Made by a program: the position numbers and the translations under genes. Source: Candidatus Geocrenenecus huangii (GTDB lineage Archaea > Thermoproteota > Nitrososphaeria_A > Caldarchaeales > Wolframiiraptoraceae). From it: a DNA stretch of 64,000 nucleotides. The stretch covers positions 1-64,000 of the forward strand of contig JALNKM010000003.1 of NCBI GenBank assembly GCA_023268155.1, read 5' to 3'. Shown in pieces: positions 1-64,000 of this stretch. The notes beneath the pieces were generated by a model, which saw only the letters and a list, made by a program, of their open reading frames with translations, was not told the DNA's origin and did not search any database. Within the stretch, counting starts at the first letter, position 1, and the number at the start of each line of letters is the position of its first letter.

Positions 1-1894
1 CATCTCATAAAATCTTTCAATTCTCTTTATGAGATTCTCTACATGTTTCTGAGAAACTTGATAACTAGCGCTAGAATATTCTTTCAATTCTCTTTATGAG
101 ATTCAGCCCCGCCTAATGCTCTCTCATCTATGCGGTGTTTTGCTTTTACTTTCAATTCTCTTTATGAGATTCGTAAACTTTCTTGGAACGGTTAACCTTG
201 TAAGAGAAATGCTCTTTCAATTCTCTTTATGAGATTCTGTCCACACAAGCAGAAGATGAGGGAGAGGTTCCCAGAGATCTTTCAATTCTCTTTATGAGAT
301 TCTAGAAGCATACACGGGGAGATAGATGAAGATGAAAAAGTTACTTTCAATTCTCTTTATGAGATTCAGGAAACGTGAAGATACTGGTTACAGGTGGCAC
401 TGGGTTCATAGCTTTCAATTCTCTTTATGAGATTCGGCTGAAAACAAATGTCCACACCACTAATAGACATAAGTTCACCTTTCAATTCTCTTTATGAGAT
501 TCATGACAGGTATGATGAGTGCAATGGCTGGTGCTGTAGGGTGATACTTTCAATTCTCTTTATGAGATTCATTAGGCAGTTGTTTATTTTTATGCTTGGG
601 ACAGGCTTTTCCTTTCAATTCTCTTTATGAGATTCTGAGTTTCCAGTAGGGCCACAGGGTGAGAAGATAAAACTACCTTTCAATTCTCTTTATGAGATTC
701 TTTTTTGATTTTTCTCTTTCGTATGAAGGATGAAGTTCTTTCAATTCTCTTTATGAGATTCTTGTTAAGCCTCAGGATAGACCGCATGTGGCCAGTGTGT
801 TCGCCTTTCAATTCTCTTTATGAGATTCACATATTGTATTTGGATGGGAAGCTAATTGTTGTGGATAAGACTTTCAATTCTCTTTATGAGATTCGTTGAG
901 CTTGAAGCTGATCATACCGTACTAATGCTTTATGTTACTTTCAATTCTCTTTATGAGATTCAAGTAGCCAGAGTTTCTACATTTCAGCAAAAAGTCGCAG
1001 AAGCTTTCAATTCTCTTTATGAGATTCCCGTCGAATTAAAACTTCTGAATCGCGTTGAAAAAATTTTCTTTCAATTCTCTTTATGAGATTCTAGTTGAAT
1101 TGGAAAAGGAGTTTCCGACTGCTGTGAAGGTTTACTTTCAATTCTCTTTATGAGATTCACTACAGTCGATAGAAAGATAGCTGAGAGGTTTGCTGATAGC
1201 GCTTTCAATTCTCTTTATGAGATTCAACAAGTTGAGCCGGGCGATGAGGTAGAGGTAACTTGGAACTTTCAATTCTCTTTATGAGATTCTGGAGGACAAA
1301 ACATGGCCAGAGCCGTCTATGAAACGCTATACTTTCAATTCTCTTTATGAGATTCTTGAGACTAATGTTAACACGTGAAAACGTGAAGGAGAAACTCAAA
1401 CAAGTCTTTCAATTCTCTTTATGAGATTCTGACAGAGACGTCAAGAACGTGGAAAAAGCTTGAGGATCTAAACTTTCAATTCTCTTTATGAGATTCTTTA
1501 TTACCTTGACTCATCTATGGCGAGGGAGCTAATAAAAAGCTTTCAATTCTCTTTATGAGATTCGTAGATAAACTGCATGGGTTAGAAGTTAAACCAGAAC
1601 ATCTACTTTCAATTCTCTTTATGAGATTCGAGACAGCGAAAATAAAACAGGAAGAAAAGACCATAAAAATAATCTTTCAATTCTCTTTATGAGATTCAGC
1701 TTTTCGCAGGTAAAGGATTTCTGAGCAGACTTTACGCCTTTCAATTCTCTTTATGAGATTCGGTGTATGAAAAAGCTAGGTCTGAGGCAAGGAGGATAGC
1801 TAGAACTTTCAATTCTCTTTATGAGATTCGAGGACAGATTTAAGGCCAAACTACCTAGTAACATATATTACTTTCAATTCTCTTTATGAGATTC
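1..1894 (-). CRISPR. CRISPR array, 29 repeats, open at left edge
   Basis: A 24-nt repeat occurs 29 times without a visible mismatch, first at 14-37 and last at 1871-1894. The 28 complete spacers are 37-50 nt, mostly 40-44; the longest is 1356-1405 and the shortest 701-737. Read on the minus strand the repeat begins GAATCTCATA and ends ATTGAAAG, the usual 3' end of archaeal type I-A/III repeats that gives the 8-nt crRNA 5' handle. I therefore infer transcription from right to left, with the leader after 1894 and the newest spacer at 1830-1870. The array continues beyond the left edge. No cas gene is in the window, so the effector type cannot be read directly. Short ORFs called across this region are only repeat read-through. 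Confidence 0.98.
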
Positions 1895-2060
1895 CGAGCT
1901 CTTTTCAGGGTTTTTAAGCCTTGTCTAGGCGTTCTAGATTCTAAATCTTTGAATAATCCCTTACTCGGGAATTCGTATTTAAGTGAATATGGGGGATTAA
2001 TAAGCATTACGTAATACGGCATAATAAAGTAATACTCTTGTAGATTATCAGTAGCAGAGT
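1895..2060 (-). promoter_or_regulatory. Probable CRISPR leader
   Basis: This AT-rich, gene-free stretch borders the repeat end that should be leader-proximal if the array is read on the minus strand. Two minus-strand TATA-like elements are visible: CTTAAAAA at about 1911-1918 and CTTAAATAC at about 1975-1983. Either could drive the array. The assignment as leader rests on repeat orientation and is inference; the same gap also holds the promoter of the plus-strand gene at 2095. Confidence 0.6.
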
Positions 2061-2094
2061 TTATTATAGAAGCATCCTGTACATTTCTCGCTCC

Positions 2095-2817
2095 ATGATT
2101 TATTTTGTTGGTACGTCGGGGTGGTCGTACTCCTGGAACTTGGAGGGAAGTTTCGATTGGTACGTTAAGTGCTCCCGTCTAAATGCAGTCGAGCTTAACA
2201 TGAGCTTCTACCGTTACCCATATCCAAACATGATAAGTTCATGGGCTTCAAAAGGTAGGACGATTAGATGGGCCATCAAAGTCAACAGACTCATAACCCA
2301 TGTTTTCAAATTCGATCAAAGAGCTTACGAGTTCTGGCAGAAATTCTATAATCTCTTTACATCACTTGACCCCCATGTGGATTTCTACTTGTTCCAGCTC
2401 CCACCCTCGATAACGCCGAAGTCGATTAGAATAATTGAGAAATTCATTGAAAGAGTAAGTCTAGGAAAGAGGTTCGCTCTCGAAGTTAGAAATATGAAGT
2501 GGTTCGATAGAGCTTTCATAGATTGGGCTTCGGACCTCGAATTGACCTGGGTTAGTATAGACTCACCTGATTTCCCAATAGACATCTATAATACTAATGG
2601 TATAGTATATGAGAGGATGCATGGTAGAACAGGCTGGTATTCACATCACTATACAGACCAAGAGTTAACCGACGTAGCAGAGAGAATCAAGAAAGCAGAT
2701 CCCGAGAAAGCCTACATATTCTTCAACAACGACCATGCAATGTTGGAGAATGCGAGAAGAATGCTAGAGATATTATCTACTTCAGAGCTAAGTAATTTTC
2801 AAGCAGGGAAAACTTGA
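2095..2817 (+). CDS. DUF72 family TIM-barrel protein
   Basis: This 240-residue protein has the DUF72 pattern: an N-terminal strand with GTSGWSYSW, the segment LNAVELNMSFYRYP, then RWAIKVNRLITH and a C-terminal stretch ending YIFFNNDHAM. DUF72 proteins are predicted metal-binding TIM barrels of unproven function, sometimes linked to nucleic-acid or stress processes. The ATG at 2095 lies about 26 nt after a TATA-like TTTATTATA at 2060-2068, so the mRNA would have almost no leader. It is the gene next to the CRISPR array but no sequence feature ties it to CRISPR. A second, divergent DUF72 copy is at 52283-53044. Confidence 0.9.
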   Translation: MIYFVGTSGWSYSWNLEGSFDWYVKCSRLNAVELNMSFYRYPYPNMISSWASKGRTIRWAIKVNRLITHVFKFDQRAYEFWQKFYNLFTSLDPHVDFYLFQLPPSITPKSIRIIEKFIERVSLGKRFALEVRNMKWFDRAFIDWASDLELTWVSIDSPDFPIDIYNTNGIVYERMHGRTGWYSHHYTDQELTDVAERIKKADPEKAYIFFNNDHAMLENARRMLEILSTSELSNFQAGKT

Positions 2818-2886
2818 CCATATAAGATCAAGAAGAAACTGCTTCTCCATCTCTATATTTATCTATAAGCCAATACTCTGAAATGA

Positions 2887-3369
2887 ATGATACATATGGG
2901 TAATAATGAATTTCTTCTCCTCAAGAAATTCCTAGACGACAACGGTGTAGTATATAGAGTATATGAGCATGAGCCAGTCTACACTTCTGAGCAGGCTGCA
3001 AGAGTCAGAAGAGTAGAGTTGAAGACTGGAGTTAAAGCCCTCATCATTAAAACGCCTGATGAGAGATTTATTCTAGGACTAGTAGCCGCTGATAGAAAAA
3101 TCGACCTAGCAAAACTTGCAAAGATAGTAGGAGTTAAGAAACTTAAGCTTGCAACACCCATAGAGGTCCTGGAGAAGACTGGCTGCGAGATTGGGTCAGT
3201 ACACCCCTTCGGAAACCTATATAATCTACAAACATATCTCGATAGATCTGTATTAGAAAATACTTGGGTCAACTTCAACGCAGGCTTACATACAGTTTCA
3301 ATACATATGAAGACTGAAGACTTGGTGAGGCTTGTTAAGCCAGTTATAGCTGATTTCTCAAAAGAATAG
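2887..3369 (+). CDS. YbaK/ProX-type aminoacyl-tRNA deacylase domain protein
   Basis: The 160-residue product matches the YbaK/EbsC fold, single-domain relatives of the prolyl-tRNA synthetase editing domain that hydrolyse mischarged aminoacyl-tRNAs in trans. Visible family features are the N-terminal VVYRVYEHEPVYTSEQAA, the lysine in TGVKALIIKT that usually contacts the tRNA end, and GCEIGSVHPFGN near the middle. Substrate specificity (Ala-, Cys- or Pro-tRNA) cannot be read from sequence. Two starts are possible, ATG 2887 and ATG 2896; I keep the longer. It stands alone between DUF72 and a convergent CDF transporter gene. Confidence 0.88.
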   Translation: MIHMGNNEFLLLKKFLDDNGVVYRVYEHEPVYTSEQAARVRRVELKTGVKALIIKTPDERFILGLVAADRKIDLAKLAKIVGVKKLKLATPIEVLEKTGCEIGSVHPFGNLYNLQTYLDRSVLENTWVNFNAGLHTVSIHMKTEDLVRLVKPVIADFSKE

Positions 3370-3423
3370 CTACTTATCTTGAGATTCTCCTCATTCCATT
3401 TTTCTCGCCTCTTTAATTGTGTT

Positions 3424-4332
3424 CTATGTTTTTGCCGTCTTACTCTGTTTGATCTTTCCAGCTTCACGTTTCTCGGATTCGGGTTCTACATGTATTATCA
3501 TGTTTACCTCTGGAAGACGGTGTCTTATCTCTTCTTCTAGATGATCTGCGATATCATGTGCTTCTTTTACGGTCATGTTATCATTGACTACGAGATGAAC
3601 CTCAGAGAATATCATGTTTCCGCTTCTGCGGGTTTTGAGGTCATGATACTCTGTGAAAAAATGCTTATGATCCTCAAGTATCTCACGTAGCTTCCTATCA
3701 GCCTCCTTAGACGCCGGATCAATTAAGTAGTTTGATGATTTTATTATTAATTCGAGCCCCATCTTCATTATGAATATGCTTACGCCTATCGCGAGGATTG
3801 AGTCTATGAAAATGTACCCGGTGAAGTATACGATCCCTAACCCTATCCAGATAGCCATCGAGGATAATACATCTGAAAATAAGTGTTTAGCATCTCCCTC
3901 GAAGGCGGGCGAACTCTTTATCTTAGATTCTTTTAGAAGCCTGTATGCTATTCCAGAATTTACTCCGCCCGCTATTATAGATGTAATAATTGCGACATCA
4001 AGTGAGTGAAGTTCAGTTGGATTAAAGATCCTATTGTAAGCAGTGTATAAGAGGAATATCGAGGCGATAACTATTAATATACCTTCTATCAATCTAGAAA
4101 CTTCTTCTATCTTCTGGTGACCGTATTGGTGACTTTCGTCAGGAGGTTTCACTGAAACATAAATTGTGAAGAACATTATACTTGAAGCAGCGATATTTAT
4201 AATTGATTCGAGAGCGTCAGATAGTAAAGCAACAGAATTCGAGATAAGGTATGCGATAAGTTTTATGCAAAAAACGATTACCCCGCCTGCGACGGTAACT
4301 GCCGCGACTGTAATCTTCTCCACTATTCTCAA
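3424..4332 (-). CDS. Cation diffusion facilitator (CDF) metal exporter
   Basis: This 302-residue membrane protein belongs to the CDF family, which exports Zn2+, Fe2+, Mn2+ or similar ions in exchange for protons. About six transmembrane segments fill residues 1-200. TM2 carries SDALES and TM5 carries HLFSDVLSS, the His-x3-Asp pair of the membrane metal site. The C-terminal cytoplasmic domain has TRRSGNMIFSEVHLVV and ends HVEPE, typical of the dimerising metal-sensing domain. A charged tail follows. The gene is monocistronic and convergent with the YbaK gene. Ion specificity is unknown. Confidence 0.93.
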   Translation of the reverse strand: MRIVEKITVAAVTVAGGVIVFCIKLIAYLISNSVALLSDALESIINIAASSIMFFTIYVSVKPPDESHQYGHQKIEEVSRLIEGILIVIASIFLLYTAYNRIFNPTELHSLDVAIITSIIAGGVNSGIAYRLLKESKIKSSPAFEGDAKHLFSDVLSSMAIWIGLGIVYFTGYIFIDSILAIGVSIFIMKMGLELIIKSSNYLIDPASKEADRKLREILEDHKHFFTEYHDLKTRRSGNMIFSEVHLVVNDNMTVKEAHDIADHLEEEIRHRLPEVNMIIHVEPESEKREAGKIKQSKTAKT

Positions 4333-4666
4333 AATATGGTGCAGGAAGGTTTCTCATAAGGATTTACATAAACCAGAATTAAGAACAACGAGAATTACTA
4401 TCGCAGGACCGAGCAGAAAAAATAACCTTCACCTAAAGTGTAGAAAATATTTTGGGAGTGGCCAGAATGCTTGCTCAATACGAAGGTAAATAAGGATAGT
4501 TTAAGATTAGTTCGAGGTTCTTATAGAGAAGGAAACGGTAGATTATCCTCAATGAGGGAATAGGATACTACGATAATTGAAGAAAATAGGTTACTCGAAA
4601 GAGTATCTATAAAGCATAGATACTCTTCGAGTCTTTTGTAGGAAGTTGGGATAGGGGAGGGGGTGG
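4333..4666. other. Intergenic region with a long hairpin
   Basis: No convincing gene was found. A near-perfect inverted repeat lies at 4593-4610 and 4616-4632: the right arm ATAGATACTCTTCGAGT pairs with the left arm except for one extra A, around a 5-nt loop. It sits about 25 nt before the Shine-Dalgarno sequence of the following plus-strand gene. A weak TATA-like TTCTTATAG at about 4519-4527 would place the hairpin inside that gene's 5' leader. The left end of the region must also hold the promoter of the minus-strand CDF gene. Confidence 0.6.
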
Positions 4667-5215
4667 ATCATTAATAAGCCTCGACCTGTTATTAAACTAT
4701 GGGTTGGAAACGCTATCGAGGTTACAGGCATATTGGGGGGAATCCTTCTAATCGCCTCTCTTGATCTTGTAGTTCACCCTCTACTCAAGATCCTGATACT
4801 ATTTTTGTCTTGGTTTTGCTTCTGGTATTTTCCTCATTGCCTAGCTCATTATCTTGTTGGAAGAATGCTCGGGATAAAGTTCCTATACTACTTCGTCGGA
4901 AGGTCTAGCCTCATAAAAATGAATCTACCAATAATCACGTCAGTATTGCAGATCTTTCCAGTTCTCGGGATAAAGGTTGAGAAAGATTCTATGTTTAAGG
5001 TATCTAGAAAGAAATCGGCGGCAATGTATGCTTCAGGAGTTATAGCCTCCATGTTATTCCCCCTGATACCATTCGTGTACTCATTAAAACATATGGATCA
5101 TCTCATCACAGTCTTAGTCGGTATCATGACGTTTGGTAACATAGTATTTACAATATACTTCAGTTCTAAGATAGGAGATTTCTCCAAAGCATTGAAAGTT
5201 CTCCGTCAAAAATAA
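4667..5215 (+). CDS. Small polytopic membrane protein of unknown function
   Basis: The product has four or five hydrophobic segments. One contains FPHCLAHYLVG, which resembles an M50-type His-x3-His helix, but no second acidic motif is visible, so protease activity is not claimed. The only ordinary start is TTG 4733, which has no Shine-Dalgarno site and discards a plausible coding stretch (INKPRPVIKLWVGNAIEVTG). The frame is open back to a stop at 4652, and GGAGG at 4656-4660 sits 6 nt before ATC 4667 and 9 nt before ATT 4670. I give the longer form; the start is uncertain. The 3' end overlaps the convergent CPBP gene by 102 nt. Confidence 0.6.
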   Translation: MINKPRPVIKLWVGNAIEVTGILGGILLIASLDLVVHPLLKILILFLSWFCFWYFPHCLAHYLVGRMLGIKFLYYFVGRSSLIKMNLPIITSVLQIFPVLGIKVEKDSMFKVSRKKSAAMYASGVIASMLFPLIPFVYSLKHMDHLITVLVGIMTFGNIVFTIYFSSKIGDFSKALKVLRQK

Positions 5216-6058
5216 ATGAGCTATACTTCCTTTTTTCAACCGCCTATACACCATTAACATGATCAGCGAAGTCGTAGTCCAGGAAAATATTGCTATAGGT
5301 CCTAGACCAGCTATCTCTCTCGGCAAAACCGTTATCAATATCGTCAAGCCCCATAGAGCATTAATCGCACCATGTAGAGATGCTGCAGGAAGAATGCTTG
5401 ACGAGACCTTTCTGATGACTGAATGAGGTATAGAAGCAGAGATCGTGAATAAGGTGAATAACAGTGTGCCCACGAATCTGTTTTCAGGATAATTAAATCC
5501 TAGGAGGATTATCGCCGGCGCATGCCATATACCCCAAACCAACCCAACGATTAAAGAAGCCGTAACAAAATTTAGACCAAGAGATTCAAGTTTCCGTTGT
5601 AGAAATCCCCTCCAACCTATCTCTTCCCCCACGGCAAATAATGCATTCAAGGTTGTTGATGCAATATAAGCGTTAATAATTGTGAGTAGTATAATGGTTG
5701 AAGCGCTTAGTGAGGCTGACTGTACTGTTTGCTTGATAGAATCAAATGAAAATACTCCTATAGAGTAGACCACTATTAAGTAGATTGAGAATGTTAGAAA
5801 AGTTATCAAGGGGGCCACAAAATACAGGTAAAATACTGGCCTGCTGATCTTTAATGAGTTCTTCACTTCGCTCCATCCACCGACAATATAGGTTGAGAAT
5901 GCGGGTGTATACATTCGGAGAAAACCCCAGACCAGTATTGATGAACCATTCAATGATATCAGACCAATGTAGAATACATAGTCAACTAGAGATGCTAGGA
6001 GAATAGCTGTAAGAGAGAAATATAAGATATCTTTAATGTTTGTTAGATTCATATTCAC
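5114..6058 (-). CDS. CPBP-family (CAAX-type) intramembrane metalloprotease
   Basis: This 314-residue polytopic protein carries the CPBP/ABI motifs: EEIGWRGFL (Glu145, Glu146, Arg150), WGIWHAP with His179, and SLHGAINALWG later. The glutamates and histidines form the catalytic site in the family. Relatives process prenylated proteins or peptides, or act in self-protection; the substrate here is unknown. The last 30-odd residues, after YRRLKK, look unlike a membrane-protease tail and are encoded antisense to the end of the neighbouring plus-strand gene, so they may be read-through beyond an ancestral stop. Confidence 0.88.
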   Translation of the reverse strand: MNMNLTNIKDILYFSLTAILLASLVDYVFYIGLISLNGSSILVWGFLRMYTPAFSTYIVGGWSEVKNSLKISRPVFYLYFVAPLITFLTFSIYLIVVYSIGVFSFDSIKQTVQSASLSASTIILLTIINAYIASTTLNALFAVGEEIGWRGFLQRKLESLGLNFVTASLIVGLVWGIWHAPAIILLGFNYPENRFVGTLLFTLFTISASIPHSVIRKVSSSILPAASLHGAINALWGLTILITVLPREIAGLGPIAIFSWTTTSLIMLMVYRRLKKGSIAHLFLTENFQCFGEISYLRTEVYCKYYVTKRHDTD

Positions 6059-6177
6059 TCCGTCATCCCATGATTCTCGGTGGATAGTAAGAACTGGTTT
6101 TGATATAACTATTATGTTGGTAGACGAGGATCACGAGCTAGACTGCTCTGCTCGTCCTCCACCTAGAAAGAAATATT

Positions 6178-6186
6178 CTTTTTAAC
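6178..6186 (+). promoter_or_regulatory. TATA box of the S27e-aIF2alpha operon
   Basis: CTTTTTAAC at 6178-6186 predicts initiation near 6208. That places the start at ATG 6227 downstream of a normal short leader, and argues against the GTG at 6197. Confidence 0.5.
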
Positions 6187-6226
6187 TACCTTGTAAGTGA
6201 AGTTTACTAGAGTAGGGTGGGAAGAG

Positions 6227-6427
6227 ATGGAGACAGAATGGTCTAGGCTGATACTTAAACCCAGGTCCGCCTTCCTGCTAGTTCAATGTAATGAATGTGG
6301 GCATAGGCAAACAGTCTTCGACCATGCGAAAACTGAAGTCTATTGCCAGGTATGCGGAGCTATCCTAGCCAAGCCAAGAGGCGGGAAAGCGGAGATCCTG
6401 GGTAAGGTGGTCGAATCATATGGCTGA
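6227..6427 (+). CDS. rps27e: Ribosomal protein S27e
   Basis: The zinc-ribbon pattern VQCNECG, then VYCQVCG, flanked by RSAFLLVQ and GAILAKPRGGKAEI, identifies the archaeal/eukaryotic small-subunit protein S27e. From ATG 6227 the protein has 66 residues, the normal family length. A GTG at 6197 would add ten residues, but ATG 6227 follows GGTGGGAAGAG and fits the TATA position. The stop overlaps the aIF2-alpha start by 8 nt. The order S27e, aIF2-alpha, Nop10, PAC2 is conserved in many archaea and indicates one translation-related operon. Confidence 0.96.
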   Translation: METEWSRLILKPRSAFLLVQCNECGHRQTVFDHAKTEVYCQVCGAILAKPRGGKAEILGKVVESYG

Positions 6428-7211
6428 ATTCATTGAAAAAGATGCACCTTCAATAGGAGAAGTGGTCGTCGGAGTAGTAAAGGGTGTAGAGAGATTTGGA
6501 GCATACGTAGAGCTTATAGATTACCCTGGATGGGAAGGGTTCGTCCACATATCTGAAATCTCTCTTAAATGGATAAGAAACATAAGAGATTACTTAAGGG
6601 AAGGACAGAAAGAAGTCTTCAAGATTCTTAGAACAAACCCTCATCTACATCAAGTTGATCTTTCCCTTAGAAGAGTTGAGAAAAATGAAAGAGATCAGAA
6701 GATACTTGAATTAAAGAGAAAGCAGAAAGTCCAACGTGTTCTAAATCTACTGTCTGAGAGGACGAGCATGAGTGGAGAAGAATTAAGTAAGGTGATCATC
6801 GAACCTGCTCGAGAAAGAGGGTTACAACTCTATGACGTCTTCTTGGATATGGTTGAAAACAACTCCGTACCCGAATGGCTTAAGCTCGAAGGTAATCTAA
6901 TCAATAAATTGATAGAGCTAGTAAAACAAGAAATAAAGATGAAGAAAGTATCCGTAAAGAAGGACTTAGTATTAATATGCAGGAAAGGGGATGGAGTCGA
7001 ACATATTAGGAGAGCCATAGAGGAAGCTTTGAAAATAGTTGGAAGAGGCGAATCTGCCAGCATAACAACTAAAGGTTCTCCCAGGTATTTGCTGAGAGTT
7101 GAAGCCGATACTGAAGAGAAAGCTGTAGAGCTGCTTCGGCAGATTGCGGATAAATGTATAGGTATTATTAGAGAATGTGGTGGAGAAGGAAGCTTAGTGG
7201 AAGAATCTTGA
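6420..7211 (+). CDS. Translation initiation factor aIF2 alpha subunit
   Basis: The 263-residue protein has an N-terminal S1/OB domain (GEVVVGVVKGVERFGAYVEL, then GFVHISEIS), a helical middle domain and a C-terminal alpha-beta domain with ITTKGSPRYLLRVEA, the full architecture of archaeal eIF2 alpha. With beta and gamma it forms the factor that delivers initiator Met-tRNA to the small subunit. The family serine region is VHISEISLKWIRNI. It overlaps S27e upstream and its stop TGA overlaps the TTG start of nop10, so the genes are translationally coupled. Confidence 0.97.
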   Translation: MAEFIEKDAPSIGEVVVGVVKGVERFGAYVELIDYPGWEGFVHISEISLKWIRNIRDYLREGQKEVFKILRTNPHLHQVDLSLRRVEKNERDQKILELKRKQKVQRVLNLLSERTSMSGEELSKVIIEPARERGLQLYDVFLDMVENNSVPEWLKLEGNLINKLIELVKQEIKMKKVSVKKDLVLICRKGDGVEHIRRAIEEALKIVGRGESASITTKGSPRYLLRVEADTEEKAVELLRQIADKCIGIIRECGGEGSLVEES

Positions 7212-7423
7212 AGACTCTTATAAATAAATGCATTCAATGTGGACAATACACTATGAGGAGGGATTCCTGCCCTTATTGTGGTGGGGAGGTAAAGTCAGCT
7301 CATCCTCCTAACATATCTCTAGAGAGCAGGTATCTAGACCTAATCTTAAAGATTAGGAGAAAGAGATTTAATAACGAGGAAGCATCCATATGGGGTGAGA
7401 AAGATGATTCACGAGAACACTAG
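7208..7423 (+). CDS. nop10: H/ACA RNP protein Nop10
   Basis: CIQCGQYTM, CPYCGG and AHPPNISLESRY are the Nop10 zinc ribbon and linker. Nop10 binds Cbf5 in the pseudouridylating H/ACA ribonucleoprotein. I place the start at TTG 7208, overlapping the aIF2-alpha stop; a GTG at 7175 would add eleven residues inside the upstream gene. At 71 residues it is a little longer than the usual 55-60 because of a charged C-terminal tail (KIRRKRFNNEEASIWGEKDD), which overlaps the beginning of the PAC2 gene. Confidence 0.93.
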   Translation: MKTLINKCIQCGQYTMRRDSCPYCGGEVKSAHPPNISLESRYLDLILKIRRKRFNNEEASIWGEKDDSREH

Positions 7424-8204
7424 ATGGAGATTCAAGCAACTCGAAGATATAAGGATAATTCTAAATGAAGAAGGAGAGAAAGCAGAACTAAGTGGTTCAA
7501 CCCTTATTGAGTCTTCTCCCAGCCCAGGTGCAGCAGGGTTCATTGCTCTATCTCATTTAATCGAGTTCCTCCGCCCAGTGAAGATAGGTGAAGTAAGGTC
7601 TCCACACTTCCCTCAAGTAAGCATAGTTAATGATGAAGGATTAGCCAGCCAGCCTAAAATAGAATTATACTTTTATGATAAAGATGTTAAGCTTCTCATA
7701 ATGTTGAGGAACTTCCCGATAGAAAGTAATGAGGGAAGCTATCTAGTTGCAAGAAAGCTCTACGAATTCTTTAAGGCTAAAGGAGTTAAAGCATACTATC
7801 TTCTCTCAAGCTCAAGAATACTGGGAGAATCCAACGTATATGTAGCTTCTACAAGCATCGACAACGCTAAGAGACTGATCGAGGCAGGAGCCAAGCTCTC
7901 TCCGAACTTGGATACGCTGCCTATAGACAGGTTCGGCGCATACATGCTTTCATTCTTTGCGAGGAACGGTGATATGGCGCTCATATTAATATCGGAAGTT
8001 TACTCATACCTACCTGACCCTGCTGCTGCAAAACGTTTACTGGAAGTCTTGTCTAAAGCATTAAAACTTAAGATCGATATGGAGAAACTTGATATAGAGA
8101 TTCAGAAACAGAGGAAGCTGATAGAAGAATTCCAGAAAGGATTTGGAGAGATACTTCCAGGAAAAGAAGAGCAACCTAGTAGAGAACCTTATTACATTGG
8201 CTGA
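7404..8204 (+). CDS. PAC2-family proteasome assembly chaperone-like protein
   Basis: The 266-residue product shows the PAC2/COG1938 pattern: SSPSPGAAGFIALSHLIEFL near the N terminus, EVRSPHFPQVSIV, then a Rossmann-like core and a helical C-terminal region. Eukaryotic PAC2 helps assemble the proteasome alpha ring; archaeal homologues are presumed chaperones. The start may be GTG 7395 or ATG 7404; I use the ATG. It closes the S27e operon, a position also seen in other archaea. A T-rich stretch at 8207-8219 could terminate the unit before the convergent aglB. Confidence 0.92.
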   Translation: MIHENTRWRFKQLEDIRIILNEEGEKAELSGSTLIESSPSPGAAGFIALSHLIEFLRPVKIGEVRSPHFPQVSIVNDEGLASQPKIELYFYDKDVKLLIMLRNFPIESNEGSYLVARKLYEFFKAKGVKAYYLLSSSRILGESNVYVASTSIDNAKRLIEAGAKLSPNLDTLPIDRFGAYMLSFFARNGDMALILISEVYSYLPDPAAAKRLLEVLSKALKLKIDMEKLDIEIQKQRKLIEEFQKGFGEILPGKEEQPSREPYYIG

Positions 8205-8229
8205 GAATTGTTTTCCCTTTAGAAAAAAT

Positions 8230-10314
8230 CTAGTCTACTATCTCGTATATGTATACGTATGCGTAGCTGTAGTATGGCTCACTAGATTGATATACCAGCT
8301 TAAAATGATTGAATGTTGAGGGCTGGTAAATATGGCCTGTTACTCCAGCTTGGATCTGTTGTGGTTTATATGGGATCAGTCTTCCTAGCAGTGTATCTGT
8401 CCAGAATTTATCGGTGGGCCTATTGTTCTCGTCTAGATATTCGGATTCCGTAAAATTATATCCAACTTGATTAGCTATCCTTAGCATCCAGATCCATTTG
8501 GCTTCATCTCCGTATCCGAGTAGCATTGGTACATTTGTACCTCCTGTCGTGTAGACTGTATGAGTTATAAAGATCAAGACATGTGTTGCTTTGAGCTTCT
8601 TGAATACAGTATATGCTGTTTCCTCATCTGACATAAATGCATATGCTACTTCACCTATCTTAGTAGTATTCAACGTCGCGTTATCAACTATACTGGTATG
8701 ATTCCCTAGAACGGTTATCCAGTATCCATAATCCCACCACGATACAACCACAGCATCGGAGGGAAGATTATCTCTCATCCAGCTTAGAGCTTTAAGCCAG
8801 TCAGGGATACTTGACCTAGCTGGGAGACTAGACGATACAACTGTTGGAGGAACATAGGCTGTATCTATAGGAGATATTGAGTATCTAACACCGTAGGTGG
8901 ATGGAACAAGGCTAAACAATAGTAGACTACATACAAGGATAGGCGTAACAACATAGTATTCTATGCCTATCGTCTTCGCTTTCTCTCTTCTATGGTAAGT
9001 TATACTAATGTTTCGTGCTAGGCCTCTCAACATCTCCGATAAGCCAAAGGCAGCAACAATAACGACAGCAGGAGTAGCCAAGATCGTTAGTCTGGTCATA
9101 GTAGAGGCAAAATAAACAACGAAGACCGTTAATAAAATCATGAATATATCGACGTCCTCTCTCCTCTTGAATAGATAGTAGAAACCAGCTGGAACCAGGA
9201 ATAACTTGAATCCAGCATCAGAGAATATTATAGCCCATGTAGACACCTGGTTTTCTGCAACAGATATCACTATTGGTTGTATTGACCTTAAGGATGGGAT
9301 AATAGTGCTAAGAAACTTTAATCCTGGGAGCCCTAAGCTGCCTATCATGAGTAGTGAGCAGAAGGCGATTACGCCCCCGATCAATACGTAGTGTGGAAGA
9401 TTCTTAAGGATTCGAGAATTGAAACTCGACAATTCGAAAGATAATAGATAGATGAAGACCGCTATCGAGACGACTATCGTTACTTCTCTTAGGAAACCTA
9501 ATCCAAGCTTTGGAACCATTACAGCTATCAGGCCATATAGGAAAGCGGTAATAGAATATGATATGAGGAGCTTCCTCCTATATCTTCCGATGAAAGCTAG
9601 TATTCCAGTGAATATGGGTATGAAGGTTATAGGAAATCTAGAAGCCCCCCATGTTGCTGTAACGTATCCTAACGAGAGCCCCGCTATCACGGAGTAGATT
9701 ATTACTCCTTTCAATGTTCTATCCTTCTTTATCGCTAGAATGTAAGCCAGGAATCCAAGCATCATAAACGGTATACTTATGCTTTCATCATCAAACCATC
9801 CGAAGTGTGTTCTCTGAATACTCGCATTGCTTAAAGCTAATAAGAATGCGGATAAGAATCCTGCAGGTTTCCCTCCGACCTCTCTGCCGAGAAAGAATGC
9901 TATCAACGTAGTTACTATACCCATTAATGTTGGAAGGAATGCCGCCAGCTCTAATGGGTCAACTGTTAACCCGATACCGTTTAGTATGTGGTAAATGAAT
10001 GCAGCTAGAAAAGGTACCCCGGGGAAAGCTGTACGACCCACGTCTCTACCATCCGGATACCATGAATCGTAATCATGCCAATTAAAGAATTCTATAAATC
10101 CTGACCAGCCTCTGTCAACTACATATTTCATCTCTTTATACTGCATCCACGGGTCGAATTCGCTTAGATAGAGCCCCCATCTTAATGGAAGAACTCTGAC
10201 GAAGAATGCTAACGCAAGTATCATGAGTAAGATCATCACTTCGAGGAAGATTATCTTACCGCCGAATATTTTCGAGGCGAGGTTTACGAATTCGGTTTTC
10301 CTAATCCTTTCCAT
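8230..10314 (-). CDS. aglB: Oligosaccharyltransferase AglB (STT3)
   Basis: AglB moves a lipid-linked glycan onto Asn-X-Ser/Thr sequons of exported proteins at the outer membrane face. The 694-residue protein has an N-terminal polytopic region with SEFDPWMQYKEM (the first catalytic Asp motif) and GWFDDESISI, then a soluble C-terminal domain with the hallmark WWDYGYW and a DK-type motif DEAKWIWM. It lacks extra C-terminal beta domains, so it is one of the shorter archaeal forms. The next genes upstream encode surface proteins rich in sequons, which are likely substrates. Confidence 0.96.
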   Translation of the reverse strand: MERIRKTEFVNLASKIFGGKIIFLEVMILLMILALAFFVRVLPLRWGLYLSEFDPWMQYKEMKYVVDRGWSGFIEFFNWHDYDSWYPDGRDVGRTAFPGVPFLAAFIYHILNGIGLTVDPLELAAFLPTLMGIVTTLIAFFLGREVGGKPAGFLSAFLLALSNASIQRTHFGWFDDESISIPFMMLGFLAYILAIKKDRTLKGVIIYSVIAGLSLGYVTATWGASRFPITFIPIFTGILAFIGRYRRKLLISYSITAFLYGLIAVMVPKLGLGFLREVTIVVSIAVFIYLLSFELSSFNSRILKNLPHYVLIGGVIAFCSLLMIGSLGLPGLKFLSTIIPSLRSIQPIVISVAENQVSTWAIIFSDAGFKLFLVPAGFYYLFKRREDVDIFMILLTVFVVYFASTMTRLTILATPAVVIVAAFGLSEMLRGLARNISITYHRREKAKTIGIEYYVVTPILVCSLLLFSLVPSTYGVRYSISPIDTAYVPPTVVSSSLPARSSIPDWLKALSWMRDNLPSDAVVVSWWDYGYWITVLGNHTSIVDNATLNTTKIGEVAYAFMSDEETAYTVFKKLKATHVLIFITHTVYTTGGTNVPMLLGYGDEAKWIWMLRIANQVGYNFTESEYLDENNRPTDKFWTDTLLGRLIPYKPQQIQAGVTGHIYQPSTFNHFKLVYQSSEPYYSYAYVYIYEIVD

Positions 10315-10399
10315 TCTGGAACAATCTTAGCAGTGGTCTATTTAAATTTGTCACCAGGGATTCTTAGATGAAAAATTAAGTAGTGTCCATGCTCTCTAT

Positions 10400-10460
10400 A
10401 TGTGGATGATGAAGCCGAACATCATCTGATTAGATGATGATGGATCAACCGTCTGAAAAA
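10400..10460 (+). ncRNA. C/D-box guide sRNA (rRNA 2'-O-methylation)
   Basis: The stretch has complete C/D architecture: box C ATGATGA 10406-10412, a 13-nt guide 10413-10425, box D' CTGA 10426-10429, a 4-nt linker, box C' ATGATGA 10434-10440, a 12-nt guide 10441-10452, and box D CTGA 10453-10456. The D guide contains GGATCAACCG, complementary over ten bases to CGGUUGAUCC at the 5' end of archaeal 16S rRNA. The D+5 rule puts the methyl group on the first U of GGUUG. The D' guide has no perfect target that I recall. A TATA-like AAAAATTAA at about 10371-10379 is placed to start transcription near 10400. Exact ends are estimates. Confidence 0.85.
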
Positions 10461-10545
10461 ATCTCCAAAACTTTCTGAAACTGATAAGTTAATATTAATC
10501 TTAATCAAAATGGTTTTAGTCAGATATTCTAGAGACCACTCCTCA

Positions 10546-10632
10546 TTATCTACTTTTTAATCTATTCTGCATGTAGAGTATTAGGAGAACTAGGCATAAT
10601 AATAATACTGCGAGAATGTAGGTTGTATTCAT
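10546..10632 (-). CDS. 28-residue single-pass membrane peptide
   Basis: The ATG at 10632-10630 overlaps the stop of the preceding minus-strand gene as ATGA. The 28-codon frame encodes a short polar start (MNTTY), about 16 hydrophobic residues and a basic end (QNRLKSR). The overlap and hydrophobic design suggest a real, translationally coupled peptide at the end of the surface-protein unit, perhaps an accessory of the anchored protein before it. There is no homology evidence. Confidence 0.45.
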   Translation of the reverse strand: MNTTYILAVLLLCLVLLILYMQNRLKSR

Positions 10633-11066
10633 TGTTCTTCTACCTGTCTCCTCTCATACTTACGAAGTCTTATGAGAATTATCAATAGTATTATGACTGT
10701 GGTAACCATTATCGCCAGCATAGTTGAGTAAGTCTCGAATGGAAGATAGGTGTAAACGGTTAATGTTATTGTCTCGGTGATCGTCAACGAGATAGTTTTC
10801 GCAACTGTTACACTCTGGGTTTTAAATATCGATGAGAACTCAATCGAAGTCTGAATTACAGTAACGTATTCTCTAATGGTCTTGGTATACGTCTCGGTAA
10901 TCGGTACTCCGGTATACGTGTATATCGTTTCAGTGACCGTAGCCGTCTCTTCTAGGCCACTAGTGCGCTGAGTACCTACACCCACAAAATTTACACCCAC
11001 CGTTAAACAAATCAATAATAATATGGGGGCAATCTTTGAAACATTAACTTTCAATATCTCCATCAC
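10629..11066 (-). CDS. Membrane-anchored threonine-rich surface protein
   Basis: This 145-residue protein has an N-terminal hydrophobic signal segment (residues 12-30), an extracellular part built of Thr/Val/Ile-rich stretches such as TVTETIYTYTG and TISLTITETITLTV, a C-terminal transmembrane helix and a basic cytoplasmic tail (RLRKYERR). This is the design of an archaeal cell-surface anchor or stalk subunit. The start lies inside the preceding 789-residue gene (23-nt overlap), so the two are co-translated and may form a complex. I recognise no family. Confidence 0.75.
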   Translation of the reverse strand: MMEILKVNVSKIAPILLLICLTVGVNFVGVGTQRTSGLEETATVTETIYTYTGVPITETYTKTIREYVTVIQTSIEFSSIFKTQSVTVAKTISLTITETITLTVYTYLPFETYSTMLAIMVTTVIILLIILIRLRKYERRQVEEQ

Positions 11067-13413
11067 CCTGTATGGCTTCTCTAAATTTAATCTTCCACAT
11101 TTTGTGGTAAATCAAGCCAATGTAAGATGCTATGAAGACTGAGACTAATTGAAGAAGCTGAATCATCGGACTTTCCACAGATGGTGCTAGAACCCACGTT
11201 ACTTCAACTATCTTATCTCCTAAGATATCTTCAACCCCATAAGGGTTCACAGCTTTAAACTTAAACCCAAGAAAACCTAACAACCCCTCACAGAGATATT
11301 CCGGAGGCTCGACTCTCCAAGCAACCTTTGCACCCTTAGGGTATAACCCCTCACCTATGAATACCCCTCTCTCAGTATTCCCTTTTAACTGGAAATATTC
11401 AATGAGATCATACTGCATACGGATAGTTAAGGGCCTATCAACGTAGAATGATTTCAATCCAGGCGTATCATATTCTATTTCACCAACTAAGCCTTTTACG
11501 AACAATATAGAAATGTCTTCATAATCTATCCTCTCCGGAAAATAACATACTAATGTTGTTTTCTCTGGAACCCATATTTCATCAAAATCTTCATTGCTAC
11601 TCCATCCGGTTAGGCTGGGTGGACCTAGGCATAATGGATATTTGGCACCCGATAAAGATACCGTGAAGACTCTTACTATGAAGTATCTATCTAGACGTAC
11701 CTCTATTTCTCCAGGAGAATCAACCATGAAGATGATCGTCTCATTATCTTTTATGAACTCATAGGTTAAGTCTGATCTAAGGCTTCCAAGCTCTATTCTC
11801 TCTCCCACAGATGATGGAGATAGAAGGCTACCTAGGTGTAGTTTGTATGAGGTTCCTATCGGAACCCAATCTTCCCTCCGTAGGGTTTTGATAGAAGAAT
11901 AACTAACTATTACATCTAGCTTCACTTCAGCATCGTAATATAGCTTAATGTATCCCGGCTTATTAACTACAACTACTACGTAATCATCTTCTAGCTCTGC
12001 TTTAAGGGATGATTCAAAGTTGCTTGGAACAAATCTAACATTATTTAAGACGTATTCTCGGAAAGGTATCTTAACTATCCTTCCTTTCTCGACCCAGTAT
12101 TCTCCTACGGATTCATCCACGTATCGTAAAAGGTTATCGAGATAAATTTTTCTACTCGAAACCGTATCCGGTACTTTAACTTCCGAGTCAATTATCATTT
12201 TACTGTATTCATGGTATTTATAGGTGATCGTGTAGGGGGCCTGAACTTTGAGGACTAAAAAATCGTTAAACGTTTCTCCATTCACATCTATTCCCGACAA
12301 TACGTATTTCCTAGAAATGGATTCAAAGATTCTGGGAGCATTGGTGGAAAAACTTCCTCCCCTCTCAACCCATTCATCTTCTTCAATTATATTTAGGATT
12401 TCCTCATTCGGTTCAACTCTTGTCGAGACTAAGTAGAAGGTTGAATAACTAAATTGGAGAGTAATCGTCCAGCCCGGCTCAACGAATATTTCTCTAAGAT
12501 TGTTCTCAGCAATGTACTTAGTCTTGTTGGATAATGTTATTTCATCTTCAATTATAACGAATATTGTTGATGGTTGATGTATTGACAACACTATATTATG
12601 CTCTCCTCCGCTGGAGATCACTCTCTCCAACACCGAGCCTTCTGGCAAGATGAGGGCCTGAACACTTACCTTAACATTTGAGGGTAGACCAACAACAACT
12701 ATCTTTACTATTGTAGGGATAGGAGTGACTGTTACTTTACAAGTTTTCGAATCCGAAATTATCCAAGTATTATTGGTTGGGTCGAAGTATTCTATCAATG
12801 ATGTTACTATAACATCTTTAGGCTCTGAAGGAGCTGTAATCTGTCTATACATAGGTATAGATCCATTCCCAGATAATTTCAATTCTATCATAGTTTCAGG
12901 CTGCTCATCTAAGAGAATTCTTACTCTAACCCTTGCTTCACCAAATACTACATAGTTGAATGAAAGGTTTAAGGGCATCTTCTCTCCCGTTGTTACTATT
13001 GAGAGGCAAGTATAATTTGTAAAATAGAGTATGGGAGTATTAAATCGAGGCGAGACCGTTAACGTAATGTTTTCTTGTTCTAGAGTTGTCATGCCTCTCA
13101 GAAGACCTAGCGTTAACGTATAGTTTCCAGTGGGAGCGTCTATAGGTACTCTAAGAGCGAGATAAGAGATATAAGGAGTTCTTCCTTCTCTAAGAGATAA
13201 AGAATAGTTTAGCCAGACAGGTACTTGGAGTATGGTTAATCTTACATATTGATTCTTGATTTCTTCACCTACATATATCTTAATTATGATTTCTTCTCCA
13301 GGAGCTATTTTAACTATTTGAGGATATACTCTGATCCAATCTAGAGAATATCCGTTCTGGAGGAAAGATAGTAGAAATAGTGAAGCAGTTAATATAATGA
13401 GTATCTTTCTCAT
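11044..13413 (-). CDS. Large secreted, C-terminally anchored surface protein
   Basis: The 789-residue protein starts with a signal peptide (hydrophobic residues 4-22, cleavage probably near NGYS) and ends with a transmembrane helix near residues 755-775 plus a charged tail. Between them are beta-rich, probably immunoglobulin-like domains; an early segment with APGEEIIIKIYVGEE resembles a CARDB/NEW3-type domain. At least nine N-glycosylation sequons are visible (NYS, NYT, NIT, NLS, NGS, NNT, NKT, NET). I infer a glycosylated cell-envelope protein. Its ATG overlaps the lipB stop by 4 nt, so it is expressed with the lipoylation genes, which is unexpected. Confidence 0.72.
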   Translation of the reverse strand: MRKILIILTASLFLLSFLQNGYSLDWIRVYPQIVKIAPGEEIIIKIYVGEEIKNQYVRLTILQVPVWLNYSLSLREGRTPYISYLALRVPIDAPTGNYTLTLGLLRGMTTLEQENITLTVSPRFNTPILYFTNYTCLSIVTTGEKMPLNLSFNYVVFGEARVRVRILLDEQPETMIELKLSGNGSIPMYRQITAPSEPKDVIVTSLIEYFDPTNNTWIISDSKTCKVTVTPIPTIVKIVVVGLPSNVKVSVQALILPEGSVLERVISSGGEHNIVLSIHQPSTIFVIIEDEITLSNKTKYIAENNLREIFVEPGWTITLQFSYSTFYLVSTRVEPNEEILNIIEEDEWVERGGSFSTNAPRIFESISRKYVLSGIDVNGETFNDFLVLKVQAPYTITYKYHEYSKMIIDSEVKVPDTVSSRKIYLDNLLRYVDESVGEYWVEKGRIVKIPFREYVLNNVRFVPSNFESSLKAELEDDYVVVVVNKPGYIKLYYDAEVKLDVIVSYSSIKTLRREDWVPIGTSYKLHLGSLLSPSSVGERIELGSLRSDLTYEFIKDNETIIFMVDSPGEIEVRLDRYFIVRVFTVSLSGAKYPLCLGPPSLTGWSSNEDFDEIWVPEKTTLVCYFPERIDYEDISILFVKGLVGEIEYDTPGLKSFYVDRPLTIRMQYDLIEYFQLKGNTERGVFIGEGLYPKGAKVAWRVEPPEYLCEGLLGFLGFKFKAVNPYGVEDILGDKIVEVTWVLAPSVESPMIQLLQLVSVFIASYIGLIYHKMWKIKFREAIQGDGDIES

Positions 13414-14090
13414 GTTCGTATTCCCAAAATTTTCTCTCTACCATCTAAGACCCTACGGGAGCCTATCTTAGTATAGGCGAAAGTTTCACATATTTTCTCG
13501 ACTAATATTTCCTTCACTGTCTCCATATCCACCTTCTTTCCTAGTAGTCTCTCCATAGACGTCATGATCTCCGGGCTTAACCCACATGGATTAATCAACT
13601 TGAAATATTCTAGGTTTGTGTTAACGTTTAACGCAAACCCATGGTAGGTTACCCACCATCTCAAAGCTAAACCTATAGATGCTATCTTTTTGCTTCCAAC
13701 CCATACTCCGGGATGACCAGCTACTCTACTGGCTTCGATGTTGAATTCCTTAAGAGTTGTTATCAATGCTTCTTCGATACTCCAGACGAAATCTTTTATA
13801 GAATTGTTGAAAAAGTTAAGGTCTACTATAAAGTATCCTACAAGCTGACCTGGACCATGATATGTTGCTTCCCCACCTCTTTCTACATGATATACCGGAA
13901 TACCTTTTATGTATTTATAGTGTTCCCTCATTCTTCTGCCAAGCGTGATTACGTGGGGATGTTCAAGTAGAAGCAACGTATCCGGGATCTTTCCTCCTAC
14001 TCTATCTTCAACGAGCGAAAGCTGTAGCTTATGAGCCGCCTCGTATTCTGTTAAGCCTAGATCTAATACTTGGAGTTCTTTCATGTTCAC
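13410..14090 (-). CDS. lipB: Octanoyltransferase LipB
   Basis: LipB transfers octanoyl from an acyl carrier to the lysine of lipoyl domains. The 226-residue protein carries RGGEATYHGPGQLVGY, GVWVGSKKIASIGLALRWW with the catalytic lysine, HGFALNVN, and NPCGL with the catalytic cysteine, all in the expected order. Length is normal. It overlaps lpdA by 4 nt upstream and the surface-protein gene by 4 nt downstream. Together with LipA it makes lipoate in situ; no lipoyl-domain protein (GcvH or E2) is in the window. Confidence 0.96.
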   Translation of the reverse strand: MNMKELQVLDLGLTEYEAAHKLQLSLVEDRVGGKIPDTLLLLEHPHVITLGRRMREHYKYIKGIPVYHVERGGEATYHGPGQLVGYFIVDLNFFNNSIKDFVWSIEEALITTLKEFNIEASRVAGHPGVWVGSKKIASIGLALRWWVTYHGFALNVNTNLEYFKLINPCGLSPEIMTSMERLLGKKVDMETVKEILVEKICETFAYTKIGSRRVLDGREKILGIRT

Positions 14091-15481
14091 TTCACCAACA
14101 TGTGGATAGGCTTAAAGATTGCTGCTTCTGCGGCTTCACCGAATAATTCGGTGAAGGTTGGATGTGGATGGATCGCATCTGCCATCTGCTCAATAGTTAA
14201 TTTATTCTTGACCGCGAGGACTGCTTCTCCAATTATTTCTGTGGCCCTACTACCTACTATCTGGACGCCGAGGATCTTTCCCGACACCTCATCCGAAACA
14301 ATCCTGATGAAGCCTTCAGTCTCTTCTTCTGCAATAGCTCTACCAAGTGAGGAATACGGGAACCTGGTTACTTTAACTTTGTATCCTTTCTTCTCCGCTT
14401 CATCCTTCGTCAACCCCACCGTGGCTATCTCAGGATCCGTAAATATTGCGGAGGGCACGGTGAATGGATCATATACTCTAACAAAACCACATATATTCTC
14501 TGCAGCGATTATTCCTTGCCTAGAAGCTTTATGGGCCATGAATGGGGGTCCAGTGACATCTCCGACAGCATACACGTTTCCTAGACTAGTTCTACAATGT
14601 TCATCTATCTTAATAGATCCCTTATTATCCAGTTCAATGCCTATATTATCTACTCCCAGCTCTCTCACCAAAGGTCTCTTTCCTACTGCGATGAGGGCGA
14701 AATCCGAGATGTTCTCGATTGTTTCGTTCGGGGTCTCAATTACTGCTTTCACTTTATCGTCTTTAGCTTCTGCAGATACTACACGTGAGGAGAGATGTAT
14801 ACTGACTCCGAGCTGCTTTAGTTTCCGCTCTAAGATTTTTGCTATATCTTTCTCCAACCCAGGTAATAGCTGATCCATTATCTCCACTATCGTTATCCCT
14901 GTACCCATCTTAGCATACACTGTTCCTAGCTCTAGCCCGATTGCTCCTCCACCAACTATCAATAAAGTTGAGGGTACTTCCGGTAATTCGAGAGCTTCTT
15001 TAGCTCCTATTATCCTTTTGCCGTCATAAGCGATCTGTGGTAGAGAGATCGGTGATGCCCCTGAAGCAATTATAATGTTTTCACCATGTATCTCTCTGGA
15101 AGAACCATTTCTCTCTTTTACTCTAACACTCTTATCATCCTCCATTAATGCTGTGCCATGGTAGACTTTCACATTGTATCCTTTCAGAAGATATTCAACA
15201 CCTTCTCTAATTCTCCCGACTAGTTTTCTCCTCTTATCCTGCAGTATACTCCATTCGAATCCTGCATTCTTCAATAGACCTGATTTAGAAAGCTTATAGA
15301 ATTGTTTGACGTTCTCAATAAGTATCTTTGAAGGTATACACCCATAGTTTAAACATTCTCCACCTACAAGGTCTCTCTCAATTAACGCAGTCTTTTTACC
15401 GTGTTGAGCGAGCCTAATAGCTGCAACATATCCTCCAGGCCCCCCGCCTATCACTATAGCATCATACTTCTCAGAAGACAT
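14087..15481 (-). CDS. lpdA: Dihydrolipoamide dehydrogenase
   Basis: This 464-residue flavoprotein reoxidises dihydrolipoyl groups with NAD+. Motifs in order are IGGGPGGYVAAI for FAD, the redox pair in GGECLNYGCIPSK, the NAD-site VGGGAIGLELG, the second FAD motif VYAVGDVTG, and HPHPTFTE near the C terminus with the His-Glu active-site base. It starts 4 nt after lipA and overlaps lipB by 4 nt. The presence of E3 with LipA and LipB implies a lipoyl-dependent complex, either glycine cleavage or a 2-oxoacid dehydrogenase, encoded elsewhere. Confidence 0.96.
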   Translation of the reverse strand: MSSEKYDAIVIGGGPGGYVAAIRLAQHGKKTALIERDLVGGECLNYGCIPSKILIENVKQFYKLSKSGLLKNAGFEWSILQDKRRKLVGRIREGVEYLLKGYNVKVYHGTALMEDDKSVRVKERNGSSREIHGENIIIASGASPISLPQIAYDGKRIIGAKEALELPEVPSTLLIVGGGAIGLELGTVYAKMGTGITIVEIMDQLLPGLEKDIAKILERKLKQLGVSIHLSSRVVSAEAKDDKVKAVIETPNETIENISDFALIAVGKRPLVRELGVDNIGIELDNKGSIKIDEHCRTSLGNVYAVGDVTGPPFMAHKASRQGIIAAENICGFVRVYDPFTVPSAIFTDPEIATVGLTKDEAEKKGYKVKVTRFPYSSLGRAIAEEETEGFIRIVSDEVSGKILGVQIVGSRATEIIGEAVLAVKNKLTIEQMADAIHPHPTFTELFGEAAEAAIFKPIHMLVK

Positions 15482-15485
15482 TTTC

Positions 15486-16379
15486 TCAACCCGTCCTATC
15501 GGTATTCTTACTTAAGATGGCTCTTAGAAAATATTCTGCGGCTAGATAAGAACTTCTTACTAGGGGGCCTGAAGCAACGTACACGAACCCCAAGTTTTCC
15601 CCTATTCTTCTCAGTTCTTCGAATTTTTCTGGCGGAACATATTCCTTGACTGGTAGATGCCTTTTAGACGGTCTGAGATATTGTCCGATAGTGAAGAAAT
15701 CTACTTTGATTCTCCTTAAATCCATCATCGTTTGAATTACTTCTTCGATTGTTTCTCCTAAGCCTAGCATTAGAGAAGACTTTGTATAGATGTTAGGATC
15801 TAGCTCTTTCACAATCTTCAAAGTTCTGAGAGACTTATCGTATCCAGCTCTACTGTCTCTTATTAAGGGGGTCAGCCGCCTCACAGTTTCTACATTATGG
15901 CCTATTACGTCAGGTCCAGCCTCCACAACTGTCTTCAATGCTTTAACATCATTGTTGAAGTCAGGGATCAACACCTCTATTAAGGTGTCATCATTGATCT
16001 TCTTTATCTCTCTTATTGTTTCTGCGTATATTGATGCCCCCCCATCTTTTAAATCGTCCCTAGTTACAGAAGTTATAACGACATATTTCAAATCGAGTTC
16101 GGAGACTGCTTGAGCCACCCTCCTCGGTTCTTCTAAGTCTACGAAGCCTTTAGGGTTGCCAGATTTGACTGCGCAAAATCTACACGACCTGGTACACGTG
16201 TCTCCAAGTATCAAGATCGTCGCTGTTCGGCATCCCCAGCATTCAGATATGTTTGGGCATAAAGCCTCTTCACATACTGTATTTAGATTATACTTCTTCA
16301 TAATACTTCTTGTATGAGCATACCCTTCACTTGATGGAAGCTTTACTCTGATCCAACTAGGCTTAAGAGGGCCCGTCAT
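15486..16379 (-). CDS. lipA: Lipoyl synthase LipA
   Basis: LipA is a radical-SAM enzyme that inserts two sulfurs into octanoyl-protein. The 297-residue sequence has the auxiliary-cluster motif CEEALCPNISEC (Cx4Cx5C), the radical-SAM motif CTRSCRFC (Cx3Cx2C), and the C-terminal RSSY that ligates the auxiliary cluster. It is the first gene of the minus-strand unit lipA-lpdA-lipB-surface proteins, transcribed divergently from the por operon. Confidence 0.97.
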   Translation of the reverse strand: MTGPLKPSWIRVKLPSSEGYAHTRSIMKKYNLNTVCEEALCPNISECWGCRTATILILGDTCTRSCRFCAVKSGNPKGFVDLEEPRRVAQAVSELDLKYVVITSVTRDDLKDGGASIYAETIREIKKINDDTLIEVLIPDFNNDVKALKTVVEAGPDVIGHNVETVRRLTPLIRDSRAGYDKSLRTLKIVKELDPNIYTKSSLMLGLGETIEEVIQTMMDLRRIKVDFFTIGQYLRPSKRHLPVKEYVPPEKFEELRRIGENLGFVYVASGPLVRSSYLAAEYFLRAILSKNTDRTG

Positions 16380-16530
16380 CTACACTCGTATAGAAATTCC
16401 AAACTAAAAATTTTACAAGTCCTAACTCTTGGTAGGAAGACATCCTTGTAACGTCTTTATATTATATATAATCTCGGCATAGAGAATGGTTAAGAGACGA
16501 TTTATATAATTTTATTTGAGGTCGGCGTTA
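16380..16530. promoter_or_regulatory. Divergent promoter region between lipA and por
   Basis: An AT-rich palindromic block TTATATTATATATAAT lies at about 16458-16473. TTTATATAAT at 16501-16510 is well placed to drive the por operon, with a predicted start near 16530. The minus-strand lipA promoter must also be here; AAAATTTTTAGT-like sequence around 16402-16415 is a candidate. No clear operator repeat was seen. Confidence 0.5.
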
Positions 16531-17088
16531 TTGATCGAGATTAGATGGCATGGAAGAGGAGGTCAGGGAGTAGTAACAGTAAGCGATATCCTTGCCCGCT
16601 CCGCAGTGTTGGAAGGAAAGTATGCTCAGCATTTCCCAGAGTTTGGACCTGAGAGATCTGGTGCTCCTGTAAAAGCCTTTACAAGAATCTCCGACGAACC
16701 TATTGAGATACATTCAGGCATCTACAATCCGGACGTAGTAATTATTATAGACAGAGGGATGTCTCAGAGGTTCCAGCCATACATCGATGGATTAAAAGGA
16801 AATGGAATGGTATTCTTAAATCTAGGAGATGATGCCTCGCATATTGACAGGTCTACCCTTCCTCCGGCTGCGAAGGTATATACTGTTGATGCTAGAAAGA
16901 TCTCAGTTGAGGAAATTGGTAGACCAATATTCAATATCCCGATGTTGGGTGGTTTAGTTAGAGTATTAAAGATGCCTACCCTAAATATTGTCGAAGAAGT
17001 TTTGAGTGGAAGATTTTCAGGAGAATTAGTTGAGGCAAATATCAAAATACTGCGCAGAGCATATAATGAGGTGAAAAACCTTGGTTGA
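16531..17088 (+). CDS. porG: Pyruvate-type ferredoxin oxidoreductase, gamma subunit
   Basis: The gamma subunit of the four-subunit enzyme that converts 2-oxoacid plus CoA to acyl-CoA, CO2 and reduced ferredoxin. IRWHGRGGQGVVTVSDILA, FPEFGPERSGAPVKAF and IFNIPMLGGL are family signatures. The frame opens at TTG 16516, but TTG 16531 follows GAGGTC and coincides with the predicted transcription start, so it may be leaderless. The gene order gamma-delta-alpha-beta is the archaeal POR order, and the stop overlaps porD. Confidence 0.94.
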   Translation: MIEIRWHGRGGQGVVTVSDILARSAVLEGKYAQHFPEFGPERSGAPVKAFTRISDEPIEIHSGIYNPDVVIIIDRGMSQRFQPYIDGLKGNGMVFLNLGDDASHIDRSTLPPAAKVYTVDARKISVEEIGRPIFNIPMLGGLVRVLKMPTLNIVEEVLSGRFSGELVEANIKILRRAYNEVKNLG

Positions 17089-17383
17089 TATAGATGTCAA
17101 AAAGATAGTTGCAGGTGAGTTTTCATGGAAGACTTTACCTCCCGCCGGGATGATTGAGATCCCTACTTCCATAGAATACAAGACTGGAACTTGGAGAATA
17201 GAAAAACCAGTCATAGACCAATCTAAATGCACAAAGTGTCTTATCTGCTGGATATATTGCCCAGACATGTCTATCAAAAGAATGTTCGACGGGGGAGTAG
17301 AGGTCGATTATGAATTCTGCAAAGGATGTGGAATATGTGCTGAAGTCTGTCCGCAAAAAGCGATTAAGATGGTGGAAGAGTAG
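17081..17383 (+). CDS. porD: Pyruvate-type ferredoxin oxidoreductase, delta (ferredoxin) subunit
   Basis: A 100-residue subunit with two 4Fe-4S motifs, CTKCLICWIYCPD and CKGCGICAEVCP, that passes electrons from the TPP site to external ferredoxin. The start is TTG 17081, overlapping the porG stop by 8 nt. One nucleotide separates its stop from the porA ATG. Confidence 0.95.
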   Translation: MVDIDVKKIVAGEFSWKTLPPAGMIEIPTSIEYKTGTWRIEKPVIDQSKCTKCLICWIYCPDMSIKRMFDGGVEVDYEFCKGCGICAEVCPQKAIKMVEE

Positions 17384-17384
17384 C

Positions 17385-18581
17385 ATGAGCGAATTGAGAC
17401 CTTTGAGGAAGATGGCTTTAACGGGTGATGAAGCAGTAGCATATGCTGCAAAACAGGCTGACGTTGACGTCGTTGCAGCATACCCTATAACGCCACAGAC
17501 GATAATAGTCGAGAGGTTAAGCAGATATGTTGCAGACGGTGAATTAAATGCAGCGTTCATTCAAGCTGAAAGCGAGCATTCAGCTTTGTCGATCTGTATC
17601 GGTGCGGCACTAGCTGGTGCTAGGACTTTTACCTCGACTGCTAGTCAAGGATTAGCTTTGATGCATGAAGTTCTACATATCGCCTCTTCTATGCGTACAC
17701 CTATAGTCATGGCCATAGCTAACCGTGCACTCAATTCTCCTCTCAACATACATTGCGATCACTCGGATGTGATGAATGCTAGGGATACGGGTTGGATTCA
17801 CTTGTTTGCAAACAATGTACAGCAGGCATATGACCTAACTTTAATGGCGTTCAAGATAGCTGAAGACCCAGATCTCTTACTTCCAGTGTCAGTAAACATG
17901 GATGGGTTCATCTTAACTCATAGTGTAGAGCCTTTAGAGATACTAAGTGATGAAGAAGTACGACAGTATATTCCTCATATACCATATCCGTACAGAATAG
18001 ATTTTGACAGGCCATTGGCATACGGAGTTATGGCCCTCCCAGATACATATATGGAGTTTAGGAAACAACTTTTCGAGGTAACTAGGAAAGCTCCTCAAGT
18101 ATTCAGAAAAGCCTCGAACATTTTCTCAGCAATATCTGGAAGATCCTACGACTTGTTAACCCCGTATTTCGTTGAGGATGCCGATGTAATAGTGATAGCG
18201 CTAGGTTCAACGATCGAGACTCTAAGATACGCTGCTAGGAGATTTAGAGAGAGAAGACTGAAGATAGGTGTCGTCGGATTAACGATGTATAGACCCTTCC
18301 CCGAGAAAGAGATCGTAGATGTTCTAGAAAATGCTAGATGTATAGCGGTATTAGATAGAGCTTATTCGTATGGAGGTGTTGGAGGACCTCTATACACAGA
18401 CATACTTTCAACCCTCTACAAGAACCAGATCGGGGTTATGATTGCAGATTTCGTTTACGGGCTAGGTGGAAGAGATCTCAAGCTAACGGATATAGAACAA
18501 CTCTTCAATAAGCTGTTCAAATCTCTAGAAGTAGGTCGATTCGACCAAGACATATACTGGTGGGGAGTGAAAGATGATTAG
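17385..18581 (+). CDS. porA: Pyruvate-type ferredoxin oxidoreductase, alpha subunit
   Basis: The 398-residue alpha subunit carries AAYPITPQTIIVE, QAESEHSALS, STASQGLALMHE and IANRALNSPLNIHCDHSD, the substrate- and TPP-facing motifs of PorA. The frame extends upstream to 17310, but ATG 17385 directly after porD gives the family N terminus, so I use it. The substrate is most likely pyruvate; a branched-chain 2-oxoacid cannot be excluded from sequence. The last codons overlap a 42-codon ORF that fills the gap to porB. Confidence 0.95.
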   Translation: MSELRPLRKMALTGDEAVAYAAKQADVDVVAAYPITPQTIIVERLSRYVADGELNAAFIQAESEHSALSICIGAALAGARTFTSTASQGLALMHEVLHIASSMRTPIVMAIANRALNSPLNIHCDHSDVMNARDTGWIHLFANNVQQAYDLTLMAFKIAEDPDLLLPVSVNMDGFILTHSVEPLEILSDEEVRQYIPHIPYPYRIDFDRPLAYGVMALPDTYMEFRKQLFEVTRKAPQVFRKASNIFSAISGRSYDLLTPYFVEDADVIVIALGSTIETLRYAARRFRERRLKIGVVGLTMYRPFPEKEIVDVLENARCIAVLDRAYSYGGVGGPLYTDILSTLYKNQIGVMIADFVYGLGGRDLKLTDIEQLFNKLFKSLEVGRFDQDIYWWGVKDD

Positions 18582-18702
18582 AGATAGCTTTCAAGCTTTC
18601 CACATTTTACCAAAATCTTCATACATGTTTTCACTCAGCGGAACTGAGGTGGCTAACAATTCCTATTCGGCAAAGAAGACGACCAACGTGAGGAGGGTGT
18701 AG
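18574..18702 (+). CDS. Possible 42-residue ORF between porA and porB
   Basis: ATG 18574 lies inside the porA end, and the frame runs to a TAG at 18700-18702, one nucleotide before the porB start. The predicted peptide is polar, with a basic end (KKTTNVRRV), and has no recognised motif. The exact fit to an otherwise unexplained 122-nt gap in a compact operon suggests either a coupled small protein or simply a translated spacer that carries ribosomes to porB. The last codons form the porB Shine-Dalgarno sequence. Codon pattern is only weakly coding-like. Confidence 0.35.
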   Translation: MIRDSFQAFHILPKSSYMFSLSGTEVANNSYSAKKTTNVRRV

Positions 18703-18703
18703 A

Positions 18704-19651
18704 TTGGCGGCTCAGGAGAAATATTTTAAAACTATAAAAGACGTACCACTCGAGGATTACTTTACACCAGGGCATAGGTTGTGCGCGGGATGTGGTCCTT
18801 CTCTAGCCATGAAGCTTGCAATGAAAGCTGTCAGAATGCCTACAGCCATCGTCAATGCTACTGGATGCGTCGAAGTTTCCACATCCATGTTCCCTTACGT
18901 TAGCTGGAAGCTTCCATGGATACATGTTGCCTTCGAGAATACAGCCGCCGTCGCAAGCGGCATAACCGAGGCTTTTAGAATACTTGAGAAGAAGGGACGT
19001 GGAAGTATGCATGATGTAATAGCCATTGCTGGTGATGGGGGAACATTCGATATAGGGTTACAAGCACTATCAGGAGCTCTTGAAAGACGACATAAGATGT
19101 TATACATCTGTTATGATAACGAAGCCTACATGAATACTGGAATACAAAGATCTGGAGCGACACCCATGGGCGCGGCCACTACGACCAGCCCTGTTGGAAA
19201 AGTAATTTCGGGAAAGCAAGAAAGGAAGAAAGACTTGATCGGAATAGTTGTGGCCCACAAGGTACCCTATGCTGCAACAGCCTCGATATCTCATCCTCTC
19301 GATTTCATAAATAAGGTTAGGAAAGCTTTAGAGATAGAGGGTCCGACCTTCATACATGTCTTGACCCCGTGTACTCTTGGATGGAGATATCCACCTTCTC
19401 AAACTATAAAGATATCGAGGTTAGCTGTTGAGACAAGATACTTCCCGATATTCGAGCTAGAGTATGGTAAGCTGAAGATAAATATCAAAGTAAGTAAGCC
19501 TAGACCTCTAGAAGAATTCCTAGAAGCTCAAGGAAGATTCAAGCATCTCTTCGAACCAGCCAATAAAGATGTACTCGAGAATCTAAAGATGCAGGTAGAA
19601 GAAAACTGGAATAGACTTCTCAAGCTTGAAGAAATAGGGTTATACGCTTGA
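18704..19651 (+). CDS. porB: Pyruvate-type ferredoxin oxidoreductase, beta subunit
   Basis: The TPP-binding subunit, 315 residues. HRLCAGCGPSLAMKLAMKA supplies the cluster-ligating cysteines, GDGGTFDIGLQALSGA is the TPP/Mg site, and YDNEAYMNTGIQRSG is characteristic of PorB. The TTG start is preceded by AGGAGGG with 6-nt spacing, one of the clearest ribosome binding sites here and decisive for the start. It ends the por operon, convergent with the regulator gene. Confidence 0.96.
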   Translation: MAAQEKYFKTIKDVPLEDYFTPGHRLCAGCGPSLAMKLAMKAVRMPTAIVNATGCVEVSTSMFPYVSWKLPWIHVAFENTAAVASGITEAFRILEKKGRGSMHDVIAIAGDGGTFDIGLQALSGALERRHKMLYICYDNEAYMNTGIQRSGATPMGAATTTSPVGKVISGKQERKKDLIGIVVAHKVPYAATASISHPLDFINKVRKALEIEGPTFIHVLTPCTLGWRYPPSQTIKISRLAVETRYFPIFELEYGKLKINIKVSKPRPLEEFLEAQGRFKHLFEPANKDVLENLKMQVEENWNRLLKLEEIGLYA

Positions 19652-19680
19652 GAGGTTGAAACATCATCATTCTTCCTCCC

Positions 19681-20667
19681 CTAAATTATTTTTATTCCTG
19701 TGGTCGCTTGAATTCTATGCAGTATTGAGCTGGTCAATCTATCTTCTAGCTTAGACCTTATAACATTTAAAGATACTAGAATATTGTTTATCCTTTTTAT
19801 GACTCTCTGCGGATACGGTATCGACCTGAATTCTATGTAGAGTTTCTCAAGGTCTCTCGATGTTAAAGTTCTATTGTAGAATGTATAGACGATCGCAGAT
19901 AGCTGATTCAAGCTAGACTTATAACATGCATCATGTGAAGAATAGTTATACAAACATTTACCGCAATTAGAGGCTAGAAGTTCCCTCATCGGCCCCCTGC
20001 TGCTGATCCTAACGTGTTTTACAACCCTGACATAGTTTTCTTTCTTCAATCTTGATAACGCTTTATATAATGTGCTAGTACTGACTCCTTCTCTGATGAT
20101 TCTTCTTGAGAGCTCCTCGACTGTTAAATCGCCATGAATACATAGACGATCAATTATTTTCTGTAGTAAGATAGGGGGTGTACTAGACATTTGCATGTCT
20201 AGTTTATTCGACAACGATTCTAGAAGATTATCATGACTTATCGTAATGTCTATGCCGAGCTTTGCTAAACCTTTCTCATACTCTATGTTAAACTCTTTCA
20301 TTAAGGTATGCTTGAGAGATTCTTGGTCCGAGGTTCTCATATAAGAATTTAGGAGAGCCCATAGAAGATATACTTCTTCATTCTTCCAAGACATTCTAAT
20401 AATCCATGAGAACTTGATCAAAGCATCAATCATACTCAATCTCTCGATAACGAATACATCTTCTCTGAGCTTCTTCACGTAATTCTTATTATTTGATAAT
20501 AACCTATTAAGTACCTGGATGCTTTTTTCATTCCAAGCTACGATTACTAAGTCTTGTCCATCAGGCTCCTCAACTATTGTGAATGGTGGATAGTTAATGA
20601 ATACTTCTTCGACAAATTCGTTAGGCGTGAATTCCTTTACTAGTTGGAGTAGGTCGCCGTTTATCAT
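19681..20667 (-). CDS. Winged-helix regulator with a Cys/His cluster
   Basis: The 328-residue protein has an uncharacterised N-terminal half, then a helix-turn-helix region at about residues 165-220 (TVEELSRRIIREGVSTSTLY, then KALSRLKKENYVRVVKHVR). Immediately after this comes SNCGKCLYNYSSHDAC, a C-x2-C-x6-H-x2-C arrangement that could bind zinc or an iron-sulfur cluster. I do not recognise the family. It lies between the por and kor operons and diverges from korD across 89 bp holding a direct repeat, so it is the obvious candidate regulator of kor-hdr-etf and of itself. A redox- or metal-sensing role is inference. Confidence 0.65.
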   Translation of the reverse strand: MINGDLLQLVKEFTPNEFVEEVFINYPPFTIVEEPDGQDLVIVAWNEKSIQVLNRLLSNNKNYVKKLREDVFVIERLSMIDALIKFSWIIRMSWKNEEVYLLWALLNSYMRTSDQESLKHTLMKEFNIEYEKGLAKLGIDITISHDNLLESLSNKLDMQMSSTPPILLQKIIDRLCIHGDLTVEELSRRIIREGVSTSTLYKALSRLKKENYVRVVKHVRISSRGPMRELLASNCGKCLYNYSSHDACYKSSLNQLSAIVYTFYNRTLTSRDLEKLYIEFRSIPYPQRVIKRINNILVSLNVIRSKLEDRLTSSILHRIQATTGIKII

Positions 20668-20756
20668 CTAGAAAATATTGGATTTTCGCAAATATTAGAT
20701 TTTCCTTAAATAAACCCTGACTCAAACTATTACCGTAAATACCTGGTGGGTTCAAC
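20668..20756. promoter_or_regulatory. Divergent kor/regulator promoter with tandem operator-like repeat
   Basis: Two direct copies of AAATATTRGATTTTCS occur at 20673-20688 and 20690-20705, a 17-bp period. The element CCTTAAATAAAC at 20704-20715 can serve as a TATA box for korD (start near 20735) and, read in reverse, for the regulator (start near 20680). The repeats would then cover the regulator's start site and abut the kor TATA box, a layout expected for autoregulation and control of kor. The repeat is seen directly; binding is inference. Confidence 0.6.
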
Positions 20757-21041
20757 ATGTCTTTAAAGATTATTAGAGAACCCATAAATAAATATATACA
20801 AAAAATCCCCCTTGGACTTATCCACGTTATCCCTGAAAGATGTAAAGAATGTGGTTACTGTATCGACTTATGCCCTAAAGATGTTTTAACCGTGAGCGAG
20901 GAAAGAAACATAAAAGGTTACCGATGGCCAAAAATAGCAGACGGTAAGGCATCTGAATGTATTGCTTGTAGAATGTGTGAATGGATATGCCCTGAATTTG
21001 CCATATTCGTTGTAGAAGCTGATAGGAGGGAGTACGAGTAA
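20757..21041 (+). CDS. korD: 2-oxoglutarate-type ferredoxin oxidoreductase, delta (ferredoxin) subunit
   Basis: A 94-residue ferredoxin-like subunit with two 4Fe-4S motifs, CKECGYCIDLCP and CIACRMCEWICP. It is the first gene of the eight-gene plus-strand unit. Its stop and the korA ATG share one base (TAATG), indicating coupling. The delta-alpha-beta-gamma order is typical of KOR rather than POR. Confidence 0.92.
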   Translation: MSLKIIREPINKYIQKIPLGLIHVIPERCKECGYCIDLCPKDVLTVSEERNIKGYRWPKIADGKASECIACRMCEWICPEFAIFVVEADRREYE

Positions 21042-22186
21042 TGTCTAGTGAACTCCGATTACTTAAGCCAGGAACATATTTCATGATGGGGAATATAGCT
21101 TGTGCTGAAGCAGCATTAATAGCTGGATGTGAATTCTATGCAGGCTACCCTATAACCCCATCAAATGAGATTGCTGAACATATGAGTAGAAGGATGCCTC
21201 AGCTTGGGAGACACTTCATTCAGATGGAAGATGAGATAGGGAGTATCGTAGCTGTATTAGGTGCTTCCGCCGCAGGCGTGAAAGCTATGACGGCAACTTC
21301 CGGACCTGGATTCTCACTCATGATGGAGACGATAGGTTTATCTGCGATGCTTGAGCTCCCGTGCGTTATAATTGATGTGCAGAGAGCTGGCCCAAGCACA
21401 GGCATCCCAACCTTTGTAGGTCAAGGAGACGTAATGCAAGCAAGATGGGGGTCTCACGGAGACTATGAATTGGTAGTCTACGCTCCATCAGCTGTTCAAG
21501 AATTCTTCGATCTCACAATTGAAGCATTCAACACATCTGAGTGGTTACGGATACCCGTGGTAGTATTGTCCGATGAAGTGGTAGGTCACATGTACGGGAG
21601 ACTAGTAGTTCCGGAATACGATAAGATTAAGATCGTGAACAGAAAACGATACAATGGTCCCAAAGACCAATACCTACCTTATAGTTGTGAAGCCCTTGTC
21701 CCACCTTTTGTAGCAGCTGGAGATGGATATAGAATACACATGACCGGATTAACTCACGATGAAAGAGGTTATCCCTCTCTAGAGATTGAGGATTCTCATA
21801 AACTAATTGATAGGCTCGTCATGAAAGTTAGAAAGAATTCTAAGCATCTATGGAAGTATGAGACCCTATATGCAGATGATGCAGACGTCGTCGTTGTAAC
21901 CTTCGGTATCACTGCGAGGTCTACTGAAGAGGCTGTAAAAAGAGCTAGGGCCGAAGGCCTGAAAGTCGGCATGATAAAGCTGCTCACCCTTTGGCCCTTC
22001 CCAGAAGATCCAGTCAAGATCGCGAGCCAGTATGCTAGAAGACTGCTCGTCGCAGAAATCAACATGGGTCAATTAATCCATCCGGTAAGAGAAGTAGCAG
22101 AATGCCCTGTAGCAGGAATAAATTATCCAGTAGGGTACGCACCCCCACCCGAGTATATTCTAGATGGTATCAGAGCGGCGGTGTAG
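21041..22186 (+). CDS. korA: 2-oxoglutarate-type ferredoxin oxidoreductase, alpha subunit
   Basis: This 381-residue subunit has GYPITPSNEIAEHMS, QMEDEIGSI, ATSGPGFSLMMETIG and QRAGPSTGIPTFVGQGD, the last being the KorA signature. The enzyme oxidises a 2-oxoacid, most likely 2-oxoglutarate, to acyl-CoA with reduction of ferredoxin; another 2-oxoacid is possible. It is clearly distinct from the PorA in the operon upstream. A 5-nt gap separates it from korB. Confidence 0.93.
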   Translation: MSSELRLLKPGTYFMMGNIACAEAALIAGCEFYAGYPITPSNEIAEHMSRRMPQLGRHFIQMEDEIGSIVAVLGASAAGVKAMTATSGPGFSLMMETIGLSAMLELPCVIIDVQRAGPSTGIPTFVGQGDVMQARWGSHGDYELVVYAPSAVQEFFDLTIEAFNTSEWLRIPVVVLSDEVVGHMYGRLVVPEYDKIKIVNRKRYNGPKDQYLPYSCEALVPPFVAAGDGYRIHMTGLTHDERGYPSLEIEDSHKLIDRLVMKVRKNSKHLWKYETLYADDADVVVVTFGITARSTEEAVKRARAEGLKVGMIKLLTLWPFPEDPVKIASQYARRLLVAEINMGQLIHPVREVAECPVAGINYPVGYAPPPEYILDGIRAAV

Positions 22187-22191
22187 AGTGT

Positions 22192-23058
22192 ATGAGTCAG
22201 AAAGGGTTGGTAATTAAGGAAAAAATCGTCAGTGAGTCTCCAAGAGATCACTTGATAAGGAAGGAGAGATTCCCACATATATGGTGTCCTGGATGCGGTC
22301 TCGGAACAGTATTGAAATGCTACGTAGAGGCAATAGCTGCATCAAGTATCCCGGAAGATAAACATGTAGTTATATCAGGCATAGGTTGCACTGGAAGAAT
22401 AGCTGGTTACGTCAGATTGGATTCATACCATGTAACACATGGAAGACCTATCGCTTTCGCTGAAGGAATGAAGATAGTTAGACCAGACCTCGAGGTAACG
22501 GTAATATCCGGAGATGGAGACTTAGTAACTATTGGCGGAAACCACTTTATCCACGCTATCAGGAGAAACGTGGACATAAATGTCTTCCTAGTCAACAACT
22601 TCATCTACGGTATGACTGGAAACCAGATGGGTTCAACTACTCCATTAGGTGCCAAAAGCTCCACGAGCCCATACGGTTGTCCAGAACCTCCATTCAACCT
22701 ACCTTTGCTTGCAGCAGCCCTAGGAGCCCCCTTTGTAGCAAGATGGACTACACTCCATACTAGGCAACTTGCAGAGGCTATGAAGAAAGCATTCCAAGTT
22801 AAAGGATTCGCATTAATCGAGATAATATCTCCATGCCCAGTAGGGTTCGGATCATATAATGAATTAAGAGAGGGAAAAGATTACATAAAGCTTTTCCTAG
22901 AGAATTGCATAGTTGATCATTCAGCCGATTTAAACAAGGCGGCCATATCGTTGAGGCCAGGTGAACCAATTATCCTTGGAAACTTCATTCAACGAGAAAT
23001 GCCCAGTTATCATGACTTTGAACTAGAAGTCTTCAAGAAGGCAGGGTGGTTAAAGTGA
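22192..23058 (+). CDS. korB: 2-oxoglutarate-type ferredoxin oxidoreductase, beta subunit
   Basis: The TPP subunit, 288 residues from ATG 22192; the frame is open back to 22102 inside korA but that extension has no family character. FPHIWCPGCGLGTVLKCYVE, SGIGCTGRIAGYV and SGDGDLVTIGGNHFIHA (TPP/Mg) are KorB motifs, followed by NFIYGMTGNQMGSTTP. It overlaps korC by 13 nt. Confidence 0.94.
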   Translation: MSQKGLVIKEKIVSESPRDHLIRKERFPHIWCPGCGLGTVLKCYVEAIAASSIPEDKHVVISGIGCTGRIAGYVRLDSYHVTHGRPIAFAEGMKIVRPDLEVTVISGDGDLVTIGGNHFIHAIRRNVDINVFLVNNFIYGMTGNQMGSTTPLGAKSSTSPYGCPEPPFNLPLLAAALGAPFVARWTTLHTRQLAEAMKKAFQVKGFALIEIISPCPVGFGSYNELREGKDYIKLFLENCIVDHSADLNKAAISLRPGEPIILGNFIQREMPSYHDFELEVFKKAGWLK

Positions 23059-23588
23059 GATGGGATATAAGGTGGGCGGGTTTCGGAGGTCAAGGAGTAA
23101 TTAGAGCAGGAGAAATCCTAGGTAGAGCCGCTGTTAAGCAAGGACTTGATTCCGCTATGAGACCAATGTATGGACCAGAGAAGACTGGGGGATGGTCTAG
23201 AGCAGATGTAGTTATTTCAGATGAACAAATTATCTTCCCCCTAATAGTCAATCCCGATATTCTTGTCGCGATGTCTCAAGACGGGATGAATAGAGATGGC
23301 TCATCACTAAAGAAAGACGGTCTACTCTTGATAGATGGAGAATTGGTAAAAGACGTCAAATGCTATCCTAAGAAGATATACTCTGTAGAAGCCACGAAGA
23401 TAGCGGACAGTCTAGGTAGAAGAATAGTTGCGAATATTGTAATGCTCGGTGCATTCTCTAAAGCGTTCGGGATCGTTAGCGAGGATATCTTATTACAGAC
23501 AATTATCGAGACCTTCCCCAAAGCGGTTGAATTGAATAAGACAGCATTCAAGCTCGGTAAAGAGAATGTAAGGGAGGTGGAGATATAG
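23046..23588 (+). CDS. korC: 2-oxoglutarate-type ferredoxin oxidoreductase, gamma subunit
   Basis: A 180-residue gamma subunit with WAGFGGQGVIRAGEILG, YGPEKTGGWSRADVVIS and IVANIVMLGAF. The GTG start is inside korB and the stop is followed directly by the hdrA ATG with no spacer. The absence of a gap argues that the Hdr-like gene belongs to the same functional unit as the oxidoreductase. Confidence 0.93.
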   Translation: MVKVRWDIRWAGFGGQGVIRAGEILGRAAVKQGLDSAMRPMYGPEKTGGWSRADVVISDEQIIFPLIVNPDILVAMSQDGMNRDGSSLKKDGLLLIDGELVKDVKCYPKKIYSVEATKIADSLGRRIVANIVMLGAFSKAFGIVSEDILLQTIIETFPKAVELNKTAFKLGKENVREVEI

Positions 23589-26500
23589 ATGTCCGATGAA
23601 GTATTAGTTATAGGCGGAGGAATAGCTGGAATACAATGTTCACTCGACCTAGCCAACGCAGGTGTAAAAGTGGTATTGGTTGAGAAGACCCCTACAATTG
23701 GAGGAAAGATGGCGATACTTGACAAGAACTTCCCGACACTTGATTGCTCGATATGCATAGAGGCGCCGAAGATGAGCGAGGTAGGAAAACATCCAAACAT
23801 CGAGCTGCTGACCCTTGCGGAAGTTGTAAGCGTTGAGAAAAATGGGGAAGACTACTTAGTCGAGATATATCAAAAGCCTAGATACGTAACATCTGAATGT
23901 AGTAGATGCGGCCTCTGCGTAGATGCTTGCCCAGTCCTGCTCAAAAACGAATTTGACTATGGCATGGCTGCTAGAAAAGCAATCTATACACCGATTCCCC
24001 AATCTGAGCCGGGGGCATACGTAATAGATATCGAGAATTGTCTAAACAAGCCTCCCAACTACCTCCCCTGCGACAGATGCATACAGGTATGCGGGCCTAA
24101 GTGCATAGATTTCTTCATGAAACCCAAGATAATAAAGAAGAAAGTTAAAGCGATAATCGTCGCAGCAGGATTCGAAGTATTCGACGCGACCGGGATACCC
24201 GACTATTCATACGGTCTCCATCCAGATATACTCAGCTCGATGGAATACGAGAGACTACTTCAGTCGACCGGTCCAAGCGGTGGAGAAATAATCAAACCTA
24301 GCAATGGACATCATCCTGAAAACATATTATTCGTCCTATGTGTAGGTTCTAGAGACCCAAGATACAACAAGTATTGCTCAAGGTTCTGCTGCATGTATAC
24401 CATTAAGCAAGCTGTCCAGACAGTTGAACATGGGATAAAGAATGTGGATATACTGTACATGGATATCAGAGCGTATGGCAAAGGCTTCGACGGATTTTAC
24501 AAGAGAGCAAAAGATGAAGGCGTAAGATTCATAAAAGGAAGAGCTGCTAGAGTAATCCCTTACGAAAATAAGCTGAAAGTCAGGTATGAAAATATAGCTG
24601 AAGGAAGAATAGAAGAAAGAGAATACGACATGGTTGTTCTAGCGGCGGCCGCCGAACCACCGGCAGGACTGGTTGAGCTGGCGAAAACTCTCGGAATAGA
24701 ACTAGATGAAGATGGATTCATAAAGACGAGGCCGTGGCGTGGTAAAATGATAGCTACAACTAGAGAGGGAATCTTTGTATGTGGAAGCGCATCCGGTCCA
24801 AAGGATATTGCGGACAGCGTGACAGAGGCCGGAGCAGCAGCATCCGCTGCCCTAGAATATGTTAAGAAGAAGACTTGGCCTAAGCGAGAATTCGAAGAAA
24901 CAATTCCCGCTGAGGGAGAACATAGAGTGGGGGTATTCATCTGTCACTGTGGATCGAATATTGCGGGAGTAGCAGACGTTAAGTGGCTAGCGCAGGAATC
25001 CGCGAAGATCCCTGGGGTAGTACATTCCGAAGATCTCAGATTTGCATGCGCGGGAGTCTACACAAAATATATTGAGCAGGTGATTAGGGAGAAGAACATC
25101 AACAGGCTTGTGGTGGCAGCGTGTTCTCCGAGGACGCATCTGCCTGTATTCATGGATGCAGCTATAAGAGCCGGTTTAAATCCATACCTGGTCGAGCTAA
25201 CGAATATACGTAACTTAGATACTTGGGTTCACGCAAATTATCCGAAAGAAGCAACCGAGAAGGCTCTAGATATGATTAGGATGTCTGTAGCTAAAGCTAA
25301 GCTGCTTAAGCCTCTATATGTTGTTAAGCTCCCGGTAACTAGAAGAGCCTTAGTGATCGGTGGAGGAGTAGCGGGGATGGCTGCAGCAGCTAGCCTTGCT
25401 CGCCAAGGCTTTGAAACATATCTTGTAGAGAAGGAGAACCAGCTAGGCGGCCTCGTAAGACATCTTGACGTTATAGCTCCCGAGGGGATAAGAGCTGATG
25501 AATTATTAAACGAGATGGAGAGAGAAGTATACAGTTCAGGTGTAAAGGTCATATTAGGAGCCAAGGTGGAATCTGTAGGCGGATACATTGGAAACTTCGT
25601 TGTAAACCTGTCTAGTGGAGAGAAACTTGAGGTTGGAGCAATCATCATGGCTACGGGTGCGAAAGTATACCATCCGGAGGGAGCCCTCCAGGCAAATGGA
25701 GGAAACATAATAACCTCACTTGACCTAGAGCAGATATTCAAGAATAATGGTAACCTTGATGGGAGAAACGTCGTCTTCATAAGCTGTGTAGGGTCAAGAT
25801 ACGATTCGAAAGGCTGCTCTAGGTTCTGCTGCCAAGTAATGATAAAACAAGCAATCAGACTTAAAGAGCTGGGTAAGAACGTATTCGTACTCTATAAGGA
25901 TATCAGGACATACAGTCGGAAGGCTGAAGAATTATACGAGAAAGCAAGAGCGCTCGGAGTAAGATTCGTAAAATACGACTCTGAGAGGAAACCCGAAGAA
26001 GTAGTTAGAATTGAGAATGGGACAGTATACGTTAAAGATGAATTGCTCGGAGAAGAAATCGGTATACCAGCCGACCTAGTAGTACTAAATGTCGGGCTCG
26101 TCCCAAATGATGAGATAAATCCAATAATTGAACAGCTGAAGCTATCAAGAGACGAGGCGGGCTTCCTCCTCGAGCTCCATCCAAAGCTTGGACCGGTTGA
26201 GTCAATGGTTGGAGGGGTATTCCTCGCTGGGACATCCCAGAACCCGAAAGATGTCAGAGAAGCAATATCGCAGGGATTGGCGGCGGCCGCAAAGGCCGCA
26301 GCATTGCTAGCAAAAGACACTATCGATAAAGAACCCCTTATACCGAGGATAAACTATGATAAATGTACATACTGTCAAAGATGTACTCAGGTATGCACTT
26401 TCTCAGCTCTGAGGGGAGAACTGAAGAAGAGCCTTGAAATAATCAGTGCTTTATGTCAGGGATGCGGAAACTGTTCAGCTGAATGCATGGTTGGAGCGAT

Positions 26501-26996
26501 CGAGGCTCCTGGATTCACCGATGAACAGATCATTACACAGATCGATGCGGCCCTAGAAGATAGACCGAACGAGAAGGCAATAGTGTTTACATGTAACTGG
26601 TGCTCGTATGCTGGTGCAGACCAAGCAGGTATAGAAAAGCTCCAGTACCCGCCAAGCTCAAGGGTAATTAGAACGATGTGTTCGGCCAGAATTTCGCAGA
26701 AATTCATCTTGAGGGCGTTTGAGAAGGGTGCGGCGGTAGTAGCTGTTACAGGATGTTGGCCGCAGGACTGTCACTACAATTACGCTAACCTGAATACTGA
26801 GAGGAGAGTCAAACAAGTGAAGAAGATACTCGAGGCTAGAGGAATTAATCCTGAGAGGTTGATACTACATTGGAATAGCGCAGCTGAGAGTAAGAGATGG
26901 GCCGCAAAGATGAGGGAGATCGACGAGCTGATAAAGAAGATTCCAAAAGAAGAGATAGTCCAGACTGTACAGAAGCTTGGAGGTGGGAAGAAGTGA
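23589..26996 (+). CDS. hdrA: Giant HdrA-type flavoprotein: QmoA-like + HdrA + ferredoxin + MvhD fusion
   Basis: The 1135-residue protein joins several modules. Residues 1-440 are a QmoA-like FAD unit: VLVIGGGIAGIQ, LDCSICIEAPKM, an inserted CSRCGLCVDACP cluster motif and YCSRFCC. Residues about 447-570 match the HdrA N-terminal domain (VGVFICHCGSNIAGV, VVAACSPRTH). From about 585 follows the HdrA FAD domain (ALVIGGGVAGMAAA, later GCSRFCC). Residues 926-975 are a two-cluster ferredoxin (CTYCQRCTQVC, CQGCGNCSAEC). From about 995 comes an MvhD/FlpD-like domain (FTCNWCSYAGADQ, TGCWPQDCHY). HdrA bifurcates or confurcates electrons at FAD. The fused MvhD part would dock a partner, here probably HdrD or Etf. 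Confidence 0.93.
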   Translation: MSDEVLVIGGGIAGIQCSLDLANAGVKVVLVEKTPTIGGKMAILDKNFPTLDCSICIEAPKMSEVGKHPNIELLTLAEVVSVEKNGEDYLVEIYQKPRYVTSECSRCGLCVDACPVLLKNEFDYGMAARKAIYTPIPQSEPGAYVIDIENCLNKPPNYLPCDRCIQVCGPKCIDFFMKPKIIKKKVKAIIVAAGFEVFDATGIPDYSYGLHPDILSSMEYERLLQSTGPSGGEIIKPSNGHHPENILFVLCVGSRDPRYNKYCSRFCCMYTIKQAVQTVEHGIKNVDILYMDIRAYGKGFDGFYKRAKDEGVRFIKGRAARVIPYENKLKVRYENIAEGRIEEREYDMVVLAAAAEPPAGLVELAKTLGIELDEDGFIKTRPWRGKMIATTREGIFVCGSASGPKDIADSVTEAGAAASAALEYVKKKTWPKREFEETIPAEGEHRVGVFICHCGSNIAGVADVKWLAQESAKIPGVVHSEDLRFACAGVYTKYIEQVIREKNINRLVVAACSPRTHLPVFMDAAIRAGLNPYLVELTNIRNLDTWVHANYPKEATEKALDMIRMSVAKAKLLKPLYVVKLPVTRRALVIGGGVAGMAAAASLARQGFETYLVEKENQLGGLVRHLDVIAPEGIRADELLNEMEREVYSSGVKVILGAKVESVGGYIGNFVVNLSSGEKLEVGAIIMATGAKVYHPEGALQANGGNIITSLDLEQIFKNNGNLDGRNVVFISCVGSRYDSKGCSRFCCQVMIKQAIRLKELGKNVFVLYKDIRTYSRKAEELYEKARALGVRFVKYDSERKPEEVVRIENGTVYVKDELLGEEIGIPADLVVLNVGLVPNDEINPIIEQLKLSRDEAGFLLELHPKLGPVESMVGGVFLAGTSQNPKDVREAISQGLAAAAKAAALLAKDTIDKEPLIPRINYDKCTYCQRCTQVCTFSALRGELKKSLEIISALCQGCGNCSAECMVGAIEAPGFTDEQIITQIDAALEDRPNEKAIVFTCNWCSYAGADQAGIEKLQYPPSSRVIRTMCSARISQKFILRAFEKGAAVVAVTGCWPQDCHYNYANLNTERRVKQVKKILEARGINPERLILHWNSAAESKRWAAKMREIDELIKKIPKEEIVQTVQKLGGGKK

Positions 26997-28150
26997 TTAA
27001 TACAAAAATCGTAGATATAGAGCTAATGGAGAAACTTGCTGAACTGACTTCTAGAGCAGCTGACTACTGTTATCAATGTGGAACGTGCACCGGCTCATGC
27101 CCACTCAACCTACTAAACCCAGAGTCAATCAATCCTAGAAGGATTGTTAGATCCGCCCAACTTGGACTAGTCTACGATGATGGAAATCTATGGCATTGCT
27201 CGACCTGCGGCCTCTGCGAGGCGAAGTGTCCATGGTCCATAAAGATCCCAGATGTAGTTAGAGCATATAGACAGATATCATCAGAGAAGAGAAAGATCCC
27301 ACAAAAATTCGAGGAGATACTGTGGATGGTATATGAGGACGGTACAGCTTTCCCAGGCTCAAGTATGGAGAGAGCAGCATGGACGGAAGGACTAAACATA
27401 AGAGATGCATCAAAACAAAAAGTCCAAGTATTACTATACGTTGGGTGCGCTGTCTCGTTTGACAAGAGGTTACAGAAGGTGGCCGCATCACTCGCTAAAG
27501 TTCTATCTACCGCAGGAGTAGATTTCGGAGTACTGGGTAGACAGGAACGATGTTGTGGAGATGTTGTATACAACATCGGTGAAGACGCATTCCTGGAAGA
27601 GCTTGCATCTCAGAATATAGAGAGATTCAATAAGACGGGGGCTGAAGCCATTATCACGATCTCGCCTCATTCTGCACACATGTTTAAGAAAGTCTATCCC
27701 AGGTATGGATTAAAGATACCGGCATATCACTACGTAGAGTTCCTGAATGACTTGATAGAAAAAGGAAAGATCAGAATGTCTAAACCCTTAGACCATGAAG
27801 TGACAGTTCATGACCCATGCTATCTTGGGAGATACCTTAAGCTATATGAAGAGCCGAGAAAGATCCTGTCAAGTATCCCTGGGACAAAGATTATCGAGAT
27901 GAACGATATCAAAGAGAATGCAATATGTTGTGGGAGTGGTGGCGGAAGACACTTCCTAGATATACATGGCGAAAGACTTTCCCACTATAGGGTTGCGCAA
28001 GCCGCCCAAACAGGTGCGAAAACATTGGTAGCACCATGCCCATTCTGCATTCAGAACTTTGAAGACAGTGTGAAGACTAAGAAACTAGGATTATATGTTA
28101 GAGACGTAGTAGAATTGGTTGACCAATCATTGAATGGTGAGGTTAGATGA
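26993..28150 (+). CDS. hdrD: HdrD-like iron-sulfur subunit (HdrC-HdrB fusion)
   Basis: This 385-residue protein has an HdrC-like N terminus with two 4Fe-4S motifs, CYQCGTCTGSCP and CSTCGLCEAKCP, and an HdrB-like C terminus with two CCG domains: YVGCAV with ERCCGD, and HDPCYLGRY with AICCGSGGG, then PCPFCIQNF. CCG domains hold the noncubane clusters that reduce disulfides in HdrB/HdrD; relatives also relay electrons between Etf and quinones or other acceptors. The GTG start overlaps the hdrA stop as GTGA and follows GGAGGTGGG. Its acceptor here is unknown. Confidence 0.92.
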   Translation: MINTKIVDIELMEKLAELTSRAADYCYQCGTCTGSCPLNLLNPESINPRRIVRSAQLGLVYDDGNLWHCSTCGLCEAKCPWSIKIPDVVRAYRQISSEKRKIPQKFEEILWMVYEDGTAFPGSSMERAAWTEGLNIRDASKQKVQVLLYVGCAVSFDKRLQKVAASLAKVLSTAGVDFGVLGRQERCCGDVVYNIGEDAFLEELASQNIERFNKTGAEAIITISPHSAHMFKKVYPRYGLKIPAYHYVEFLNDLIEKGKIRMSKPLDHEVTVHDPCYLGRYLKLYEEPRKILSSIPGTKIIEMNDIKENAICCGSGGGRHFLDIHGERLSHYRVAQAAQTGAKTLVAPCPFCIQNFEDSVKTKKLGLYVRDVVELVDQSLNGEVR

Positions 28151-29130
28151 GCCAAGAATACAGAGGAGTATGGGTTTTCCTCGAGAGACGTGGGGATGAA
28201 GTGATCGAGCCTTCATTAGAAGTCCTCGGGAAGGCTCGTGAATTAGCAGATAGGTATGGAGACAATGTTGCTGGAGTATTGATGGGGGCAAAAAATCTCG
28301 AGATCCAAGCGGAGACAGCGATAAAATATGGAGCCGACGTAGTGTACATAGTAGAAGACCCCCTACTAGAAGATTACTCTACTATACCTTACTCTGAAGC
28401 ATTATCTAGACTGGTTAAGAAGTATAAACCGAACATCATGCTTTATCCCGCCACTAGGAATGGTAGAGACCTGGCTGGTAGAATATCAGCGAAACTAGGC
28501 CTAGGTCTATCAGCCAACACCGTATGGCTCGACATAGTCGGCGACGGCGTACTACTTGCAGGTGTTCCAGGATTTGGAGGAGGAATAATGGCTGTCACGA
28601 AGTGTTTGACTAAGCCTCAAATGTCCACTGTGAGACCTGGAGCATTCTCCAAGCCTCGGCTAAACCCTATGAGGGAGGGTAGGATAGAGAAAGTAGATGT
28701 TGGCAAGCTTCCGGATCCTCCAACCAAGACCATTGAAAAAGTGTTCTTTACAGTTGAAGATATTAGTAAAGCGGAAGCAATAGTGATCGCAGGAATAGGT
28801 GTCAGGGAAAATATAGAAGCAGTCAAGAAGCTTTCAGAAAAAATGAATTGGGCCTTCGGAGCTACTAGACCTCTATCAGATGAAGGACTAGTGCCTAGAG
28901 ACATATTCGTTGGAGCAACGGGCAAAGTAGTTAAACCCAAAATTGCATTAATAGTTGGAGCAAGCGGTGCAGCCCACTTCATATCCGGTGTTGCAGGAGC
29001 AGAAAAGATAATCTCCATAAATATTGACCCAGAAGCACCCATCCACTCATACTCAGATTACTCTGTAGTTGGAGATGCATACAAGATTATTCCCAAGCTA
29101 TTACAGAGGCTGGAGGCTGAGAGGAGATGA
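28147..29130 (+). CDS. etfA: Electron transfer flavoprotein alpha subunit
   Basis: The 327-residue protein has an N-terminal Etf domain (VWVFLERRGDEV) and the C-terminal FAD domain with ATRPLSDEGLVP, GATGKVVKPKIALIVGASGA and INIDPEAPIHSYSDYSVVGD, all diagnostic of EtfA. It holds the FAD that shuttles electrons to the partner oxidoreductase. ATGA overlaps link it to hdrD upstream and etfB downstream. Confidence 0.96.
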   Translation: MSQEYRGVWVFLERRGDEVIEPSLEVLGKARELADRYGDNVAGVLMGAKNLEIQAETAIKYGADVVYIVEDPLLEDYSTIPYSEALSRLVKKYKPNIMLYPATRNGRDLAGRISAKLGLGLSANTVWLDIVGDGVLLAGVPGFGGGIMAVTKCLTKPQMSTVRPGAFSKPRLNPMREGRIEKVDVGKLPDPPTKTIEKVFFTVEDISKAEAIVIAGIGVRENIEAVKKLSEKMNWAFGATRPLSDEGLVPRDIFVGATGKVVKPKIALIVGASGAAHFISGVAGAEKIISINIDPEAPIHSYSDYSVVGDAYKIIPKLLQRLEAERR

Positions 29131-29918
29131 TGCATATAGTAGTCTGCATGAAAGTGACCCCTAAATCTGAGCAAGTAAAACTGGATCCGAACACTAAGAC
29201 GATAATCAGAGAAGGCGTAGAAAATGAAATAAATCCGGCTGATAAGAACGCTCTAGAAGCGGCTCTCCAACTAAAAGACAAGCATGGCTGTAAAGTAACA
29301 GTGATAGGTATGGGGCCCCCGATGTGGGAGCCGTACATGAAGCTAGCCGTAACAATGGGAGCTGACGACGCTATACTCATTTCTGACAGAGCATTCGCGG
29401 GAGCTGACACTCTTGCCACGAGTAGAACACTCGCCGCAGCTATCAAGAAGCTGGGAGAGTATGACTTGATACTATGTGGAGAAGAATCTAGCGATGCTGG
29501 AACAGGCCATGTACCTCCAAGCATAGCTGAATTCCTCAACATACCTCAGATAACCTTTGTAAACAATATCGAGATAATAGAGGGGAAAATTAGAGCTAAA
29601 AGAGTCCTAGAAGGTGGGTATGAAGTGCTGGAATGCGCTCCTCCAGTCCTACTCTCCGTCGAGTATGGATGCAATACTCCCAGGTTCCCTGATTTTAGAA
29701 GGAAGAGATGGGTGGATAAAGAATTTAAATTAAAGATCTGGAGCATAGGAGAACTCCAGTTAAGTAACGAAGAAGTAGGCTTGAAGGGTAGCAGAAGCAT
29801 AGTAGAGGAACTTAGAGAAATGAAGTTAGGTGAGAGGGCTAGGCAGAAGATATCTGGAACGGAAGATGAAATAGTGGAACAAATACTAAATATAATCCGC
29901 CCGTACATCAAGAAGTAG
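29127..29918 (+). CDS. etfB: Electron transfer flavoprotein beta subunit
   Basis: A 263-residue EtfB with VVCMKVTPKSEQVKLD, NEINPADKNALEAALQLKD and SDRAFAGADTLATSRTL. The last segment resembles the nucleotide-binding loop of EtfB proteins that bind a second FAD and bifurcate electrons, rather than the AMP loop of conventional ETFs; this is inference from the motif. It ends the compact kor-hdr-etf unit. No FixC/FixX or acyl-CoA dehydrogenase gene is adjacent. Confidence 0.95.
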   Translation: MMHIVVCMKVTPKSEQVKLDPNTKTIIREGVENEINPADKNALEAALQLKDKHGCKVTVIGMGPPMWEPYMKLAVTMGADDAILISDRAFAGADTLATSRTLAAAIKKLGEYDLILCGEESSDAGTGHVPPSIAEFLNIPQITFVNNIEIIEGKIRAKRVLEGGYEVLECAPPVLLSVEYGCNTPRFPDFRRKRWVDKEFKLKIWSIGELQLSNEEVGLKGSRSIVEELREMKLGERARQKISGTEDEIVEQILNIIRPYIKK

Positions 29919-29962
29919 AAGTAAACCATAAAAACACCTAATCACATATTTTCTCGAAAAAG

Positions 29963-30634
29963 ATGCATGATAGCACCTTTATAGTAGTTTGGGAAGGGTT
30001 AGATGGAGCTGGAAAAACAACTCTTCTCAACAGGACTCTAACATCATTAACCTCAATGAACTACAAAGCCTTAACCTATAAAACTCCAAGCGATACACCT
30101 TCCGGCATATTTGCAAGAAAATATGGAAACAGGTCTGAAATCGACCATATGACTCGGATGCTCCTATTCCTAGCGAATACTTCTGACGATTCATCTATAA
30201 TGAAGAGAGAGATCGAATCAGAGAAACCCAATTTCTACTTTATTGATAGATACTATTTATGCTCAATAGTTTATGGTCTAGCTTTATCTAAGGCTAGAGG
30301 AGAAGAAGTCGGAGAACAAGAATTCAAAAAGTTAATCGAGCTGATAGAGAAAATTGGGTTTACAGTCTTTCTTAGACCCGACCTATACGTGATCGTTGAC
30401 GTAGAAGAGGAAGAGAGAAGACGAAGACTGGAGATGAAGGAAAGTCAAGGAGGCATTGAAGACGAAATAGAAAAAAATATTGAGATCCAGAAACAGGTTA
30501 GGAGATTCTATAGAGTCTTTTACGAGCTTAGACCTCAACAAACAATCTGGATTGTTAATGCTGAAGGACAACTAGAGCATAATACTGAGATAATAGTTGA
30601 CAGGCTGCTAGAGCTAGCGAAGCTCAAGGAATAG
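29963..30634 (+). CDS. tmk: Thymidylate kinase-like P-loop nucleoside monophosphate kinase
   Basis: The 223-residue protein begins with VVWEGLDGAGKTTLLNR, the P-loop of thymidylate kinase, followed by FIDRYYLCSIVYG, the DRY-type substrate motif, and an arginine-rich lid (EEEERRRRLEMKE). It should phosphorylate dTMP to dTDP, although archaeal paralogues with other nucleotide preferences exist. It lies 44 nt after etfB and heads a housekeeping group with thpR and cca. Confidence 0.86.
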   Translation: MHDSTFIVVWEGLDGAGKTTLLNRTLTSLTSMNYKALTYKTPSDTPSGIFARKYGNRSEIDHMTRMLLFLANTSDDSSIMKREIESEKPNFYFIDRYYLCSIVYGLALSKARGEEVGEQEFKKLIELIEKIGFTVFLRPDLYVIVDVEEEERRRRLEMKESQGGIEDEIEKNIEIQKQVRRFYRVFYELRPQQTIWIVNAEGQLEHNTEIIVDRLLELAKLKE

Positions 30635-30665
30635 ATTTAAGGTCGTATTATGAGGTAGAAAAGTG

Positions 30666-31241
30666 ATGAGCGAACTTACTAGAACATTCATCGCGGTAGA
30701 CATTGATAATTCGGAGATAATCGCAAGAATTCAAGAAATCCAGAGAGACCTAAGAGAATCAGGCATAGTTTCCAAGGATGTAGAACCACAGAATCTACAT
30801 ATAACACTATGGTTTCTCGGAGAGCTTCCAGAGAATAAACTTAGAACGATCTTAGAAGAAGTAAGTAAGATACGTTTCAACATCTTCGAATTAAAGATCG
30901 GGAGTCTAGGATATTTCCCTGGAGGAAATAGGATAAATGTTATCTGGCTGAAGGCAGAAGATCCAACTAATACCCTAAACAATGTAGTAGACCAGCTAAT
31001 TAACAATCTAGGGAGCAAGGGATTCAAATACGATGAAAGAGGCTTCACACCTCATCTAACCATTGCTAGAGTCAAGTACATCCAAGACAGGGATAAGGCT
31101 TTGAGAAAACTAGAAAAATTAAGAAACATCCAGCTAGGTTCCCAGATAATAGACTCGGTTAAAGTCAAGAAGAGTGTATTAACTTCCAGGGGGCCAATTT
31201 ATAGTGATTTGCTAGTGGTCAAGGCTGGTAAAAACCCATGA
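30666..31241 (+). CDS. thpR: RNA 2',3'-cyclic phosphodiesterase (LigT family)
   Basis: Two HxT/S motifs, NLHITLWFLGE and TPHLTIARVK, and the N-terminal RTFIAVDID identify the 2H phosphoesterase ThpR/LigT. It opens 2',3'-cyclic phosphates on RNA ends. ATG 30666 is preferred to GTG 30663. The gene overlaps cca by 4 nt, an archaeal pairing that fits a role in tRNA end maturation. Confidence 0.93.
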   Translation: MSELTRTFIAVDIDNSEIIARIQEIQRDLRESGIVSKDVEPQNLHITLWFLGELPENKLRTILEEVSKIRFNIFELKIGSLGYFPGGNRINVIWLKAEDPTNTLNNVVDQLINNLGSKGFKYDERGFTPHLTIARVKYIQDRDKALRKLEKLRNIQLGSQIIDSVKVKKSVLTSRGPIYSDLLVVKAGKNP

Positions 31242-32626
31242 ATATGGATGAGGTATTGAATGAGGCTCTCAAACTCTACAAGCCTACCGAAGAAGAAGAG
31301 AAGAATCTATCCAATTTAGCGGAGAAAATAATCCACCAAGCTGAAAGATACTCATCAAGTTATCCAAGCATCCGGAAAATAACTATTGAGGGTTCTCTAG
31401 CTAAGAAGACGTGGATTAAAGGTAAAGAGGAAGTCGACATATTCATTCATTTTAACCCTGAAGTCTCGAGGGAAGAAATGGAGAAACAGATAACAGAGCT
31501 TGGCTTCAAGACTCTCGACGACTTAGATGGGAAACCTAGATTGATGTATGCGGAGCACCCATACGTTGAGGGAAGGATAAATAAGGTTGTAGTAAACATA
31601 GTAGCATGTTATAATGTCTCGCCGCCAAATTGGCTTAGCGCTACTGATAGGACGCCCTACCACACGAGATATATTCTCGACAACATGAGAGAAGAAGCTA
31701 GAGATAGCGTTAGGTTGATGAAAGCATTCATGACGTGCTGCGGAGTATATGGTGCAGAGATAAAAGTTAGAGGGTTCAGCGGCTACCTAACCGAGCTTCT
31801 AATATTATATTACGAGGATTTCAATAAAGCAGTTGAGGAGATCTCTAGATGGAGGCCTCCAATAATTATAGACATTGCTAAACATTATTCCTCATTGGAT
31901 GAGGTGTCTAAGCTTTTCCCGAATCAGCCTCTAATAGTCGTAGACCCTGTTGACAGATATAGAAACGTGGCCTCAGCAGTCTCTGAAGAAAAACTATGCA
32001 GGCTCGTCCTCGCTTCAAGATTCTTTCTAAAATCCCCGAGCATCCGCTTCTTTAAGCCTAAACCTCGAGTCTTCAAGAGAGCTTACATCAAGAGGATTAT
32101 GAAGAATAGGAGAATAGTTGGCTTATCGTTTAGACTTTCTAAGTGGAAGCCTCCTGACGTCTTGTGGGGTGAGCTGAGGAAGAGTGAGGAGGCAGTAAAG
32201 AATACGCTTAAAAGATTGGGGTTCCAAGTGTACAGGACCGATTCATGGACTGATGAAGAAAAAATATGTCTAATACTATGCGAGATAAACGACGACAAGC
32301 TTCCGTATGCTCGACTCCATCAGGGGCCGCCAGCGCATCATCCAAATTCTCTGGAATTTATAGAGAAGTGGAAGAACCATCCTGAAAGATTAGCTGGGCC
32401 ATGGATAGAAGACTCTAGACTATACGTACTCAGGGCTGAACAAATAACCGATGTAAAAAAACTGTTAAGGAGGGAGATTCAAGAGGGGAGGGTTTCCATA
32501 GCTAAGGGATTGTTGGAAGATGTAAAGAAAGGTAAGATAGTAACATCGATAGAGGACTTGATGAAAGACGGGAAGCTGAAGGCTTACGTAAACGAATTTA
32601 TAGAGGCTAGACTACCCTTCATCTAG
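31238..32626 (+). CDS. cca: Archaeal class I CCA-adding tRNA nucleotidyltransferase
   Basis: The 462-residue enzyme adds CCA to tRNA 3' ends without a template. The nucleotidyltransferase motif is EGSLAKKTWIKGKEEVDIFI, with the catalytic acidic residues in EVDIF, followed by the archaeal central (ADRTPYHTRY-like) and tail domains ending in KAYVNEFIEARLPF. Length is normal. The start overlaps thpR as ATGA. Neither tRNA gene in this window appears to encode CCA, so the enzyme is needed. Confidence 0.95.
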   Translation: MNMDEVLNEALKLYKPTEEEEKNLSNLAEKIIHQAERYSSSYPSIRKITIEGSLAKKTWIKGKEEVDIFIHFNPEVSREEMEKQITELGFKTLDDLDGKPRLMYAEHPYVEGRINKVVVNIVACYNVSPPNWLSATDRTPYHTRYILDNMREEARDSVRLMKAFMTCCGVYGAEIKVRGFSGYLTELLILYYEDFNKAVEEISRWRPPIIIDIAKHYSSLDEVSKLFPNQPLIVVDPVDRYRNVASAVSEEKLCRLVLASRFFLKSPSIRFFKPKPRVFKRAYIKRIMKNRRIVGLSFRLSKWKPPDVLWGELRKSEEAVKNTLKRLGFQVYRTDSWTDEEKICLILCEINDDKLPYARLHQGPPAHHPNSLEFIEKWKNHPERLAGPWIEDSRLYVLRAEQITDVKKLLRREIQEGRVSIAKGLLEDVKKGKIVTSIEDLMKDGKLKAYVNEFIEARLPFI

Positions 32627-32658
32627 CTTCCAAAACGCTGGAAGTTAGTAATCTGGAA

Positions 32659-33456
32659 ATGATGTTTGAGGAATCATTCGAGATCAGCCTCGAGAAACTA
32701 TCATCTAGACCCGAGATCCTGAGTCAACTTGCTTACCCTTCTCAAAGAAGTGACTATGCTCAGACGATACTGAACGAGTTAAAAGAAATGGATGTCGAAT
32801 CAATCTACCTAACCTATCAACCTAGACCTACCCTCAAATTTATCGGTAAAGGATATAGGGGGATCGTCATAAAAGCTCGTTGGAGGAGTAAGGTAATTGC
32901 TGGAAAGATTCTTCGAACAGATTCTGGAATACCATCCCTAAACAGAGAAGCGGAGATGACGAGGATTGCAAACTCTATAGGCATTGGACCCAGAGTGTTC
33001 GATTATTCGGGTCACGTAATTTTAATGGAGTATATCGAAGGGAGAGACCTAGATGAATGGTTGGATGAATTACCTCCTGACAAAGTATGCATCCTGAGGA
33101 AAGTCCTAACTGCGATCATGGCTCAGGCTGGAAAACTAGATTCAATCAGTCTCGACCATGGAGAGTTAAGCAATGCTAGAAGACATATAGTCGTCAAGAA
33201 CGATTTAACGCCAACCATTCTTGACTTCGGTAAAGCGAGGATAAGCCGCAAGCCCAAGAATCTAACTTCAATAACAAGCTACATAACACGTGGCCCACAC
33301 CATCTTAAGATACTAAAAATGTTGGATGTGTGCAATTTGCCGATTCATCTATTGAGGGCGTATAAAGAAAATCCATCTCAGGAAAACTTTAAGAAAATTC
33401 TAGGAGAACTTAATCTAGTAGATGAATGCTCTCAAAAGGCGACCCTTGAGGTATAA
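32659..33456 (+). CDS. COG2112-type Ser/Thr protein kinase-like protein
   Basis: The 265-residue protein has a degenerate kinase fold: GKGYRGIVIKARWRSKVIAGKI (glycine loop and lysine), LMEYIEGRDLDEWL, SLDHGELSNARRHIVV in the catalytic-loop position, and TILDFGKARIS for the DFG motif. This matches the archaeal predicted kinase group related to RIO/Bud32 enzymes. The usual HRD is replaced by DHGELSNA, as in the family. Substrate unknown. It is co-directional with cca and 3 nt from the next gene. Confidence 0.84.
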   Translation: MMFEESFEISLEKLSSRPEILSQLAYPSQRSDYAQTILNELKEMDVESIYLTYQPRPTLKFIGKGYRGIVIKARWRSKVIAGKILRTDSGIPSLNREAEMTRIANSIGIGPRVFDYSGHVILMEYIEGRDLDEWLDELPPDKVCILRKVLTAIMAQAGKLDSISLDHGELSNARRHIVVKNDLTPTILDFGKARISRKPKNLTSITSYITRGPHHLKILKMLDVCNLPIHLLRAYKENPSQENFKKILGELNLVDECSQKATLEV

Positions 33457-33459
33457 TTC

Positions 33460-34179
33460 ATGAATGAAGAGAAGAAGAAGATCAGAGAGATCGTTTGGAA
33501 GATCCTCGAAGAGAGAGGTGTAGCAAGATTCCCTAAGCCAGTATATGGAAGAATACCGAATTTCGAAGAAGCAGAGAAGGCTGGAGAGAAGATAACAACC
33601 CTGGAAGAATATAGAAGAGCTAGAGTAGTTAAGGTAAGCCCAGACTCCCCCCAATACTCAGTTAGGCTAAGATGCTTGATTGATAGAAAAACTCTGATAA
33701 TGCCCACGCCTAGGCTCAGAGAAGGATTTCTAATAATAGACCCGAGAAGGATATCGAGGAAACTTTACGAGAAAGCTGCAACAATAAGAGGAGCCTTCAG
33801 CTTAGGCGAGAAGATAGATCCTAGAGATATGCCCATGATCGATCTCATAGTCATGGGTTCCGTTGCAGTCGGTAGAGATGGTTCCAGAATAGGGAAGGGG
33901 GAAGGATACGGAGAGATAGAGTACGCCATCTTGAGAGAATATGGTTTAGTGGAAGATTCGGTAATTGTGGCTACAAATATACACGATCTCCAATTATTCG
34001 ACTCGGTCCCGCAAGACCCATACGATGTATCTGTCGATGTAATCGCAACGCCCACTAAACTGTTCCGAGTTTCTCCCAGTAAACCTAAACCGCATGGAAT
34101 TATCTGGGAATTGTTGACCAGGGATAAAGTCGAGGAAATCCCTCTTCTAAAGACTCTGAAGAACAAAAGAAAGACGTGA
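33460..34179 (+). CDS. 5-formyltetrahydrofolate cyclo-ligase family protein
   Basis: The 239-residue product shows RIPNFEEAEKAGEKI at the N terminus, TPRLREGFLIIDP, and GSRIGKGEGYGEIEYA, the ATP/folate-site motif of the MTHFS family, which makes 5,10-methenyl-THF from 5-formyl-THF. Archaeal members may act on a modified pterin or have another role. It is adjacent to the kinase gene and is the last plus-strand gene before the ACT-domain gene. Confidence 0.85.
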   Translation: MNEEKKKIREIVWKILEERGVARFPKPVYGRIPNFEEAEKAGEKITTLEEYRRARVVKVSPDSPQYSVRLRCLIDRKTLIMPTPRLREGFLIIDPRRISRKLYEKAATIRGAFSLGEKIDPRDMPMIDLIVMGSVAVGRDGSRIGKGEGYGEIEYAILREYGLVEDSVIVATNIHDLQLFDSVPQDPYDVSVDVIATPTKLFRVSPSKPKPHGIIWELLTRDKVEEIPLLKTLKNKRKT

Positions 34180-34189
34180 GTTGAGTCTT

Positions 34190-34699
34190 CTAGTAAGCGG
34201 TAACACTTTTTACATGAGGTATCTTCAGCATCTTACTAACCCCTTCCCCGGACAATGGTTTATCCAATATGAGTATCAGCTTAGGCTCGGGGAAGAGTTC
34301 AGGATCTTCTGCGACAGCCTGCCTGATAGAGATGTTTTCTTCTGCAGCTATCTTAGCCGCTCCAGCAAGTATTCCAGGTGCAGTAGGGTCAGCTCTAATC
34401 TCAACTACGAAATATCCGAGTTCTTTAGCTATAGGTGCAAGTAGAGCTCCAGCCGGTCTAAGTCCAGTAAATATTTTTCTAAGCTCTTCGTCTTGGAGAA
34501 TATATTCAACAGTTTTCCTAACTATTCTTCTATCAACACCCGCTGCTCTAGCAATAGATACTTCAGGTATCTCAACGGGCCCAATAACTATCCTGCCATC
34601 TTCCGTAACACCTATACCATACTCGATCATTACCCTGATTATACTTAGTCTAGCTGGATAATTTTTCAGTTTTTCAGCTATCCTCCTCCACATGCCCAT
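34190..34699 (-). CDS. ACT-domain amino-acid-responsive regulator (COG2061-like)
   Basis: This 169-residue protein pairs an N-terminal helix-turn-helix-like segment ([20 protein letters not shown]) with a C-terminal ACT domain ([20 protein letters not shown]). COG2061 members are predicted regulators of amino-acid metabolism. It is divergent from trpB2-serA-aminotransferase, so control of that unit by a bound amino acid is a reasonable inference. Confidence 0.83.
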
Positions 34700-34766
34700 A
34701 TATATTCTTCATTGTATAGATATATGCATTTACCCACGCTGTCCGATGTATAAGACCGTTGAGAAA

Positions 34767-34777
34767 GGTATAAATAT
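34767..34777 (+). promoter_or_regulatory. TATA box of the trpB2 unit
   Basis: GGTATAAATAT at 34767-34777 is a strong archaeal TATA element. It predicts a start near 34797, just before the candidate ATG codons at 34806 and 34812, and argues against the longer reading frame that begins at 34692. Confidence 0.6.
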
Positions 34778-34811
34778 GAGCCTCAATGTATTTTTCTATA
34801 CTGTGATGTAC

Positions 34812-36206
34812 ATGAGTAGAAAGGTACTCTTAACAGAAGATGAGATCCCGAAATACTGGTATAACATTTTACCGGACCTACCAAAACCACTACCCCCGCC
34901 AATAGATCCATCAACAAGAGAACCAATCGATCCAAGGAAACTTGAAGCAATCTTTCCTAGATCATTGATACAGCAAGAACTATCTCAGGAAAGATGGATA
35001 CCTATTCCGGATGAAGTGAGAGAAGCATATACTCTTTGGAGACCAACTCCTCTCTATAGAGCTGTCAGACTTGAAAGAGTGCTCAAGACTCCTGCAAGAA
35101 TATACTATAAGTATGAGGGAGTTAGCCCTCCTGGTTCACACAAACCGAATACAGCTGTGGCCCAGGCATACTATAATATGAAGGAGGGAGTACAGGTTTT
35201 AACGACGGAGACGGGTGCTGGACAATGGGGCTCAGCTCTAGCATTTGCAACAAATCTGTTTGGAATGAAAGCTCGAGTGTACATGGTTAAAATAAGTTAT
35301 GAGCAGAAACCATATAGAAGAATTATGATGGAGACTTGGGGGGCAGAAGTTATACCGAGTCCCAGCAATAGGACCAAGGCAGGATTATCCATACTTGAAA
35401 GAGACCCAAACAGTCCTGGAAGCTTAGGGATAGCTATTAGTGAAGCAATTGAAGATGCACTTACCCATGAAGGTGTAAAATACTCTCTAGGAAGCGTGTT
35501 GAATCACGTGCTTCTACATCAAACAGTTCAGGGTCTAGAGGCTAGGAAACAATTGGAAATGCTTGACGAGTATCCAGACATAGTAGCTGGATGCGTTGGA
35601 GGGGGCAGTAGCTTCTCAGGATTATTCTGGCCATTCTACTACGATGTTGTTTCTAAGAAAGCTCCGAAGAACGTAAGATTCGTGGCTACTGAGCCGACAG
35701 CATGCCCAACAATGACTAAGGGAATCTACACATACGATTTCGGAGATACCTCTAAACTGACACCTCTACTTCCAATGTACACTTTAGGCTCCGACTTCAT
35801 ACCCCCGCCCATCCATGCAGGAGGTTTAAGATATCATGGTGATGCCCCAACACTTTGCTTACTCCTGAAGGAAGGATTAATAGAGCCGAAAGCATACGAC
35901 CAGCTATCGGTATTCGAGGCAGCATCACTATTCGCTAAGACTGAAGGCATAATACCGGCTCCAGAACCTTCCCATACAATTAGGTACGTTATCGATGAAG
36001 CTTTAAGAGCAAAAGAAACAGGTGAAGAAAAAGTTATCCTATTCAATCTATGTGGACACGGATACTTTGACCTCAAAGCTTACCAAGAGTATTTCGAGGG
36101 AAATCTCAAACCATTCCATTACCCTGAGGAGAAAATAAAAGAGTCCATACAGAAGCTAATAAAAGAATACCCATGGATACAGCAGATACCTTACATTAAA
36201 AGTTAA
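34812..36206 (+). CDS. trpB2: Tryptophan synthase beta chain, TrpB2 type
   Basis: A 464-residue PLP enzyme with [16 protein letters not shown], the Schiff-base lysine in [34 protein letters not shown] for phosphate binding and [11 protein letters not shown] near the end. This is the TrpB2 subgroup, which makes tryptophan from indole and serine, often without TrpA. The frame extends to 34692 but the TATA box favours ATG 34806 or 34812. It is followed by serine-forming genes, and serine is its co-substrate. Confidence 0.93.
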
Positions 36207-36250
36207 GTAGTAGCTATAGTGAAAGATTATCAAGCAATAGGAGGTGCGTA

Positions 36251-37198
36251 ATATTTCAGGTAAGGATTCTTATAACAGACCCGATCCACGAAGACTCCCT
36301 ATCGCTTTTATCTACCTATAAACATATCTCTTTCGACTATCTACCCGAAATATCGAGAGAACATCTCCTAAATATAATTGAGAACTATGATGGACTTATT
36401 GTTAGAGACAGAACTAAAGTAACGGAAGATTTATTGAGGAAAGCTACAAGACTAAAAGTAGTAGTCAGAGCAGGAAGCGGAGTAGATAACATCGACTTAA
36501 ATACAGCATGCTCTCTAGGGATTAAGGTATTATGCGTACCATCTGAGATTGCTGATTCAGTAGCGGAATTGACGTTAGGCTTAATGATCATGTTGTCTAG
36601 GAAGCTATTCAAGGCCATCGAATCTCTAAAGAAGGGCGAATGGATCAAAAATCAGCTAATGGGTCAAGAACTAAAAAATAAGAAAGTTGGAATAATAGGT
36701 GTAGGAAATATAGGTCGAAGAGTTGCTAAGCTTACATATTCTTTTGGGATGAAGCCGCTATTGAACGACGTAGTAAAACTTGATGAAGACTTCGTAAGAG
36801 AGGTCAACGCCGAAGTAGTTGCGCTTGACGATCTACTGAGAGAATCCGACTACGTTACTCTACACGTTCCCCTAACGAAGAATACTGAAAAAATGATAAG
36901 TGAAAGAGAGTTAAAGCTGATGAAGAAGACAGCCTTCCTGATAAATACCGCTCGTGGAAAATTAATCAACTATAATGCACTCTACAGAGCCTTAACAGAG
37001 GGTTGGATAGCGGCAGCAGCACTAGACGTCTATGAAGCCGAGCCTCCTACGGACTTGAAACTACTCAGATTAGAGAACGTCATCTGCACACCCCACATCG
37101 GTGCGCAAACAATCGAAGCGAGAAGAAGAGCCTCTCTAAGAGCCGTGCAACTTGTAGTAGAGCATCTGCAGACAATAACATGCCAGGATCTAAAGTAA
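36251..37198 (+). CDS. serA: D-3-phosphoglycerate dehydrogenase-like 2-hydroxyacid dehydrogenase
   Basis: The core has GSGVDNIDL, the NAD motif GIIGVGNIGRRVA, INTARG with the catalytic arginine, EAEPP and CTPHIGAQT with the catalytic His: the D-isomer 2-hydroxyacid dehydrogenase family, most like SerA without its regulatory domain. The first ordinary start, TTG 36434, would delete about 60 residues of clear substrate-domain sequence (VRILITDPIHED through GLIVRDRTKVT). In that full frame no ATG, GTG or TTG exists. ATA 36251 lies 6 nt after GGAGG 36240-36244 and is my proposed start. The next gene is a class V aminotransferase. Confidence 0.85.
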   Translation: MFQVRILITDPIHEDSLSLLSTYKHISFDYLPEISREHLLNIIENYDGLIVRDRTKVTEDLLRKATRLKVVVRAGSGVDNIDLNTACSLGIKVLCVPSEIADSVAELTLGLMIMLSRKLFKAIESLKKGEWIKNQLMGQELKNKKVGIIGVGNIGRRVAKLTYSFGMKPLLNDVVKLDEDFVREVNAEVVALDDLLRESDYVTLHVPLTKNTEKMISERELKLMKKTAFLINTARGKLINYNALYRALTEGWIAAAALDVYEAEPPTDLKLLRLENVICTPHIGAQTIEARRRASLRAVQLVVEHLQTITCQDLK

Positions 37199-37210
37199 TG
37201 GTGAGTAGAC

Positions 37211-38323
37211 ATGCTAATGACTCCAGGCCCCGTCGATCTACATCCTAGAGTAAGGAAGGCGATGTCAAGGCAGGTCGTCAGCCATCGATCCTCTGAATTC
37301 CACAGTCTAGTAAAATCGATTACAGAGAACACTAGAAAGATATTCCAGACAGAGGGTGACGTGTTTATGTTAACATCTTCCGGAACTCTGGCCGTAGAAT
37401 GCGCCCTAGCAAACATAATCGAACCTGGAGATAAGGTACTCATACCAGTCTACGGCGTATTCGGGAAGAGGATGTCAGAATCAGCTGAGCAGTATGGAGG
37501 GAGAGTTGTAGAAATAAACTTAGAGTGGAATAGAGGATTAACTCCGGAAGTACTGGAAGAATATCTTACTGAAAACAATGATGTAAAAATCGTATCGCTC
37601 GTACATAATGAAACATCAACTGGAACTATGGTTAAAGAATTCTGGAAGATTTCGGAGATCGTGAAAGACCATGGCAAGCTCTTCATAGTTGACGCTGTAT
37701 CATCTCTTGGTGGAGTACCTATACAAGTAGATAAGCTCGGAATAGATATCTGTGTAACAGCCGCCCAGAAATGTTTAGCAGGTCCACCTGGAATATCATT
37801 AGTATCTGTGAGCGGAGATGCTTGGAAGAAGATATCGTCGAAATCCTCGAAGACCCCTTCTTACATTGACTTAAAGAAGCATCGTCAATTTATGGAGAAG
37901 CTTGAGACTCCTTTCACTCCAGCTGTAAATCTAATGTATGGCCTCGATGAGGCGTTGAAGATCATAGTAGATAAAGGGATAGAGAATTGGTGGCGGAAAC
38001 ATTATGAATGTTCACGACTCCTATACAATAGTCTGGAATCTCTAGGACTCACAATATACCCGCTGGAAGAATGTAGGTCTATAACAGTAGCTTCAGCTCT
38101 TCCTCCAAACAACATAAAGCCAAAAGACATAGTAGAAGGAATGGAGAAGAATGGGATAACTATCGCTGAAGGAATGGATAAGCTCAAGGATAAGATAATA
38201 AGGGTAGCATGCATGGGGAACGTGAATAGGAGAAAGATAGAATACTTCAGAGATACATTGAAGAAAGTCATGGAGAATATTGAAAGACATAAAGATTCTA
38301 CTCGAAAAGAGCAAAAACTCTAG
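37211..38323 (+). CDS. Class V aminotransferase (serine/alanine-glyoxylate type)
   Basis: The 370-residue PLP enzyme begins MLMTPGPVDLHPRVR, has SSGTLAVECAL, the PLP-aspartate region FIVDAVSSLGGV and the lysine in VTAAQKCLAGPPG. This group includes serine-pyruvate, alanine-glyoxylate and archaeal phosphoserine-pathway transaminases. Placed 12 nt after the SerA-like gene, it probably takes part in serine or glycine formation, supplying serine to TrpB2. Exact substrate pair unknown. Confidence 0.88.
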   Translation: MLMTPGPVDLHPRVRKAMSRQVVSHRSSEFHSLVKSITENTRKIFQTEGDVFMLTSSGTLAVECALANIIEPGDKVLIPVYGVFGKRMSESAEQYGGRVVEINLEWNRGLTPEVLEEYLTENNDVKIVSLVHNETSTGTMVKEFWKISEIVKDHGKLFIVDAVSSLGGVPIQVDKLGIDICVTAAQKCLAGPPGISLVSVSGDAWKKISSKSSKTPSYIDLKKHRQFMEKLETPFTPAVNLMYGLDEALKIIVDKGIENWWRKHYECSRLLYNSLESLGLTIYPLEECRSITVASALPPNNIKPKDIVEGMEKNGITIAEGMDKLKDKIIRVACMGNVNRRKIEYFRDTLKKVMENIERHKDSTRKEQKL

Positions 38324-38636
38324 CTTCACGATTAGTCATAGAAAACGGAGACACGAAATATAAACTCATCAACATTCCAGTATCTGCTTAATCTTATTTT
38401 TTAAGGGTTATAAAACTAATTGAAATTTCCAGAAGTCTCTGTCCTACAATAAACCCAACTATATTCAGGAGCCAAAGAATTCTGTAACCACCTGTCCGCG
38501 GTCTCTAGGCATTAGATTAGTCGATCACAGCTCTGAATCATGGATCAACAGATGTAATCAAGCTTAACTCAATTCTTAGAGACATCTATATATCTGGAAA
38601 AAGGTTTTTAGAAACTCTCTCAAGAAGAAATTGAGT
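38324..38636. other. Intergenic region with probable terminator
   Basis: No gene was found on either strand. A T-rich stretch TTATTTTTTAAG at 38394-38405 could terminate the trpB2 unit. CATCTATATATC at about 38583-38594 is a TATA candidate for the MFS gene, with a predicted start near 38615. Confidence 0.5.
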
Positions 38637-39797
38637 ATGCCTTCGAGGAAGATATTGCTCTTAATGGGATTCCTAACGTACGTGTTCTATGCACTTTTAG
38701 CTACTGAGATGGGGCCAGCTCTCCCGGAGATAAGTTCTGAGTTGAGGTTGAGTCAAGGTGTAGCAGGCGTTATTGCAAGTCTGCAATCCTTGGCGGGGAT
38801 ACTAGCGGTCCTCGGAGGATTCTTATCTGATATTTTTGGAAGGACAAGACTCATAGCTATCTCATTAGGAGTAATAGGTTTAGGTGCATTCTTTTTGTCA
38901 TCTTCCCTAACAGCGTCGATGGTTGGATTATCGTTCTTTGTCATGGGGACAGGTTTCGCTTTCTTTGAAGCGGCTGTAAATGCATTCATCTCAAACATAT
39001 TCTCTGATAAGAGGGGGATGTCCATAAATATGCTTCATATAGGATGGAGCGTTGGGTCGACTTTAGGCCCTATGCTTGCGGCAACTGCGATTCTAGCCTA
39101 TCATAGTTGGAGATTAGGATACCTCTCTATAGTCCCCGTCATGTTGACATTTTCTATTTTCTTCGGAGTCCTTATCCCGGAAGCCCCTAACATTAAAATG
39201 GATAAAGAGAAGGTAGAAGCAGAACCCGAACTCTCAAAGATGCATCTCCTGATAAGTATGTTACCTATTTTTCTCCAATCTTTCTTACTGATGTCATGCA
39301 AGCTTGGAATGAATACTTGGCTACCTTATATTCTTCAAGACCAAGGAGTATCCCTGATAGAATCTAGTCTAACTATAAGCCTATTCTGGATGCTAGTCGG
39401 CGTCGGGAGGTTAGTCTGGGCGCCTTTTGTAGATAGATTAGGATGCATAAAGACGGTAACATTCACCAGTTTAGGGTCTCTAGCCCTTCTAATTCCCGCC
39501 ACCCTGCCGATCCCGATATACTACAGGATGATATTGTATTCTAGTACAGGATTCTTAATGGGGCCAATATACCCAACATTGATAGCATCTGCAACTGCAC
39601 GTTATCCTAAGATTAGCGGAACTCTCGTTGGAGCTATCTATGCATTTGGAACTCTTGGAACAGTCTTCTCAACTATCATAATAGGGCTTACAATAGAATT
39701 CATGGGATCATCTATGGCTCAAGTAATTTTCCCAATCACCATAAGTCTAATCGCATTTATCCTTTATCTCTCTCCCAGATATTCAAGAAAGCAATGA
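38637..39797 (+). CDS. Major facilitator superfamily transporter
   Basis: About twelve transmembrane segments in 386 residues. The MFS signature between TM2 and TM3 is GGFLSDIFGRTR, and a related loop APFVDRLGCIK lies between TM8 and TM9. The central loop is charged (KMDKEKVEAEPELSK). ATG 38637 is preferred to TTG 38631. Substrate cannot be told; the gene stands alone between the serine genes and tRNA-Pro. Confidence 0.88.
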   Translation: MPSRKILLLMGFLTYVFYALLATEMGPALPEISSELRLSQGVAGVIASLQSLAGILAVLGGFLSDIFGRTRLIAISLGVIGLGAFFLSSSLTASMVGLSFFVMGTGFAFFEAAVNAFISNIFSDKRGMSINMLHIGWSVGSTLGPMLAATAILAYHSWRLGYLSIVPVMLTFSIFFGVLIPEAPNIKMDKEKVEAEPELSKMHLLISMLPIFLQSFLLMSCKLGMNTWLPYILQDQGVSLIESSLTISLFWMLVGVGRLVWAPFVDRLGCIKTVTFTSLGSLALLIPATLPIPIYYRMILYSSTGFLMGPIYPTLIASATARYPKISGTLVGAIYAFGTLGTVFSTIIIGLTIEFMGSSMAQVIFPITISLIAFILYLSPRYSRKQ

Positions 39798-39872
39798 GAG
39801 CGGAATATCTACGAAAACTCCAAGCTAAACGAAAAAAGTAATTAGAACCCTATATGATAGGATGAGATAGGT

Positions 39873-39965
39873 GGGGCCGTGGTCTAGCATGGCTATGACT
39901 CCAGCCTGGGGAACTCCAAACGTACAGTACGCTGGAAATCCTGGGTTCAAATCCCAGCGGCCCCA
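39873..39965 (+). tRNA. tRNA-Pro (GGG) with an 18-nt intron
   Basis: Acceptor arms GGGGCCG (39873-39879) and CGGCCCC (39958-39964) pair, with discriminator A 39965. D stem GTC/GAC, T arm CTGGG-TTCAAAT-CCCAG. The anticodon stem CCAGC (39901-39905) pairs with GCTGG (39931-39935), and loop CTGGGG gives anticodon GGG at 39908-39910, proline. The extra 39912-39929 is an intron at the canonical 37/38 position, assuming C39930 is base 38. Splicing endonuclease and RtcB (gene at 47461-48918) would process it. CCA is not encoded. Confidence 0.93.
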
Positions 39966-40244
39966 CCTCCCCCAGAACAGACAGACCCCCTACTGTATTC
40001 ACATCTTCAAAAATATTTAGAAAGGTTTTCATTTCATAGAATTTAGAATATTGACATATATTTGGAACAAAGTAGAATTAATCGATGAAGGATTGATGAC
40101 GCTACCTAGCTTATGATAAATGGTACCTTCATCACAATCCTAATATTAGATAAGACCTAGAATAACTTTGACCATATTCTTAGCCCACGGGAAGAGGGTC
40201 AAACTATGATGAAACCAACATGATCCTGATAAAATGAGAAGTCG
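39966..40244. other. Gap between the two tRNA genes
   Basis: No gene recognised. An imperfect C/D-like half motif (ATGATGA at 40206-40212, CTGA at 40226-40229) abuts the tRNA-Ile gene but lacks a second D box. A short minus-strand ORF overlapping tRNA-Pro antisense is not credible. Confidence 0.4.
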
Positions 40245-40319
40245 TGGGCCCGGAGGGATTCGAACCCTCGACCTTCCGGTTATCAGCCGGACGCTCCAGC
40301 CAGGCTGAGCTACGGGCCC
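40245..40319 (-). tRNA. tRNA-Ile (GAU)
   Basis: On the minus strand: acceptor GGGCCCG with CGGGCCC, D arm GCTC/GAGC, anticodon stem TCCGG/CCGGA with loop CTGATAA giving anticodon GAT, T arm GAGGG-TTCGAAT-CCCTC, discriminator A. No intron and no encoded CCA. Confidence 0.95.
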
Positions 40320-40592
40320 GCATCCCTTATATTATTAATCCATTCTTGGTTGTTGAAAAACAATAATTTAACTCTTTATCTAATTGTGATTGAAGAATAC
40401 TTCATATTGTTAGGCTGGATGTATGATTTCTGAAAACTTTCTTGAAGAGTCTTTGAAAAGTTATCCATATTCTTGTCTGCCTGCATTTTGAGATTAATGT
40501 GGATATGTATTTCACATATTTTCTAGAGGATAATTAGGCTCAAGATAAGTCTTGAATGTACTGAAGTCTATGGATGGCTGAGATATTAATGG

Positions 40593-42098
40593 TCACTTGG
40601 ATTCTTTCTGCTCTACCTCATTGATTAAGTAGTCTACGATTAGTCTTACCCCTACTCCTGTCGCTCCTTTAGGTATGTAGCTTTTAGATTCAGATGTTTC
40701 TTGTGTGTATGCTGTTCCAGCTATGTCTAAATGTACCCACACTGTTTCTCCAACAAACTCTGAAAGGAATGCTGCGGCCGTTATGGCACCTGCAGGTCTC
40801 CCTCCAACATTCTTCAAATCTGCCACATCACTTCTCAATTGTTCTTTATATTGTTTCCAGAGTGGAAGCTGCCAAACTCTCTCACCCGTTCTCTCACCAG
40901 ACCTCTTAATCTTCTCAGCTATTTCTTGATTGTTCGTGAATAATCCAGATGCATGTGTTCCTAAAGCTATTATGCAGGCTCCGGTCAGCGTTGCCAAGTC
41001 TATTAATGCTTTTGGATTCTTCTCAACAGCATAGGATAATGCATCGGCCAAGATAAGTCTGCCCTCCGCATCCGTACTTATAATCTCAGCCGATTTACCA
41101 TTTCTAAATCTTATAATGTCTCCAGGTCTATAAGCTGTACCGCTCGGTAAGTTTTCTACGCATGGTATTAAACCGATAACCCTGATTGGAAGTCTTAATG
41201 ACGCTAGGGCTTCAAGGACTCCTACGACCGCTGCGCCTCCTGCTTTATCGTACTTCATCTCCTCCATCTTCTCTGAAGGCTTGATGGATATTCCTCCACT
41301 ATCGAATGTTACGGCCTTGCCGACAATGATGTAGGGGCGATCGTTCCTCCCACCCGTCCCATCGTATTCAAGTTCTATCAGTACAGGTTTATGAATGCTG
41401 CCGCCTCCCACCGCGAGTATACCCCCCATGGACATATCCTCTATCTCCTTAACCTGATATACTCTCACCTTGAATCCGGCTCTTCTCCCGATTTCGTAAA
41501 CTATTTTCGCAAATTTTTCAGGGTAACAATCTATACTGGGCATATTCGTTAAATCTCTCGCAGTATAGACTCCTCTACATATCTTTCCAGCAACCTCGAC
41601 CGATTTCTTAACCTTGCTTAAACTTGATTCATCATTAACCAATAATGTTACGTGCTTTAGTTTCTGTTCTTTCTTCTCTGACCTGTATCTGTCAAATCTA
41701 TACATGGATAACTCTATTCCTTCTATAATCGATTCGGTTGTACTTTCCAAGTCGAAGACATCTGAAACTATCGGTGCGAAAGCCGTCTCAGACATCGACT
41801 CATCAATTCTTAATGCTGCTCTACCGTATGCTCTCCTAAAAGAGTCGAGTTCTAATTCATCTCTCTTACCCAGACCTGTCAAGACTATCCTCTCAGGTCC
41901 TCCTGGAACTATAGTCGGGATAATGTAGACTTCTTCAAGCCTACCTTTGAAATCTCTTCCCGCTACTTTGCTGATTAGATCTTTAACGTTATCTGGGAGC
42001 TCTACAGCAGGCCTAGGCACATCCTCTTCATACATAGGTATAATGTGTACTCCTTCCTCTATCCCTATCTTTCCAACTTTAACATCGAACTTTATCAT
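40593..42098 (-). CDS. pepA: Leucyl aminopeptidase (M17)
   Basis: The 501-residue protein has an N-terminal macro-like domain and an M17 catalytic domain with VGKAVTFDSGGISIKPSEKM, MKYDKAGGAAVVG and the family signature STDAEGRLILADAL; these supply the Lys, Asp and Glu ligands of the two metal ions. It releases N-terminal residues from peptides in the cytoplasm, likely downstream of the proteasome. Monocistronic; the 273-nt gap between it and tRNA-Ile holds nothing I recognise. Confidence 0.96.
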   Translation of the reverse strand: MIKFDVKVGKIGIEEGVHIIPMYEEDVPRPAVELPDNVKDLISKVAGRDFKGRLEEVYIIPTIVPGGPERIVLTGLGKRDELELDSFRRAYGRAALRIDESMSETAFAPIVSDVFDLESTTESIIEGIELSMYRFDRYRSEKKEQKLKHVTLLVNDESSLSKVKKSVEVAGKICRGVYTARDLTNMPSIDCYPEKFAKIVYEIGRRAGFKVRVYQVKEIEDMSMGGILAVGGGSIHKPVLIELEYDGTGGRNDRPYIIVGKAVTFDSGGISIKPSEKMEEMKYDKAGGAAVVGVLEALASLRLPIRVIGLIPCVENLPSGTAYRPGDIIRFRNGKSAEIISTDAEGRLILADALSYAVEKNPKALIDLATLTGACIIALGTHASGLFTNNQEIAEKIKRSGERTGERVWQLPLWKQYKEQLRSDVADLKNVGGRPAGAITAAAFLSEFVGETVWVHLDIAGTAYTQETSESKSYIPKGATGVGVRLIVDYLINEVEQKESK

Positions 42099-42138
42099 AT
42101 ACTAATCGTTTCTGCTCGTTAAAATAAATTTTGATTTC

Positions 42139-42930
42139 CTACATGGTCATTATTAGGAGTATTATCGATAAACCGAAGGCAACCGCCCACCTAGGTAGAC
42201 TCCATTTAATAATTTTTAATCCATCAAGTGGCCCAAATGGAAGTAGATTAAAAAAGGCTATGAATGCGTTGAATTTTGCAAGTATTAAGAAGATCGTCGA
42301 AAACTGAAGCGAGAAAAAGATAGACCTAGAGATTAAATATGAGATATATAGTATGACTGATAGTATCAAGTTTGTTGCTGGTCCCCAGAATGATGTAGAT
42401 CCTACTACTCTGATGGTCGTCGGGGTTGCGAGGACTACGGCTCCGGGAGCTATGAATTTTATGGGGAGCATGGGGATAGCGGATATGAGTGTTATGAGAG
42501 AACCTATGGGGTCTAATCTGAAATACGCTACTACTCTATTCCTACTAGCTACTAGCCTATGAGCTAGCTCGTGCAATAGGTAAGATAACGCAAAACCTGC
42601 AATATAGACTAAGAGCAGTATGGGATTCATGAAGAGGAAACTCTCGTATCCGATGAGAGATAGACCAACTAGGGAAACGAGTATGACGCTCAAGACTATG
42701 TGCGCCAATTCTCTAAGCATACTTTTCCTAGAAATTGTTTTTAATCTTTCTTCTTCTGCTTTTATCTTTATCTTCACTTCTTTCATCTCTTTTTCATAGG
42801 GGCTTGCTGCGGCGAATATGCCTGGACAGCTATGTTTCTCAGGCAATCGATGTTCTGCGCAGAAATATTCTCCACAATATTTACACTTGAACGGTAGAAG
42901 CTCATCTCTGCCACAGACTGAACACTTCAT
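42139..42930 (-). CDS. Site-2 protease-like M50 membrane peptidase with N-terminal AN1 zinc finger
   Basis: Residues 1-40 form an AN1-type zinc finger (CSVCGRDELLPFKCKYCGEY, then FCAEHRLPEKHSCPG). After a charged linker, several transmembrane segments carry HELAHRLVA, the zinc-binding His-Glu-x2-His, and NLLPFGPLDGLKI with the third ligand Asp. The protein should be an intramembrane protease; the cytosolic AN1 finger may recruit a ubiquitin-like or protein substrate. The combination is known from other archaea, though its substrate is not. Confidence 0.9.
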   Translation of the reverse strand: MKCSVCGRDELLPFKCKYCGEYFCAEHRLPEKHSCPGIFAAASPYEKEMKEVKIKIKAEEERLKTISRKSMLRELAHIVLSVILVSLVGLSLIGYESFLFMNPILLLVYIAGFALSYLLHELAHRLVASRNRVVAYFRLDPIGSLITLISAIPMLPIKFIAPGAVVLATPTTIRVVGSTSFWGPATNLILSVILYISYLISRSIFFSLQFSTIFLILAKFNAFIAFFNLLPFGPLDGLKIIKWSLPRWAVAFGLSIILLIMTM

Positions 42931-43172
42931 TATCTTTCCTCCGAATCACTAATCCATACATCTTAAACATTGTTTTATTAATTGGCGTTCATAATATATA
43001 AACATCACATATAAAGATATGAACCATCTTATTATCCTTAGAGATCCAACCTAAACATCACTTGAAGATACTTGCTAGATCAATGATCATAATGGCCACA
43101 GAGGCTCCAGTATTCCTAGAACTACGATATAGATATAGACTTCTTATTATATAGTAAGAATGGAAGAAGAGA

Positions 43173-44894
43173 ATGAAAGTAATCGTAGCTGAGAAGCCAT
43201 CGGTTGCTAGAGCGATACAGAACATGTTACGGAAGAATAATGTAAAGACAGGTGTGATTGTTATTGGATTAAAAGGACATGTACTAGATTCCGACCTGAA
43301 GAATGGGTACGAGTGGGGGAGGGTCGACCCTTACCAGATATTCTACCTGAGAGAGTTCCAGGCTAAAATTAGAGATAAGCGATCCTACGACGAGTTAGCT
43401 AGGATTTTCAGGAACAACTTCATGGAGGAGCTTGTAATTGCTACTGACAATGACCCGGAGGGCGAGCTAATCGGGTGGGAGATAGTAGAAATATTCAAGA
43501 AATTCAATGGCTTCGGAAGAATATCTAGAATGAGGTTCAACACAATCTCAGAAGAAGAATTATGGAGTGCCTGGCAGAATAGAGAAGAAGGGTTAAACCA
43601 TAGATGGGTTTGGAGAGCAACATTTAGGAGAGACTTCGACCTGGTAACGGGAGCAGCATTCACTAGGTTGCTTACATCCTCAGCACGTAAGAAAGGGTTC
43701 AGAGGATTGATCTCGTGGGGAAGCTGCCAGATACCGACCCTCAACTATATAGTTGAGAGAGAAGAAAAAATCAAGAACTTCATACCTATACCTTACTGGG
43801 TGTTGGTAGGTAGGTTCAAGACAAATAAAGGAGAAGTATTCGAGGCTAGAAGTAACAAGATGGAAGATAAAAAGAGTGCCCAGGAAATGCACAGCAAATT
43901 AAAAGATATTAAGCAAGCTTTGATAGAAAAGTATGTTGAAGAGTGTGATGTTATTAAGCGGCCGAAGCCTTTAAGAACCGATGAGATGCTTAGAGACCTT
44001 CATAGAATAACAGGAGTGTCAGCCTCCGATATTCTTAGAGTTGCTGAAGAACTATATTCAAACGGCTACATAAGCTATCCCAGAACAGATACAAACCAGT
44101 GGTCAAAGAATATCGATTTTAATAAGATCAAGTCAACCATCATGAAGGGTCTCGCAGTAGAAGAAGCACTCTTAATGGAGCCAAGACCTCTAAATGGCTC
44201 TAAGAATGATGGAGCTCATCCCCCAATTTATCCAATAAGACCCTATCCTAGAGATGGAACATTGAAATGGAAAGTTTGGGAATACATTGCTAGGAGGTTC
44301 CTAGCTAACGTATTCTCGAACGATGTAAAAGTCTTAAGACAGAAAGCATCAATCAAGGTCGGTGAAATAAGATTGAATGCTAGTGGGTCTATAATCGAGG
44401 AGCCTGGATTCATTCAAGTATATCCGTACTTTAAACCTGATGCTAGAAGTATTCCCAAGCTATCAATCAATGAAAAAGTAGGAATCATAGAGTTAAGATT
44501 GGTTGAAGAATCAACTAAGCCTCCAGGGAGACTTAGTGAATCAGAACTTCTAAGGCTTATGGAGAAAGACGGTATCGGAACTGATGCTACGCGTGCAGAA
44601 TATCCTAAGATAATAATTGAGAGGGGCTATGCATTTAAAGACCAGAAAGTTATTAAGCCGACTGAGCTCGGCATGAACTTGATACGTTCTCTTAGAGAAG
44701 TCGACTTAAAGCTTGTTTCCCCTCAAACTAGAAGAATAGTTGAAGAATACATGGATAAGATAACTAGAGGTGAGAAGAAGTATGAGGAAGCTCTTGATGA
44801 AACACTTAAACTTTATTCCACACTGTATAAACAATTAGAAGCAGGGATAGACAGCATATCGTCTAGGCTGGCGGGTTCGATCAAGAATGCATGA
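43173..44894 (+). CDS. topA: DNA topoisomerase IA
   Basis: The 573-residue enzyme has the TOPRIM motifs VIVAEKPSVARAIQ and ATDNDPEGELIG, and the active-site tyrosine in NGYISYPRTDTNQW; GIGTDATRAEYPKII follows. It relaxes negative supercoils or decatenates DNA through a 5' phosphotyrosine. The usual C-terminal zinc fingers are absent, so it is a compact topo III-like form. The end overlaps the phosphoribosyltransferase gene by 8 nt. Confidence 0.95.
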   Translation: MKVIVAEKPSVARAIQNMLRKNNVKTGVIVIGLKGHVLDSDLKNGYEWGRVDPYQIFYLREFQAKIRDKRSYDELARIFRNNFMEELVIATDNDPEGELIGWEIVEIFKKFNGFGRISRMRFNTISEEELWSAWQNREEGLNHRWVWRATFRRDFDLVTGAAFTRLLTSSARKKGFRGLISWGSCQIPTLNYIVEREEKIKNFIPIPYWVLVGRFKTNKGEVFEARSNKMEDKKSAQEMHSKLKDIKQALIEKYVEECDVIKRPKPLRTDEMLRDLHRITGVSASDILRVAEELYSNGYISYPRTDTNQWSKNIDFNKIKSTIMKGLAVEEALLMEPRPLNGSKNDGAHPPIYPIRPYPRDGTLKWKVWEYIARRFLANVFSNDVKVLRQKASIKVGEIRLNASGSIIEEPGFIQVYPYFKPDARSIPKLSINEKVGIIELRLVEESTKPPGRLSESELLRLMEKDGIGTDATRAEYPKIIIERGYAFKDQKVIKPTELGMNLIRSLREVDLKLVSPQTRRIVEEYMDKITRGEKKYEEALDETLKLYSTLYKQLEAGIDSISSRLAGSIKNA

Positions 44895-45540
44895 AGAAAT
44901 AATCTTCAGAGATAGGAAAGAAGCAGCTCTCAGACTTTCAAGCTTTCTCGAAAATTATAGAGCGGAGAACCTAGTAGTCTTCGGTATACCTAGAGGAGGA
45001 GTGGAGATTGGATACCATATTGCACATCAACTCGGATGCCTACTTGAAGTTACTGTTCCAAGAAAAATAGGTGCACCTTTCCAACCAGAACTTGCAGTAG
45101 GGGCAGTAGCAGAAGATGGAACAATATACATTGAGGAAGAAGTCGCAGAACTCGTAGACGTCGATGAAGAATACGTAAGGTCGTCAGCACGTAGAGAACT
45201 AGAAACGATAAAGAAGAGGATAGAAAACTATAGGAGGGGGAAAGAAATTCCTCTACTCTCGCAGTATGTTGTTGTAGTAGTAGATGATGGTGTAGCTACT
45301 GGAGCGACGATGATAGCTGCTCTAAGATTCTTGCGAAAGAAAACCCCGATCAAACTTATATGTGCTACTCCTGTTGCTCCTCCAGAGACTGTACGTAAAC
45401 TGAGAGGAGAAGCGGATGAAGTCATCTGCGTAGAGACGCCTTCACCATTCTACGCTATTGGCCAATTTTATCAAGATTTTAGACAATTGACTGATGAAGA
45501 TGTACTCTACTATCTCACGCATAGTAAGAGACTCCTATAA
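44887..45540 (+). CDS. Phosphoribosyltransferase family protein
   Basis: This 217-residue PRTase carries VVFGIPRGGVEIGYHIA in the N-terminal half and VVVVDDGVATGATMIAAL, the PRPP-binding loop, in the C-terminal half. COG1926-type enzymes of this pattern have no firmly assigned base. It is translationally coupled to the topoisomerase gene by an 8-nt overlap. Confidence 0.88.
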   Translation: MHEEIIFRDRKEAALRLSSFLENYRAENLVVFGIPRGGVEIGYHIAHQLGCLLEVTVPRKIGAPFQPELAVGAVAEDGTIYIEEEVAELVDVDEEYVRSSARRELETIKKRIENYRRGKEIPLLSQYVVVVVDDGVATGATMIAALRFLRKKTPIKLICATPVAPPETVRKLRGEADEVICVETPSPFYAIGQFYQDFRQLTDEDVLYYLTHSKRLL

Positions 45541-45573
45541 TGTAATGTTAGACATCTACGACTTTAGAAGAAT

Positions 45574-45813
45574 TTAGAGAGGTCTACGGATGAGTATTAT
45601 GAGCAGGTAGACAGCTAGGAGCATGATTAAGAGTATTGGAGAAGTACCGATGTAAAACCCATCTACCTTCCGCCACACCAGTAGTAGGGGATGAATATTT
45701 TCCAGTTTTACACCAAGTTTAATAATTAGTGGAATAAACACTAGAACCAAGCCTACCAGTACAAGGACTATGCCGGTTAGTGTCAATAAACTGAGTCCAC
45801 CGGCCTCTCTCAA
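45574..45813 (-). CDS. Small two-helix membrane protein
   Basis: A 79-residue protein with two hydrophobic helices, GIVLVLVGLVLVFIPLIIKL and the C-terminal ILLIMLLAVYLLIILI, separated by a loop with PLLLVWRKVDGFYIGTSP. No family recognised. It lies between the convergent PRTase and the co-directional glycosyltransferase, 77 nt away; a role with the glycosyltransferase is possible but unsupported. Confidence 0.7.
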   Translation of the reverse strand: MREAGGLSLLTLTGIVLVLVGLVLVFIPLIIKLGVKLENIHPLLLVWRKVDGFYIGTSPILLIMLLAVYLLIILIRRPL

Positions 45814-45890
45814 TCTTTACACCCACGATCATCTCATTCGGATTCTTCTAATATACTTTGCCGAGATTAATACTCCGTAACGTTTACACT

Positions 45891-47204
45891 TTACCATTTC
45901 ATCGGCTTTCCCATCAACTCGTACATGTACCCTATGTATCTAACGGTGTTGTGGAGCGGTCTATAGAAGAATGATACGAGGGGGAAAAGTAAGAGTACCC
46001 TTAAAGGTTCAGGGTCTTTCGAGACTATTCTCGAAGTCGAGACAGATAATATCTCTGAGTAGAGGAATACAGGGATCAATAACATGATCAGATTGTAGAT
46101 AGGGGTTCTAGCAAGTATGACCCATATGAGCCAAGCAATCCATCCAAAGAGAAGAGCGATGTCCATTAGAACCATGTCGGGTGCTCCTACTAGGCCAGGC
46201 ACGCCGAATCTCCTTCTAAAAAATAATTGAGCATGCCGTCTCAAACTATACAGCTGACCCCTAGACCATCTAATTCTCTGTCTAATCCAGCTTCTCCATT
46301 TCTCTGGAACATCAGTCCAAGCCAATACTTCAGGCATGAATATTAGCTTACCTCTTACCTTATGAAATTTTAATGTAACATCAAAGTCTTCTGCAAGTGT
46401 TCGGTCCAAGAACCCTAATGATTCTAGAAGATTTCTGCGATATATTGAGGCTGCGCCTGGAATTATCAAGAGTGTTCTCAGTAACGCTTGTGTCCTCCTA
46501 CCCATCTCGAACGCTACAAAATACTCGTAGGCTTGGAGTCTGGTTAAGATGTTTACATCTCTATTTAGAACTCTAAGATTTCCGGATGCAGCAACCGTCT
46601 TTTCGTCTTCAAAGTATCTTGAAATCCATTCTAGACAATCTCTATTAACTAGTGTATCTGCGTCCAGGGTTAGTATAAGATCACCTTTAGAAAATAGTAA
46701 TCCATAATTGATTGCGGAAGCCCTATATCCGCTTGAATCCTTCCTGACAACTTTTACGAATCCTGTCTCTTCGTATTTCTTCGCTACTAGGTAAGTGTTA
46801 TCTGTGGACCCATCATCCACCACTACTATCTCTTTCCATGGATAGTTATTCTCTACTACGGATTCAATACAGGAGCTTATCGTTTCTTCTTCATTTCTCG
46901 CTGGAATGATTATCGAGATTAGCTTCGGTTTAAAATGGATAGGAGGAGGCTTCATAACACGTGTTATAACATCTACTGGGAGAATTATCGCTTTACCGAT
47001 GCTTCTCCCGAGATCAAATAATAAGGCAGGCCACACGATCATTAATGCATCATAAAGATCGATAGACAGGGCCTCCGCCAGTTTATAGAATAGGAAGCTG
47101 AATAGGAATATCGAGAGAGCAACACAAGAGAGATACGATAACTGTATAAAGATTGTCCTGTTAATTGGTGATGACATTCTTTCTAACCACCTCGGATCTT
47201 CCAA
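45891..47204 (-). CDS. Membrane GT2 family glycosyltransferase
   Basis: The 437-residue protein has two N-terminal transmembrane segments, a GT-A domain (SIIIPARNEEETI, VVDDGSTDNT, TLDADT, EDFDVTLKF, QRIRWSRGQL) and three or four C-terminal transmembrane segments. The D, DxD-like, ED and QxxRW motifs are those of processive BcsA/HAS/NodC-like synthases. It probably polymerises or transfers a sugar for an extracellular glycan. The sugar is unknown. Confidence 0.92.
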   Translation of the reverse strand: MEDPRWLERMSSPINRTIFIQLSYLSCVALSIFLFSFLFYKLAEALSIDLYDALMIVWPALLFDLGRSIGKAIILPVDVITRVMKPPPIHFKPKLISIIIPARNEEETISSCIESVVENNYPWKEIVVVDDGSTDNTYLVAKKYEETGFVKVVRKDSSGYRASAINYGLLFSKGDLILTLDADTLVNRDCLEWISRYFEDEKTVAASGNLRVLNRDVNILTRLQAYEYFVAFEMGRRTQALLRTLLIIPGAASIYRRNLLESLGFLDRTLAEDFDVTLKFHKVRGKLIFMPEVLAWTDVPEKWRSWIRQRIRWSRGQLYSLRRHAQLFFRRRFGVPGLVGAPDMVLMDIALLFGWIAWLIWVILARTPIYNLIMLLIPVFLYSEILSVSTSRIVSKDPEPLRVLLLFPLVSFFYRPLHNTVRYIGYMYELMGKPMKW

Positions 47205-47304
47205 TGATCAGGTGCACCCGTGAGCTGAGCTCGATTATGCGGCTTCGGAGATAGGCCCTAACCATTATTCCTTATACCTCTCACATAATCTTTTGGATTA
47301 TCTA

Positions 47305-47457
47305 CTAATAAGTTCTACCGAAGCTATGGAAGATGCTTCCAGAAGTTCTGGCAAGTAAGATGGCTTGTTGAGAAACTGTTAACCTATTGTTGAGACCTAG
47401 CGTTAATAAGGCATGTTTTCCATTCCCCACGTCAACTGCTATTGAAGTAGGATTCAT
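47305..47457 (-). CDS. Unannotated 50-residue protein after rtcB
   Basis: ATG 47457-47455 follows the rtcB stop by 3 nt and an AAAGGA site lies at the rtcB end. The 50-codon frame has a coding-like codon pattern and encodes VDVGNGKHALLTLGL, an Asn/Gln-containing middle and a Ser/Phe-rich end (GSIFHSFGRTY). No homologue is recognised. Tight coupling to rtcB suggests co-expression with the RNA ligase. In its favour are position, codon pattern and ribosome site; against it, only its short length. Confidence 0.5.
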   Translation of the reverse strand: MNPTSIAVDVGNGKHALLTLGLNNRLTVSQQAILLARTSGSIFHSFGRTY

Positions 47458-47460
47458 CAA

Positions 47461-48918
47461 CTATCCTTTGATTACTCCTATTGGTACTAGCCTAGCGACT
47501 TTCGTTCCTATCCCTACTCCATGACTTACCTCAACTACCTTATCCACCGACTTGTATGCATCGTCAGCTTCTTCAACGATCGTCTCCATACTATCTGCTT
47601 TAATGTATATTCCACGTCCCCTCAATTCATTCACTATATCTGTCGCTCTACGGGTCCTTTTAGCTGCTGCTCTACTCATTTCTCTTCCAGCTCCGTGGGC
47701 TGTGCTACCGAAGGTTTGCTCCATAGCCTTTGGATTTCCGAGTAGGATCCAGCTGGCCGTCCCCATGGAGCCGGGGATCAATACAGGCTGACCAATATCT
47801 CTATAATCTTTAGGTATAAGTGGATGACCTGCAGGGAAGCTTCTTGTAGCGCCTTTTCTATGCACCCAGACTTTCTGGATTTTTCCATCTATCCTATGTT
47901 CTTCGAGTTTAACTATGTTGTGGGCCACATCGTATATTAGCTTCATTCCAAGAGCGTCCGCAGATTTCTTGAATACTTGTTCAAAGCTCTGTCTCACCCA
48001 GTGGGTTATAGCTTGACGATTCGCGAATGCATAGTTAACAGCACATTTAAATGCTTTCAAGTACTGATCTGCTTCTGCGGACTTTGCGGGAGCACACGCT
48101 AATTCACGGTCAGGTAGTCTAATGCCATATTTTGTTGACGCTCTCTCCATGACTCTAAGATAGTCTCCGCATACTTGATGTCCATACCCTCTACTACCAG
48201 TATGTATCAGCACTGTTATCTGACCTTCATGAGTTATGCCCATTCTATCCGCAGCTTTCGGATCGAATATTCTATCTACACGTTGGACTTCTAGGAAGTG
48301 GTTTCCGCTTCCCAGAGTACCTATCTGACCTATTCCTCTATTCTTAGCTGTAGGGCTGACGAGCTTCGGGTCCGCACCCTCCATTGCACCTTCTTCTTCG
48401 CAATGTAATATGTCTTCATGCCATCCTAGACCAAATTTCTCAACAATGTATCTTGCACCTTCAATAGCAATCCTGTCTAAATCACTCATGGTAATACTGA
48501 AATCTTTTCTCCTTGAACCTAGGCCTGAAGGAATATTCCCAAATAAGACGTTGATCAGTTCCACGATCCTTGGTCTGACGTCTTTCTCATCTAGATTGGT
48601 AACCATTAATCTAACTCCACAGTTGATATCGTAACCTACGCCTCCCGGCGATATCACACCTTCATCGTAGTCTGTTGCTGCTACTCCTCCTATTGGGAAT
48701 CCATATCCTTCATGTGCGTCTGGAAGAACTACGCTGTGTTTTAATACTCCTGGTAGGGTTGCAACGTTTACTCCCTGGTCCAGTGTTCTATCCATCTGCA
48801 TCTTCTCCAACAATTCCTCCGAAGCAAATATCGTTACAGGGATTCTCATATCGTTTCTATAGCTTTCCGGTATCTTCCAGATGTATTGATCTATTTTTTG
48901 GATAGGTATTCTAGGCAT
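47461..48918 (-). CDS. rtcB: RNA-splicing ligase RtcB
   Basis: RtcB joins 2',3'-cyclic phosphate and 5'-OH RNA ends and is the tRNA splicing ligase of archaea. The 485-residue protein has LPDAHEGYGFPIGGVA, GVGYDINCGVRL with the metal cysteine, GSGNHFLEVQ, IHTGSRGYGHQV and TAHGAGREMSRAAA with the guanylated histidine. Length is normal and no intein is present. A TATA-like ATTAAATAA lies just upstream on the minus strand. The intron-containing tRNA-Pro in this window is a natural substrate. Confidence 0.97.
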   Translation of the reverse strand: MPRIPIQKIDQYIWKIPESYRNDMRIPVTIFASEELLEKMQMDRTLDQGVNVATLPGVLKHSVVLPDAHEGYGFPIGGVAATDYDEGVISPGGVGYDINCGVRLMVTNLDEKDVRPRIVELINVLFGNIPSGLGSRRKDFSITMSDLDRIAIEGARYIVEKFGLGWHEDILHCEEEGAMEGADPKLVSPTAKNRGIGQIGTLGSGNHFLEVQRVDRIFDPKAADRMGITHEGQITVLIHTGSRGYGHQVCGDYLRVMERASTKYGIRLPDRELACAPAKSAEADQYLKAFKCAVNYAFANRQAITHWVRQSFEQVFKKSADALGMKLIYDVAHNIVKLEEHRIDGKIQKVWVHRKGATRSFPAGHPLIPKDYRDIGQPVLIPGSMGTASWILLGNPKAMEQTFGSTAHGAGREMSRAAAKRTRRATDIVNELRGRGIYIKADSMETIVEEADDAYKSVDKVVEVSHGVGIGTKVARLVPIGVIKG

Positions 48919-49079
48919 CTCAGACCCACATTCATGAAGGGTGGAGGCTTTATTTAATCTATTGGTTCTTACATCGAGTATGTTAAAGCTCCTATCTATA
49001 CTTCTGAAAATTTCCTAAAGCCTCAAGGTCTGAATAGAATAGTTCATCTTAAGCGTCTCTAATAATAGATTTAAACTAT

Positions 49080-52000
49080 CTATTGTCCTTCTCGCTCAAG
49101 CTGTTTTCGACTAATGATGTATAAGAGATAAGCTGCTCTAGCTTCGTTTTCAACGAATTCTATTAATTGACGTGAACGTATTTTCGAGATGTATTCTATA
49201 AGTTTTATGCCTGGAACTATCCTTTTAGCGTCATCCAATATCTTCATTATCTCTCCTATACTAGATACATGCAAACCGAGGACCTTCTTAGCATCTTCCA
49301 ATTCTATTGAGTATCCCAACGCCCTAAATACTAATTCATGAGAATCAATAAGCAAGCCTGCGGATTCTAATCCTTTAATCAACGTCTTCAGACTCTTTAA
49401 TCCAGCAGAGTCAAGATAACTGTACAATAAATTGATGTTATATGTTACTAAATTGAATCCCTCATCTATTAGCTTTGAGAGATTTTCCTGGAGTTTGAGA
49501 TAATCTTGGCCTGGCTTGCCGAGTTCTGTGACCCCACAGCAGCTAGAATATTCCTCGCCATCATACATCGATAGAGCGTAAATACCTGAGTTGAAATCCT
49601 CTCTAAGCTGGAGATAAAGAGCTTGGATAGACGCTATCTTAAGGCTCCTGGACGGTTTAGGGACCTCTAATGTCTTGCCCATGAATTCAAAGATTATCCT
49701 TTCTCTTCTCCTAATATAATCGAGAGCCCGTAAAGCATATTCTTTAGCTATCTCCCAGTCCAGTTTAAGAGATATGAACGCCGAGTAAGAATATTCATCC
49801 AATTCTTCGAGAAGTATTTCATCGATCTCGTCTGGTGTATAGTTTTGAACCCCTCTATAGACTTCAGTCCAATCCAGTTTCTCCAGCAATCCAGCACTCT
49901 CGGGTTCGTGAAGAGCTATGAATTTTCTTTCTCCCAGCCTGATAACGCTATACATTATCGTTTCAAGAGGTACGCCGAACATTCTTCTCAAGACTATCAT
50001 AATATACGCTAAGCCTAACTTAAGTAGCTCCGGATCTTCTTCTAAACCAACTTCGATCACTTTTCCATAAGTGTAGTCTTCGTATTTTCCGTAGGTTGGA
50101 GCGGCTACAACTATGGGTCTTTTATCTCTATAGAATAGTGTTTCATCGTTTCTTCTTATCATTTTCTTCCTCTCACCTATGACAACCCATTCAACTCTAT
50201 TGGGTATTTTGACGTATTTGCCGAACCCTTCCATTGGTGGATGGACGACGCAGAATACCCTTGAATGCAGTCTACCCAATACGTAGTCCCTCCATATGTT
50301 AGGTTCTTCCCCCCAGCTTTCTTTTATCCTGTCATATTCTTCTAGGGCGTATGCTGTTCCTTCGTATCTCCTCAGGATCCTCTCTCTTAATGGTTCGACT
50401 ATGACCGATGTAACAGTTCTGCCTCCTCCAAGTCTATGATTCGTTACTATACTGTCGCTGGTATAGTCTATGGAGCCCGGCTGGAATTTTTCAACAAGGT
50501 CGCAATGACTGATGTCTTCAAGCCTAGAAGTCGTCCCGTCTTCATTTATCTTTATCCTCTTTATACCATATGGCGGGGCATATTCATAGAAATTCATCTG
50601 TCTCCAAACTCTCTTCCCGGCTCTAGTTACTTCTACTCCGTCGAGGAGTCCCAGGTTTTTCAGGAATTCCAATTCTTCTCTAGTCAAATCTTTTCTCATG
50701 AATGGAGATTGGACTTTCGATAATGCTTCAAAAAGCATTGAATACTTGTTTTCAGGATTTACAACTATTTTTTCGAGAAACATGTTAAGCCATTTTTCTA
50801 CAGTTTTTGCACCTCTTGAGAGCAGGTCGTAATCCCATGATCCTTGAGGGATTATAACGGTCTCTGTAAATTCAGTTCCCTTTCTCCTACCTTTCCTTCC
50901 TTCTCTTTGATAAAATTCTCTTATTGTATCAGGTAAACCTATGTGTACAACTCTCAGTACCTCTCCAATATCTATTCCTTGCGATAAGGTTCTAGGAGAT
51001 ACGAGGATTTTTATAAGCCCAGACCTTACCGCGTCCTCGATCTCTCTTCTTGTCTCTCTAGATACTAGGTGATGGTGAGAGGCAACTCGTTCCCTCCTCC
51101 CAGTCCTCTCAATAATTCTTCTAGACAGCTCTTCCGCTTTCTCAATGCTCCTAGTGAAGACTAACGTAACTGCTTCATCGAATACATATTCTGACAGAAT
51201 CTCAGCCGGGTCCGACCATGGCTCAGGGGCGGCCACACCTACATATCTTAGAGCATCCCAAACTCTGTAGACGTTCTGCTGGAAGAGCTTAAACTCTTCA
51301 AGTGATCTTAGTATGTCTTCTCCTACTCCTGCTTCTTCTAGTCTATCTTTGAATTTTCTAGCTTCCTCCCACAACCTCATAAGGTTCTTACCTAAAACGA
51401 TGTATACTCTATTCTTTGCCTTGAAAGCTTTTCCTGAAATAATTCTTGTTTTTCTACCGTTTATCCTTGTAAGATATTCAGCTACTTCCTCAGGATTTCC
51501 AAGCATAGCTGTCATGAAGGCAAACTGAATATTGTTTCCAGTAACCCTTACAAGTATCTTCAACATCGAGAACAGCAACGAAATCTCTCTCGGACCATAA
51601 AAATCAAAATCGTCAATAACTATCAACCCCATTTTCTCGAAGAATGGGGAAAGCAGTCCATCACGTTGTAGAGAAATCTTCTTAACTTCATTAAGTAGAA
51701 ATGCCGGATTCGTGACGATGAGGTCTGATTCAGAGATCATTTTTCTAACATTCTTTAATCCTTGCCTGGAAATCAGTTCTTGCTTCTTGGCAGCATCGAG
51801 GACCATTATCTTCATGTCTAAGTCTAGACAATATTGGTTGAGCCTATTCAACTGGTCGTAAGCTAATGCCAGAGTAGGGTAAACAGATAACGTTTTACTC
51901 TTCCCCTCAACAGTGTATAAGAACCAGGCTTCAGTCTTCCCTGAGCCTGTTCCAGACTTCAATATTATATTCGACCCCTCTCTCAAAGCGTTAAGAGATT

Positions 52001-52193
52001 CCAGTTGATGTCTATAGAGCTTCTTACCGATTAATTCTCTTGTTTTCCTGGTTGAGCCATCCTTTAATCTTGGGATAAGATCTTCGAACGATTCCTTAAC
52101 ATACTCTGGAGACTCCTCTGGCTGGTCGAAGAAATAGTAGCTGTATCCTAGCATGTCTAATAGGCTTCCAGTCTCAATTCTCGGTTTCGCCAT
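49080..52193 (-). CDS. Large SF2 helicase with DDFD Walker B
   Basis: A 1037-residue DEAD/DEAH-like ATPase. Motif I is LKSGTGSGKTEAW, motif II reads LIVIDDFDFYG instead of DExD/H, motif III is FMTAMLGNP, and the second RecA domain has SQGIDIGEVLRVVHIGLPD and FYQREGRKGRR. The C-terminal 500 residues are unlike Lhr, Hel308 or Ski2 as far as I can tell, though the core recalls the YprA/MrfA-type group. A role in DNA or RNA remodelling is likely. It is transcribed alone and divergently from the second DUF72 gene. Confidence 0.83.
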   Translation of the reverse strand: MAKPRIETGSLLDMLGYSYYFFDQPEESPEYVKESFEDLIPRLKDGSTRKTRELIGKKLYRHQLESLNALREGSNIILKSGTGSGKTEAWFLYTVEGKSKTLSVYPTLALAYDQLNRLNQYCLDLDMKIMVLDAAKKQELISRQGLKNVRKMISESDLIVTNPAFLLNEVKKISLQRDGLLSPFFEKMGLIVIDDFDFYGPREISLLFSMLKILVRVTGNNIQFAFMTAMLGNPEEVAEYLTRINGRKTRIISGKAFKAKNRVYIVLGKNLMRLWEEARKFKDRLEEAGVGEDILRSLEEFKLFQQNVYRVWDALRYVGVAAPEPWSDPAEILSEYVFDEAVTLVFTRSIEKAEELSRRIIERTGRRERVASHHHLVSRETRREIEDAVRSGLIKILVSPRTLSQGIDIGEVLRVVHIGLPDTIREFYQREGRKGRRKGTEFTETVIIPQGSWDYDLLSRGAKTVEKWLNMFLEKIVVNPENKYSMLFEALSKVQSPFMRKDLTREELEFLKNLGLLDGVEVTRAGKRVWRQMNFYEYAPPYGIKRIKINEDGTTSRLEDISHCDLVEKFQPGSIDYTSDSIVTNHRLGGGRTVTSVIVEPLRERILRRYEGTAYALEEYDRIKESWGEEPNIWRDYVLGRLHSRVFCVVHPPMEGFGKYVKIPNRVEWVVIGERKKMIRRNDETLFYRDKRPIVVAAPTYGKYEDYTYGKVIEVGLEEDPELLKLGLAYIMIVLRRMFGVPLETIMYSVIRLGERKFIALHEPESAGLLEKLDWTEVYRGVQNYTPDEIDEILLEELDEYSYSAFISLKLDWEIAKEYALRALDYIRRRERIIFEFMGKTLEVPKPSRSLKIASIQALYLQLREDFNSGIYALSMYDGEEYSSCCGVTELGKPGQDYLKLQENLSKLIDEGFNLVTYNINLLYSYLDSAGLKSLKTLIKGLESAGLLIDSHELVFRALGYSIELEDAKKVLGLHVSSIGEIMKILDDAKRIVPGIKLIEYISKIRSRQLIEFVENEARAAYLLYIISRKQLEREGQ

Positions 52194-52282
52194 CTAGATT
52201 ACTAGATATATCATCCCAATATAAAAGTAAGATTCATGAAACAAAATCGTTTATAAGATTCTGTGACTAAACCTCCTACGTG

Positions 52283-53044
52283 ATGAAGATTAGAATTGGA
52301 TGCTGCGGATGGTGTGTTAAAGGTGGTAAGAAAGAATATTGTAGGATGTTTGAAACAGTAGAAGTCCAAGAAACATTCTATAGACTTCCCAGAGTTGAAA
52401 CTGCTAGAAGATGGAGGGATGAAATGCATCCGGAATTTATTTTTAATATGAAGGCATGGCAGGTCATTACTCATCCGCCGAGTAGCCCAACTTGGAGAAG
52501 AAGCGGATTAAGAATATCTGGCTCTAAAAGTAATAGGTATGGTTTTCTCCAGCCTACCGAAGAGAATCTTAAAGCTTGGGAGAAAACGTTAGAGGTAGCA
52601 GAAGCCATAAATGCTAATGTTATAGTTGTGCAGACTCCTGCATCTTTTAACTATAGTAGGGAAAATATTGAGAATATTGGAGGATTCTTCTCTACGATTA
52701 GGAGAGGCGGGAGCCACATTGGTTGGGAGCCTAGAGGAGATTGGAGAGAACACTTGGACGAGGTTAGAAACATTTGTATGAGGCAAGACATCCTACACAT
52801 CTCCGACCCATTTAGATGTAATAATGTTTCCGCACATAATATTAGGTATTTCAGACTACATGGAATAGGGGGTAAAGAAGTAAATTACTCATATAGGTAT
52901 ACTGCTGATGACTTTAAAAGGTTGGTCGACCTACTCAAGGCGGAAAAAGATAGGGGCGTGGAGGAAGTATTCTTAATGTTTAACAATGTTTCCATGATGG
53001 AGGATGCAATGAAATTTAAGATATTTCTCTCAAGCTATTTTTGA
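52283..53044 (+). CDS. DUF72 family protein, second copy
   Basis: The 253-residue protein has IRIGCCGWCVKGGKKEYC, TVEVQETFYRLPRVETARRW, FIFNMKAWQVITHPP and a C-terminal EEVFLMFNNVSMMEDA, matching the DUF72 fold. It is divergent from the first copy at 2095 and belongs to the subgroup with GWEPRG in the middle. The promoter region is shared with the divergent helicase gene. It overlaps the convergent methyltransferase gene by 10 nt. Confidence 0.88.
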   Translation: MKIRIGCCGWCVKGGKKEYCRMFETVEVQETFYRLPRVETARRWRDEMHPEFIFNMKAWQVITHPPSSPTWRRSGLRISGSKSNRYGFLQPTEENLKAWEKTLEVAEAINANVIVVQTPASFNYSRENIENIGGFFSTIRRGGSHIGWEPRGDWREHLDEVRNICMRQDILHISDPFRCNNVSAHNIRYFRLHGIGGKEVNYSYRYTADDFKRLVDLLKAEKDRGVEEVFLMFNNVSMMEDAMKFKIFLSSYF

Positions 53045-53775
53045 GCTTTTAGGATTATAGCGGAGCCCATGAGTTTCTCAACTATCATGACTTGGTGAAA
53101 ATATCTTCGGTAAATCTTTACTAGCTGACTGGTCACCGGGTAGGATTTCAAAGTTTTCATGATCTTTATGCTTTCCAGCCCTCTAGTCCCGAGTCTGAGG
53201 AAAGCGTGAAGGGGGGCAATAACAATCCAGTAGAAACTTATCAAACATCTCTTTAGAAGATTGTCAGGCTTACCTAAATCTACTACTATTAGCCTCCCCG
53301 ATTTTCTCAACACATTACTGACCTCGGCCAATGCTTTTTCTAAATCTCTTGCATCACGTAGCGAGAAAGCTGCTAGAACATGATCGAACAAGGAGCCTCT
53401 GAAAGGAAGATACTCGAATACTCCCTGAACCTTTTCTACATTCGGAGTCTTTCTAGCTTTACTCAGCATCTCCGAGAGAACATCCAGCATTATTATCAAT
53501 TCGATGCCAGGATATTCATTACATGCTACTTCGGTAAAAGAGCCGTCTCCAGCCCCAAGGTCCAGCACCATCTTCGGTTTATCCGATAAATCCTTTACCG
53601 CCTCCCTTCTAATCTCGACATCTTTTCCAAATGATAAAACCCTGTTCAATTCTCTATAGTAGCCTGAGATCTTAGAGAGTGTGTCGACTATATCTGACCA
53701 TTCCTTTCCAAGTCCAATAATATTTGGATAAGGTATTAATTTACTCTGGGTTGAATTTTTCGATGCTTTTTTCAT
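53035..53775 (-). CDS. Class I SAM methyltransferase, UbiE-like
   Basis: The 246-residue protein has the SAM-binding motif MVLDLGAGDGSFTEVA, a later VQGVFEYLPFRGSLFDHVLA and GRLIVVDLGKPDN, followed by a hydrophobic region (FYWIVIAPLHAFLRLG) as in UbiE/MenG enzymes acting on isoprenoid quinones. The substrate may be a quinone or another lipid; no menaquinone gene is nearby. Confidence 0.86.
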   Translation of the reverse strand: MKKASKNSTQSKLIPYPNIIGLGKEWSDIVDTLSKISGYYRELNRVLSFGKDVEIRREAVKDLSDKPKMVLDLGAGDGSFTEVACNEYPGIELIIMLDVLSEMLSKARKTPNVEKVQGVFEYLPFRGSLFDHVLAAFSLRDARDLEKALAEVSNVLRKSGRLIVVDLGKPDNLLKRCLISFYWIVIAPLHAFLRLGTRGLESIKIMKTLKSYPVTSQLVKIYRRYFHQVMIVEKLMGSAIILKAQK

Positions 53776-53893
53776 TCAGCATCTAAGAATCTTATCTAAC
53801 ATGATAATATAAACTATAAGAAGTGAAGGCGTTAAGAATTCTTATATGTACAATATTGACTTGTAAACTGGAAGTGCTTTAAGAAAATATGGC

Positions 53894-54076
53894 ATGTTGA
53901 TCGACGTTGATGAATGTTATGGTCCCATGCCTCACGTAATTACATGCTCAGCAGAAAATAATGCTCAACTCGTAAAATTCAGAACCCGGGTAGAATACGG
54001 TGGAAAAGACTCAATGAAACAAGAATTTTCCTCTCCAAGCAATGTAACATGTGTTCCATCTTGCCCTGGAGGTTGA
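53894..54076 (+). CDS. Possible 60-residue cysteine-containing protein
   Basis: An ORF in the 398-nt gap after the methyltransferase gene. It has four cysteines, two in an ending VTCVPSCPGG, and a coding-like codon pattern. A TATA-like TCTTATATG at about 53839-53847 would start transcription near 53870. No ribosome site and no recognised family. I see no other feature in 53776-54173. Confidence 0.35.
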   Translation: MLIDVDECYGPMPHVITCSAENNAQLVKFRTRVEYGGKDSMKQEFSSPSNVTCVPSCPGG

Positions 54077-54173
54077 CATCTACTCTACCTGATCTATCCG
54101 CAAAGCCGAAATAACAGACTAGACATATTGGACGTAAAGCCCTTTATCGAGAGACTGGTAAGTGATGAGACCT

Positions 54174-55184
54174 CTATATCATTCTCTTCTCTGAACTATG
54201 TCCAGGGAAGATGCTGGATCGCGGATCAATATAGTTCTTAGCCATATTGACTGCTATCGCAGCTTGGGCAAATCCTATAACTATTAGATTTAGCTTTATA
54301 GAGTCTACTGGGTATGCGATATCTCCTGCAGCATAGACTCCCGGGAGATTCGTCTCCATTCTTCCATTCACCTTGATATGATTATTGATCATCTCTAACC
54401 CCCATCTCCTGAATATTGATGAATCGATCTCATATCCAAGCTGTAATATTAATGCATCTACCTTGAATTTCGCCTCTTCCCCAGTCTTATTATTGAAAAT
54501 TAGGACAGATTCAAGTTTATCATGTCCGTAAGCTTCCCTCACCTCATAAGGAACCATAATCTTTACTGGTGAATGAAATAATTCTAGAACACTCCCTTCA
54601 TGTGCTCTAAACTCAGTCCTCCTATGAATGAGTACAACTTGACTCGCAATATCTTTTAACTCTAAAGCCCAGTCTACTGCTGAGTCCCCTCCTCCAACTA
54701 TCATCACGTGTTTTCCTTGAAACTGCCACTTATCTCTTACCTGATAATACACCCCCTTGCCCTCAAGCCTATTTACGGATGGGTTATCGAGCTTTCTAGG
54801 CTTGAAGAAACCTCTTCCTCCACAAATCAATACTGTCCTGGTATAATGTATATTCTTGTCTGTTTTCAACCTGATTATCCTATCGTCTAAGTAAGATAAT
54901 TCTTCAACACGTTCTCCAAGTACTCTCGTCACGTTATATGAAAAGGCTTGATATTCTAACTGCCTGACAAGATCCTTTGCGAGGATTTTCGGAAAGCCGG
55001 GCACATCATAGATATATTTATCGGGATACAATACGGTAAGTTGTCCTCCCACATTATTGAGCGCTTCTATAATCTTCGTCTTCATGCTCCTCATACCCGA
55101 AGCATAGAAAGCAGCAAATAATCCAGTAGGACCAGCCCCGATAATAGTGATATCGTAAACATCTTCTATTGTATTATTAGACAT
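54174..55184 (-). CDS. Ferredoxin/flavin-NADP reductase, thioredoxin-reductase-like
   Basis: From ATG 55184 the protein has 336 residues: the FAD motif ITIIGAGPTGLFAAFYASG, the NAD(P) motif VMIVGGGDSAVDWALEL and the C-terminal FAD motif VYAAGDIAYPVDSIKLN. The CxxC of true thioredoxin reductases is missing, as in YumC-type ferredoxin-NADP+ reductases. It could link the ferredoxin reduced by POR/KOR to NADPH. The frame is open to 55598, but that part is antisense to the CBS gene and lacks family character. Confidence 0.9.
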   Translation of the reverse strand: MSNNTIEDVYDITIIGAGPTGLFAAFYASGMRSMKTKIIEALNNVGGQLTVLYPDKYIYDVPGFPKILAKDLVRQLEYQAFSYNVTRVLGERVEELSYLDDRIIRLKTDKNIHYTRTVLICGGRGFFKPRKLDNPSVNRLEGKGVYYQVRDKWQFQGKHVMIVGGGDSAVDWALELKDIASQVVLIHRRTEFRAHEGSVLELFHSPVKIMVPYEVREAYGHDKLESVLIFNNKTGEEAKFKVDALILQLGYEIDSSIFRRWGLEMINNHIKVNGRMETNLPGVYAAGDIAYPVDSIKLNLIVIGFAQAAIAVNMAKNYIDPRSSIFPGHSSEKRMI

Positions 55185-55302
55185 CCTAGAAATCTTATCC
55201 TTCCTTGGAATATAAGCATTATTCGCTTTATCATAGACGGAATATTTCAGAGTGGCTAAATCGTGAAAAGTTAAATAAACTGTGAGAAAATATCTTAGTA
55301 AT

Positions 55303-55698
55303 ATGAGTGGTCTGACTTCTGTAAAGGTATCGGACATAATGAGTAAGTATATCCTAACGATCCCTCCAGATCTATCTCTGAAAGAAGTAGCAGAGAAGAT
55401 GTTAGAGAAAAATGTGGGAAGCGCCATAGTGGTGGATGAATCTAGAAAGTGTTTAGGGATAATAACTGAGAGAGATTTTTTGAGATTGTTTAAAGAAGGA
55501 GTAAACCGTTTCAGTCCAGTTAAAGAACATATGAAGATAAATCCTATCATGATAAGAGAAGATAAAAGCCTAAATGAAGCAAGAAATATAATGATCACAC
55601 ATCAAATCAGGCACTTACCAGTAATAGATTACGATGAGCGCGTGGTTGGAATCCTATCTTTCAGAGATATCTTTGAGAGGATAGAAAAGATAATCTAG
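55303..55698 (+). CDS. Two-CBS-domain protein
   Basis: A 131-residue Bateman module: SVKVSDIMSKYILTIPPDLS, then GSAIVVDESRKCLGIITERD, and a second VKEHMKINPIMIREDKS with HLPVIDYDERVVGILSFRD. CBS pairs bind adenine nucleotides and regulate partner proteins. The TATA-like TTAAATAAAC at 55271-55280 favours ATG 55303 over GTG 55282. It is divergent from the FNR-like gene. Confidence 0.92.
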   Translation: MSGLTSVKVSDIMSKYILTIPPDLSLKEVAEKMLEKNVGSAIVVDESRKCLGIITERDFLRLFKEGVNRFSPVKEHMKINPIMIREDKSLNEARNIMITHQIRHLPVIDYDERVVGILSFRDIFERIEKII

Positions 55699-55927
55699 GG
55701 ATACTTTATAGTATTTTACTAGAATATTACATACGATATATCTCTCAGGACTAGGTGTGCTCCCTAAATCGAAAGACCATATAAGAGGCAAGAAAATCTA
55801 AAAAATCTAATGGGCATGTGGGTTTCCTAAATATGGTTGAAGAGAGAAAAGGGGAAGTCCCAATGAGAACACAACCTTTTCAAATGATTCGCATTGTTAA
55901 TGGAAGATTACTCCAAGACTGTTAATC
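55699..55927. other. Intergenic region with a weak 30-codon ORF
   Basis: No firm gene. A plus-strand ORF 55833-55925 (30 codons, MVEERKGEVP at its start) has a coding-like pattern and a TATA-like CCATATAAG about 50 nt upstream; it ends 2 nt before the end of the convergent small gene at 55928. Evidence is too thin for a gene call. Confidence 0.3.
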
Positions 55928-56056
55928 TTAGGGATTCATCTTCAAAGAGTGTAGCTTGCTCGCTAGTTTCGCACGCGAATGGACGTAGTGTGCTCCAGAC
56001 TTCTTATCGAATTCTTCAATGACCTCTTTTCTCCATAATATTACGCTGGTTTCCAA
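55928..56056 (-). CDS. Unannotated 42-residue basic protein downstream of cdc48
   Basis: TTG 56056-56054 opens a 42-codon frame with strongly coding-like codons, encoding WRKEVIEEFDKKSGAHYVHS, then RAKLASKLHSLKMNP. The product is basic and amphipathic-helical. A minus-strand TATA GTATATTT at 56093-56100 predicts a transcript start near 56068, 12 nt before the TTG, which supports an independent near-leaderless gene. An in-frame stop 6 nt upstream excludes a longer form. No family recognised. Confidence 0.5.
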   Translation of the reverse strand: METSVILWRKEVIEEFDKKSGAHYVHSRAKLASKLHSLKMNP

Positions 56057-56155
56057 GACTTATTACGAAACTTGAAGGCCTGCCCCATATCCAAATATAC
56101 ATGTATCTTAGAACCCTCTATCATTTACCTATCAGGAACCACGGGTTCGGGAAGT

Positions 56156-58333
56156 CTATGAAATGTATGCCATGGATTTTTTAAATTCAGTCAGGATCCT
56201 TTCGTACTCGCGTTTCTGTTCAGGCGTTATGCTAGGCTTAATCTTCTCAAGAGCCAATAGGAAATGTCTCATGGATATCTTCTCTATGTTGATGTTCTCA
56301 CGCATAGCGATGATGGCCGCTTCCCTGCATACTGCCTCGATGTCCGCTCCCGTGTATCCCTCCGTCATTGCTGCAAGCTTACTTAAGTCGACGTCATCCG
56401 CCAGCGGCATCTCACGAGTGTGTATCTGGAATATCTGATATCTTCCATCAGCATCTGGCGGTGGAACGAATATAACTCTATCGAATCTTCCAGGTCTAAG
56501 TAGTGCTGGGTCGAGTATGTCAGGTCTATTCGAGGCCCCTATGACTACGACGCCTTTCAGCGTCTGGATTCCATCCATCTCTGTAAGTAGCTGGTTAACG
56601 ATTCTATCCGTCACGCCTGCATCTGCGTGTAAGCCTCTCCTAGGAGCGATCGCGTCAAGTTCATCGAAGAATATTATACATGGCGCGGTTTCTCTAGCTT
56701 TCCTAAATATCTCCCTAATCGCTTTCTCGGATTCTCCAACCCACTTACTCAATACTTCAGGACCTTTTACACTGATGAAGTTAGCTTCAGACTCCGTGGC
56801 GACGGCTTTAGCGAGAAGAGTTTTGCCCGTTCCAGGCGGACCATACAATAGGATACCTCTCGGAGGTCTTATACCGAGTCTCTTAAAGACCTCGGGATAC
56901 TTCAGGGGCCATTCAACAGCTTCTTTGAGTTCCTGTTTAACAGATTGAAGGTTCCCTACATCCTCCCATTTAACGTTGGGGATCTCTAGAATTACTTCTC
57001 TAAGAGCTGACGGCTGAATCATTCTTAGAGCGTTCGCAAAGTCTTCTCTCGTAACCTTTAGTTGTTCAAGTATCTCTGCGGGTATGACTTCCTTCTCCAG
57101 ATCTATCTTCGGCAAGAATCTCCTAAGAGCGTTCATCGCCGCTTCACGGCATAATGCTGCGAGGTCTGCTCCCGTAAATCCATGAGTTATATCCGATATC
57201 TCGTCGAGGTCAACATCTTCTGAGAGAGGCATTCTACGTGTATGTATCTGTAGTATCTCTTTCCTTCCATTTCTATCCGGTACGCCAATCCTTATTTCTC
57301 TATCAAATCTTCCAGGCCGTCTTAAGGCAGGATCTATAGCTTCTATTCTATTGGTTGCTCCTATAACTATTACTTGACCTCTCCCTTTCAACCCATCCAT
57401 CAATGCTAGTAGTTGTGAGACAACTCTTCTCTCAACTTCTCCTGTTACCTCGCTTCTCTTAGGAGCGATCGCGTCCAGCTCATCAATGAAGATAATGCTC
57501 GGAGCATTCTGCTCGGCTTCCTGGAAGACCTCTCTAAGCCTAGCCTCACTTTCACCATAGAATTTGCTCATGATCTCTGGTCCATTTATGGAGATGAAGT
57601 GGGCTCCTGTCTCGTTGGCTATAGCCTTCGCGATCAAGGTCTTGCCTGTTCCAGGCGGACCATAGAGTATTACGCCTTTAGGCGGATCTATGCCTAGATG
57701 TCGGAAGAGTTCCGGATGTTTCAATGGTAGTTCTATCATTTCCCTAATCCTTTGTAGCTCTTCATGCAGTCCACCTATGTCTTCGTATGTGACTCCAGTT
57801 GTCTCTTCAAGTCTCTTAACTGGAGAGGTGCTAACCTCTACAATCGTGTTCTCGGATACTATTACGGCATTTGTAGGAGATGTCGATGTTACTTTGAGCT
57901 CTATTCCCATGCCCAATATAGGGACTACTACCGTATCTCCTTTCATTACAGGAAGATTCAGCAACTGGCTCTTCACTATTCTTGCAAAGTCTCCTACGAA
58001 CGGGAGGGTCTCATATGGAGCGAGAACTATCTTCGCAGCCGGTTTAGCGTTTGCTTTAGAGATTCTCACGTATTCGCCTACTGATACACCTGCATTTCTC
58101 CTAACCTCACCATCAATCCTCACTAGACCCATACCATCATCTTCTTTATATGGTGGCCATACGATGGCTATCGTCGTCCTCTTACCTGTAATCTCAACTA
58201 GGTCACCTGGGCTGAGATTGAGCTCTCTAAGAGCTCTACTATCGACTCTGGCTATCTTTCTCCCGATATCCCGCTGCCTAGCTTCGGCGACTCGAAGCTG
58301 AACTTCTCTCTTTCCTCCACTGTTACTCCACAT
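56156..58333 (-). CDS. cdc48: AAA+ ATPase Cdc48/VAT
   Basis: The 725-residue unfoldase has the Cdc48 N domain ([20 protein letters not shown]) and two AAA modules: D1 with [17 protein letters not shown] and [15 protein letters not shown]2 with [17 protein letters not shown] and [14 protein letters not shown]; arginine fingers are in RRPGRFDRE and LRPGRFDRV. It extracts and unfolds proteins for the proteasome. The C terminus (KKSMAYIS) lacks an obvious HbYX proteasome-docking end. Single promoter region shared with the divergent DUF61 gene. Confidence 0.97.
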
Positions 58334-58498
58334 ACCTTTATTCTGTTATACTAGATGTCGAAACAACCATATAATGATTTTCCCTCAACATCATCTTCGA
58401 CTAATACATGAGCTATTAACCTGTAAAGATATAGAGAATATAGAGACGTAAGCATTGAGATCAAGATCATTTAAAGATTTAGGCTATCTTATCCTTGT

Positions 58499-58966
58499 GT
58501 GTGGATTTTATGGAAGAAGTTTAATACGAGTAGTTTATCTTCTCTAACAGAATTGGGTGTAGATTTTTCAGAAGAATGGCTTAGAAACCAGCTTAGAGAA
58601 TTGAATAGGGATCTTCCTAGAGTTAGGGTTCCCCTCGCACGTCTACTTGAAATGGATAACCCGTCAGTCGAAACCGTTGGAGGAGATATCCATTACTTTG
58701 ATAAAAGAGAATTGAGAGAATTAGCAGAAATCTTGCCCAGCGAATTACATGAGAAACTAAAGCTACCGCTAGTGTTTAGGAGAAGTTTGGAGGTAGGGGA
58801 AAGCATCTATTTTCTAGATGGGGGAGGAGCAGAAGCCGAAGTCTTGAAAAAGCTTCTAGGATTAGAATTTACACCATCCATTCAGCAGAGATACTATACG
58901 TATAAACCGGTTATCACTAAGCTGATTTCTAGATTCCCCTCTATAGTAGTTATTGGAGTCATCTAG
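58499..58966 (+). CDS. DUF61 (UPF0216) family protein
   Basis: The 155-residue product has LRELNRDLPRVRVPLARLLE, VGGDIHYFDKRELRELAEIL and ELHEKLKLPLVFRR, the conserved core of archaeal UPF0216, function unknown. The GTG 58499 start lies about 25 nt after a TATA-like CATTTAAAG at 58469-58477, so translation is probably leaderless. Its end overlaps the convergent ECF gene by 8 nt. Confidence 0.9.
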   Translation: MWILWKKFNTSSLSSLTELGVDFSEEWLRNQLRELNRDLPRVRVPLARLLEMDNPSVETVGGDIHYFDKRELRELAEILPSELHEKLKLPLVFRRSLEVGESIYFLDGGGAEAEVLKKLLGLEFTPSIQQRYYTYKPVITKLISRFPSIVVIGVI

Positions 58967-59675
58967 TTGAAAGTTTTTTCACGGCTCGGTACAGCGGTAT
59001 TGCTACAGCCACTCCGATTACTACTTGACCAAAATTAACTGGTAATTCACCGAGTGCATAGTATCCTAATATGAATTGCTCGTATACGAAGTAGCCTGAA
59101 ACCATTATCAATCCTGAGAGTAGTAATACCAGCAATAGTAATCCATCGGCTTTCCTAGACCTTACAGTCAGATACAATGGTGTTGCAATTCCTAGAACTG
59201 CCAGAGGATACCATATAAGTGGATGGATAACCCCTGCTATAGACATAAGCAGAGTGAATGAAGCTTCGAACTCTCCAGAAAGAATGTATAGCCCAACTAA
59301 GAGAATTGCGAATAGATATCCAGCAGATACGATTAAGGATAGAATAAATATTCTAGATGTTTTTTCTCTACCTGTTAGCTTTAAAGCCAGATACCCTGCA
59401 GCCCATCCCTCTGCAGCTTTTATCAAGAGTGTGGCTGGAGCATAGATATGGTATCCTAGGATGACGTCTGCTAGAGCTGAACCTACACCTCCTGCGAAGG
59501 CACCGACAAGTGGACCAAAAAACAGAGCAGTGAAATAGATCATGGTTTCTCCTAAGTTAAAATATCCTCTCGTAGCCGGAACATATACTGTAAAGACTAT
59601 AGTTGCGGCAGTCACTAACGCTGTGGATAATGCAAGCCTCGCTGTCTTTAAACCCAAGTATGAAGTAGATTCCAT
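58959..59675 (-). CDS. ECF transporter substrate-binding S component
   Basis: A 238-residue membrane protein with FNLGETMIYFTALFFGPLVG, AFAGGVGSALADVILGY and a C-terminal GELPVNFGQVVIGVAVAIPL, the pattern of ECF-type vitamin transporter S components. It has about seven hydrophobic segments, with a longer middle part than the typical 180-200-residue S protein. The energising ATPases and T subunit are not here. The ligand is unknown; riboflavin- or thiamin-type binding cannot be told. Confidence 0.85.
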   Translation of the reverse strand: MESTSYLGLKTARLALSTALVTAATIVFTVYVPATRGYFNLGETMIYFTALFFGPLVGAFAGGVGSALADVILGYHIYAPATLLIKAAEGWAAGYLALKLTGREKTSRIFILSLIVSAGYLFAILLVGLYILSGEFEASFTLLMSIAGVIHPLIWYPLAVLGIATPLYLTVRSRKADGLLLLVLLLSGLIMVSGYFVYEQFILGYYALGELPVNFGQVVIGVAVAIPLYRAVKKLSTR

Positions 59676-59731
59676 TCTCTTTTATCTAGGTTCTGAAAGC
59701 AATATATAAGATAAACCCTACATATAGGGAG

Positions 59732-61171
59732 ATGAGGATCGAGTTAACCTGCCCTAGATGTGGTAGAAAGAAAGAGTATGATGCATTTAGCGGAAATCTT
59801 TGTAGTTGTAGAACTCCCTATCTAATCGATTATCCCGTCTTCGTAAAGTATGGTTCTGAGCTTTCAAAACTATTTGCTTCAAGACCTAAAGGTGTCTGGA
59901 GATATCTAGAGCTTCTACCTCCTACTACGATTAGCCCAATATCTATGGGTGAGGGTGGAACATATTTTCATCATTCAGAAGGTCTTGGTAGACAGATTGG
60001 TTTAAGAAAACTATACATAAAGAATGAAGCTACAAATCCTACAGGCGCATTTACAGATAGGGGGGCATCTATTGAATTAACTAAGATCGTTGAGATAGGC
60101 GTTCGAAAGATTCTGTGTGTGGCGGCGGGGAATCTTGCTGTCTCTATAGCTGGATACTCTGCTAAGGCAGGGATCCCTTGTTCAGTCTACCTGAAACATG
60201 GAGTAGAACAGGTGAAAATATTACAGGCACTTGCATACGATGCAGAAGTATATTTCACTAATGATCCTCAGATAACGATTAGGCTGCTCGGAGAATCTTC
60301 TAGCCAATACATAGTTACATCCTTAAGCCCTCTACTAATAGAAGGATACAAGACATGCATCCTCGAAATTCTAGAACAATTTGATTGGAATTCTCCTGAC
60401 TGGGTCTCTATACCTATTGGCAGTGGATCGCATATCACAGCATGCTGGAAAGCATTAAGAGAAACTGAGAAACTGGACTTAGTAAAAAACAGTCTACCAA
60501 AGATCTTGGGAGGACAGATCTCCTCATGTGCACCGATCGCTGAAGCATTCATGAAGAATAAAGAAGATGCAGAGCCACTACAAGTAGATAAAACAATATT
60601 TCCCGAGATCTCTGATCCTAGCCCAGCCTGGGCTTATACTGCTCTTAGAGCCGTAAGAGAACTGGGTGGAGCAATAGTTAAGGTAGACGAAGAAGAATTG
60701 ATGAAAGCCATCAAACTGCTTGCAAAAAATGAAGGAATACTAGCTGAGCCGGCGTCTGCCGTAGCACTAGCATCTATGATAAAGGCAGTAGAACTCGGAG
60801 TAATAAAGAGAGATGAATCGGTTGTCTATATTGTTACAGGATCTGGAATGAAGGATCCCTCGATCATAAAAGTAGTAACTGAAAGCAGGAACTTTTCAGA
60901 GATGGGAAAAGAGAAACGAATAGGATTCACTAAGATGAAGATCCTAGAATTATTGTTCGAGAAGCCTCTCCACGGATACGCAATCCAGAAAGAACTAGCT
61001 CTTAGGCATGGTCTCAAGATAAGCCTTCCCACTACCTATGAACATTTAAGAGATCTCCAGACAATGGGTCTAATACAACAATCTCTAATATCGAGGAATA
61101 GAGAAAAGAGGCTTAGGAAAAAATATATTATAACTGAGAGAGGGAAATGGTTTCTTAGAAGAACCGTCTAA
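59732..61171 (+). CDS. Threonine-synthase-like fold lacking the PLP lysine, fused to a PadR-type winged helix
   Basis: Residues 1-380 follow threonine synthase: an N-terminal four-cysteine zinc ribbon (CPRCGRKKEYDAFSGNLCSC), KLYIKNEATNPTGAFTDRGA, CVAAGNLAVSIAGYSAKAG and VYIVTGSGMKDPS. In true enzymes the fourth motif is F-K-D-R-G, with Lys bound to PLP; here codon ACA gives Thr108. The phosphate loop PIGSGSHITACWKAL is also altered. Residues about 405-479 are a PadR-like winged helix: ILELLFEKPLHGYAIQKEL, TTYEHLRDLQTMGLI, RKKYIITERGKWFL. I infer a catalytically dead, ligand-sensing transcription factor, possibly for threonine or phosphohomoserine. Confidence 0.88.
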   Translation: MRIELTCPRCGRKKEYDAFSGNLCSCRTPYLIDYPVFVKYGSELSKLFASRPKGVWRYLELLPPTTISPISMGEGGTYFHHSEGLGRQIGLRKLYIKNEATNPTGAFTDRGASIELTKIVEIGVRKILCVAAGNLAVSIAGYSAKAGIPCSVYLKHGVEQVKILQALAYDAEVYFTNDPQITIRLLGESSSQYIVTSLSPLLIEGYKTCILEILEQFDWNSPDWVSIPIGSGSHITACWKALRETEKLDLVKNSLPKILGGQISSCAPIAEAFMKNKEDAEPLQVDKTIFPEISDPSPAWAYTALRAVRELGGAIVKVDEEELMKAIKLLAKNEGILAEPASAVALASMIKAVELGVIKRDESVVYIVTGSGMKDPSIIKVVTESRNFSEMGKEKRIGFTKMKILELLFEKPLHGYAIQKELALRHGLKISLPTTYEHLRDLQTMGLIQQSLISRNREKRLRKKYIITERGKWFLRRTV

Positions 61172-61455
61172 TATAGTATCGAGAACTCTTTGAATTCTCC
61201 TACGTATTCTTCCCATTCAACCTCTATGTTTGTTACCTTTGCTCCAGATGGACCTATCCAGCACCATGATAACAATTTCTTAATATCTTCTTTCTCTCCT
61301 TCAAATACTGCTTCAACTCTCCCATCAGGTAGATTCCTGATCCAACCTTTCACACCAAGCTTATCAGCCATCTTTTTAGTATTCGACCTATAGAAGACAC
61401 CTTGAACTCTACCTTCGATAATAACATGAGCTCTCGCTTTCAACAGATTCACCAC
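61168..61455 (-). CDS. acyP: Acylphosphatase
   Basis: A 95-residue enzyme with the signature VIIEGRVQGVFYRSNTKKMA, GVKGWIRNLPDGRVEAVFEG and the catalytic Arg and Asn in these two motifs. It hydrolyses acyl phosphates such as carbamoyl or 1,3-bisphosphoglycerate. The 3' end overlaps the convergent threonine-synthase-like gene by 4 nt. Confidence 0.96.
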   Translation of the reverse strand: MVNLLKARAHVIIEGRVQGVFYRSNTKKMADKLGVKGWIRNLPDGRVEAVFEGEKEDIKKLLSWCWIGPSGAKVTNIEVEWEEYVGEFKEFSILY

Positions 61456-61565
61456 TTCCCGCTAAGAATATTGTCTGATTATGTTATTTTTAGTCTTTCA
61501 CTTTAATGGGAGTACGTAAACTCCAGGAAAACATATTTACAGAGAATTAACATTAATTCTCTGGA

Positions 61566-62711
61566 ATGAAAGTCGACGTAGTAGTCGTAGGAGGAGGAGC
61601 CATTGGCTTAATCGCTGCTAAGACGTTAGCTGAAAACAATGTTGAATCTACACTGATTGAAGAACATGAGGAGGTAGGTCTCCCGGAACATTGTGCTGGA
61701 CTATTCAGTCTCCTTAATTTTAGAAGGCTAGGTCTTCCGACAATGGGAAAACATGTTGAGAATATAGTGAGAGGAGCGGTCTTTCATTCACCTAAAGGTA
61801 GAGAAATTATGTTAGATGCTGGGAAGACGATAGCAATTGTTACTTCTAGAAAAATGTTAGACTCTTTCTTAGCACATGAATATGAACGGAGAGGTGGAGA
61901 GCTTATCTTGGGGGAGAGAGTGGTAGACCTATCTTTTACTAACGAACTTGTAAGAGTGAGGACAAAAAGCGGCTTAGAGGTAAGAGCAAAGAAAGTAATA
62001 GACGCTGAAGGTATGGTTTCTGCTTTGCTTAAAAAAACGTTAAAGAAAACTACCGAGAGGAAGATGTGGATCCCTATAATACAGGTATGGGTAGAGAATC
62101 ATTCACTAGACCCGAGATACGTTTATCTATTTTTCGAAGAATATCTTCCAGAATTCTTTGCCTACATAATCCCAGTAGATGATGAAGTAGGAAAACTTGG
62201 AGTAGCATCGAGAACTTGTTTGAAAATGAAATTAGAGAAATTTATCACAAGGAGGACTCCAGGTTTAAAGATCATTCGAAGTGTCTCACACGCAGTTTAC
62301 ACGGGTAGACCGTTGAGACCCGACTCAAGCTCTATGATTATTCCTGTTGGAGATGTAGCTGGACACGTTAAGGCTAGTACGGGTGGAGGAGTAGTAATGG
62401 GTGGCCTAATAGCAAGGAGCATCTGTAGGATCATCGCCTCTCAGCTTGCAGGAGTATCGGAGACAGCTAGCCAGGATAAGAGAACAATAGGTTATCTCAT
62501 AAGAGAATTAAACAAGATCGCAAGCTTTATGAAATTATTCAGAAGCTTGCCCATTCATATTATTGAGAGATTATTCGAAATCATCGATAAAAGTAACCTC
62601 GTTGAAGAGTTATCTAGGAAGGCAGACATGGATTTCCAATTTACGTCGATCTCAAGAATACTTATGAGTCCAGGTATTTTGGCCAGACTTCTATTCGCTT
62701 CTTTAACCTAA
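61566..62711 (+). CDS. Geranylgeranyl reductase family FAD protein
   Basis: The 381-residue flavoprotein starts with VDVVVVGGGAIGLIAAKTLA, has EEVGLPEHCAGLFS with the redox cysteine position of the family, DAEGMVSALLKK and the second FAD motif MIIPVGDVAGHVKASTGGG. GGR-family enzymes saturate isoprenoid chains of archaeal lipids; this copy is somewhat divergent and may act on another polyprenoid. It lies alone, with the convergent PqqD-like gene behind it. Confidence 0.86.
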   Translation: MKVDVVVVGGGAIGLIAAKTLAENNVESTLIEEHEEVGLPEHCAGLFSLLNFRRLGLPTMGKHVENIVRGAVFHSPKGREIMLDAGKTIAIVTSRKMLDSFLAHEYERRGGELILGERVVDLSFTNELVRVRTKSGLEVRAKKVIDAEGMVSALLKKTLKKTTERKMWIPIIQVWVENHSLDPRYVYLFFEEYLPEFFAYIIPVDDEVGKLGVASRTCLKMKLEKFITRRTPGLKIIRSVSHAVYTGRPLRPDSSSMIIPVGDVAGHVKASTGGGVVMGGLIARSICRIIASQLAGVSETASQDKRTIGYLIRELNKIASFMKLFRSLPIHIIERLFEIIDKSNLVEELSRKADMDFQFTSISRILMSPGILARLLFASLT

Positions 62712-62741
62712 ATTAGAGACCTTGCTTTAATCTCTTCTACT

Positions 62742-62993
62742 TTATTCTAGCAGTGAAACAGACTTCAACTTACTAATAAGATTGATTATTGGTTCTCTTA
62801 CTTCTTCCGCAGGCATATTGCTAACTTCTGAGAAGTGATTAACAACCTCATCGGTTGTTTTTCCATCACTAATACTCCAGATATATGCAACTACTTCATC
62901 TACCCCGAAAGCTTTGTCTTCCTCGTTTACCAATACTATCGAATCACCCTCTCTTACTAATGCACCTTTACGTTTTAATCTAGCTTCTTCCAT
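62742..62993 (-). CDS. PqqD-like small protein
   Basis: This 83-residue protein has the PqqD pattern: VLVNEEDKAFGVDEVVAYIW, then SISDGKTTDEVVNHFSE and a C-terminal helix (LISKLKSVSLLE). PqqD domains bind peptide substrates for radical-SAM or other modifying enzymes. No such enzyme or precursor peptide is visible next to it, though the window ends about 1 kb away. Confidence 0.8.
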   Translation of the reverse strand: MEEARLKRKGALVREGDSIVLVNEEDKAFGVDEVVAYIWSISDGKTTDEVVNHFSEVSNMPAEEVREPIINLISKLKSVSLLE

Positions 62994-63037
62994 GACTTCT
63001 TTTCCATAACCTTGTATATAAGTATTCTTAAAGGATG

Positions 63038-64000
63038 TTAAACCCGTATATTCTCGATCAACGAAGGTAATTGATTGATATCTTCTATAATAGCATCCGC
63101 ACCCCTGACCTCGAACTCTCTCGATAAATCTTCATTATTTGATACTGCTACGAATCCAACTTCTAATCCTTCTCTACAAGCTGCCTGAGACATGAGGAGA
63201 TCTTCCATTGAGTTTCCAGCATATATCAATTTCTTGGTTCCAAGAGACTTTGCAGATTCTATCAGTGCTTTTGGACGGGGTTTCTCATACTCTAAGCCTT
63301 TGTCAGCTGTGAATATTGATGCTTCCATATTGAAGTACTTTAAGACCCGGCTAAGAGTCTTCTCAGTCTCCCATCTTCCTCTACCAGTAACTATTGCAAT
63401 TCCTTTAGGTAAATAGCGGGCAAGTCTTCTTATCGATTCTTCACTTATTAGAAGTATCTCGTTTTCCAGAGTACCCTTGTAAAGGACATATCGAGGTTTC
63501 CACGAATACTTTTTTTCCACGCCTTCGCTCCCCAAGAATATTTCATCAAACAATGTTGCGAAAAAGCTTTCTCCAAAATTTCCAGGATATCCTAACATGG
63601 ATCTTATTTTTGAAAGTCTATGATGAGTTTTGAGACTCGAAGCCTTAACATCTAGTAATTTCTCAACTTTATTTAAGTCGAAATATTCTTTCTTAGTCTT
63701 TAGCTCATTGCTTAACCATTTAAACGCTTCATGAACATATTCAGGATATGATTCAGATCCCTCTATTGGTTTGGTGTATTTATCGACATCCTTGACTGTA
63801 TCCCATTTTTTAAGCTTGATATCTAGTGTGGATGGTAGAAAGATGCAGATGGTCTGGATGAGAGCCGAAGCAGAATCTGAATCGTTGTTGAATCCGCCCG
63901 TCATCCTCAAACTAGCTAGAACGTCTTCGAAATCTTTGCCCAGCCTAACTTCGATATTGAAAAGCTTGTCAATCATGAGAGCTATGGATACCCTCATCGC
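63038..64000 (-). CDS. HAD-superfamily hydrolase, N terminus outside window
   Basis: The visible 320 residues include MTGGFNNDSDSASALI (cap-domain motif), GIAIVTGRGRWETEKTL (motif II), EKPRPKALIESAKSLG with the motif III lysine, and IYAGNSMEDLLMSQAACREG (motif IV). Motif I, the nucleophile Asp, must precede MRVSIA and lies beyond the right edge, so the gene is partial. The pattern matches archaeal HAD proteins annotated near histidinol-phosphate metabolism, but the substrate is not determined. Confidence 0.82.
   Translation of the reverse strand, partial: AMRVSIALMIDKLFNIEVRLGKDFEDVLASLRMTGGFNNDSDSASALIQTICIFLPSTLDIKLKKWDTVKDVDKYTKPIEGSESYPEYVHEAFKWLSNELKTKKEYFDLNKVEKLLDVKASSLKTHHRLSKIRSMLGYPGNFGESFFATLFDEIFLGSEGVEKKYSWKPRYVLYKGTLENEILLISEESIRRLARYLPKGIAIVTGRGRWETEKTLSRVLKYFNMEASIFTADKGLEYEKPRPKALIESAKSLGTKKLIYAGNSMEDLLMSQAACREGLEVGFVAVSNNEDLSREFEVRGADAIIEDINQLPSLIENIRV

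What the first reader, a model, noticed from the sequence alone, without database searches (positions are those of the whole stretch)
10400..10460. C/D-box sRNA guiding methylation at the very 5' end of 16S rRNA
Boxes C, D', C' and D are perfect, with 13- and 12-nt guides and a 4-nt linker. The D guide pairs over 10 bases with CGGUUGAUCC, the conserved 16S 5' leader strand of helix 1/the central pseudoknot, and predicts a 2'-O-methyl-U at the first U of GGUUG. The D' guide (13 nt) comes within one bulge of 23S GAUGUCGGCU but has no perfect target that I know.
Basis: partly seen in the sequence, partly recalled or inferred. Interest (0 to 1): 0.65.

Follow-up and report, generated by a model that had tools for sequence, protein, structure and literature searches.

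The report
Archaeal guide RNA for 16S 5' end
A tiny RNA gene in a heat-loving archaeon carries a guide, kept across distantly related archaea, that pairs with the very start of the small-ribosome RNA and probably marks or helps fold it, at the same place where the eukaryotic U3 RNA binds.

Summary
Window 10406-10456 is a textbook archaeal C/D box sRNA: perfect C, D', C' and D boxes, 13- and 12-nt guides, 4-nt linker. It is the only such element in 64 kb, with none expected by chance. The D guide forms 10 contiguous Watson-Crick pairs with CGGUUGAUCC at the 5' end of this genome's own 16S rRNA, in the N+5 register that predicts 2'-O-methylation of the first U of GGUUG (E. coli U13 by hand alignment). 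The gene keeps its place beside aglB/STT3 in two congeners, where the D guide is conserved (10 of 12) and the D' guide is not (6 of 13). Other archaea carry the same guide and register: 29 of 41 genomes of the Thermococcus order match, control 0 of 41. In many of them the second guide targets h25, h27, h19 or h18 of 16S, around the central pseudoknot. A new member of a known kind; U3-like chaperoning is possible but unproven.

The parts
10406..10412 (+). box C (ATGATGA)
   Evidence: read directly; part of the only strict C/D pattern in the window
10413..10425 (+). D' guide (13 nt, AGCCGAACATCAT); no supported target
   Evidence: no significant target in own 16S, 23S or 42 tRNA loci; 6 of 13 columns identical in two congeners
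10426..10429 (+). box D' (CTGA)
   Evidence: 4 of 4 columns conserved in congeners
10430..10433 (+). 4-nt D'-C' linker (TTAG), K-loop size
10434..10440 (+). box C' (ATGATGA)
   Evidence: 7 of 7 columns conserved in congeners
10441..10452 (+). D guide (12 nt, TGGATCAACCGT), antisense to the 16S rRNA 5' end; nt 10448 (A) pairs with the predicted 2'-O-methyl-U
   Evidence: 10 contiguous Watson-Crick pairs with own 16S; 10 of 12 columns conserved in congeners; same guide and register in other archaea
10453..10456 (+). box D (CTGA)
   Evidence: 4 of 4 columns conserved in congeners
10371..10382 (+). A/T-rich stretch about 25 nt upstream of the RNA, possible TATA/BRE of the sRNA (inferred only)
   Evidence: partly conserved in the three-species spacer alignment; not tested as a promoter

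Best explanation
An archaeal C/D box sRNA of about 55 nt. L7Ae, Nop5 and fibrillarin would assemble on its C/D and C'/D' motifs. Its D guide pairs with nucleotides of the nascent 16S rRNA that will form the 5' strand of helix 1 and the 5' strand of the central pseudoknot, and directs 2'-O-methylation of the first U of GGUUG (E. coli U13 equivalent). While paired it must also keep that strand out of helix 1 and the pseudoknot, so a timing or chaperone effect follows physically. In this genus the D' guide has drifted and has no recognisable target, so the RNA works mainly as a single guide. Shown: anatomy, own-rRNA complementarity and register, synteny, selective conservation of the D guide, guide conservation across archaea, presence of fibrillarin and Nop genes. 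Inferred: expression, RNP assembly, methylation, folding effect.
For: Anatomy and chance estimate. Own-16S match in register. Synteny beside STT3/aglB in G001 and G004, with box and D-guide conservation against divergent flanks: boxes 6/7, 4/4, 7/7, 4/4, D guide 10/12, D' guide 6/13, upstream 27/71, downstream 17/103. Register in a pattern search that left the spacing free: 20 of 21 matches put exactly 2 nt between GATCAACC and CTGA, of 9 spacings allowed. 21 of 22 archaeal loci against 4 of 57 bacterial loci have the 2-nt C-box spacing. 29 of 41 Thermococcus-order genomes match, control 0 of 41; 31 of 200 Thermoproteota genomes match, control 5 of 200. Fibrillarin and Nop present.
Against: No expression or methylation data. 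The 10-bp match alone is only moderately improbable (3 of 100 shuffled guides reach its energy). Most Thermoproteota genomes gave no match with the exact patterns (378 of 398; 169 of 200), including the congener G003, so the guide is not universal or is missed when boxes vary. A 3.2 A P. abyssi 30S structure lists no ribose-methylated U near the 16S 5' end (passages of PMC7005279); 2'-O-methyls are hard to see at that resolution, and that species was not shown here to carry the guide.
Confidence: 0.87

Rival explanations
1. The RNA's main job is to chaperone 16S folding (U3-like): it holds the 16S 5' end until the central pseudoknot strands are available, and methylation is secondary or absent.
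For: The site overlaps the 18S 5' segment (nt 9-16) that U3 pairs with in the yeast 90S, and U3 also pairs with helix 27 (PMC5354517 section 11). Partner guides in related archaeal sRNAs hit h27 in 11 of 70 collected sRNAs and h25 in 13 of 70, plus 5 at h19 and 6 near h18. The 5'-end + h25 guide pair occurs in Wolframiiraptoraceae and in Thermococcus-order genomes with the two guides in opposite order.
Against: The N+5 register and Watson-Crick pairing at the target U are kept, as expected for methylation. The window RNA itself has no core-directed partner guide. h3, h18 and h27 are C/D hotspots anyway (PMC4644070), so the coupling may reflect that background; no matched background set could be built.
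Confidence: 0.2
2. The D' guide is also functional, directed at 23S GAUGUCGGCU in the peptidyl transferase loop with one bulge, or at an RNA not tested.
For: 10 pairs with one bulged A at -14.6 kcal/mol.
Against: 24 of 100 shuffled guides did as well; a bulge near the modified position is expected to block methylation (established knowledge); the guide is not conserved in syntenic orthologues; no target in own 16S, 23S or 42 tRNA loci.
Confidence: 0.1
3. A decayed or untranscribed sRNA gene, or a chance pattern.
For: One guide has no target and expression is untested.
Against: All four boxes and the D guide are conserved in syntenic orthologues while flanks diverge; the strict pattern is not expected by chance.
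Confidence: 0.03

Closest known systems
[quoted passage not shown] sets of seven species in PMC4644070)
   Same: Box sequences, 12-13 nt guides, short D'-C' linker, N+5 register, rRNA target.
   Different: The target is the 16S 5' terminus; the main-text passages I read do not name this site. The supplementary target list of Dennis 2015 and Lui 2018 could not be opened, so the site may already be listed there.
Eukaryotic U3 snoRNA (C/D class)
   Same: [quoted passage not shown] U3 also pairs with helix 27 (PMC5354517), as do partner guides of several related archaeal sRNAs, though on the other arm.
   Different: U3 is much longer, uses B/C and C'/D motifs with Rrp9, pairs also with the 5' ETS and is not known to methylate (PMC8162545 passages); the window RNA is a minimal symmetric C/D sRNA with a register suited to methylation and no h27 guide.
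N. equitans sR15/sR17 and other long-range dual guides (PMC4644070 Table 3)
   Same: One sRNA bridging distant 16S strands around the core, proposed as chaperones.
   Different: They bridge h28 and h30 strands; relatives of this RNA bridge the 5' end with h25, h27, h19 or h18.
U3-like cis sequences (Dennis 1997, cited in PMC3608112; not read, content recalled)
   Same: Proposed to take part in forming the 16S 5'-end pseudoknot.
   Different: Here the complement is in a separate small RNA; the own 16S leader (-250 to -4) has no run of 7 or more pairs with the 5' end.

Membership tests
Archaeal C/D box sRNA | Boxes C, D', C', D in order | tested here: met
Archaeal C/D box sRNA | Guide spacers of about 12 nt and short internal linker | tested here: met
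   13, 12 and 4 nt; the norm is recalled
Archaeal C/D box sRNA | Guide complementary to own rRNA with a Watson-Crick pair at N+5 (rule stated in PMC4644070) | tested here: met
   D guide met; D' guide not met
Archaeal C/D box sRNA | Host encodes fibrillarin and Nop5 | tested here: met
   PF01269 E 4.2e-97, PF01798 E 4.9e-71
Archaeal C/D box sRNA | Host encodes L7Ae | not tested
   no genome search left; universal in archaea (recalled; also said of L7Ae in the PMC5539422 abstract start)
Archaeal C/D box sRNA | Expressed, RNP-bound, directs 2'-O-methylation | not testable with these tools
   needs RNA-seq, RIP and RiboMeth-seq
[quoted passage not shown]
   U3 site as described in PMC5354517
U3 snoRNA | Pairs with helix 27 | tested here: not met
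   window D' guide has no h27 match; 11 of 70 collected relatives do have one, on the other arm
U3 snoRNA | Long 5' domain, B/C motif, Rrp9 | tested here: not met
   the element is 51 nt from C to D with a standard C'/D' motif; Rrp9 was not searched
U3 snoRNA | Pairs with 5' ETS; needed for pre-rRNA cleavage | not testable with these tools
   function needs an experiment; significance of ETS pairing was not examined

The most novel reading that the evidence does not exclude
This RNA belongs to a widespread set of archaeal C/D sRNAs that are the functional counterpart of U3: one guide clamps the 16S 5' end in a fixed register and the other, in many lineages, clamps h25, h27 or h19 across the central pseudoknot, so the RNP gates pseudoknot formation and methylates as it leaves. 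U3 would descend from such an RNA by keeping the 5'-end and h27 contacts and losing catalysis.
Probability: 0.18. Interest if true: 0.85.

Novelty: new member of a known kind. Interest (0 to 1): 0.55.

Why it matters
Reviews state that U3 and other sRNPs acting in archaeal rRNA folding independently of modification are not known (passage of PMC8339473), that U3-like sRNAs appear absent (passage of PMC3608112), and that an archaeal RNA functioning as U3 'is awaited' after an early report proved an error (passages of PMC3879963). A conserved guide at the U3 site, often coupled to guides for other core strands, gives concrete RNAs to delete in a genetically tractable order (Thermococcus) and so makes that old question testable. 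At minimum it predicts one ribose methylation conserved across distant archaea at the start of 16S.

Tried and rejected
D' guide targets: scanned against own 16S and 23S loci, 42 tRNA loci and with bulges allowed; nothing significant. 5S, SRP and RNase P RNAs were not scanned.

Cis complement in the own 16S leader: none of 7 or more contiguous pairs within -250 to -4; 24 leaders were scanned, some others have weak ones.

Partner class CAGTCCAGGA (17 of 70 sRNAs, Thermococcus-type genomes): no significant target in register in the own 16S of 6 of these genomes or in the 23S region of one (G417). It stays an orphan and counts against the idea that the partner always hits the core.

Background of core targeting: I looked for other C/D sRNAs in the fetched archaeal loci. 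31 distinct strict patterns were found in 757,200 bases (many loci overlap), 25 with the 5'-end guide and 6 without; 58 bacterial loci of 423,449 bases held none. Six is too few for a background, so no enrichment is claimed.

MAFFT misplaced the first 20 nt of archaeal 16S against E. coli, so U13 rests on a hand alignment of helix 1 with recalled structure. Other E. coli numbers (821, 903, 565, 571, 510) are in the 16S of strain UC4224, 1545 nt, about 1 above K-12 (recalled offset).

Rows dropped: I dropped, as lacking C/D anatomy by eye, L188, L189, L192, L193, L198, L199, L209, L210 and L247, and did not fetch G161's match, L093 (G256). Loci that looked like records of genomes already held were left out of the 70, judged by identical letters, and so was L029, which has the 5-nt spacing. 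In one search G227 and G198 fell under 'other' although by eye they carry the h27-type guide.

Full report
What is there. Window 10406-10456 holds box C, a 13-nt guide, box D', a 4-nt linker, box C', a 12-nt guide and box D, all boxes perfect. It lies in the spacer between aglB/STT3 (8230-10314, minus strand; Pfam STT3 E 1.7e-42) and a 145-aa minus-strand ORF (10629-11066). A strict C/D pattern occurs once in 64 kb and never in 40 simulated sequences of the same dinucleotide make-up (first-order Markov, mean 0.0; relaxed pattern mean 0.05). As a further check of the grammar, 58 bacterial loci of 423,449 bases, 57 of them selected for holding TGATGA...GATCAACCGNCTGA, contain no full C/D pattern.

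Target. The genome's single detected 16S gene (contig C7) starts ACTCCGGTTGATCCTGCCGG. The D guide pairs with CGGUUGAUCC over 10 contiguous Watson-Crick pairs; the fifth guide base from box D pairs with the first U of GGUUG. Duplex energy -18.2 kcal/mol; 3 of 100 shuffled guides did as well somewhere in own 16S+23S. In E. coli terms the pairing covers the 5' strand of helix 1 and the 17-19 strand of the central pseudoknot, with the methyl on U13 (hand alignment; numbering recalled). The own 16S leader between -250 and -4 has no run of 7 or more pairs with the 5' end, so within that stretch no cis element replaces the guide.

Selection. In congeners G001 and G004 the spacer between STT3 and the 145-aa homologue contains the orthologous sRNA. 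In the three-way alignment, identical columns are: box C 6/7, D' guide 6/13, D' 4/4, linker 1/4, C' 7/7, D guide 10/12, D 4/4, upstream flank 27/71, downstream flank 17/103. The central 9 nt GGATCAACC are invariant. The 16S rRNAs of window genome and G001 are 98.3% identical in shared columns (1469 of 1495), so the D' guide has moved fast while the D guide has not. The congener G002 still has a D' guide with the GCATC core (TAACCGCATCGT), as have six other genomes of the family; G002's copy is not beside STT3 in the stretch held.

Distribution. A scan of the 84,980-species collection for TGATGA-(0-5)-GATCAACCGNCTGA gave 79 loci, 22 of them archaeal by title; 21 of 22 archaeal but 4 of 57 bacterial loci have the 2-nt spacing (my count from its table). 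Two archaeal loci (L056, L071) are from one MAG. In 398 Thermoproteota genomes a pattern that left the box D spacing free (0-8 nt) hit 20 genomes with 21 matches; 20 of 21 matches have exactly 2 nt before CTGA; the reversed control hit 1 of 398. With box C dropped, 31 of 200 Thermoproteota genomes match (control 5 of 200), 22 of the 30 matches that were fetched showing C/D anatomy by eye, and 29 of 41 genomes of the Thermococcus order match (control 0 of 41). The sets overlap. Exact patterns miss variants, so these are lower bounds; they also mean that most Thermoproteota genomes sampled gave no match, the congener G003 among them. The window genome is in the same family as genomes whose sRNA records are titled Candidatus Wolframiiraptor (identity of handles inferred from identical match positions and letters), so it is probably a member of Wolframiiraptoraceae.

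Partner guides. I collected 70 sRNAs with this guide; 68 have the 2-nt C-box spacing. The other guide falls into classes: 13 carry GCATC(A/G) and match 16S ACGAUGCGGG or AGGAUGCGGG, predicted site U821 (UC4224 numbering) at the start of h25; 11 carry AGCCTT(G/A) and match GCAAGGCUGAAA, site G903 in h27; 2 and 3 match the h19 area at 565 and 571; 6 match 510 near h18; 17 carry CAGTCCAGGA with no target found; 18 are other, the window RNA included. Helix names for these numbers are recalled. Single-guide p-values from 200 shuffles range from 0.005 to 0.35 for the h25, h27, h19 and h18 classes, so individual calls are weak and the weight rests on recurrence. 50 guides were tested, 24 of them on a near relative's 16S because their own was not found. 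The 5'-end + h25 pair occurs in Wolframiiraptoraceae with the 5'-end guide at box D and in six Thermococcus-order genomes with it at box D'; this could be independent pairing or a permutation of the gene.

Mechanism. The best-supported reading is a methylation guide: the register is fixed, the target U is Watson-Crick paired, and fibrillarin and Nop are encoded. Because the paired strand is needed for helix 1 and the central pseudoknot, binding must delay both. U3 in the yeast 90S pairs with 18S nt 9-16 and with the 5' arm of helix 27 (PMC5354517, section 11 read), which is the same neighbourhood as the 5'-end + h27 sRNAs here, though the archaeal h27 guide takes the loop and the other arm. 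The resemblance is functional only; the window RNA fails U3's structural criteria and has no h27 guide.

Literature. Read: section 4 (parts 1 and 2 of 3) and section 11 of PMC4644070, part 1 of section 4 and section 7 of PMC7994747, section 11 of PMC5354517, and passages of PMC8339473, PMC3608112, PMC7005279, PMC7758197, PMC7089733, PMC8162545, PMC11698992 and PMC3879963. None of these passages names a C/D sRNA for the 16S 5' terminus. The searches behind that statement were made; supplementary target tables were not open to me, Schoemaker 2006, Dennis 1997 and Lui 2018 were not held, and Gaspin 2000 was not looked up, so priority is not established.

Verdict. A real, ordinary-looking C/D sRNA with a striking and widely conserved target. 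Its own second guide is orphan. The chaperone or U3-counterpart idea is worth an experiment but is not shown.

Noticed in passing
L001 (own 16S, reverse strand), 16S position 141: A 98-nt insert relative to congener G001, intron-like.
   Followed up: partly
L002 about 3297-3712: An insert of about 415 nt in the own 23S gene, low in G+C, probably an intron (seen); 16S and 23S lie on different contigs (C7, C19).
   Followed up: no
window 39873-39965 (+): A tRNA found by Rfam but not by ARAGORN, 93 nt, probably with an intron.
   Followed up: no
L224, L232, L240 and 14 similar Thermococcus-type loci: 17 sRNAs pair the 16S 5'-end guide with a conserved second guide CAGTCCAGGA that has no target found in 16S or in one 23S region.
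   Followed up: partly
L217 1528-1809; also L015, L103, L211, L212: In several Thermoproteota genomes the 5'-end sRNA sits just upstream of, or abuts, a small gene starting MAYTWEPKW (93 aa in L217), so the sRNA may lie in its leader.
   Followed up: no
L002 about 1417-1455: A hairpin-like GATGCTGATGAGCCCTGAAGCTCAAGATGAAGCATC just before the 23S gene, K-turn- or BHB-like (seen).
   Followed up: no
L202 (minus strand), about 1401: A second C/D sRNA beside the h25/5'-end sRNA of G008, with guides matching the h27 5' arm area and a site near 983 of 16S.
   Followed up: no

Follow-up and report, generated by a model that had tools for sequence, protein, structure and literature searches.

A conserved kor-hdrA-hdrD-etfAB gene block in archaea and bacteria: a candidate junction between 2-oxoacid oxidation and acyl-CoA dehydrogenation

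The nearest published case of an association between Kor and Hdr proteins is the Hdr-Flx-KorABCD system of Endoriftia, the symbiont of Riftia (PMC11636981). In HdrA, residues E356 and K409 have been assigned roles in electron bifurcation (PMC12054007), and Etf partners of the EtfD type normally draw electrons from the Etf alpha-FAD after an acyl-CoA dehydrogenase (PMC13083937). Here we describe a locus of the hot-spring archaeon “Ca. Geocrenenecus huangii” in which genes for Kor, HdrA, an HdrD-like protein, and EtfAB stand in one block, within a window of 64,000 nt (the whole stretch of DNA analyzed). Our search of the openly licensed literature found no description of kor, hdrA, and etf together, an absence that is no proof, and the eight-gene block is apparently undescribed so far. 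A reading made from the sequence alone had proposed a new complex; the Kor-Hdr association has the precedent cited above, and what is new lies in the fused architecture and in the half made up of Etf and the EtfD-like protein.

Gene order and spread of the block

The genes korDABC-hdrA-hdrD-etfAB occupy positions 20757-29918 of the + strand as eight open reading frames, with the coordinates given in the sequence-only reading and with identities assigned from Pfam and NCBIfam profiles (Table 1). Successive junctions measure -1, +5, -13, 0, -4, -4, and -4 nt, the +5 between korA and korB being counted with the ATG at 22192 as the korB start; the earlier claim of gaps of at most 5 nt is borne out by this range of -13 to +5.

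Taken alone, tandem overlap is weak evidence for a unit. At a threshold of at least 52% identity, HdrA orthologs were found in 36 genomes belonging to four phyla (Caldarchaeales, a Thermoplasmatota-like archaeal phylum, Dehalococcoidia, and Elusimicrobia), all within the same block; the complete eight genes lie on the stretch in 27, and the remaining loci are incomplete through contig ends or masking. Because gene order is identical in 36/36 genomes across the four phyla, the arrangement goes far beyond what chance would give. Pairwise distances among the eight proteins correlate at 0.83 to 0.95. The sequence-only reading had named as a counterargument that relatives might often carry the two halves apart; the kor and hdr-etf halves were separated in none of the 36 genomes with an HdrA ortholog. 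The block is a real unit that travels between lineages, one conserved module that is not peculiar to this archaeon. Conservation of the operon does not prove that its products form one complex.

The divergent gene upstream encodes a protein with a winged-helix-like center and an invariant C-x2-C-x(11)-C motif, for which a Pfam search returned no family. It adjoins the module in 9 of 10 Caldarchaeales loci, the tenth being cut by a contig end. A scan for bacterial-type promoters and terminators gave no more matches than shuffled sequence did. In one genome searched, an in-frame TGA was met, leading to a selenocysteine finding.

Table 1. Features of the block and its upstream flank in the window
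Feature	Positions	Strand	Description
divergent gene	19681-20667	-	candidate redox-sensing regulator; adjoins module
candidate promoter region	20668-20756	.	AT-rich divergent intergenic region; TATA-like TTAAATAA ~50 nt 5' of korD; by sequence inspection
korD	20757-21041	+	delta subunit, 2x[4Fe-4S] ferredoxin-type; Fer4; OorD/OGOR_delta best
korA	21041-22186	+	2-oxoacid:acceptor oxidoreductase alpha subunit; NF006412, above cut-off
korB	22192-23058	+	beta (TPP) subunit
korC	23046-23588	+	gamma subunit; PorC_KorC above cut-off
hdrA	23589-26996	+	1135 aa; two FAD domains and fused MvhD
hdrD-like	26993-28150	+	putative soluble EtfD/EMO-like CCG protein
etfA	28147-29130	+	Etf alpha-chain gene with altered FAD-contact residues
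etfB	29127-29918	+	most of beta-FAD motif retained

Flavin and cluster sites

HdrA comprises an FAD1 domain with an inserted 2x[4Fe-4S] unit (residues 1-430), the HdrA N-terminal domain (443-615), an FAD2 domain (585-910), a C-terminal 2x[4Fe-4S] unit (920-972), and a fused MvhD (998-1118), and its profile score exceeds the HdrA2 cut-off. In FAD1, E221 and K273, the equivalents of E356 and K409 of bifurcating HdrA, are present in 34/34 sequences; with the known bifurcation residues retained, the earlier proposal that HdrA splits or merges electrons at FAD is supported. FAD2 is unlikely as a second bifurcation site, since the Lys position is conserved there in just 6/34. The Fe-S ligands of the ferredoxin insert, the C-terminal ferredoxin unit, and the Cys set beside FAD are nearly all invariant across the four phyla, C172 (25/34) being the main exception.

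The HdrD-like protein (385 aa) joins an HdrC-type 2x[4Fe-4S] unit to two CCG domains, all of them soluble; no transmembrane segment was detected (top 19-residue hydropathy, 1.46), and the transmembrane heme domain typical of EtfD is absent. Its structure model (pLDDT 92.8) has as best fold match EtfD (9OJN; E 3e-25, TM 0.85), with HdrB and HdrC at E 6e-7 or worse. All ligands of EtfD cluster D2 are kept (C276, C312, C313, C349, and C352, with H226 corresponding to His583), each in 33/33 sequences save C352, which is found in 32/33 with one gap. The N-terminal CxxC is replaced by S224-P-H226-[C/S/T] in 33/33, where C-P-E-C is found in sister Kor-Hdr loci that lack Etf, and with this first CxxC lost the two CxxC of an HdrB-type pair of catalytic noncubane clusters are not present. 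The ligands of the linear [3Fe-4S] cluster D1 are also incomplete, the equivalent of Cys581 being Ser (S224) in 33/33; FadF and DgcB likewise are without D1. Judged from sequence and structure model, a soluble relative of the Etf:menaquinone oxidoreductase EtfD is the better description of “HdrD.” The His ligand that distinguishes the noncubane cluster of EtfD is present in every sequence, so disulfide reduction is disfavored, and the suggestion that HdrD could reduce a disulfide or lipid carrier is not supported by the sequence, given a noncatalytic type of site at H226, the lost CxxC, and the EtfD fold.

EtfA scores 235 to 306 bits against five solved bifurcating Etfs and 114 to 139 bits against full-length nonbifurcating ones. 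The counterpart of LctC R205, which contacts N5 of the beta-FAD, is V140 (Val in 32/33, Asn in 1/33), and the usual alpha-FAD His is replaced by F278. EtfA R241, matching the dehydrogenase-contacting R243 of Clostridium difficile Etf, is invariant. Of the beta-FAD motif DGDTAQVGP, D122 (30/30), T125 (27/30), Q127 (26/30), V128 (27/30), and P130 (23/30) are retained and D124 is lost; the NAD-site motif R-x-F-x-G (R/K-x-F-x-G) of EtfB is mostly retained. EtfAB is thus nearest to the bifurcating Etfs yet predicted to act as a relay, as would follow from loss of the essential flavin-N5 arginine. A second bifurcation site in Etf was rejected on the absence of that residue.

Partners, path, and direction

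The sequence-only reading had remarked on the lack of hydrogenase and acyl-CoA dehydrogenase genes, which is true of the operon but not of the genome: three acyl-CoA dehydrogenase N-domain matches were found in the host assembly, along with [NiFe]-hydrogenase large-subunit matches on two contigs, and the genome encodes further EtfAB pairs. An acyl-CoA dehydrogenase occurs in 10/10 module-bearing Caldarchaeales and in 28/51 without the module (P = 0.009, uncorrected for relatedness), as well as in 6/6 distant genomes. Acyl-CoA dehydrogenase genes lie beside the module in a minority of loci only. At locus L149, genes for a CoA-transferase III, an enoyl-CoA hydratase, an acyl-CoA dehydrogenase, and an enoyl-CoA hydratase stand immediately 5' of korD; at loci L044 to L046, acetoacetyl-CoA ligase, acyl-CoA dehydrogenase, and thiolases are encoded beside the module. 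Upstream of the por genes that adjoin the module, the host genus carries lipB, lpdA, and lipA; a lipoyl-disulfide substrate, suggested by this arrangement, was set aside as confined to that genus. The eight genes include no mid-potential partner (Mvh, Fdh, Frh, or Flx; hydrogenase, FdhA, or FrhB). H2 or F420 is not a general partner, since both [NiFe]-hydrogenase and FrhB/FdhB are missing from four module genomes, although these are metagenome-assembled.

From the conserved gene unit and its residues, folds, and neighborhoods we derive a model of the physical complex, its electron path, partner, and direction. KorDABC would trade low-potential electrons with a 2-oxoacid/acyl-CoA couple, and EtfAB would trade electrons, at close to the potential of acyl-CoA/enoyl-CoA, with acyl-CoA dehydrogenases whose genes lie elsewhere (adjacent in some relatives). 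The EtfD-like protein may serve as a wire: electrons would pass between the Etf alpha-FAD and HdrA by way of the noncubane cluster with its His cap and two cubane clusters, and the FAD1 of HdrA would be the sole flavin joining low- and high-potential electrons. A two-electron carrier of intermediate potential, in the simplest case NAD(P)(H), would be used or made at FAD1 or via FAD2/MvhD. The block probably encodes one electron-handling machine through which fatty-acid-type dehydrogenases are linked to the oxidation of acids derived from amino acids. That its products form one soluble three-way junction with precisely this path and direction we regard as an evenly balanced proposition.

“Confurcating,” as the device was first called, presumes a direction on which the sequence is silent. 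Of the earlier interpretation as a whole, the single module and a splitting or merging of electrons at HdrA were supported, whereas the disulfide role and the fixed direction were not. We favor a confurcating direction, in which 2-oxoacid oxidation and acyl-CoA dehydrogenation would be combined; the two are successive steps, in 1:1 proportion, of the breakdown of branched-chain amino acids. The potentials are about -500 mV for 2-oxoacids and -10 mV for acyl-CoA, with a mean of about -255 mV, against about -320 mV for NAD, so that confurcation onto NAD+ would be slightly uphill under standard conditions.

With NADH as partner, standard potentials favor the bifurcating direction. In this reverse operation, which we consider unlikely though a serious contender, a mid-potential donor such as NAD(P)H would be split at HdrA FAD1, one electron passing to Kor, which would reductively carboxylate succinyl-CoA or a different acyl-CoA, and the other through the EtfD-like protein and Etf to enoyl-CoA reduction. 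The KorA family is that of OGOR-type alpha subunits, and in the model published for Endoriftia, KorABCD is placed between the HdrA and HdrBC of Hdr-Flx, and electrons from NADH are fed to the OGOR of the reductive tricarboxylic acid (TCA) cycle (PMC11636981). However, the neighboring genes are of the beta-oxidation type, the hosts belong mostly to heterotroph-like lineages, and no other reductive TCA genes were seen beside the module.

It is likewise unlikely that Kor and HdrA-EtfD-Etf are separate, coregulated enzymes joined by free ferredoxin rather than a direct channel. Operons often gather the enzymes of a pathway, and KorD already carries ferredoxin-type clusters, so that the parts could be linked by free ferredoxin, but the order is fixed across two domains of life, the protein distances are correlated, and loss of either half was not seen.

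We think it improbable that Etf is a port for NAD(H) rather than for acyl-CoA dehydrogenase, with NADH oxidized or made at the beta-FAD without bifurcation and with coupling left to HdrA. The retained beta-FAD and NAD-site residues would allow this, and an R205A variant of Ldh-Etf keeps its NADH:DCPIP activity (PMC9232219); D124 is lost, however, R241 is invariant, and EtfD-type partners are normally fed from the alpha-FAD (PMC13083937). Most doubtful is the original picture of a classic heterodisulfide or protein-disulfide reductase, in which HdrD would reduce a disulfide with electrons from Kor ferredoxin and from a mid-potential donor, Etf being a side input: the HdrA2-level score and a conceivable lipoyl disulfide in the host genus speak for it, but the catalytic CxxC is gone, H226 marks the noncatalytic EtfD site, the best fold is not HdrB, and outside the host genus the lipoyl genes lie away from the module.

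The junction, if real, would offer anaerobes a membrane-free means of reoxidizing (or loading) Etf, which would be coupled to the cell's lowest-potential electrons, and acyl-CoA/Etf would join the known partners of HdrA. It bears on the fate of acyl-CoA dehydrogenase electrons in archaea that ferment and in Chloroflexota of a syntroph-like kind. The module lends itself to testing at a single bifurcation flavin (K273), at a single wire residue (H226), and through three defined inputs.

Comparison with known systems

It is possible, at somewhat less than an even chance, that the block represents an undescribed class of flavin-based coupling complex. The disulfide/HdrB arm of an HdrA-based device would have given way to Etf with its EtfD-type wire, and a single assembly, spread among archaea and bacteria as an eight-gene unit, would confurcate 2-oxoacid oxidation with acyl-CoA dehydrogenation. 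In the Endoriftia system, too, a four-subunit Kor is encoded among Hdr genes, and bifurcation at HdrA with electron delivery straight to OGOR has been proposed; that system differs in having Flx (an NADH dehydrogenase) and HdrBC in a reductive TCA operon, with Etf and EtfD-like proteins unmentioned there. In our locus, flx is absent from the eight genes and the order is kor-hdrA-hdrD-etf.

The methanogen complexes HdrABC-MvhADG and HdrA2B2C2 (5ODC; PMC5296606; PMC12054007, types Ia and II) share the HdrA FAD with E356/K409, the Fe-S inserts, and MvhD (fused in HdrA2). In contrast to them, the module combines two FAD domains and MvhD in one chain, its operon has no hydrogenase or F420 partner, and its CCG protein is EtfD-type rather than HdrB. 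Mycobacterial EtfD (9OJN; PMC13083937) and Etf partners of the EtfD/FadF/DgcB type have in common with the HdrD-like protein the fold, the noncubane site with its extra His, and adjacent Etf genes, whereas the latter is without the membrane/heme domain and a D1 ligand (S224) and would be wired to HdrA instead of menaquinone. Among solved structures, EtfA and EtfB are by profile closest to CarCDE (6FAH), Bcd-Etf (5OL2), EtfABCX (7KOE), and Ldh-Etf (7QH2), from which the module Etf is set apart by Val for the N5 Arg and Phe for the alpha-FAD His. HdrF3-etfAB of Desulfobacterium autotrophicum (PMC2702500) also places a CCG protein with etfAB, as a proposed acceptor of beta-oxidation electrons, but HdrF3 is a membrane protein, and its cluster contains neither HdrA nor Kor.

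Gene block and its distribution

The sequence-only reading had described a super-operon joining Kor, HdrA, an HdrD-like protein and EtfAB, and the eight-gene block was confirmed on the + strand, each gene being identified with Pfam and NCBIfam. Successive junctions from korD to etfB measure -1, +5, -13, 0, -4, -4, and -4 nt, taking the ATG at 22192 as the korB start. The nearest gene 3' of the module, tmk, begins 44 nt past etfB and adjoins it only inside the genus. The divergent upstream gene adjoins the module in 9/10 Caldarchaeales loci, at identities down to 25%, the tenth locus being cut there by a contig end; it may encode a regulator of the module, possibly a redox-sensing one.

Features of the window at and upstream of the module
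Feature	Position	Strand	Remarks
korD, korA, korB, korC, hdrA, hdrD-like, etfA, etfB	20757-29918	+	
Divergent gene	19681-20667	-	Upstream of module; invariant C-x2-C-x11-C; winged-helix-like centre; no Pfam family
lipB, lpdA, lipA	13410-19651	-	Strand is that of the lip genes; region also holds a pyruvate-type 2-oxoacid oxidoreductase set beside them, the second complete one, with gamma, delta, alpha, and beta subunits; region adjoins module only inside the genus
789-aa protein	11044-13413	-	Beside the lipoyl genes; kept across the genus; no Pfam or NCBIfam match

The host is Geocrenenecus-like and belongs to Wolframiiraptoraceae (Caldarchaeales, Aigarchaeota); HdrA identity is 87-93% in its named relatives. 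Orthologs occur in 5/5 genomes of the host genus, a second genus of the family, and two further families of the order, amounting to 10/44 genomes of the class, and tblastn of the window genes against the surrounding stretches recovered korDABC-hdrA-hdrD-etfAB around every one. Among 84,980 species genomes scanned, the block also appeared in records of Dehalococcoidia, Elusimicrobia, and Thermoplasmatota/Euryarchaeota. Sampling within groups gave 15/393 genomes for the class Dehalococcoidia, 8/390 for the phylum of genome G066, and 2/295 for that of G062; these counts, like the total that follows, are lower bounds, because the scan relied on two peptide patterns. In total, 36 genomes, including one Thermoplasmatota record (L072) from the species-genome scan alone, carry an HdrA ortholog at >=52% identity, always inside the block. 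All eight genes lie on the stretch in 27 of the 36 (in one of them a contig end truncates etfB), and contig ends or masked bases interrupt the remainder. Frequent separation of kor from hdr-etf in relatives had been named beforehand as evidence against the proposal; no separation was seen among the 36 genomes, where neither half occurred without the other. Across 27 members, the pairwise distances of the eight proteins show correlations of 0.83-0.95. In the HdrA tree, Caldarchaeales join some members of the Thermoplasmatota-like set and Elusimicrobia join Dehalococcoidia, both with strong support, a pattern consistent with transfer of the whole block.

Residues and folds of the HdrA, EtfD-like, and Etf proteins

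The module HdrA comprises FAD1 with inserted ferredoxin clusters, the HdrA N-terminal domain, FAD2, C-terminal ferredoxin clusters, and MvhD. In a published scheme (PMC12054007) it is a two-flavin (type II) HdrA with, in addition, a fused MvhD like that of type Ia. The fusion marks the module, since the HdrA-like proteins found outside the block, at <=46% identity, carry MvhD as a separate gene where inspected. E356 and K409 of HdrA serve bifurcation (PMC12054007); their counterparts at FAD1, E221 and K273, are invariant (34/34), and the FAD2 lysine position is K in only 6/34, so that a single bifurcating flavin is predicted. Three Dehalococcoidia (L067, L069, L070) have TGA for invariant Cys56 (DCSI-U-IE) in an otherwise open frame, and their HdrAs appear to be selenoproteins with TGA read as selenocysteine.

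The predicted structure of the hdrD-like protein (pLDDT 92.8) best matches Mycobacterium smegmatis EtfD (9OJN; E 3e-25, TM 0.85), HdrB and HdrC being much weaker matches. In EtfD, five cysteines and the His583 found in a C-P-H-C motif ligate cluster D2, which for this reason accepts Etf electrons as a wire without catalytic function (PMC13083937). All five cysteines and the histidine are kept throughout the hdrD-like proteins (H226, 33/33). Serine replaces Cys581 at the first CCG site in all, and cluster D1 is therefore judged from sequence to be modified or missing; the same holds for FadF and DgcB, two other proteins serving Etf (PMC13083937). No transmembrane segment was found. Sister Kor-Hdr loci without Etf (L075-L079, L155) have C-P-E-C, so the histidine goes with Etf; one exception is a protein at L154, which has SPHT although there is no Etf within 8 kb.

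EtfA and EtfB both score best against five solved bifurcating Etfs. LctC R205 touches N5 of the beta-FAD, and R205A abolishes coupling (PMC9232219); this position is Val in 32/33 module EtfAs, and bifurcation at EtfAB is not expected. An arginine does occupy this position in the host's other EtfA, on contig C17. The alpha-FAD histidine is Phe in all 32 readable rows. Most residues of the beta-FAD motif and the NAD site are retained, so FAD at the beta-FAD position and NAD(H) binding are possible. On C17 (locus L051), a 705-aa CCG protein lies ~4 kb from that other EtfAB pair, and the contig also carries an acyl-CoA dehydrogenase gene; this is probably the EtfD/EMO-like route that serves beta-oxidation in the host.

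Proposed electron path, partners, and direction

With this gene set and these residues and folds in hand, we infer a physical complex with a mid-potential partner. Along the most parsimonious path, acyl-CoA dehydrogenase electrons would enter the Etf alpha-FAD, pass through D2 and the cubane clusters of the EtfD-like protein to HdrA FAD1, and continue via the HdrA ferredoxin domains to KorD/KorAB; the mid-potential carrier, probably NAD(P)(H), would act at FAD1, FAD2, or MvhD.

Acyl-CoA dehydrogenases occur in 10/10 Caldarchaeales module genomes versus 28/51 relatives without the module (Fisher p 0.009, uncorrected for relatedness) and in 6/6 distant module genomes. Directly upstream of korD in the Dehalococcoidia locus L149, ~235 nt away, lie genes for CoA-transferase III, enoyl-CoA hydratase, acyl-CoA dehydrogenase, and enoyl-CoA hydratase; three Caldarchaeales loci have divergent acetoacetyl-CoA ligase, acyl-CoA dehydrogenase, and thiolase genes upstream. 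No neighbor common to module loci of all phyla was found, and support for the acyl-CoA dehydrogenase link thus comes from a minority of loci. Several 2-oxoacid oxidoreductases occur in module genomes (3 to 6 POR_N matches in each). A protein with two nitrite/sulfite reductase domains (L147, 12081-13622) is encoded downstream of the module in a single Dehalococcoidia genome.

The oxidative direction is consistent with the beta-oxidation neighbors and with branched-chain amino acid breakdown, where each 2-oxoacid oxidation is followed by one acyl-CoA dehydrogenation (1:1). The reductive direction of the same complex agrees with standard potentials when NADH is the partner and with the model published for Hdr-Flx-Kor of Endoriftia (PMC11636981). 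Four module genomes yielded no [NiFe]-hydrogenase and no FrhB/FdhB, which, allowing for the possible incompleteness of these MAGs, rules out H2 or F420 as a general third partner. The host also carries a separate system of Mvh-Hdr type, in which MvhD and a [NiFe]-hydrogenase large subunit come after split HdrA genes (L049; G000:C16:9716-15789).

Sister loci and known systems

A kor-hdrA-hdrD arrangement without Etf occurs at L075-L079, L093, L094, L097, L100, L108, L154, and L155, in Syntrophaceae, Desulfarculus, Anaerolineales, an actinobacterium, and archaeal loci. Its HdrD mostly has C-P-E-C in place of S-P-H-C, and at L154 and L155 a second hdrA occupies the place of etfAB.

No paper describing kor-hdrA-etf together was found in the openly licensed literature searched. 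The parts are previously known: HdrA bifurcation, Kor with Hdr in Endoriftia (PMC11636981), and CCG proteins with Etf in D. autotrophicum (PMC2702500) and mycobacteria. What appears to be new is the kor-hdrA-etf combination, the fusion of a two-flavin HdrA to MvhD, and the exchange of HdrB for an EtfD-type protein.
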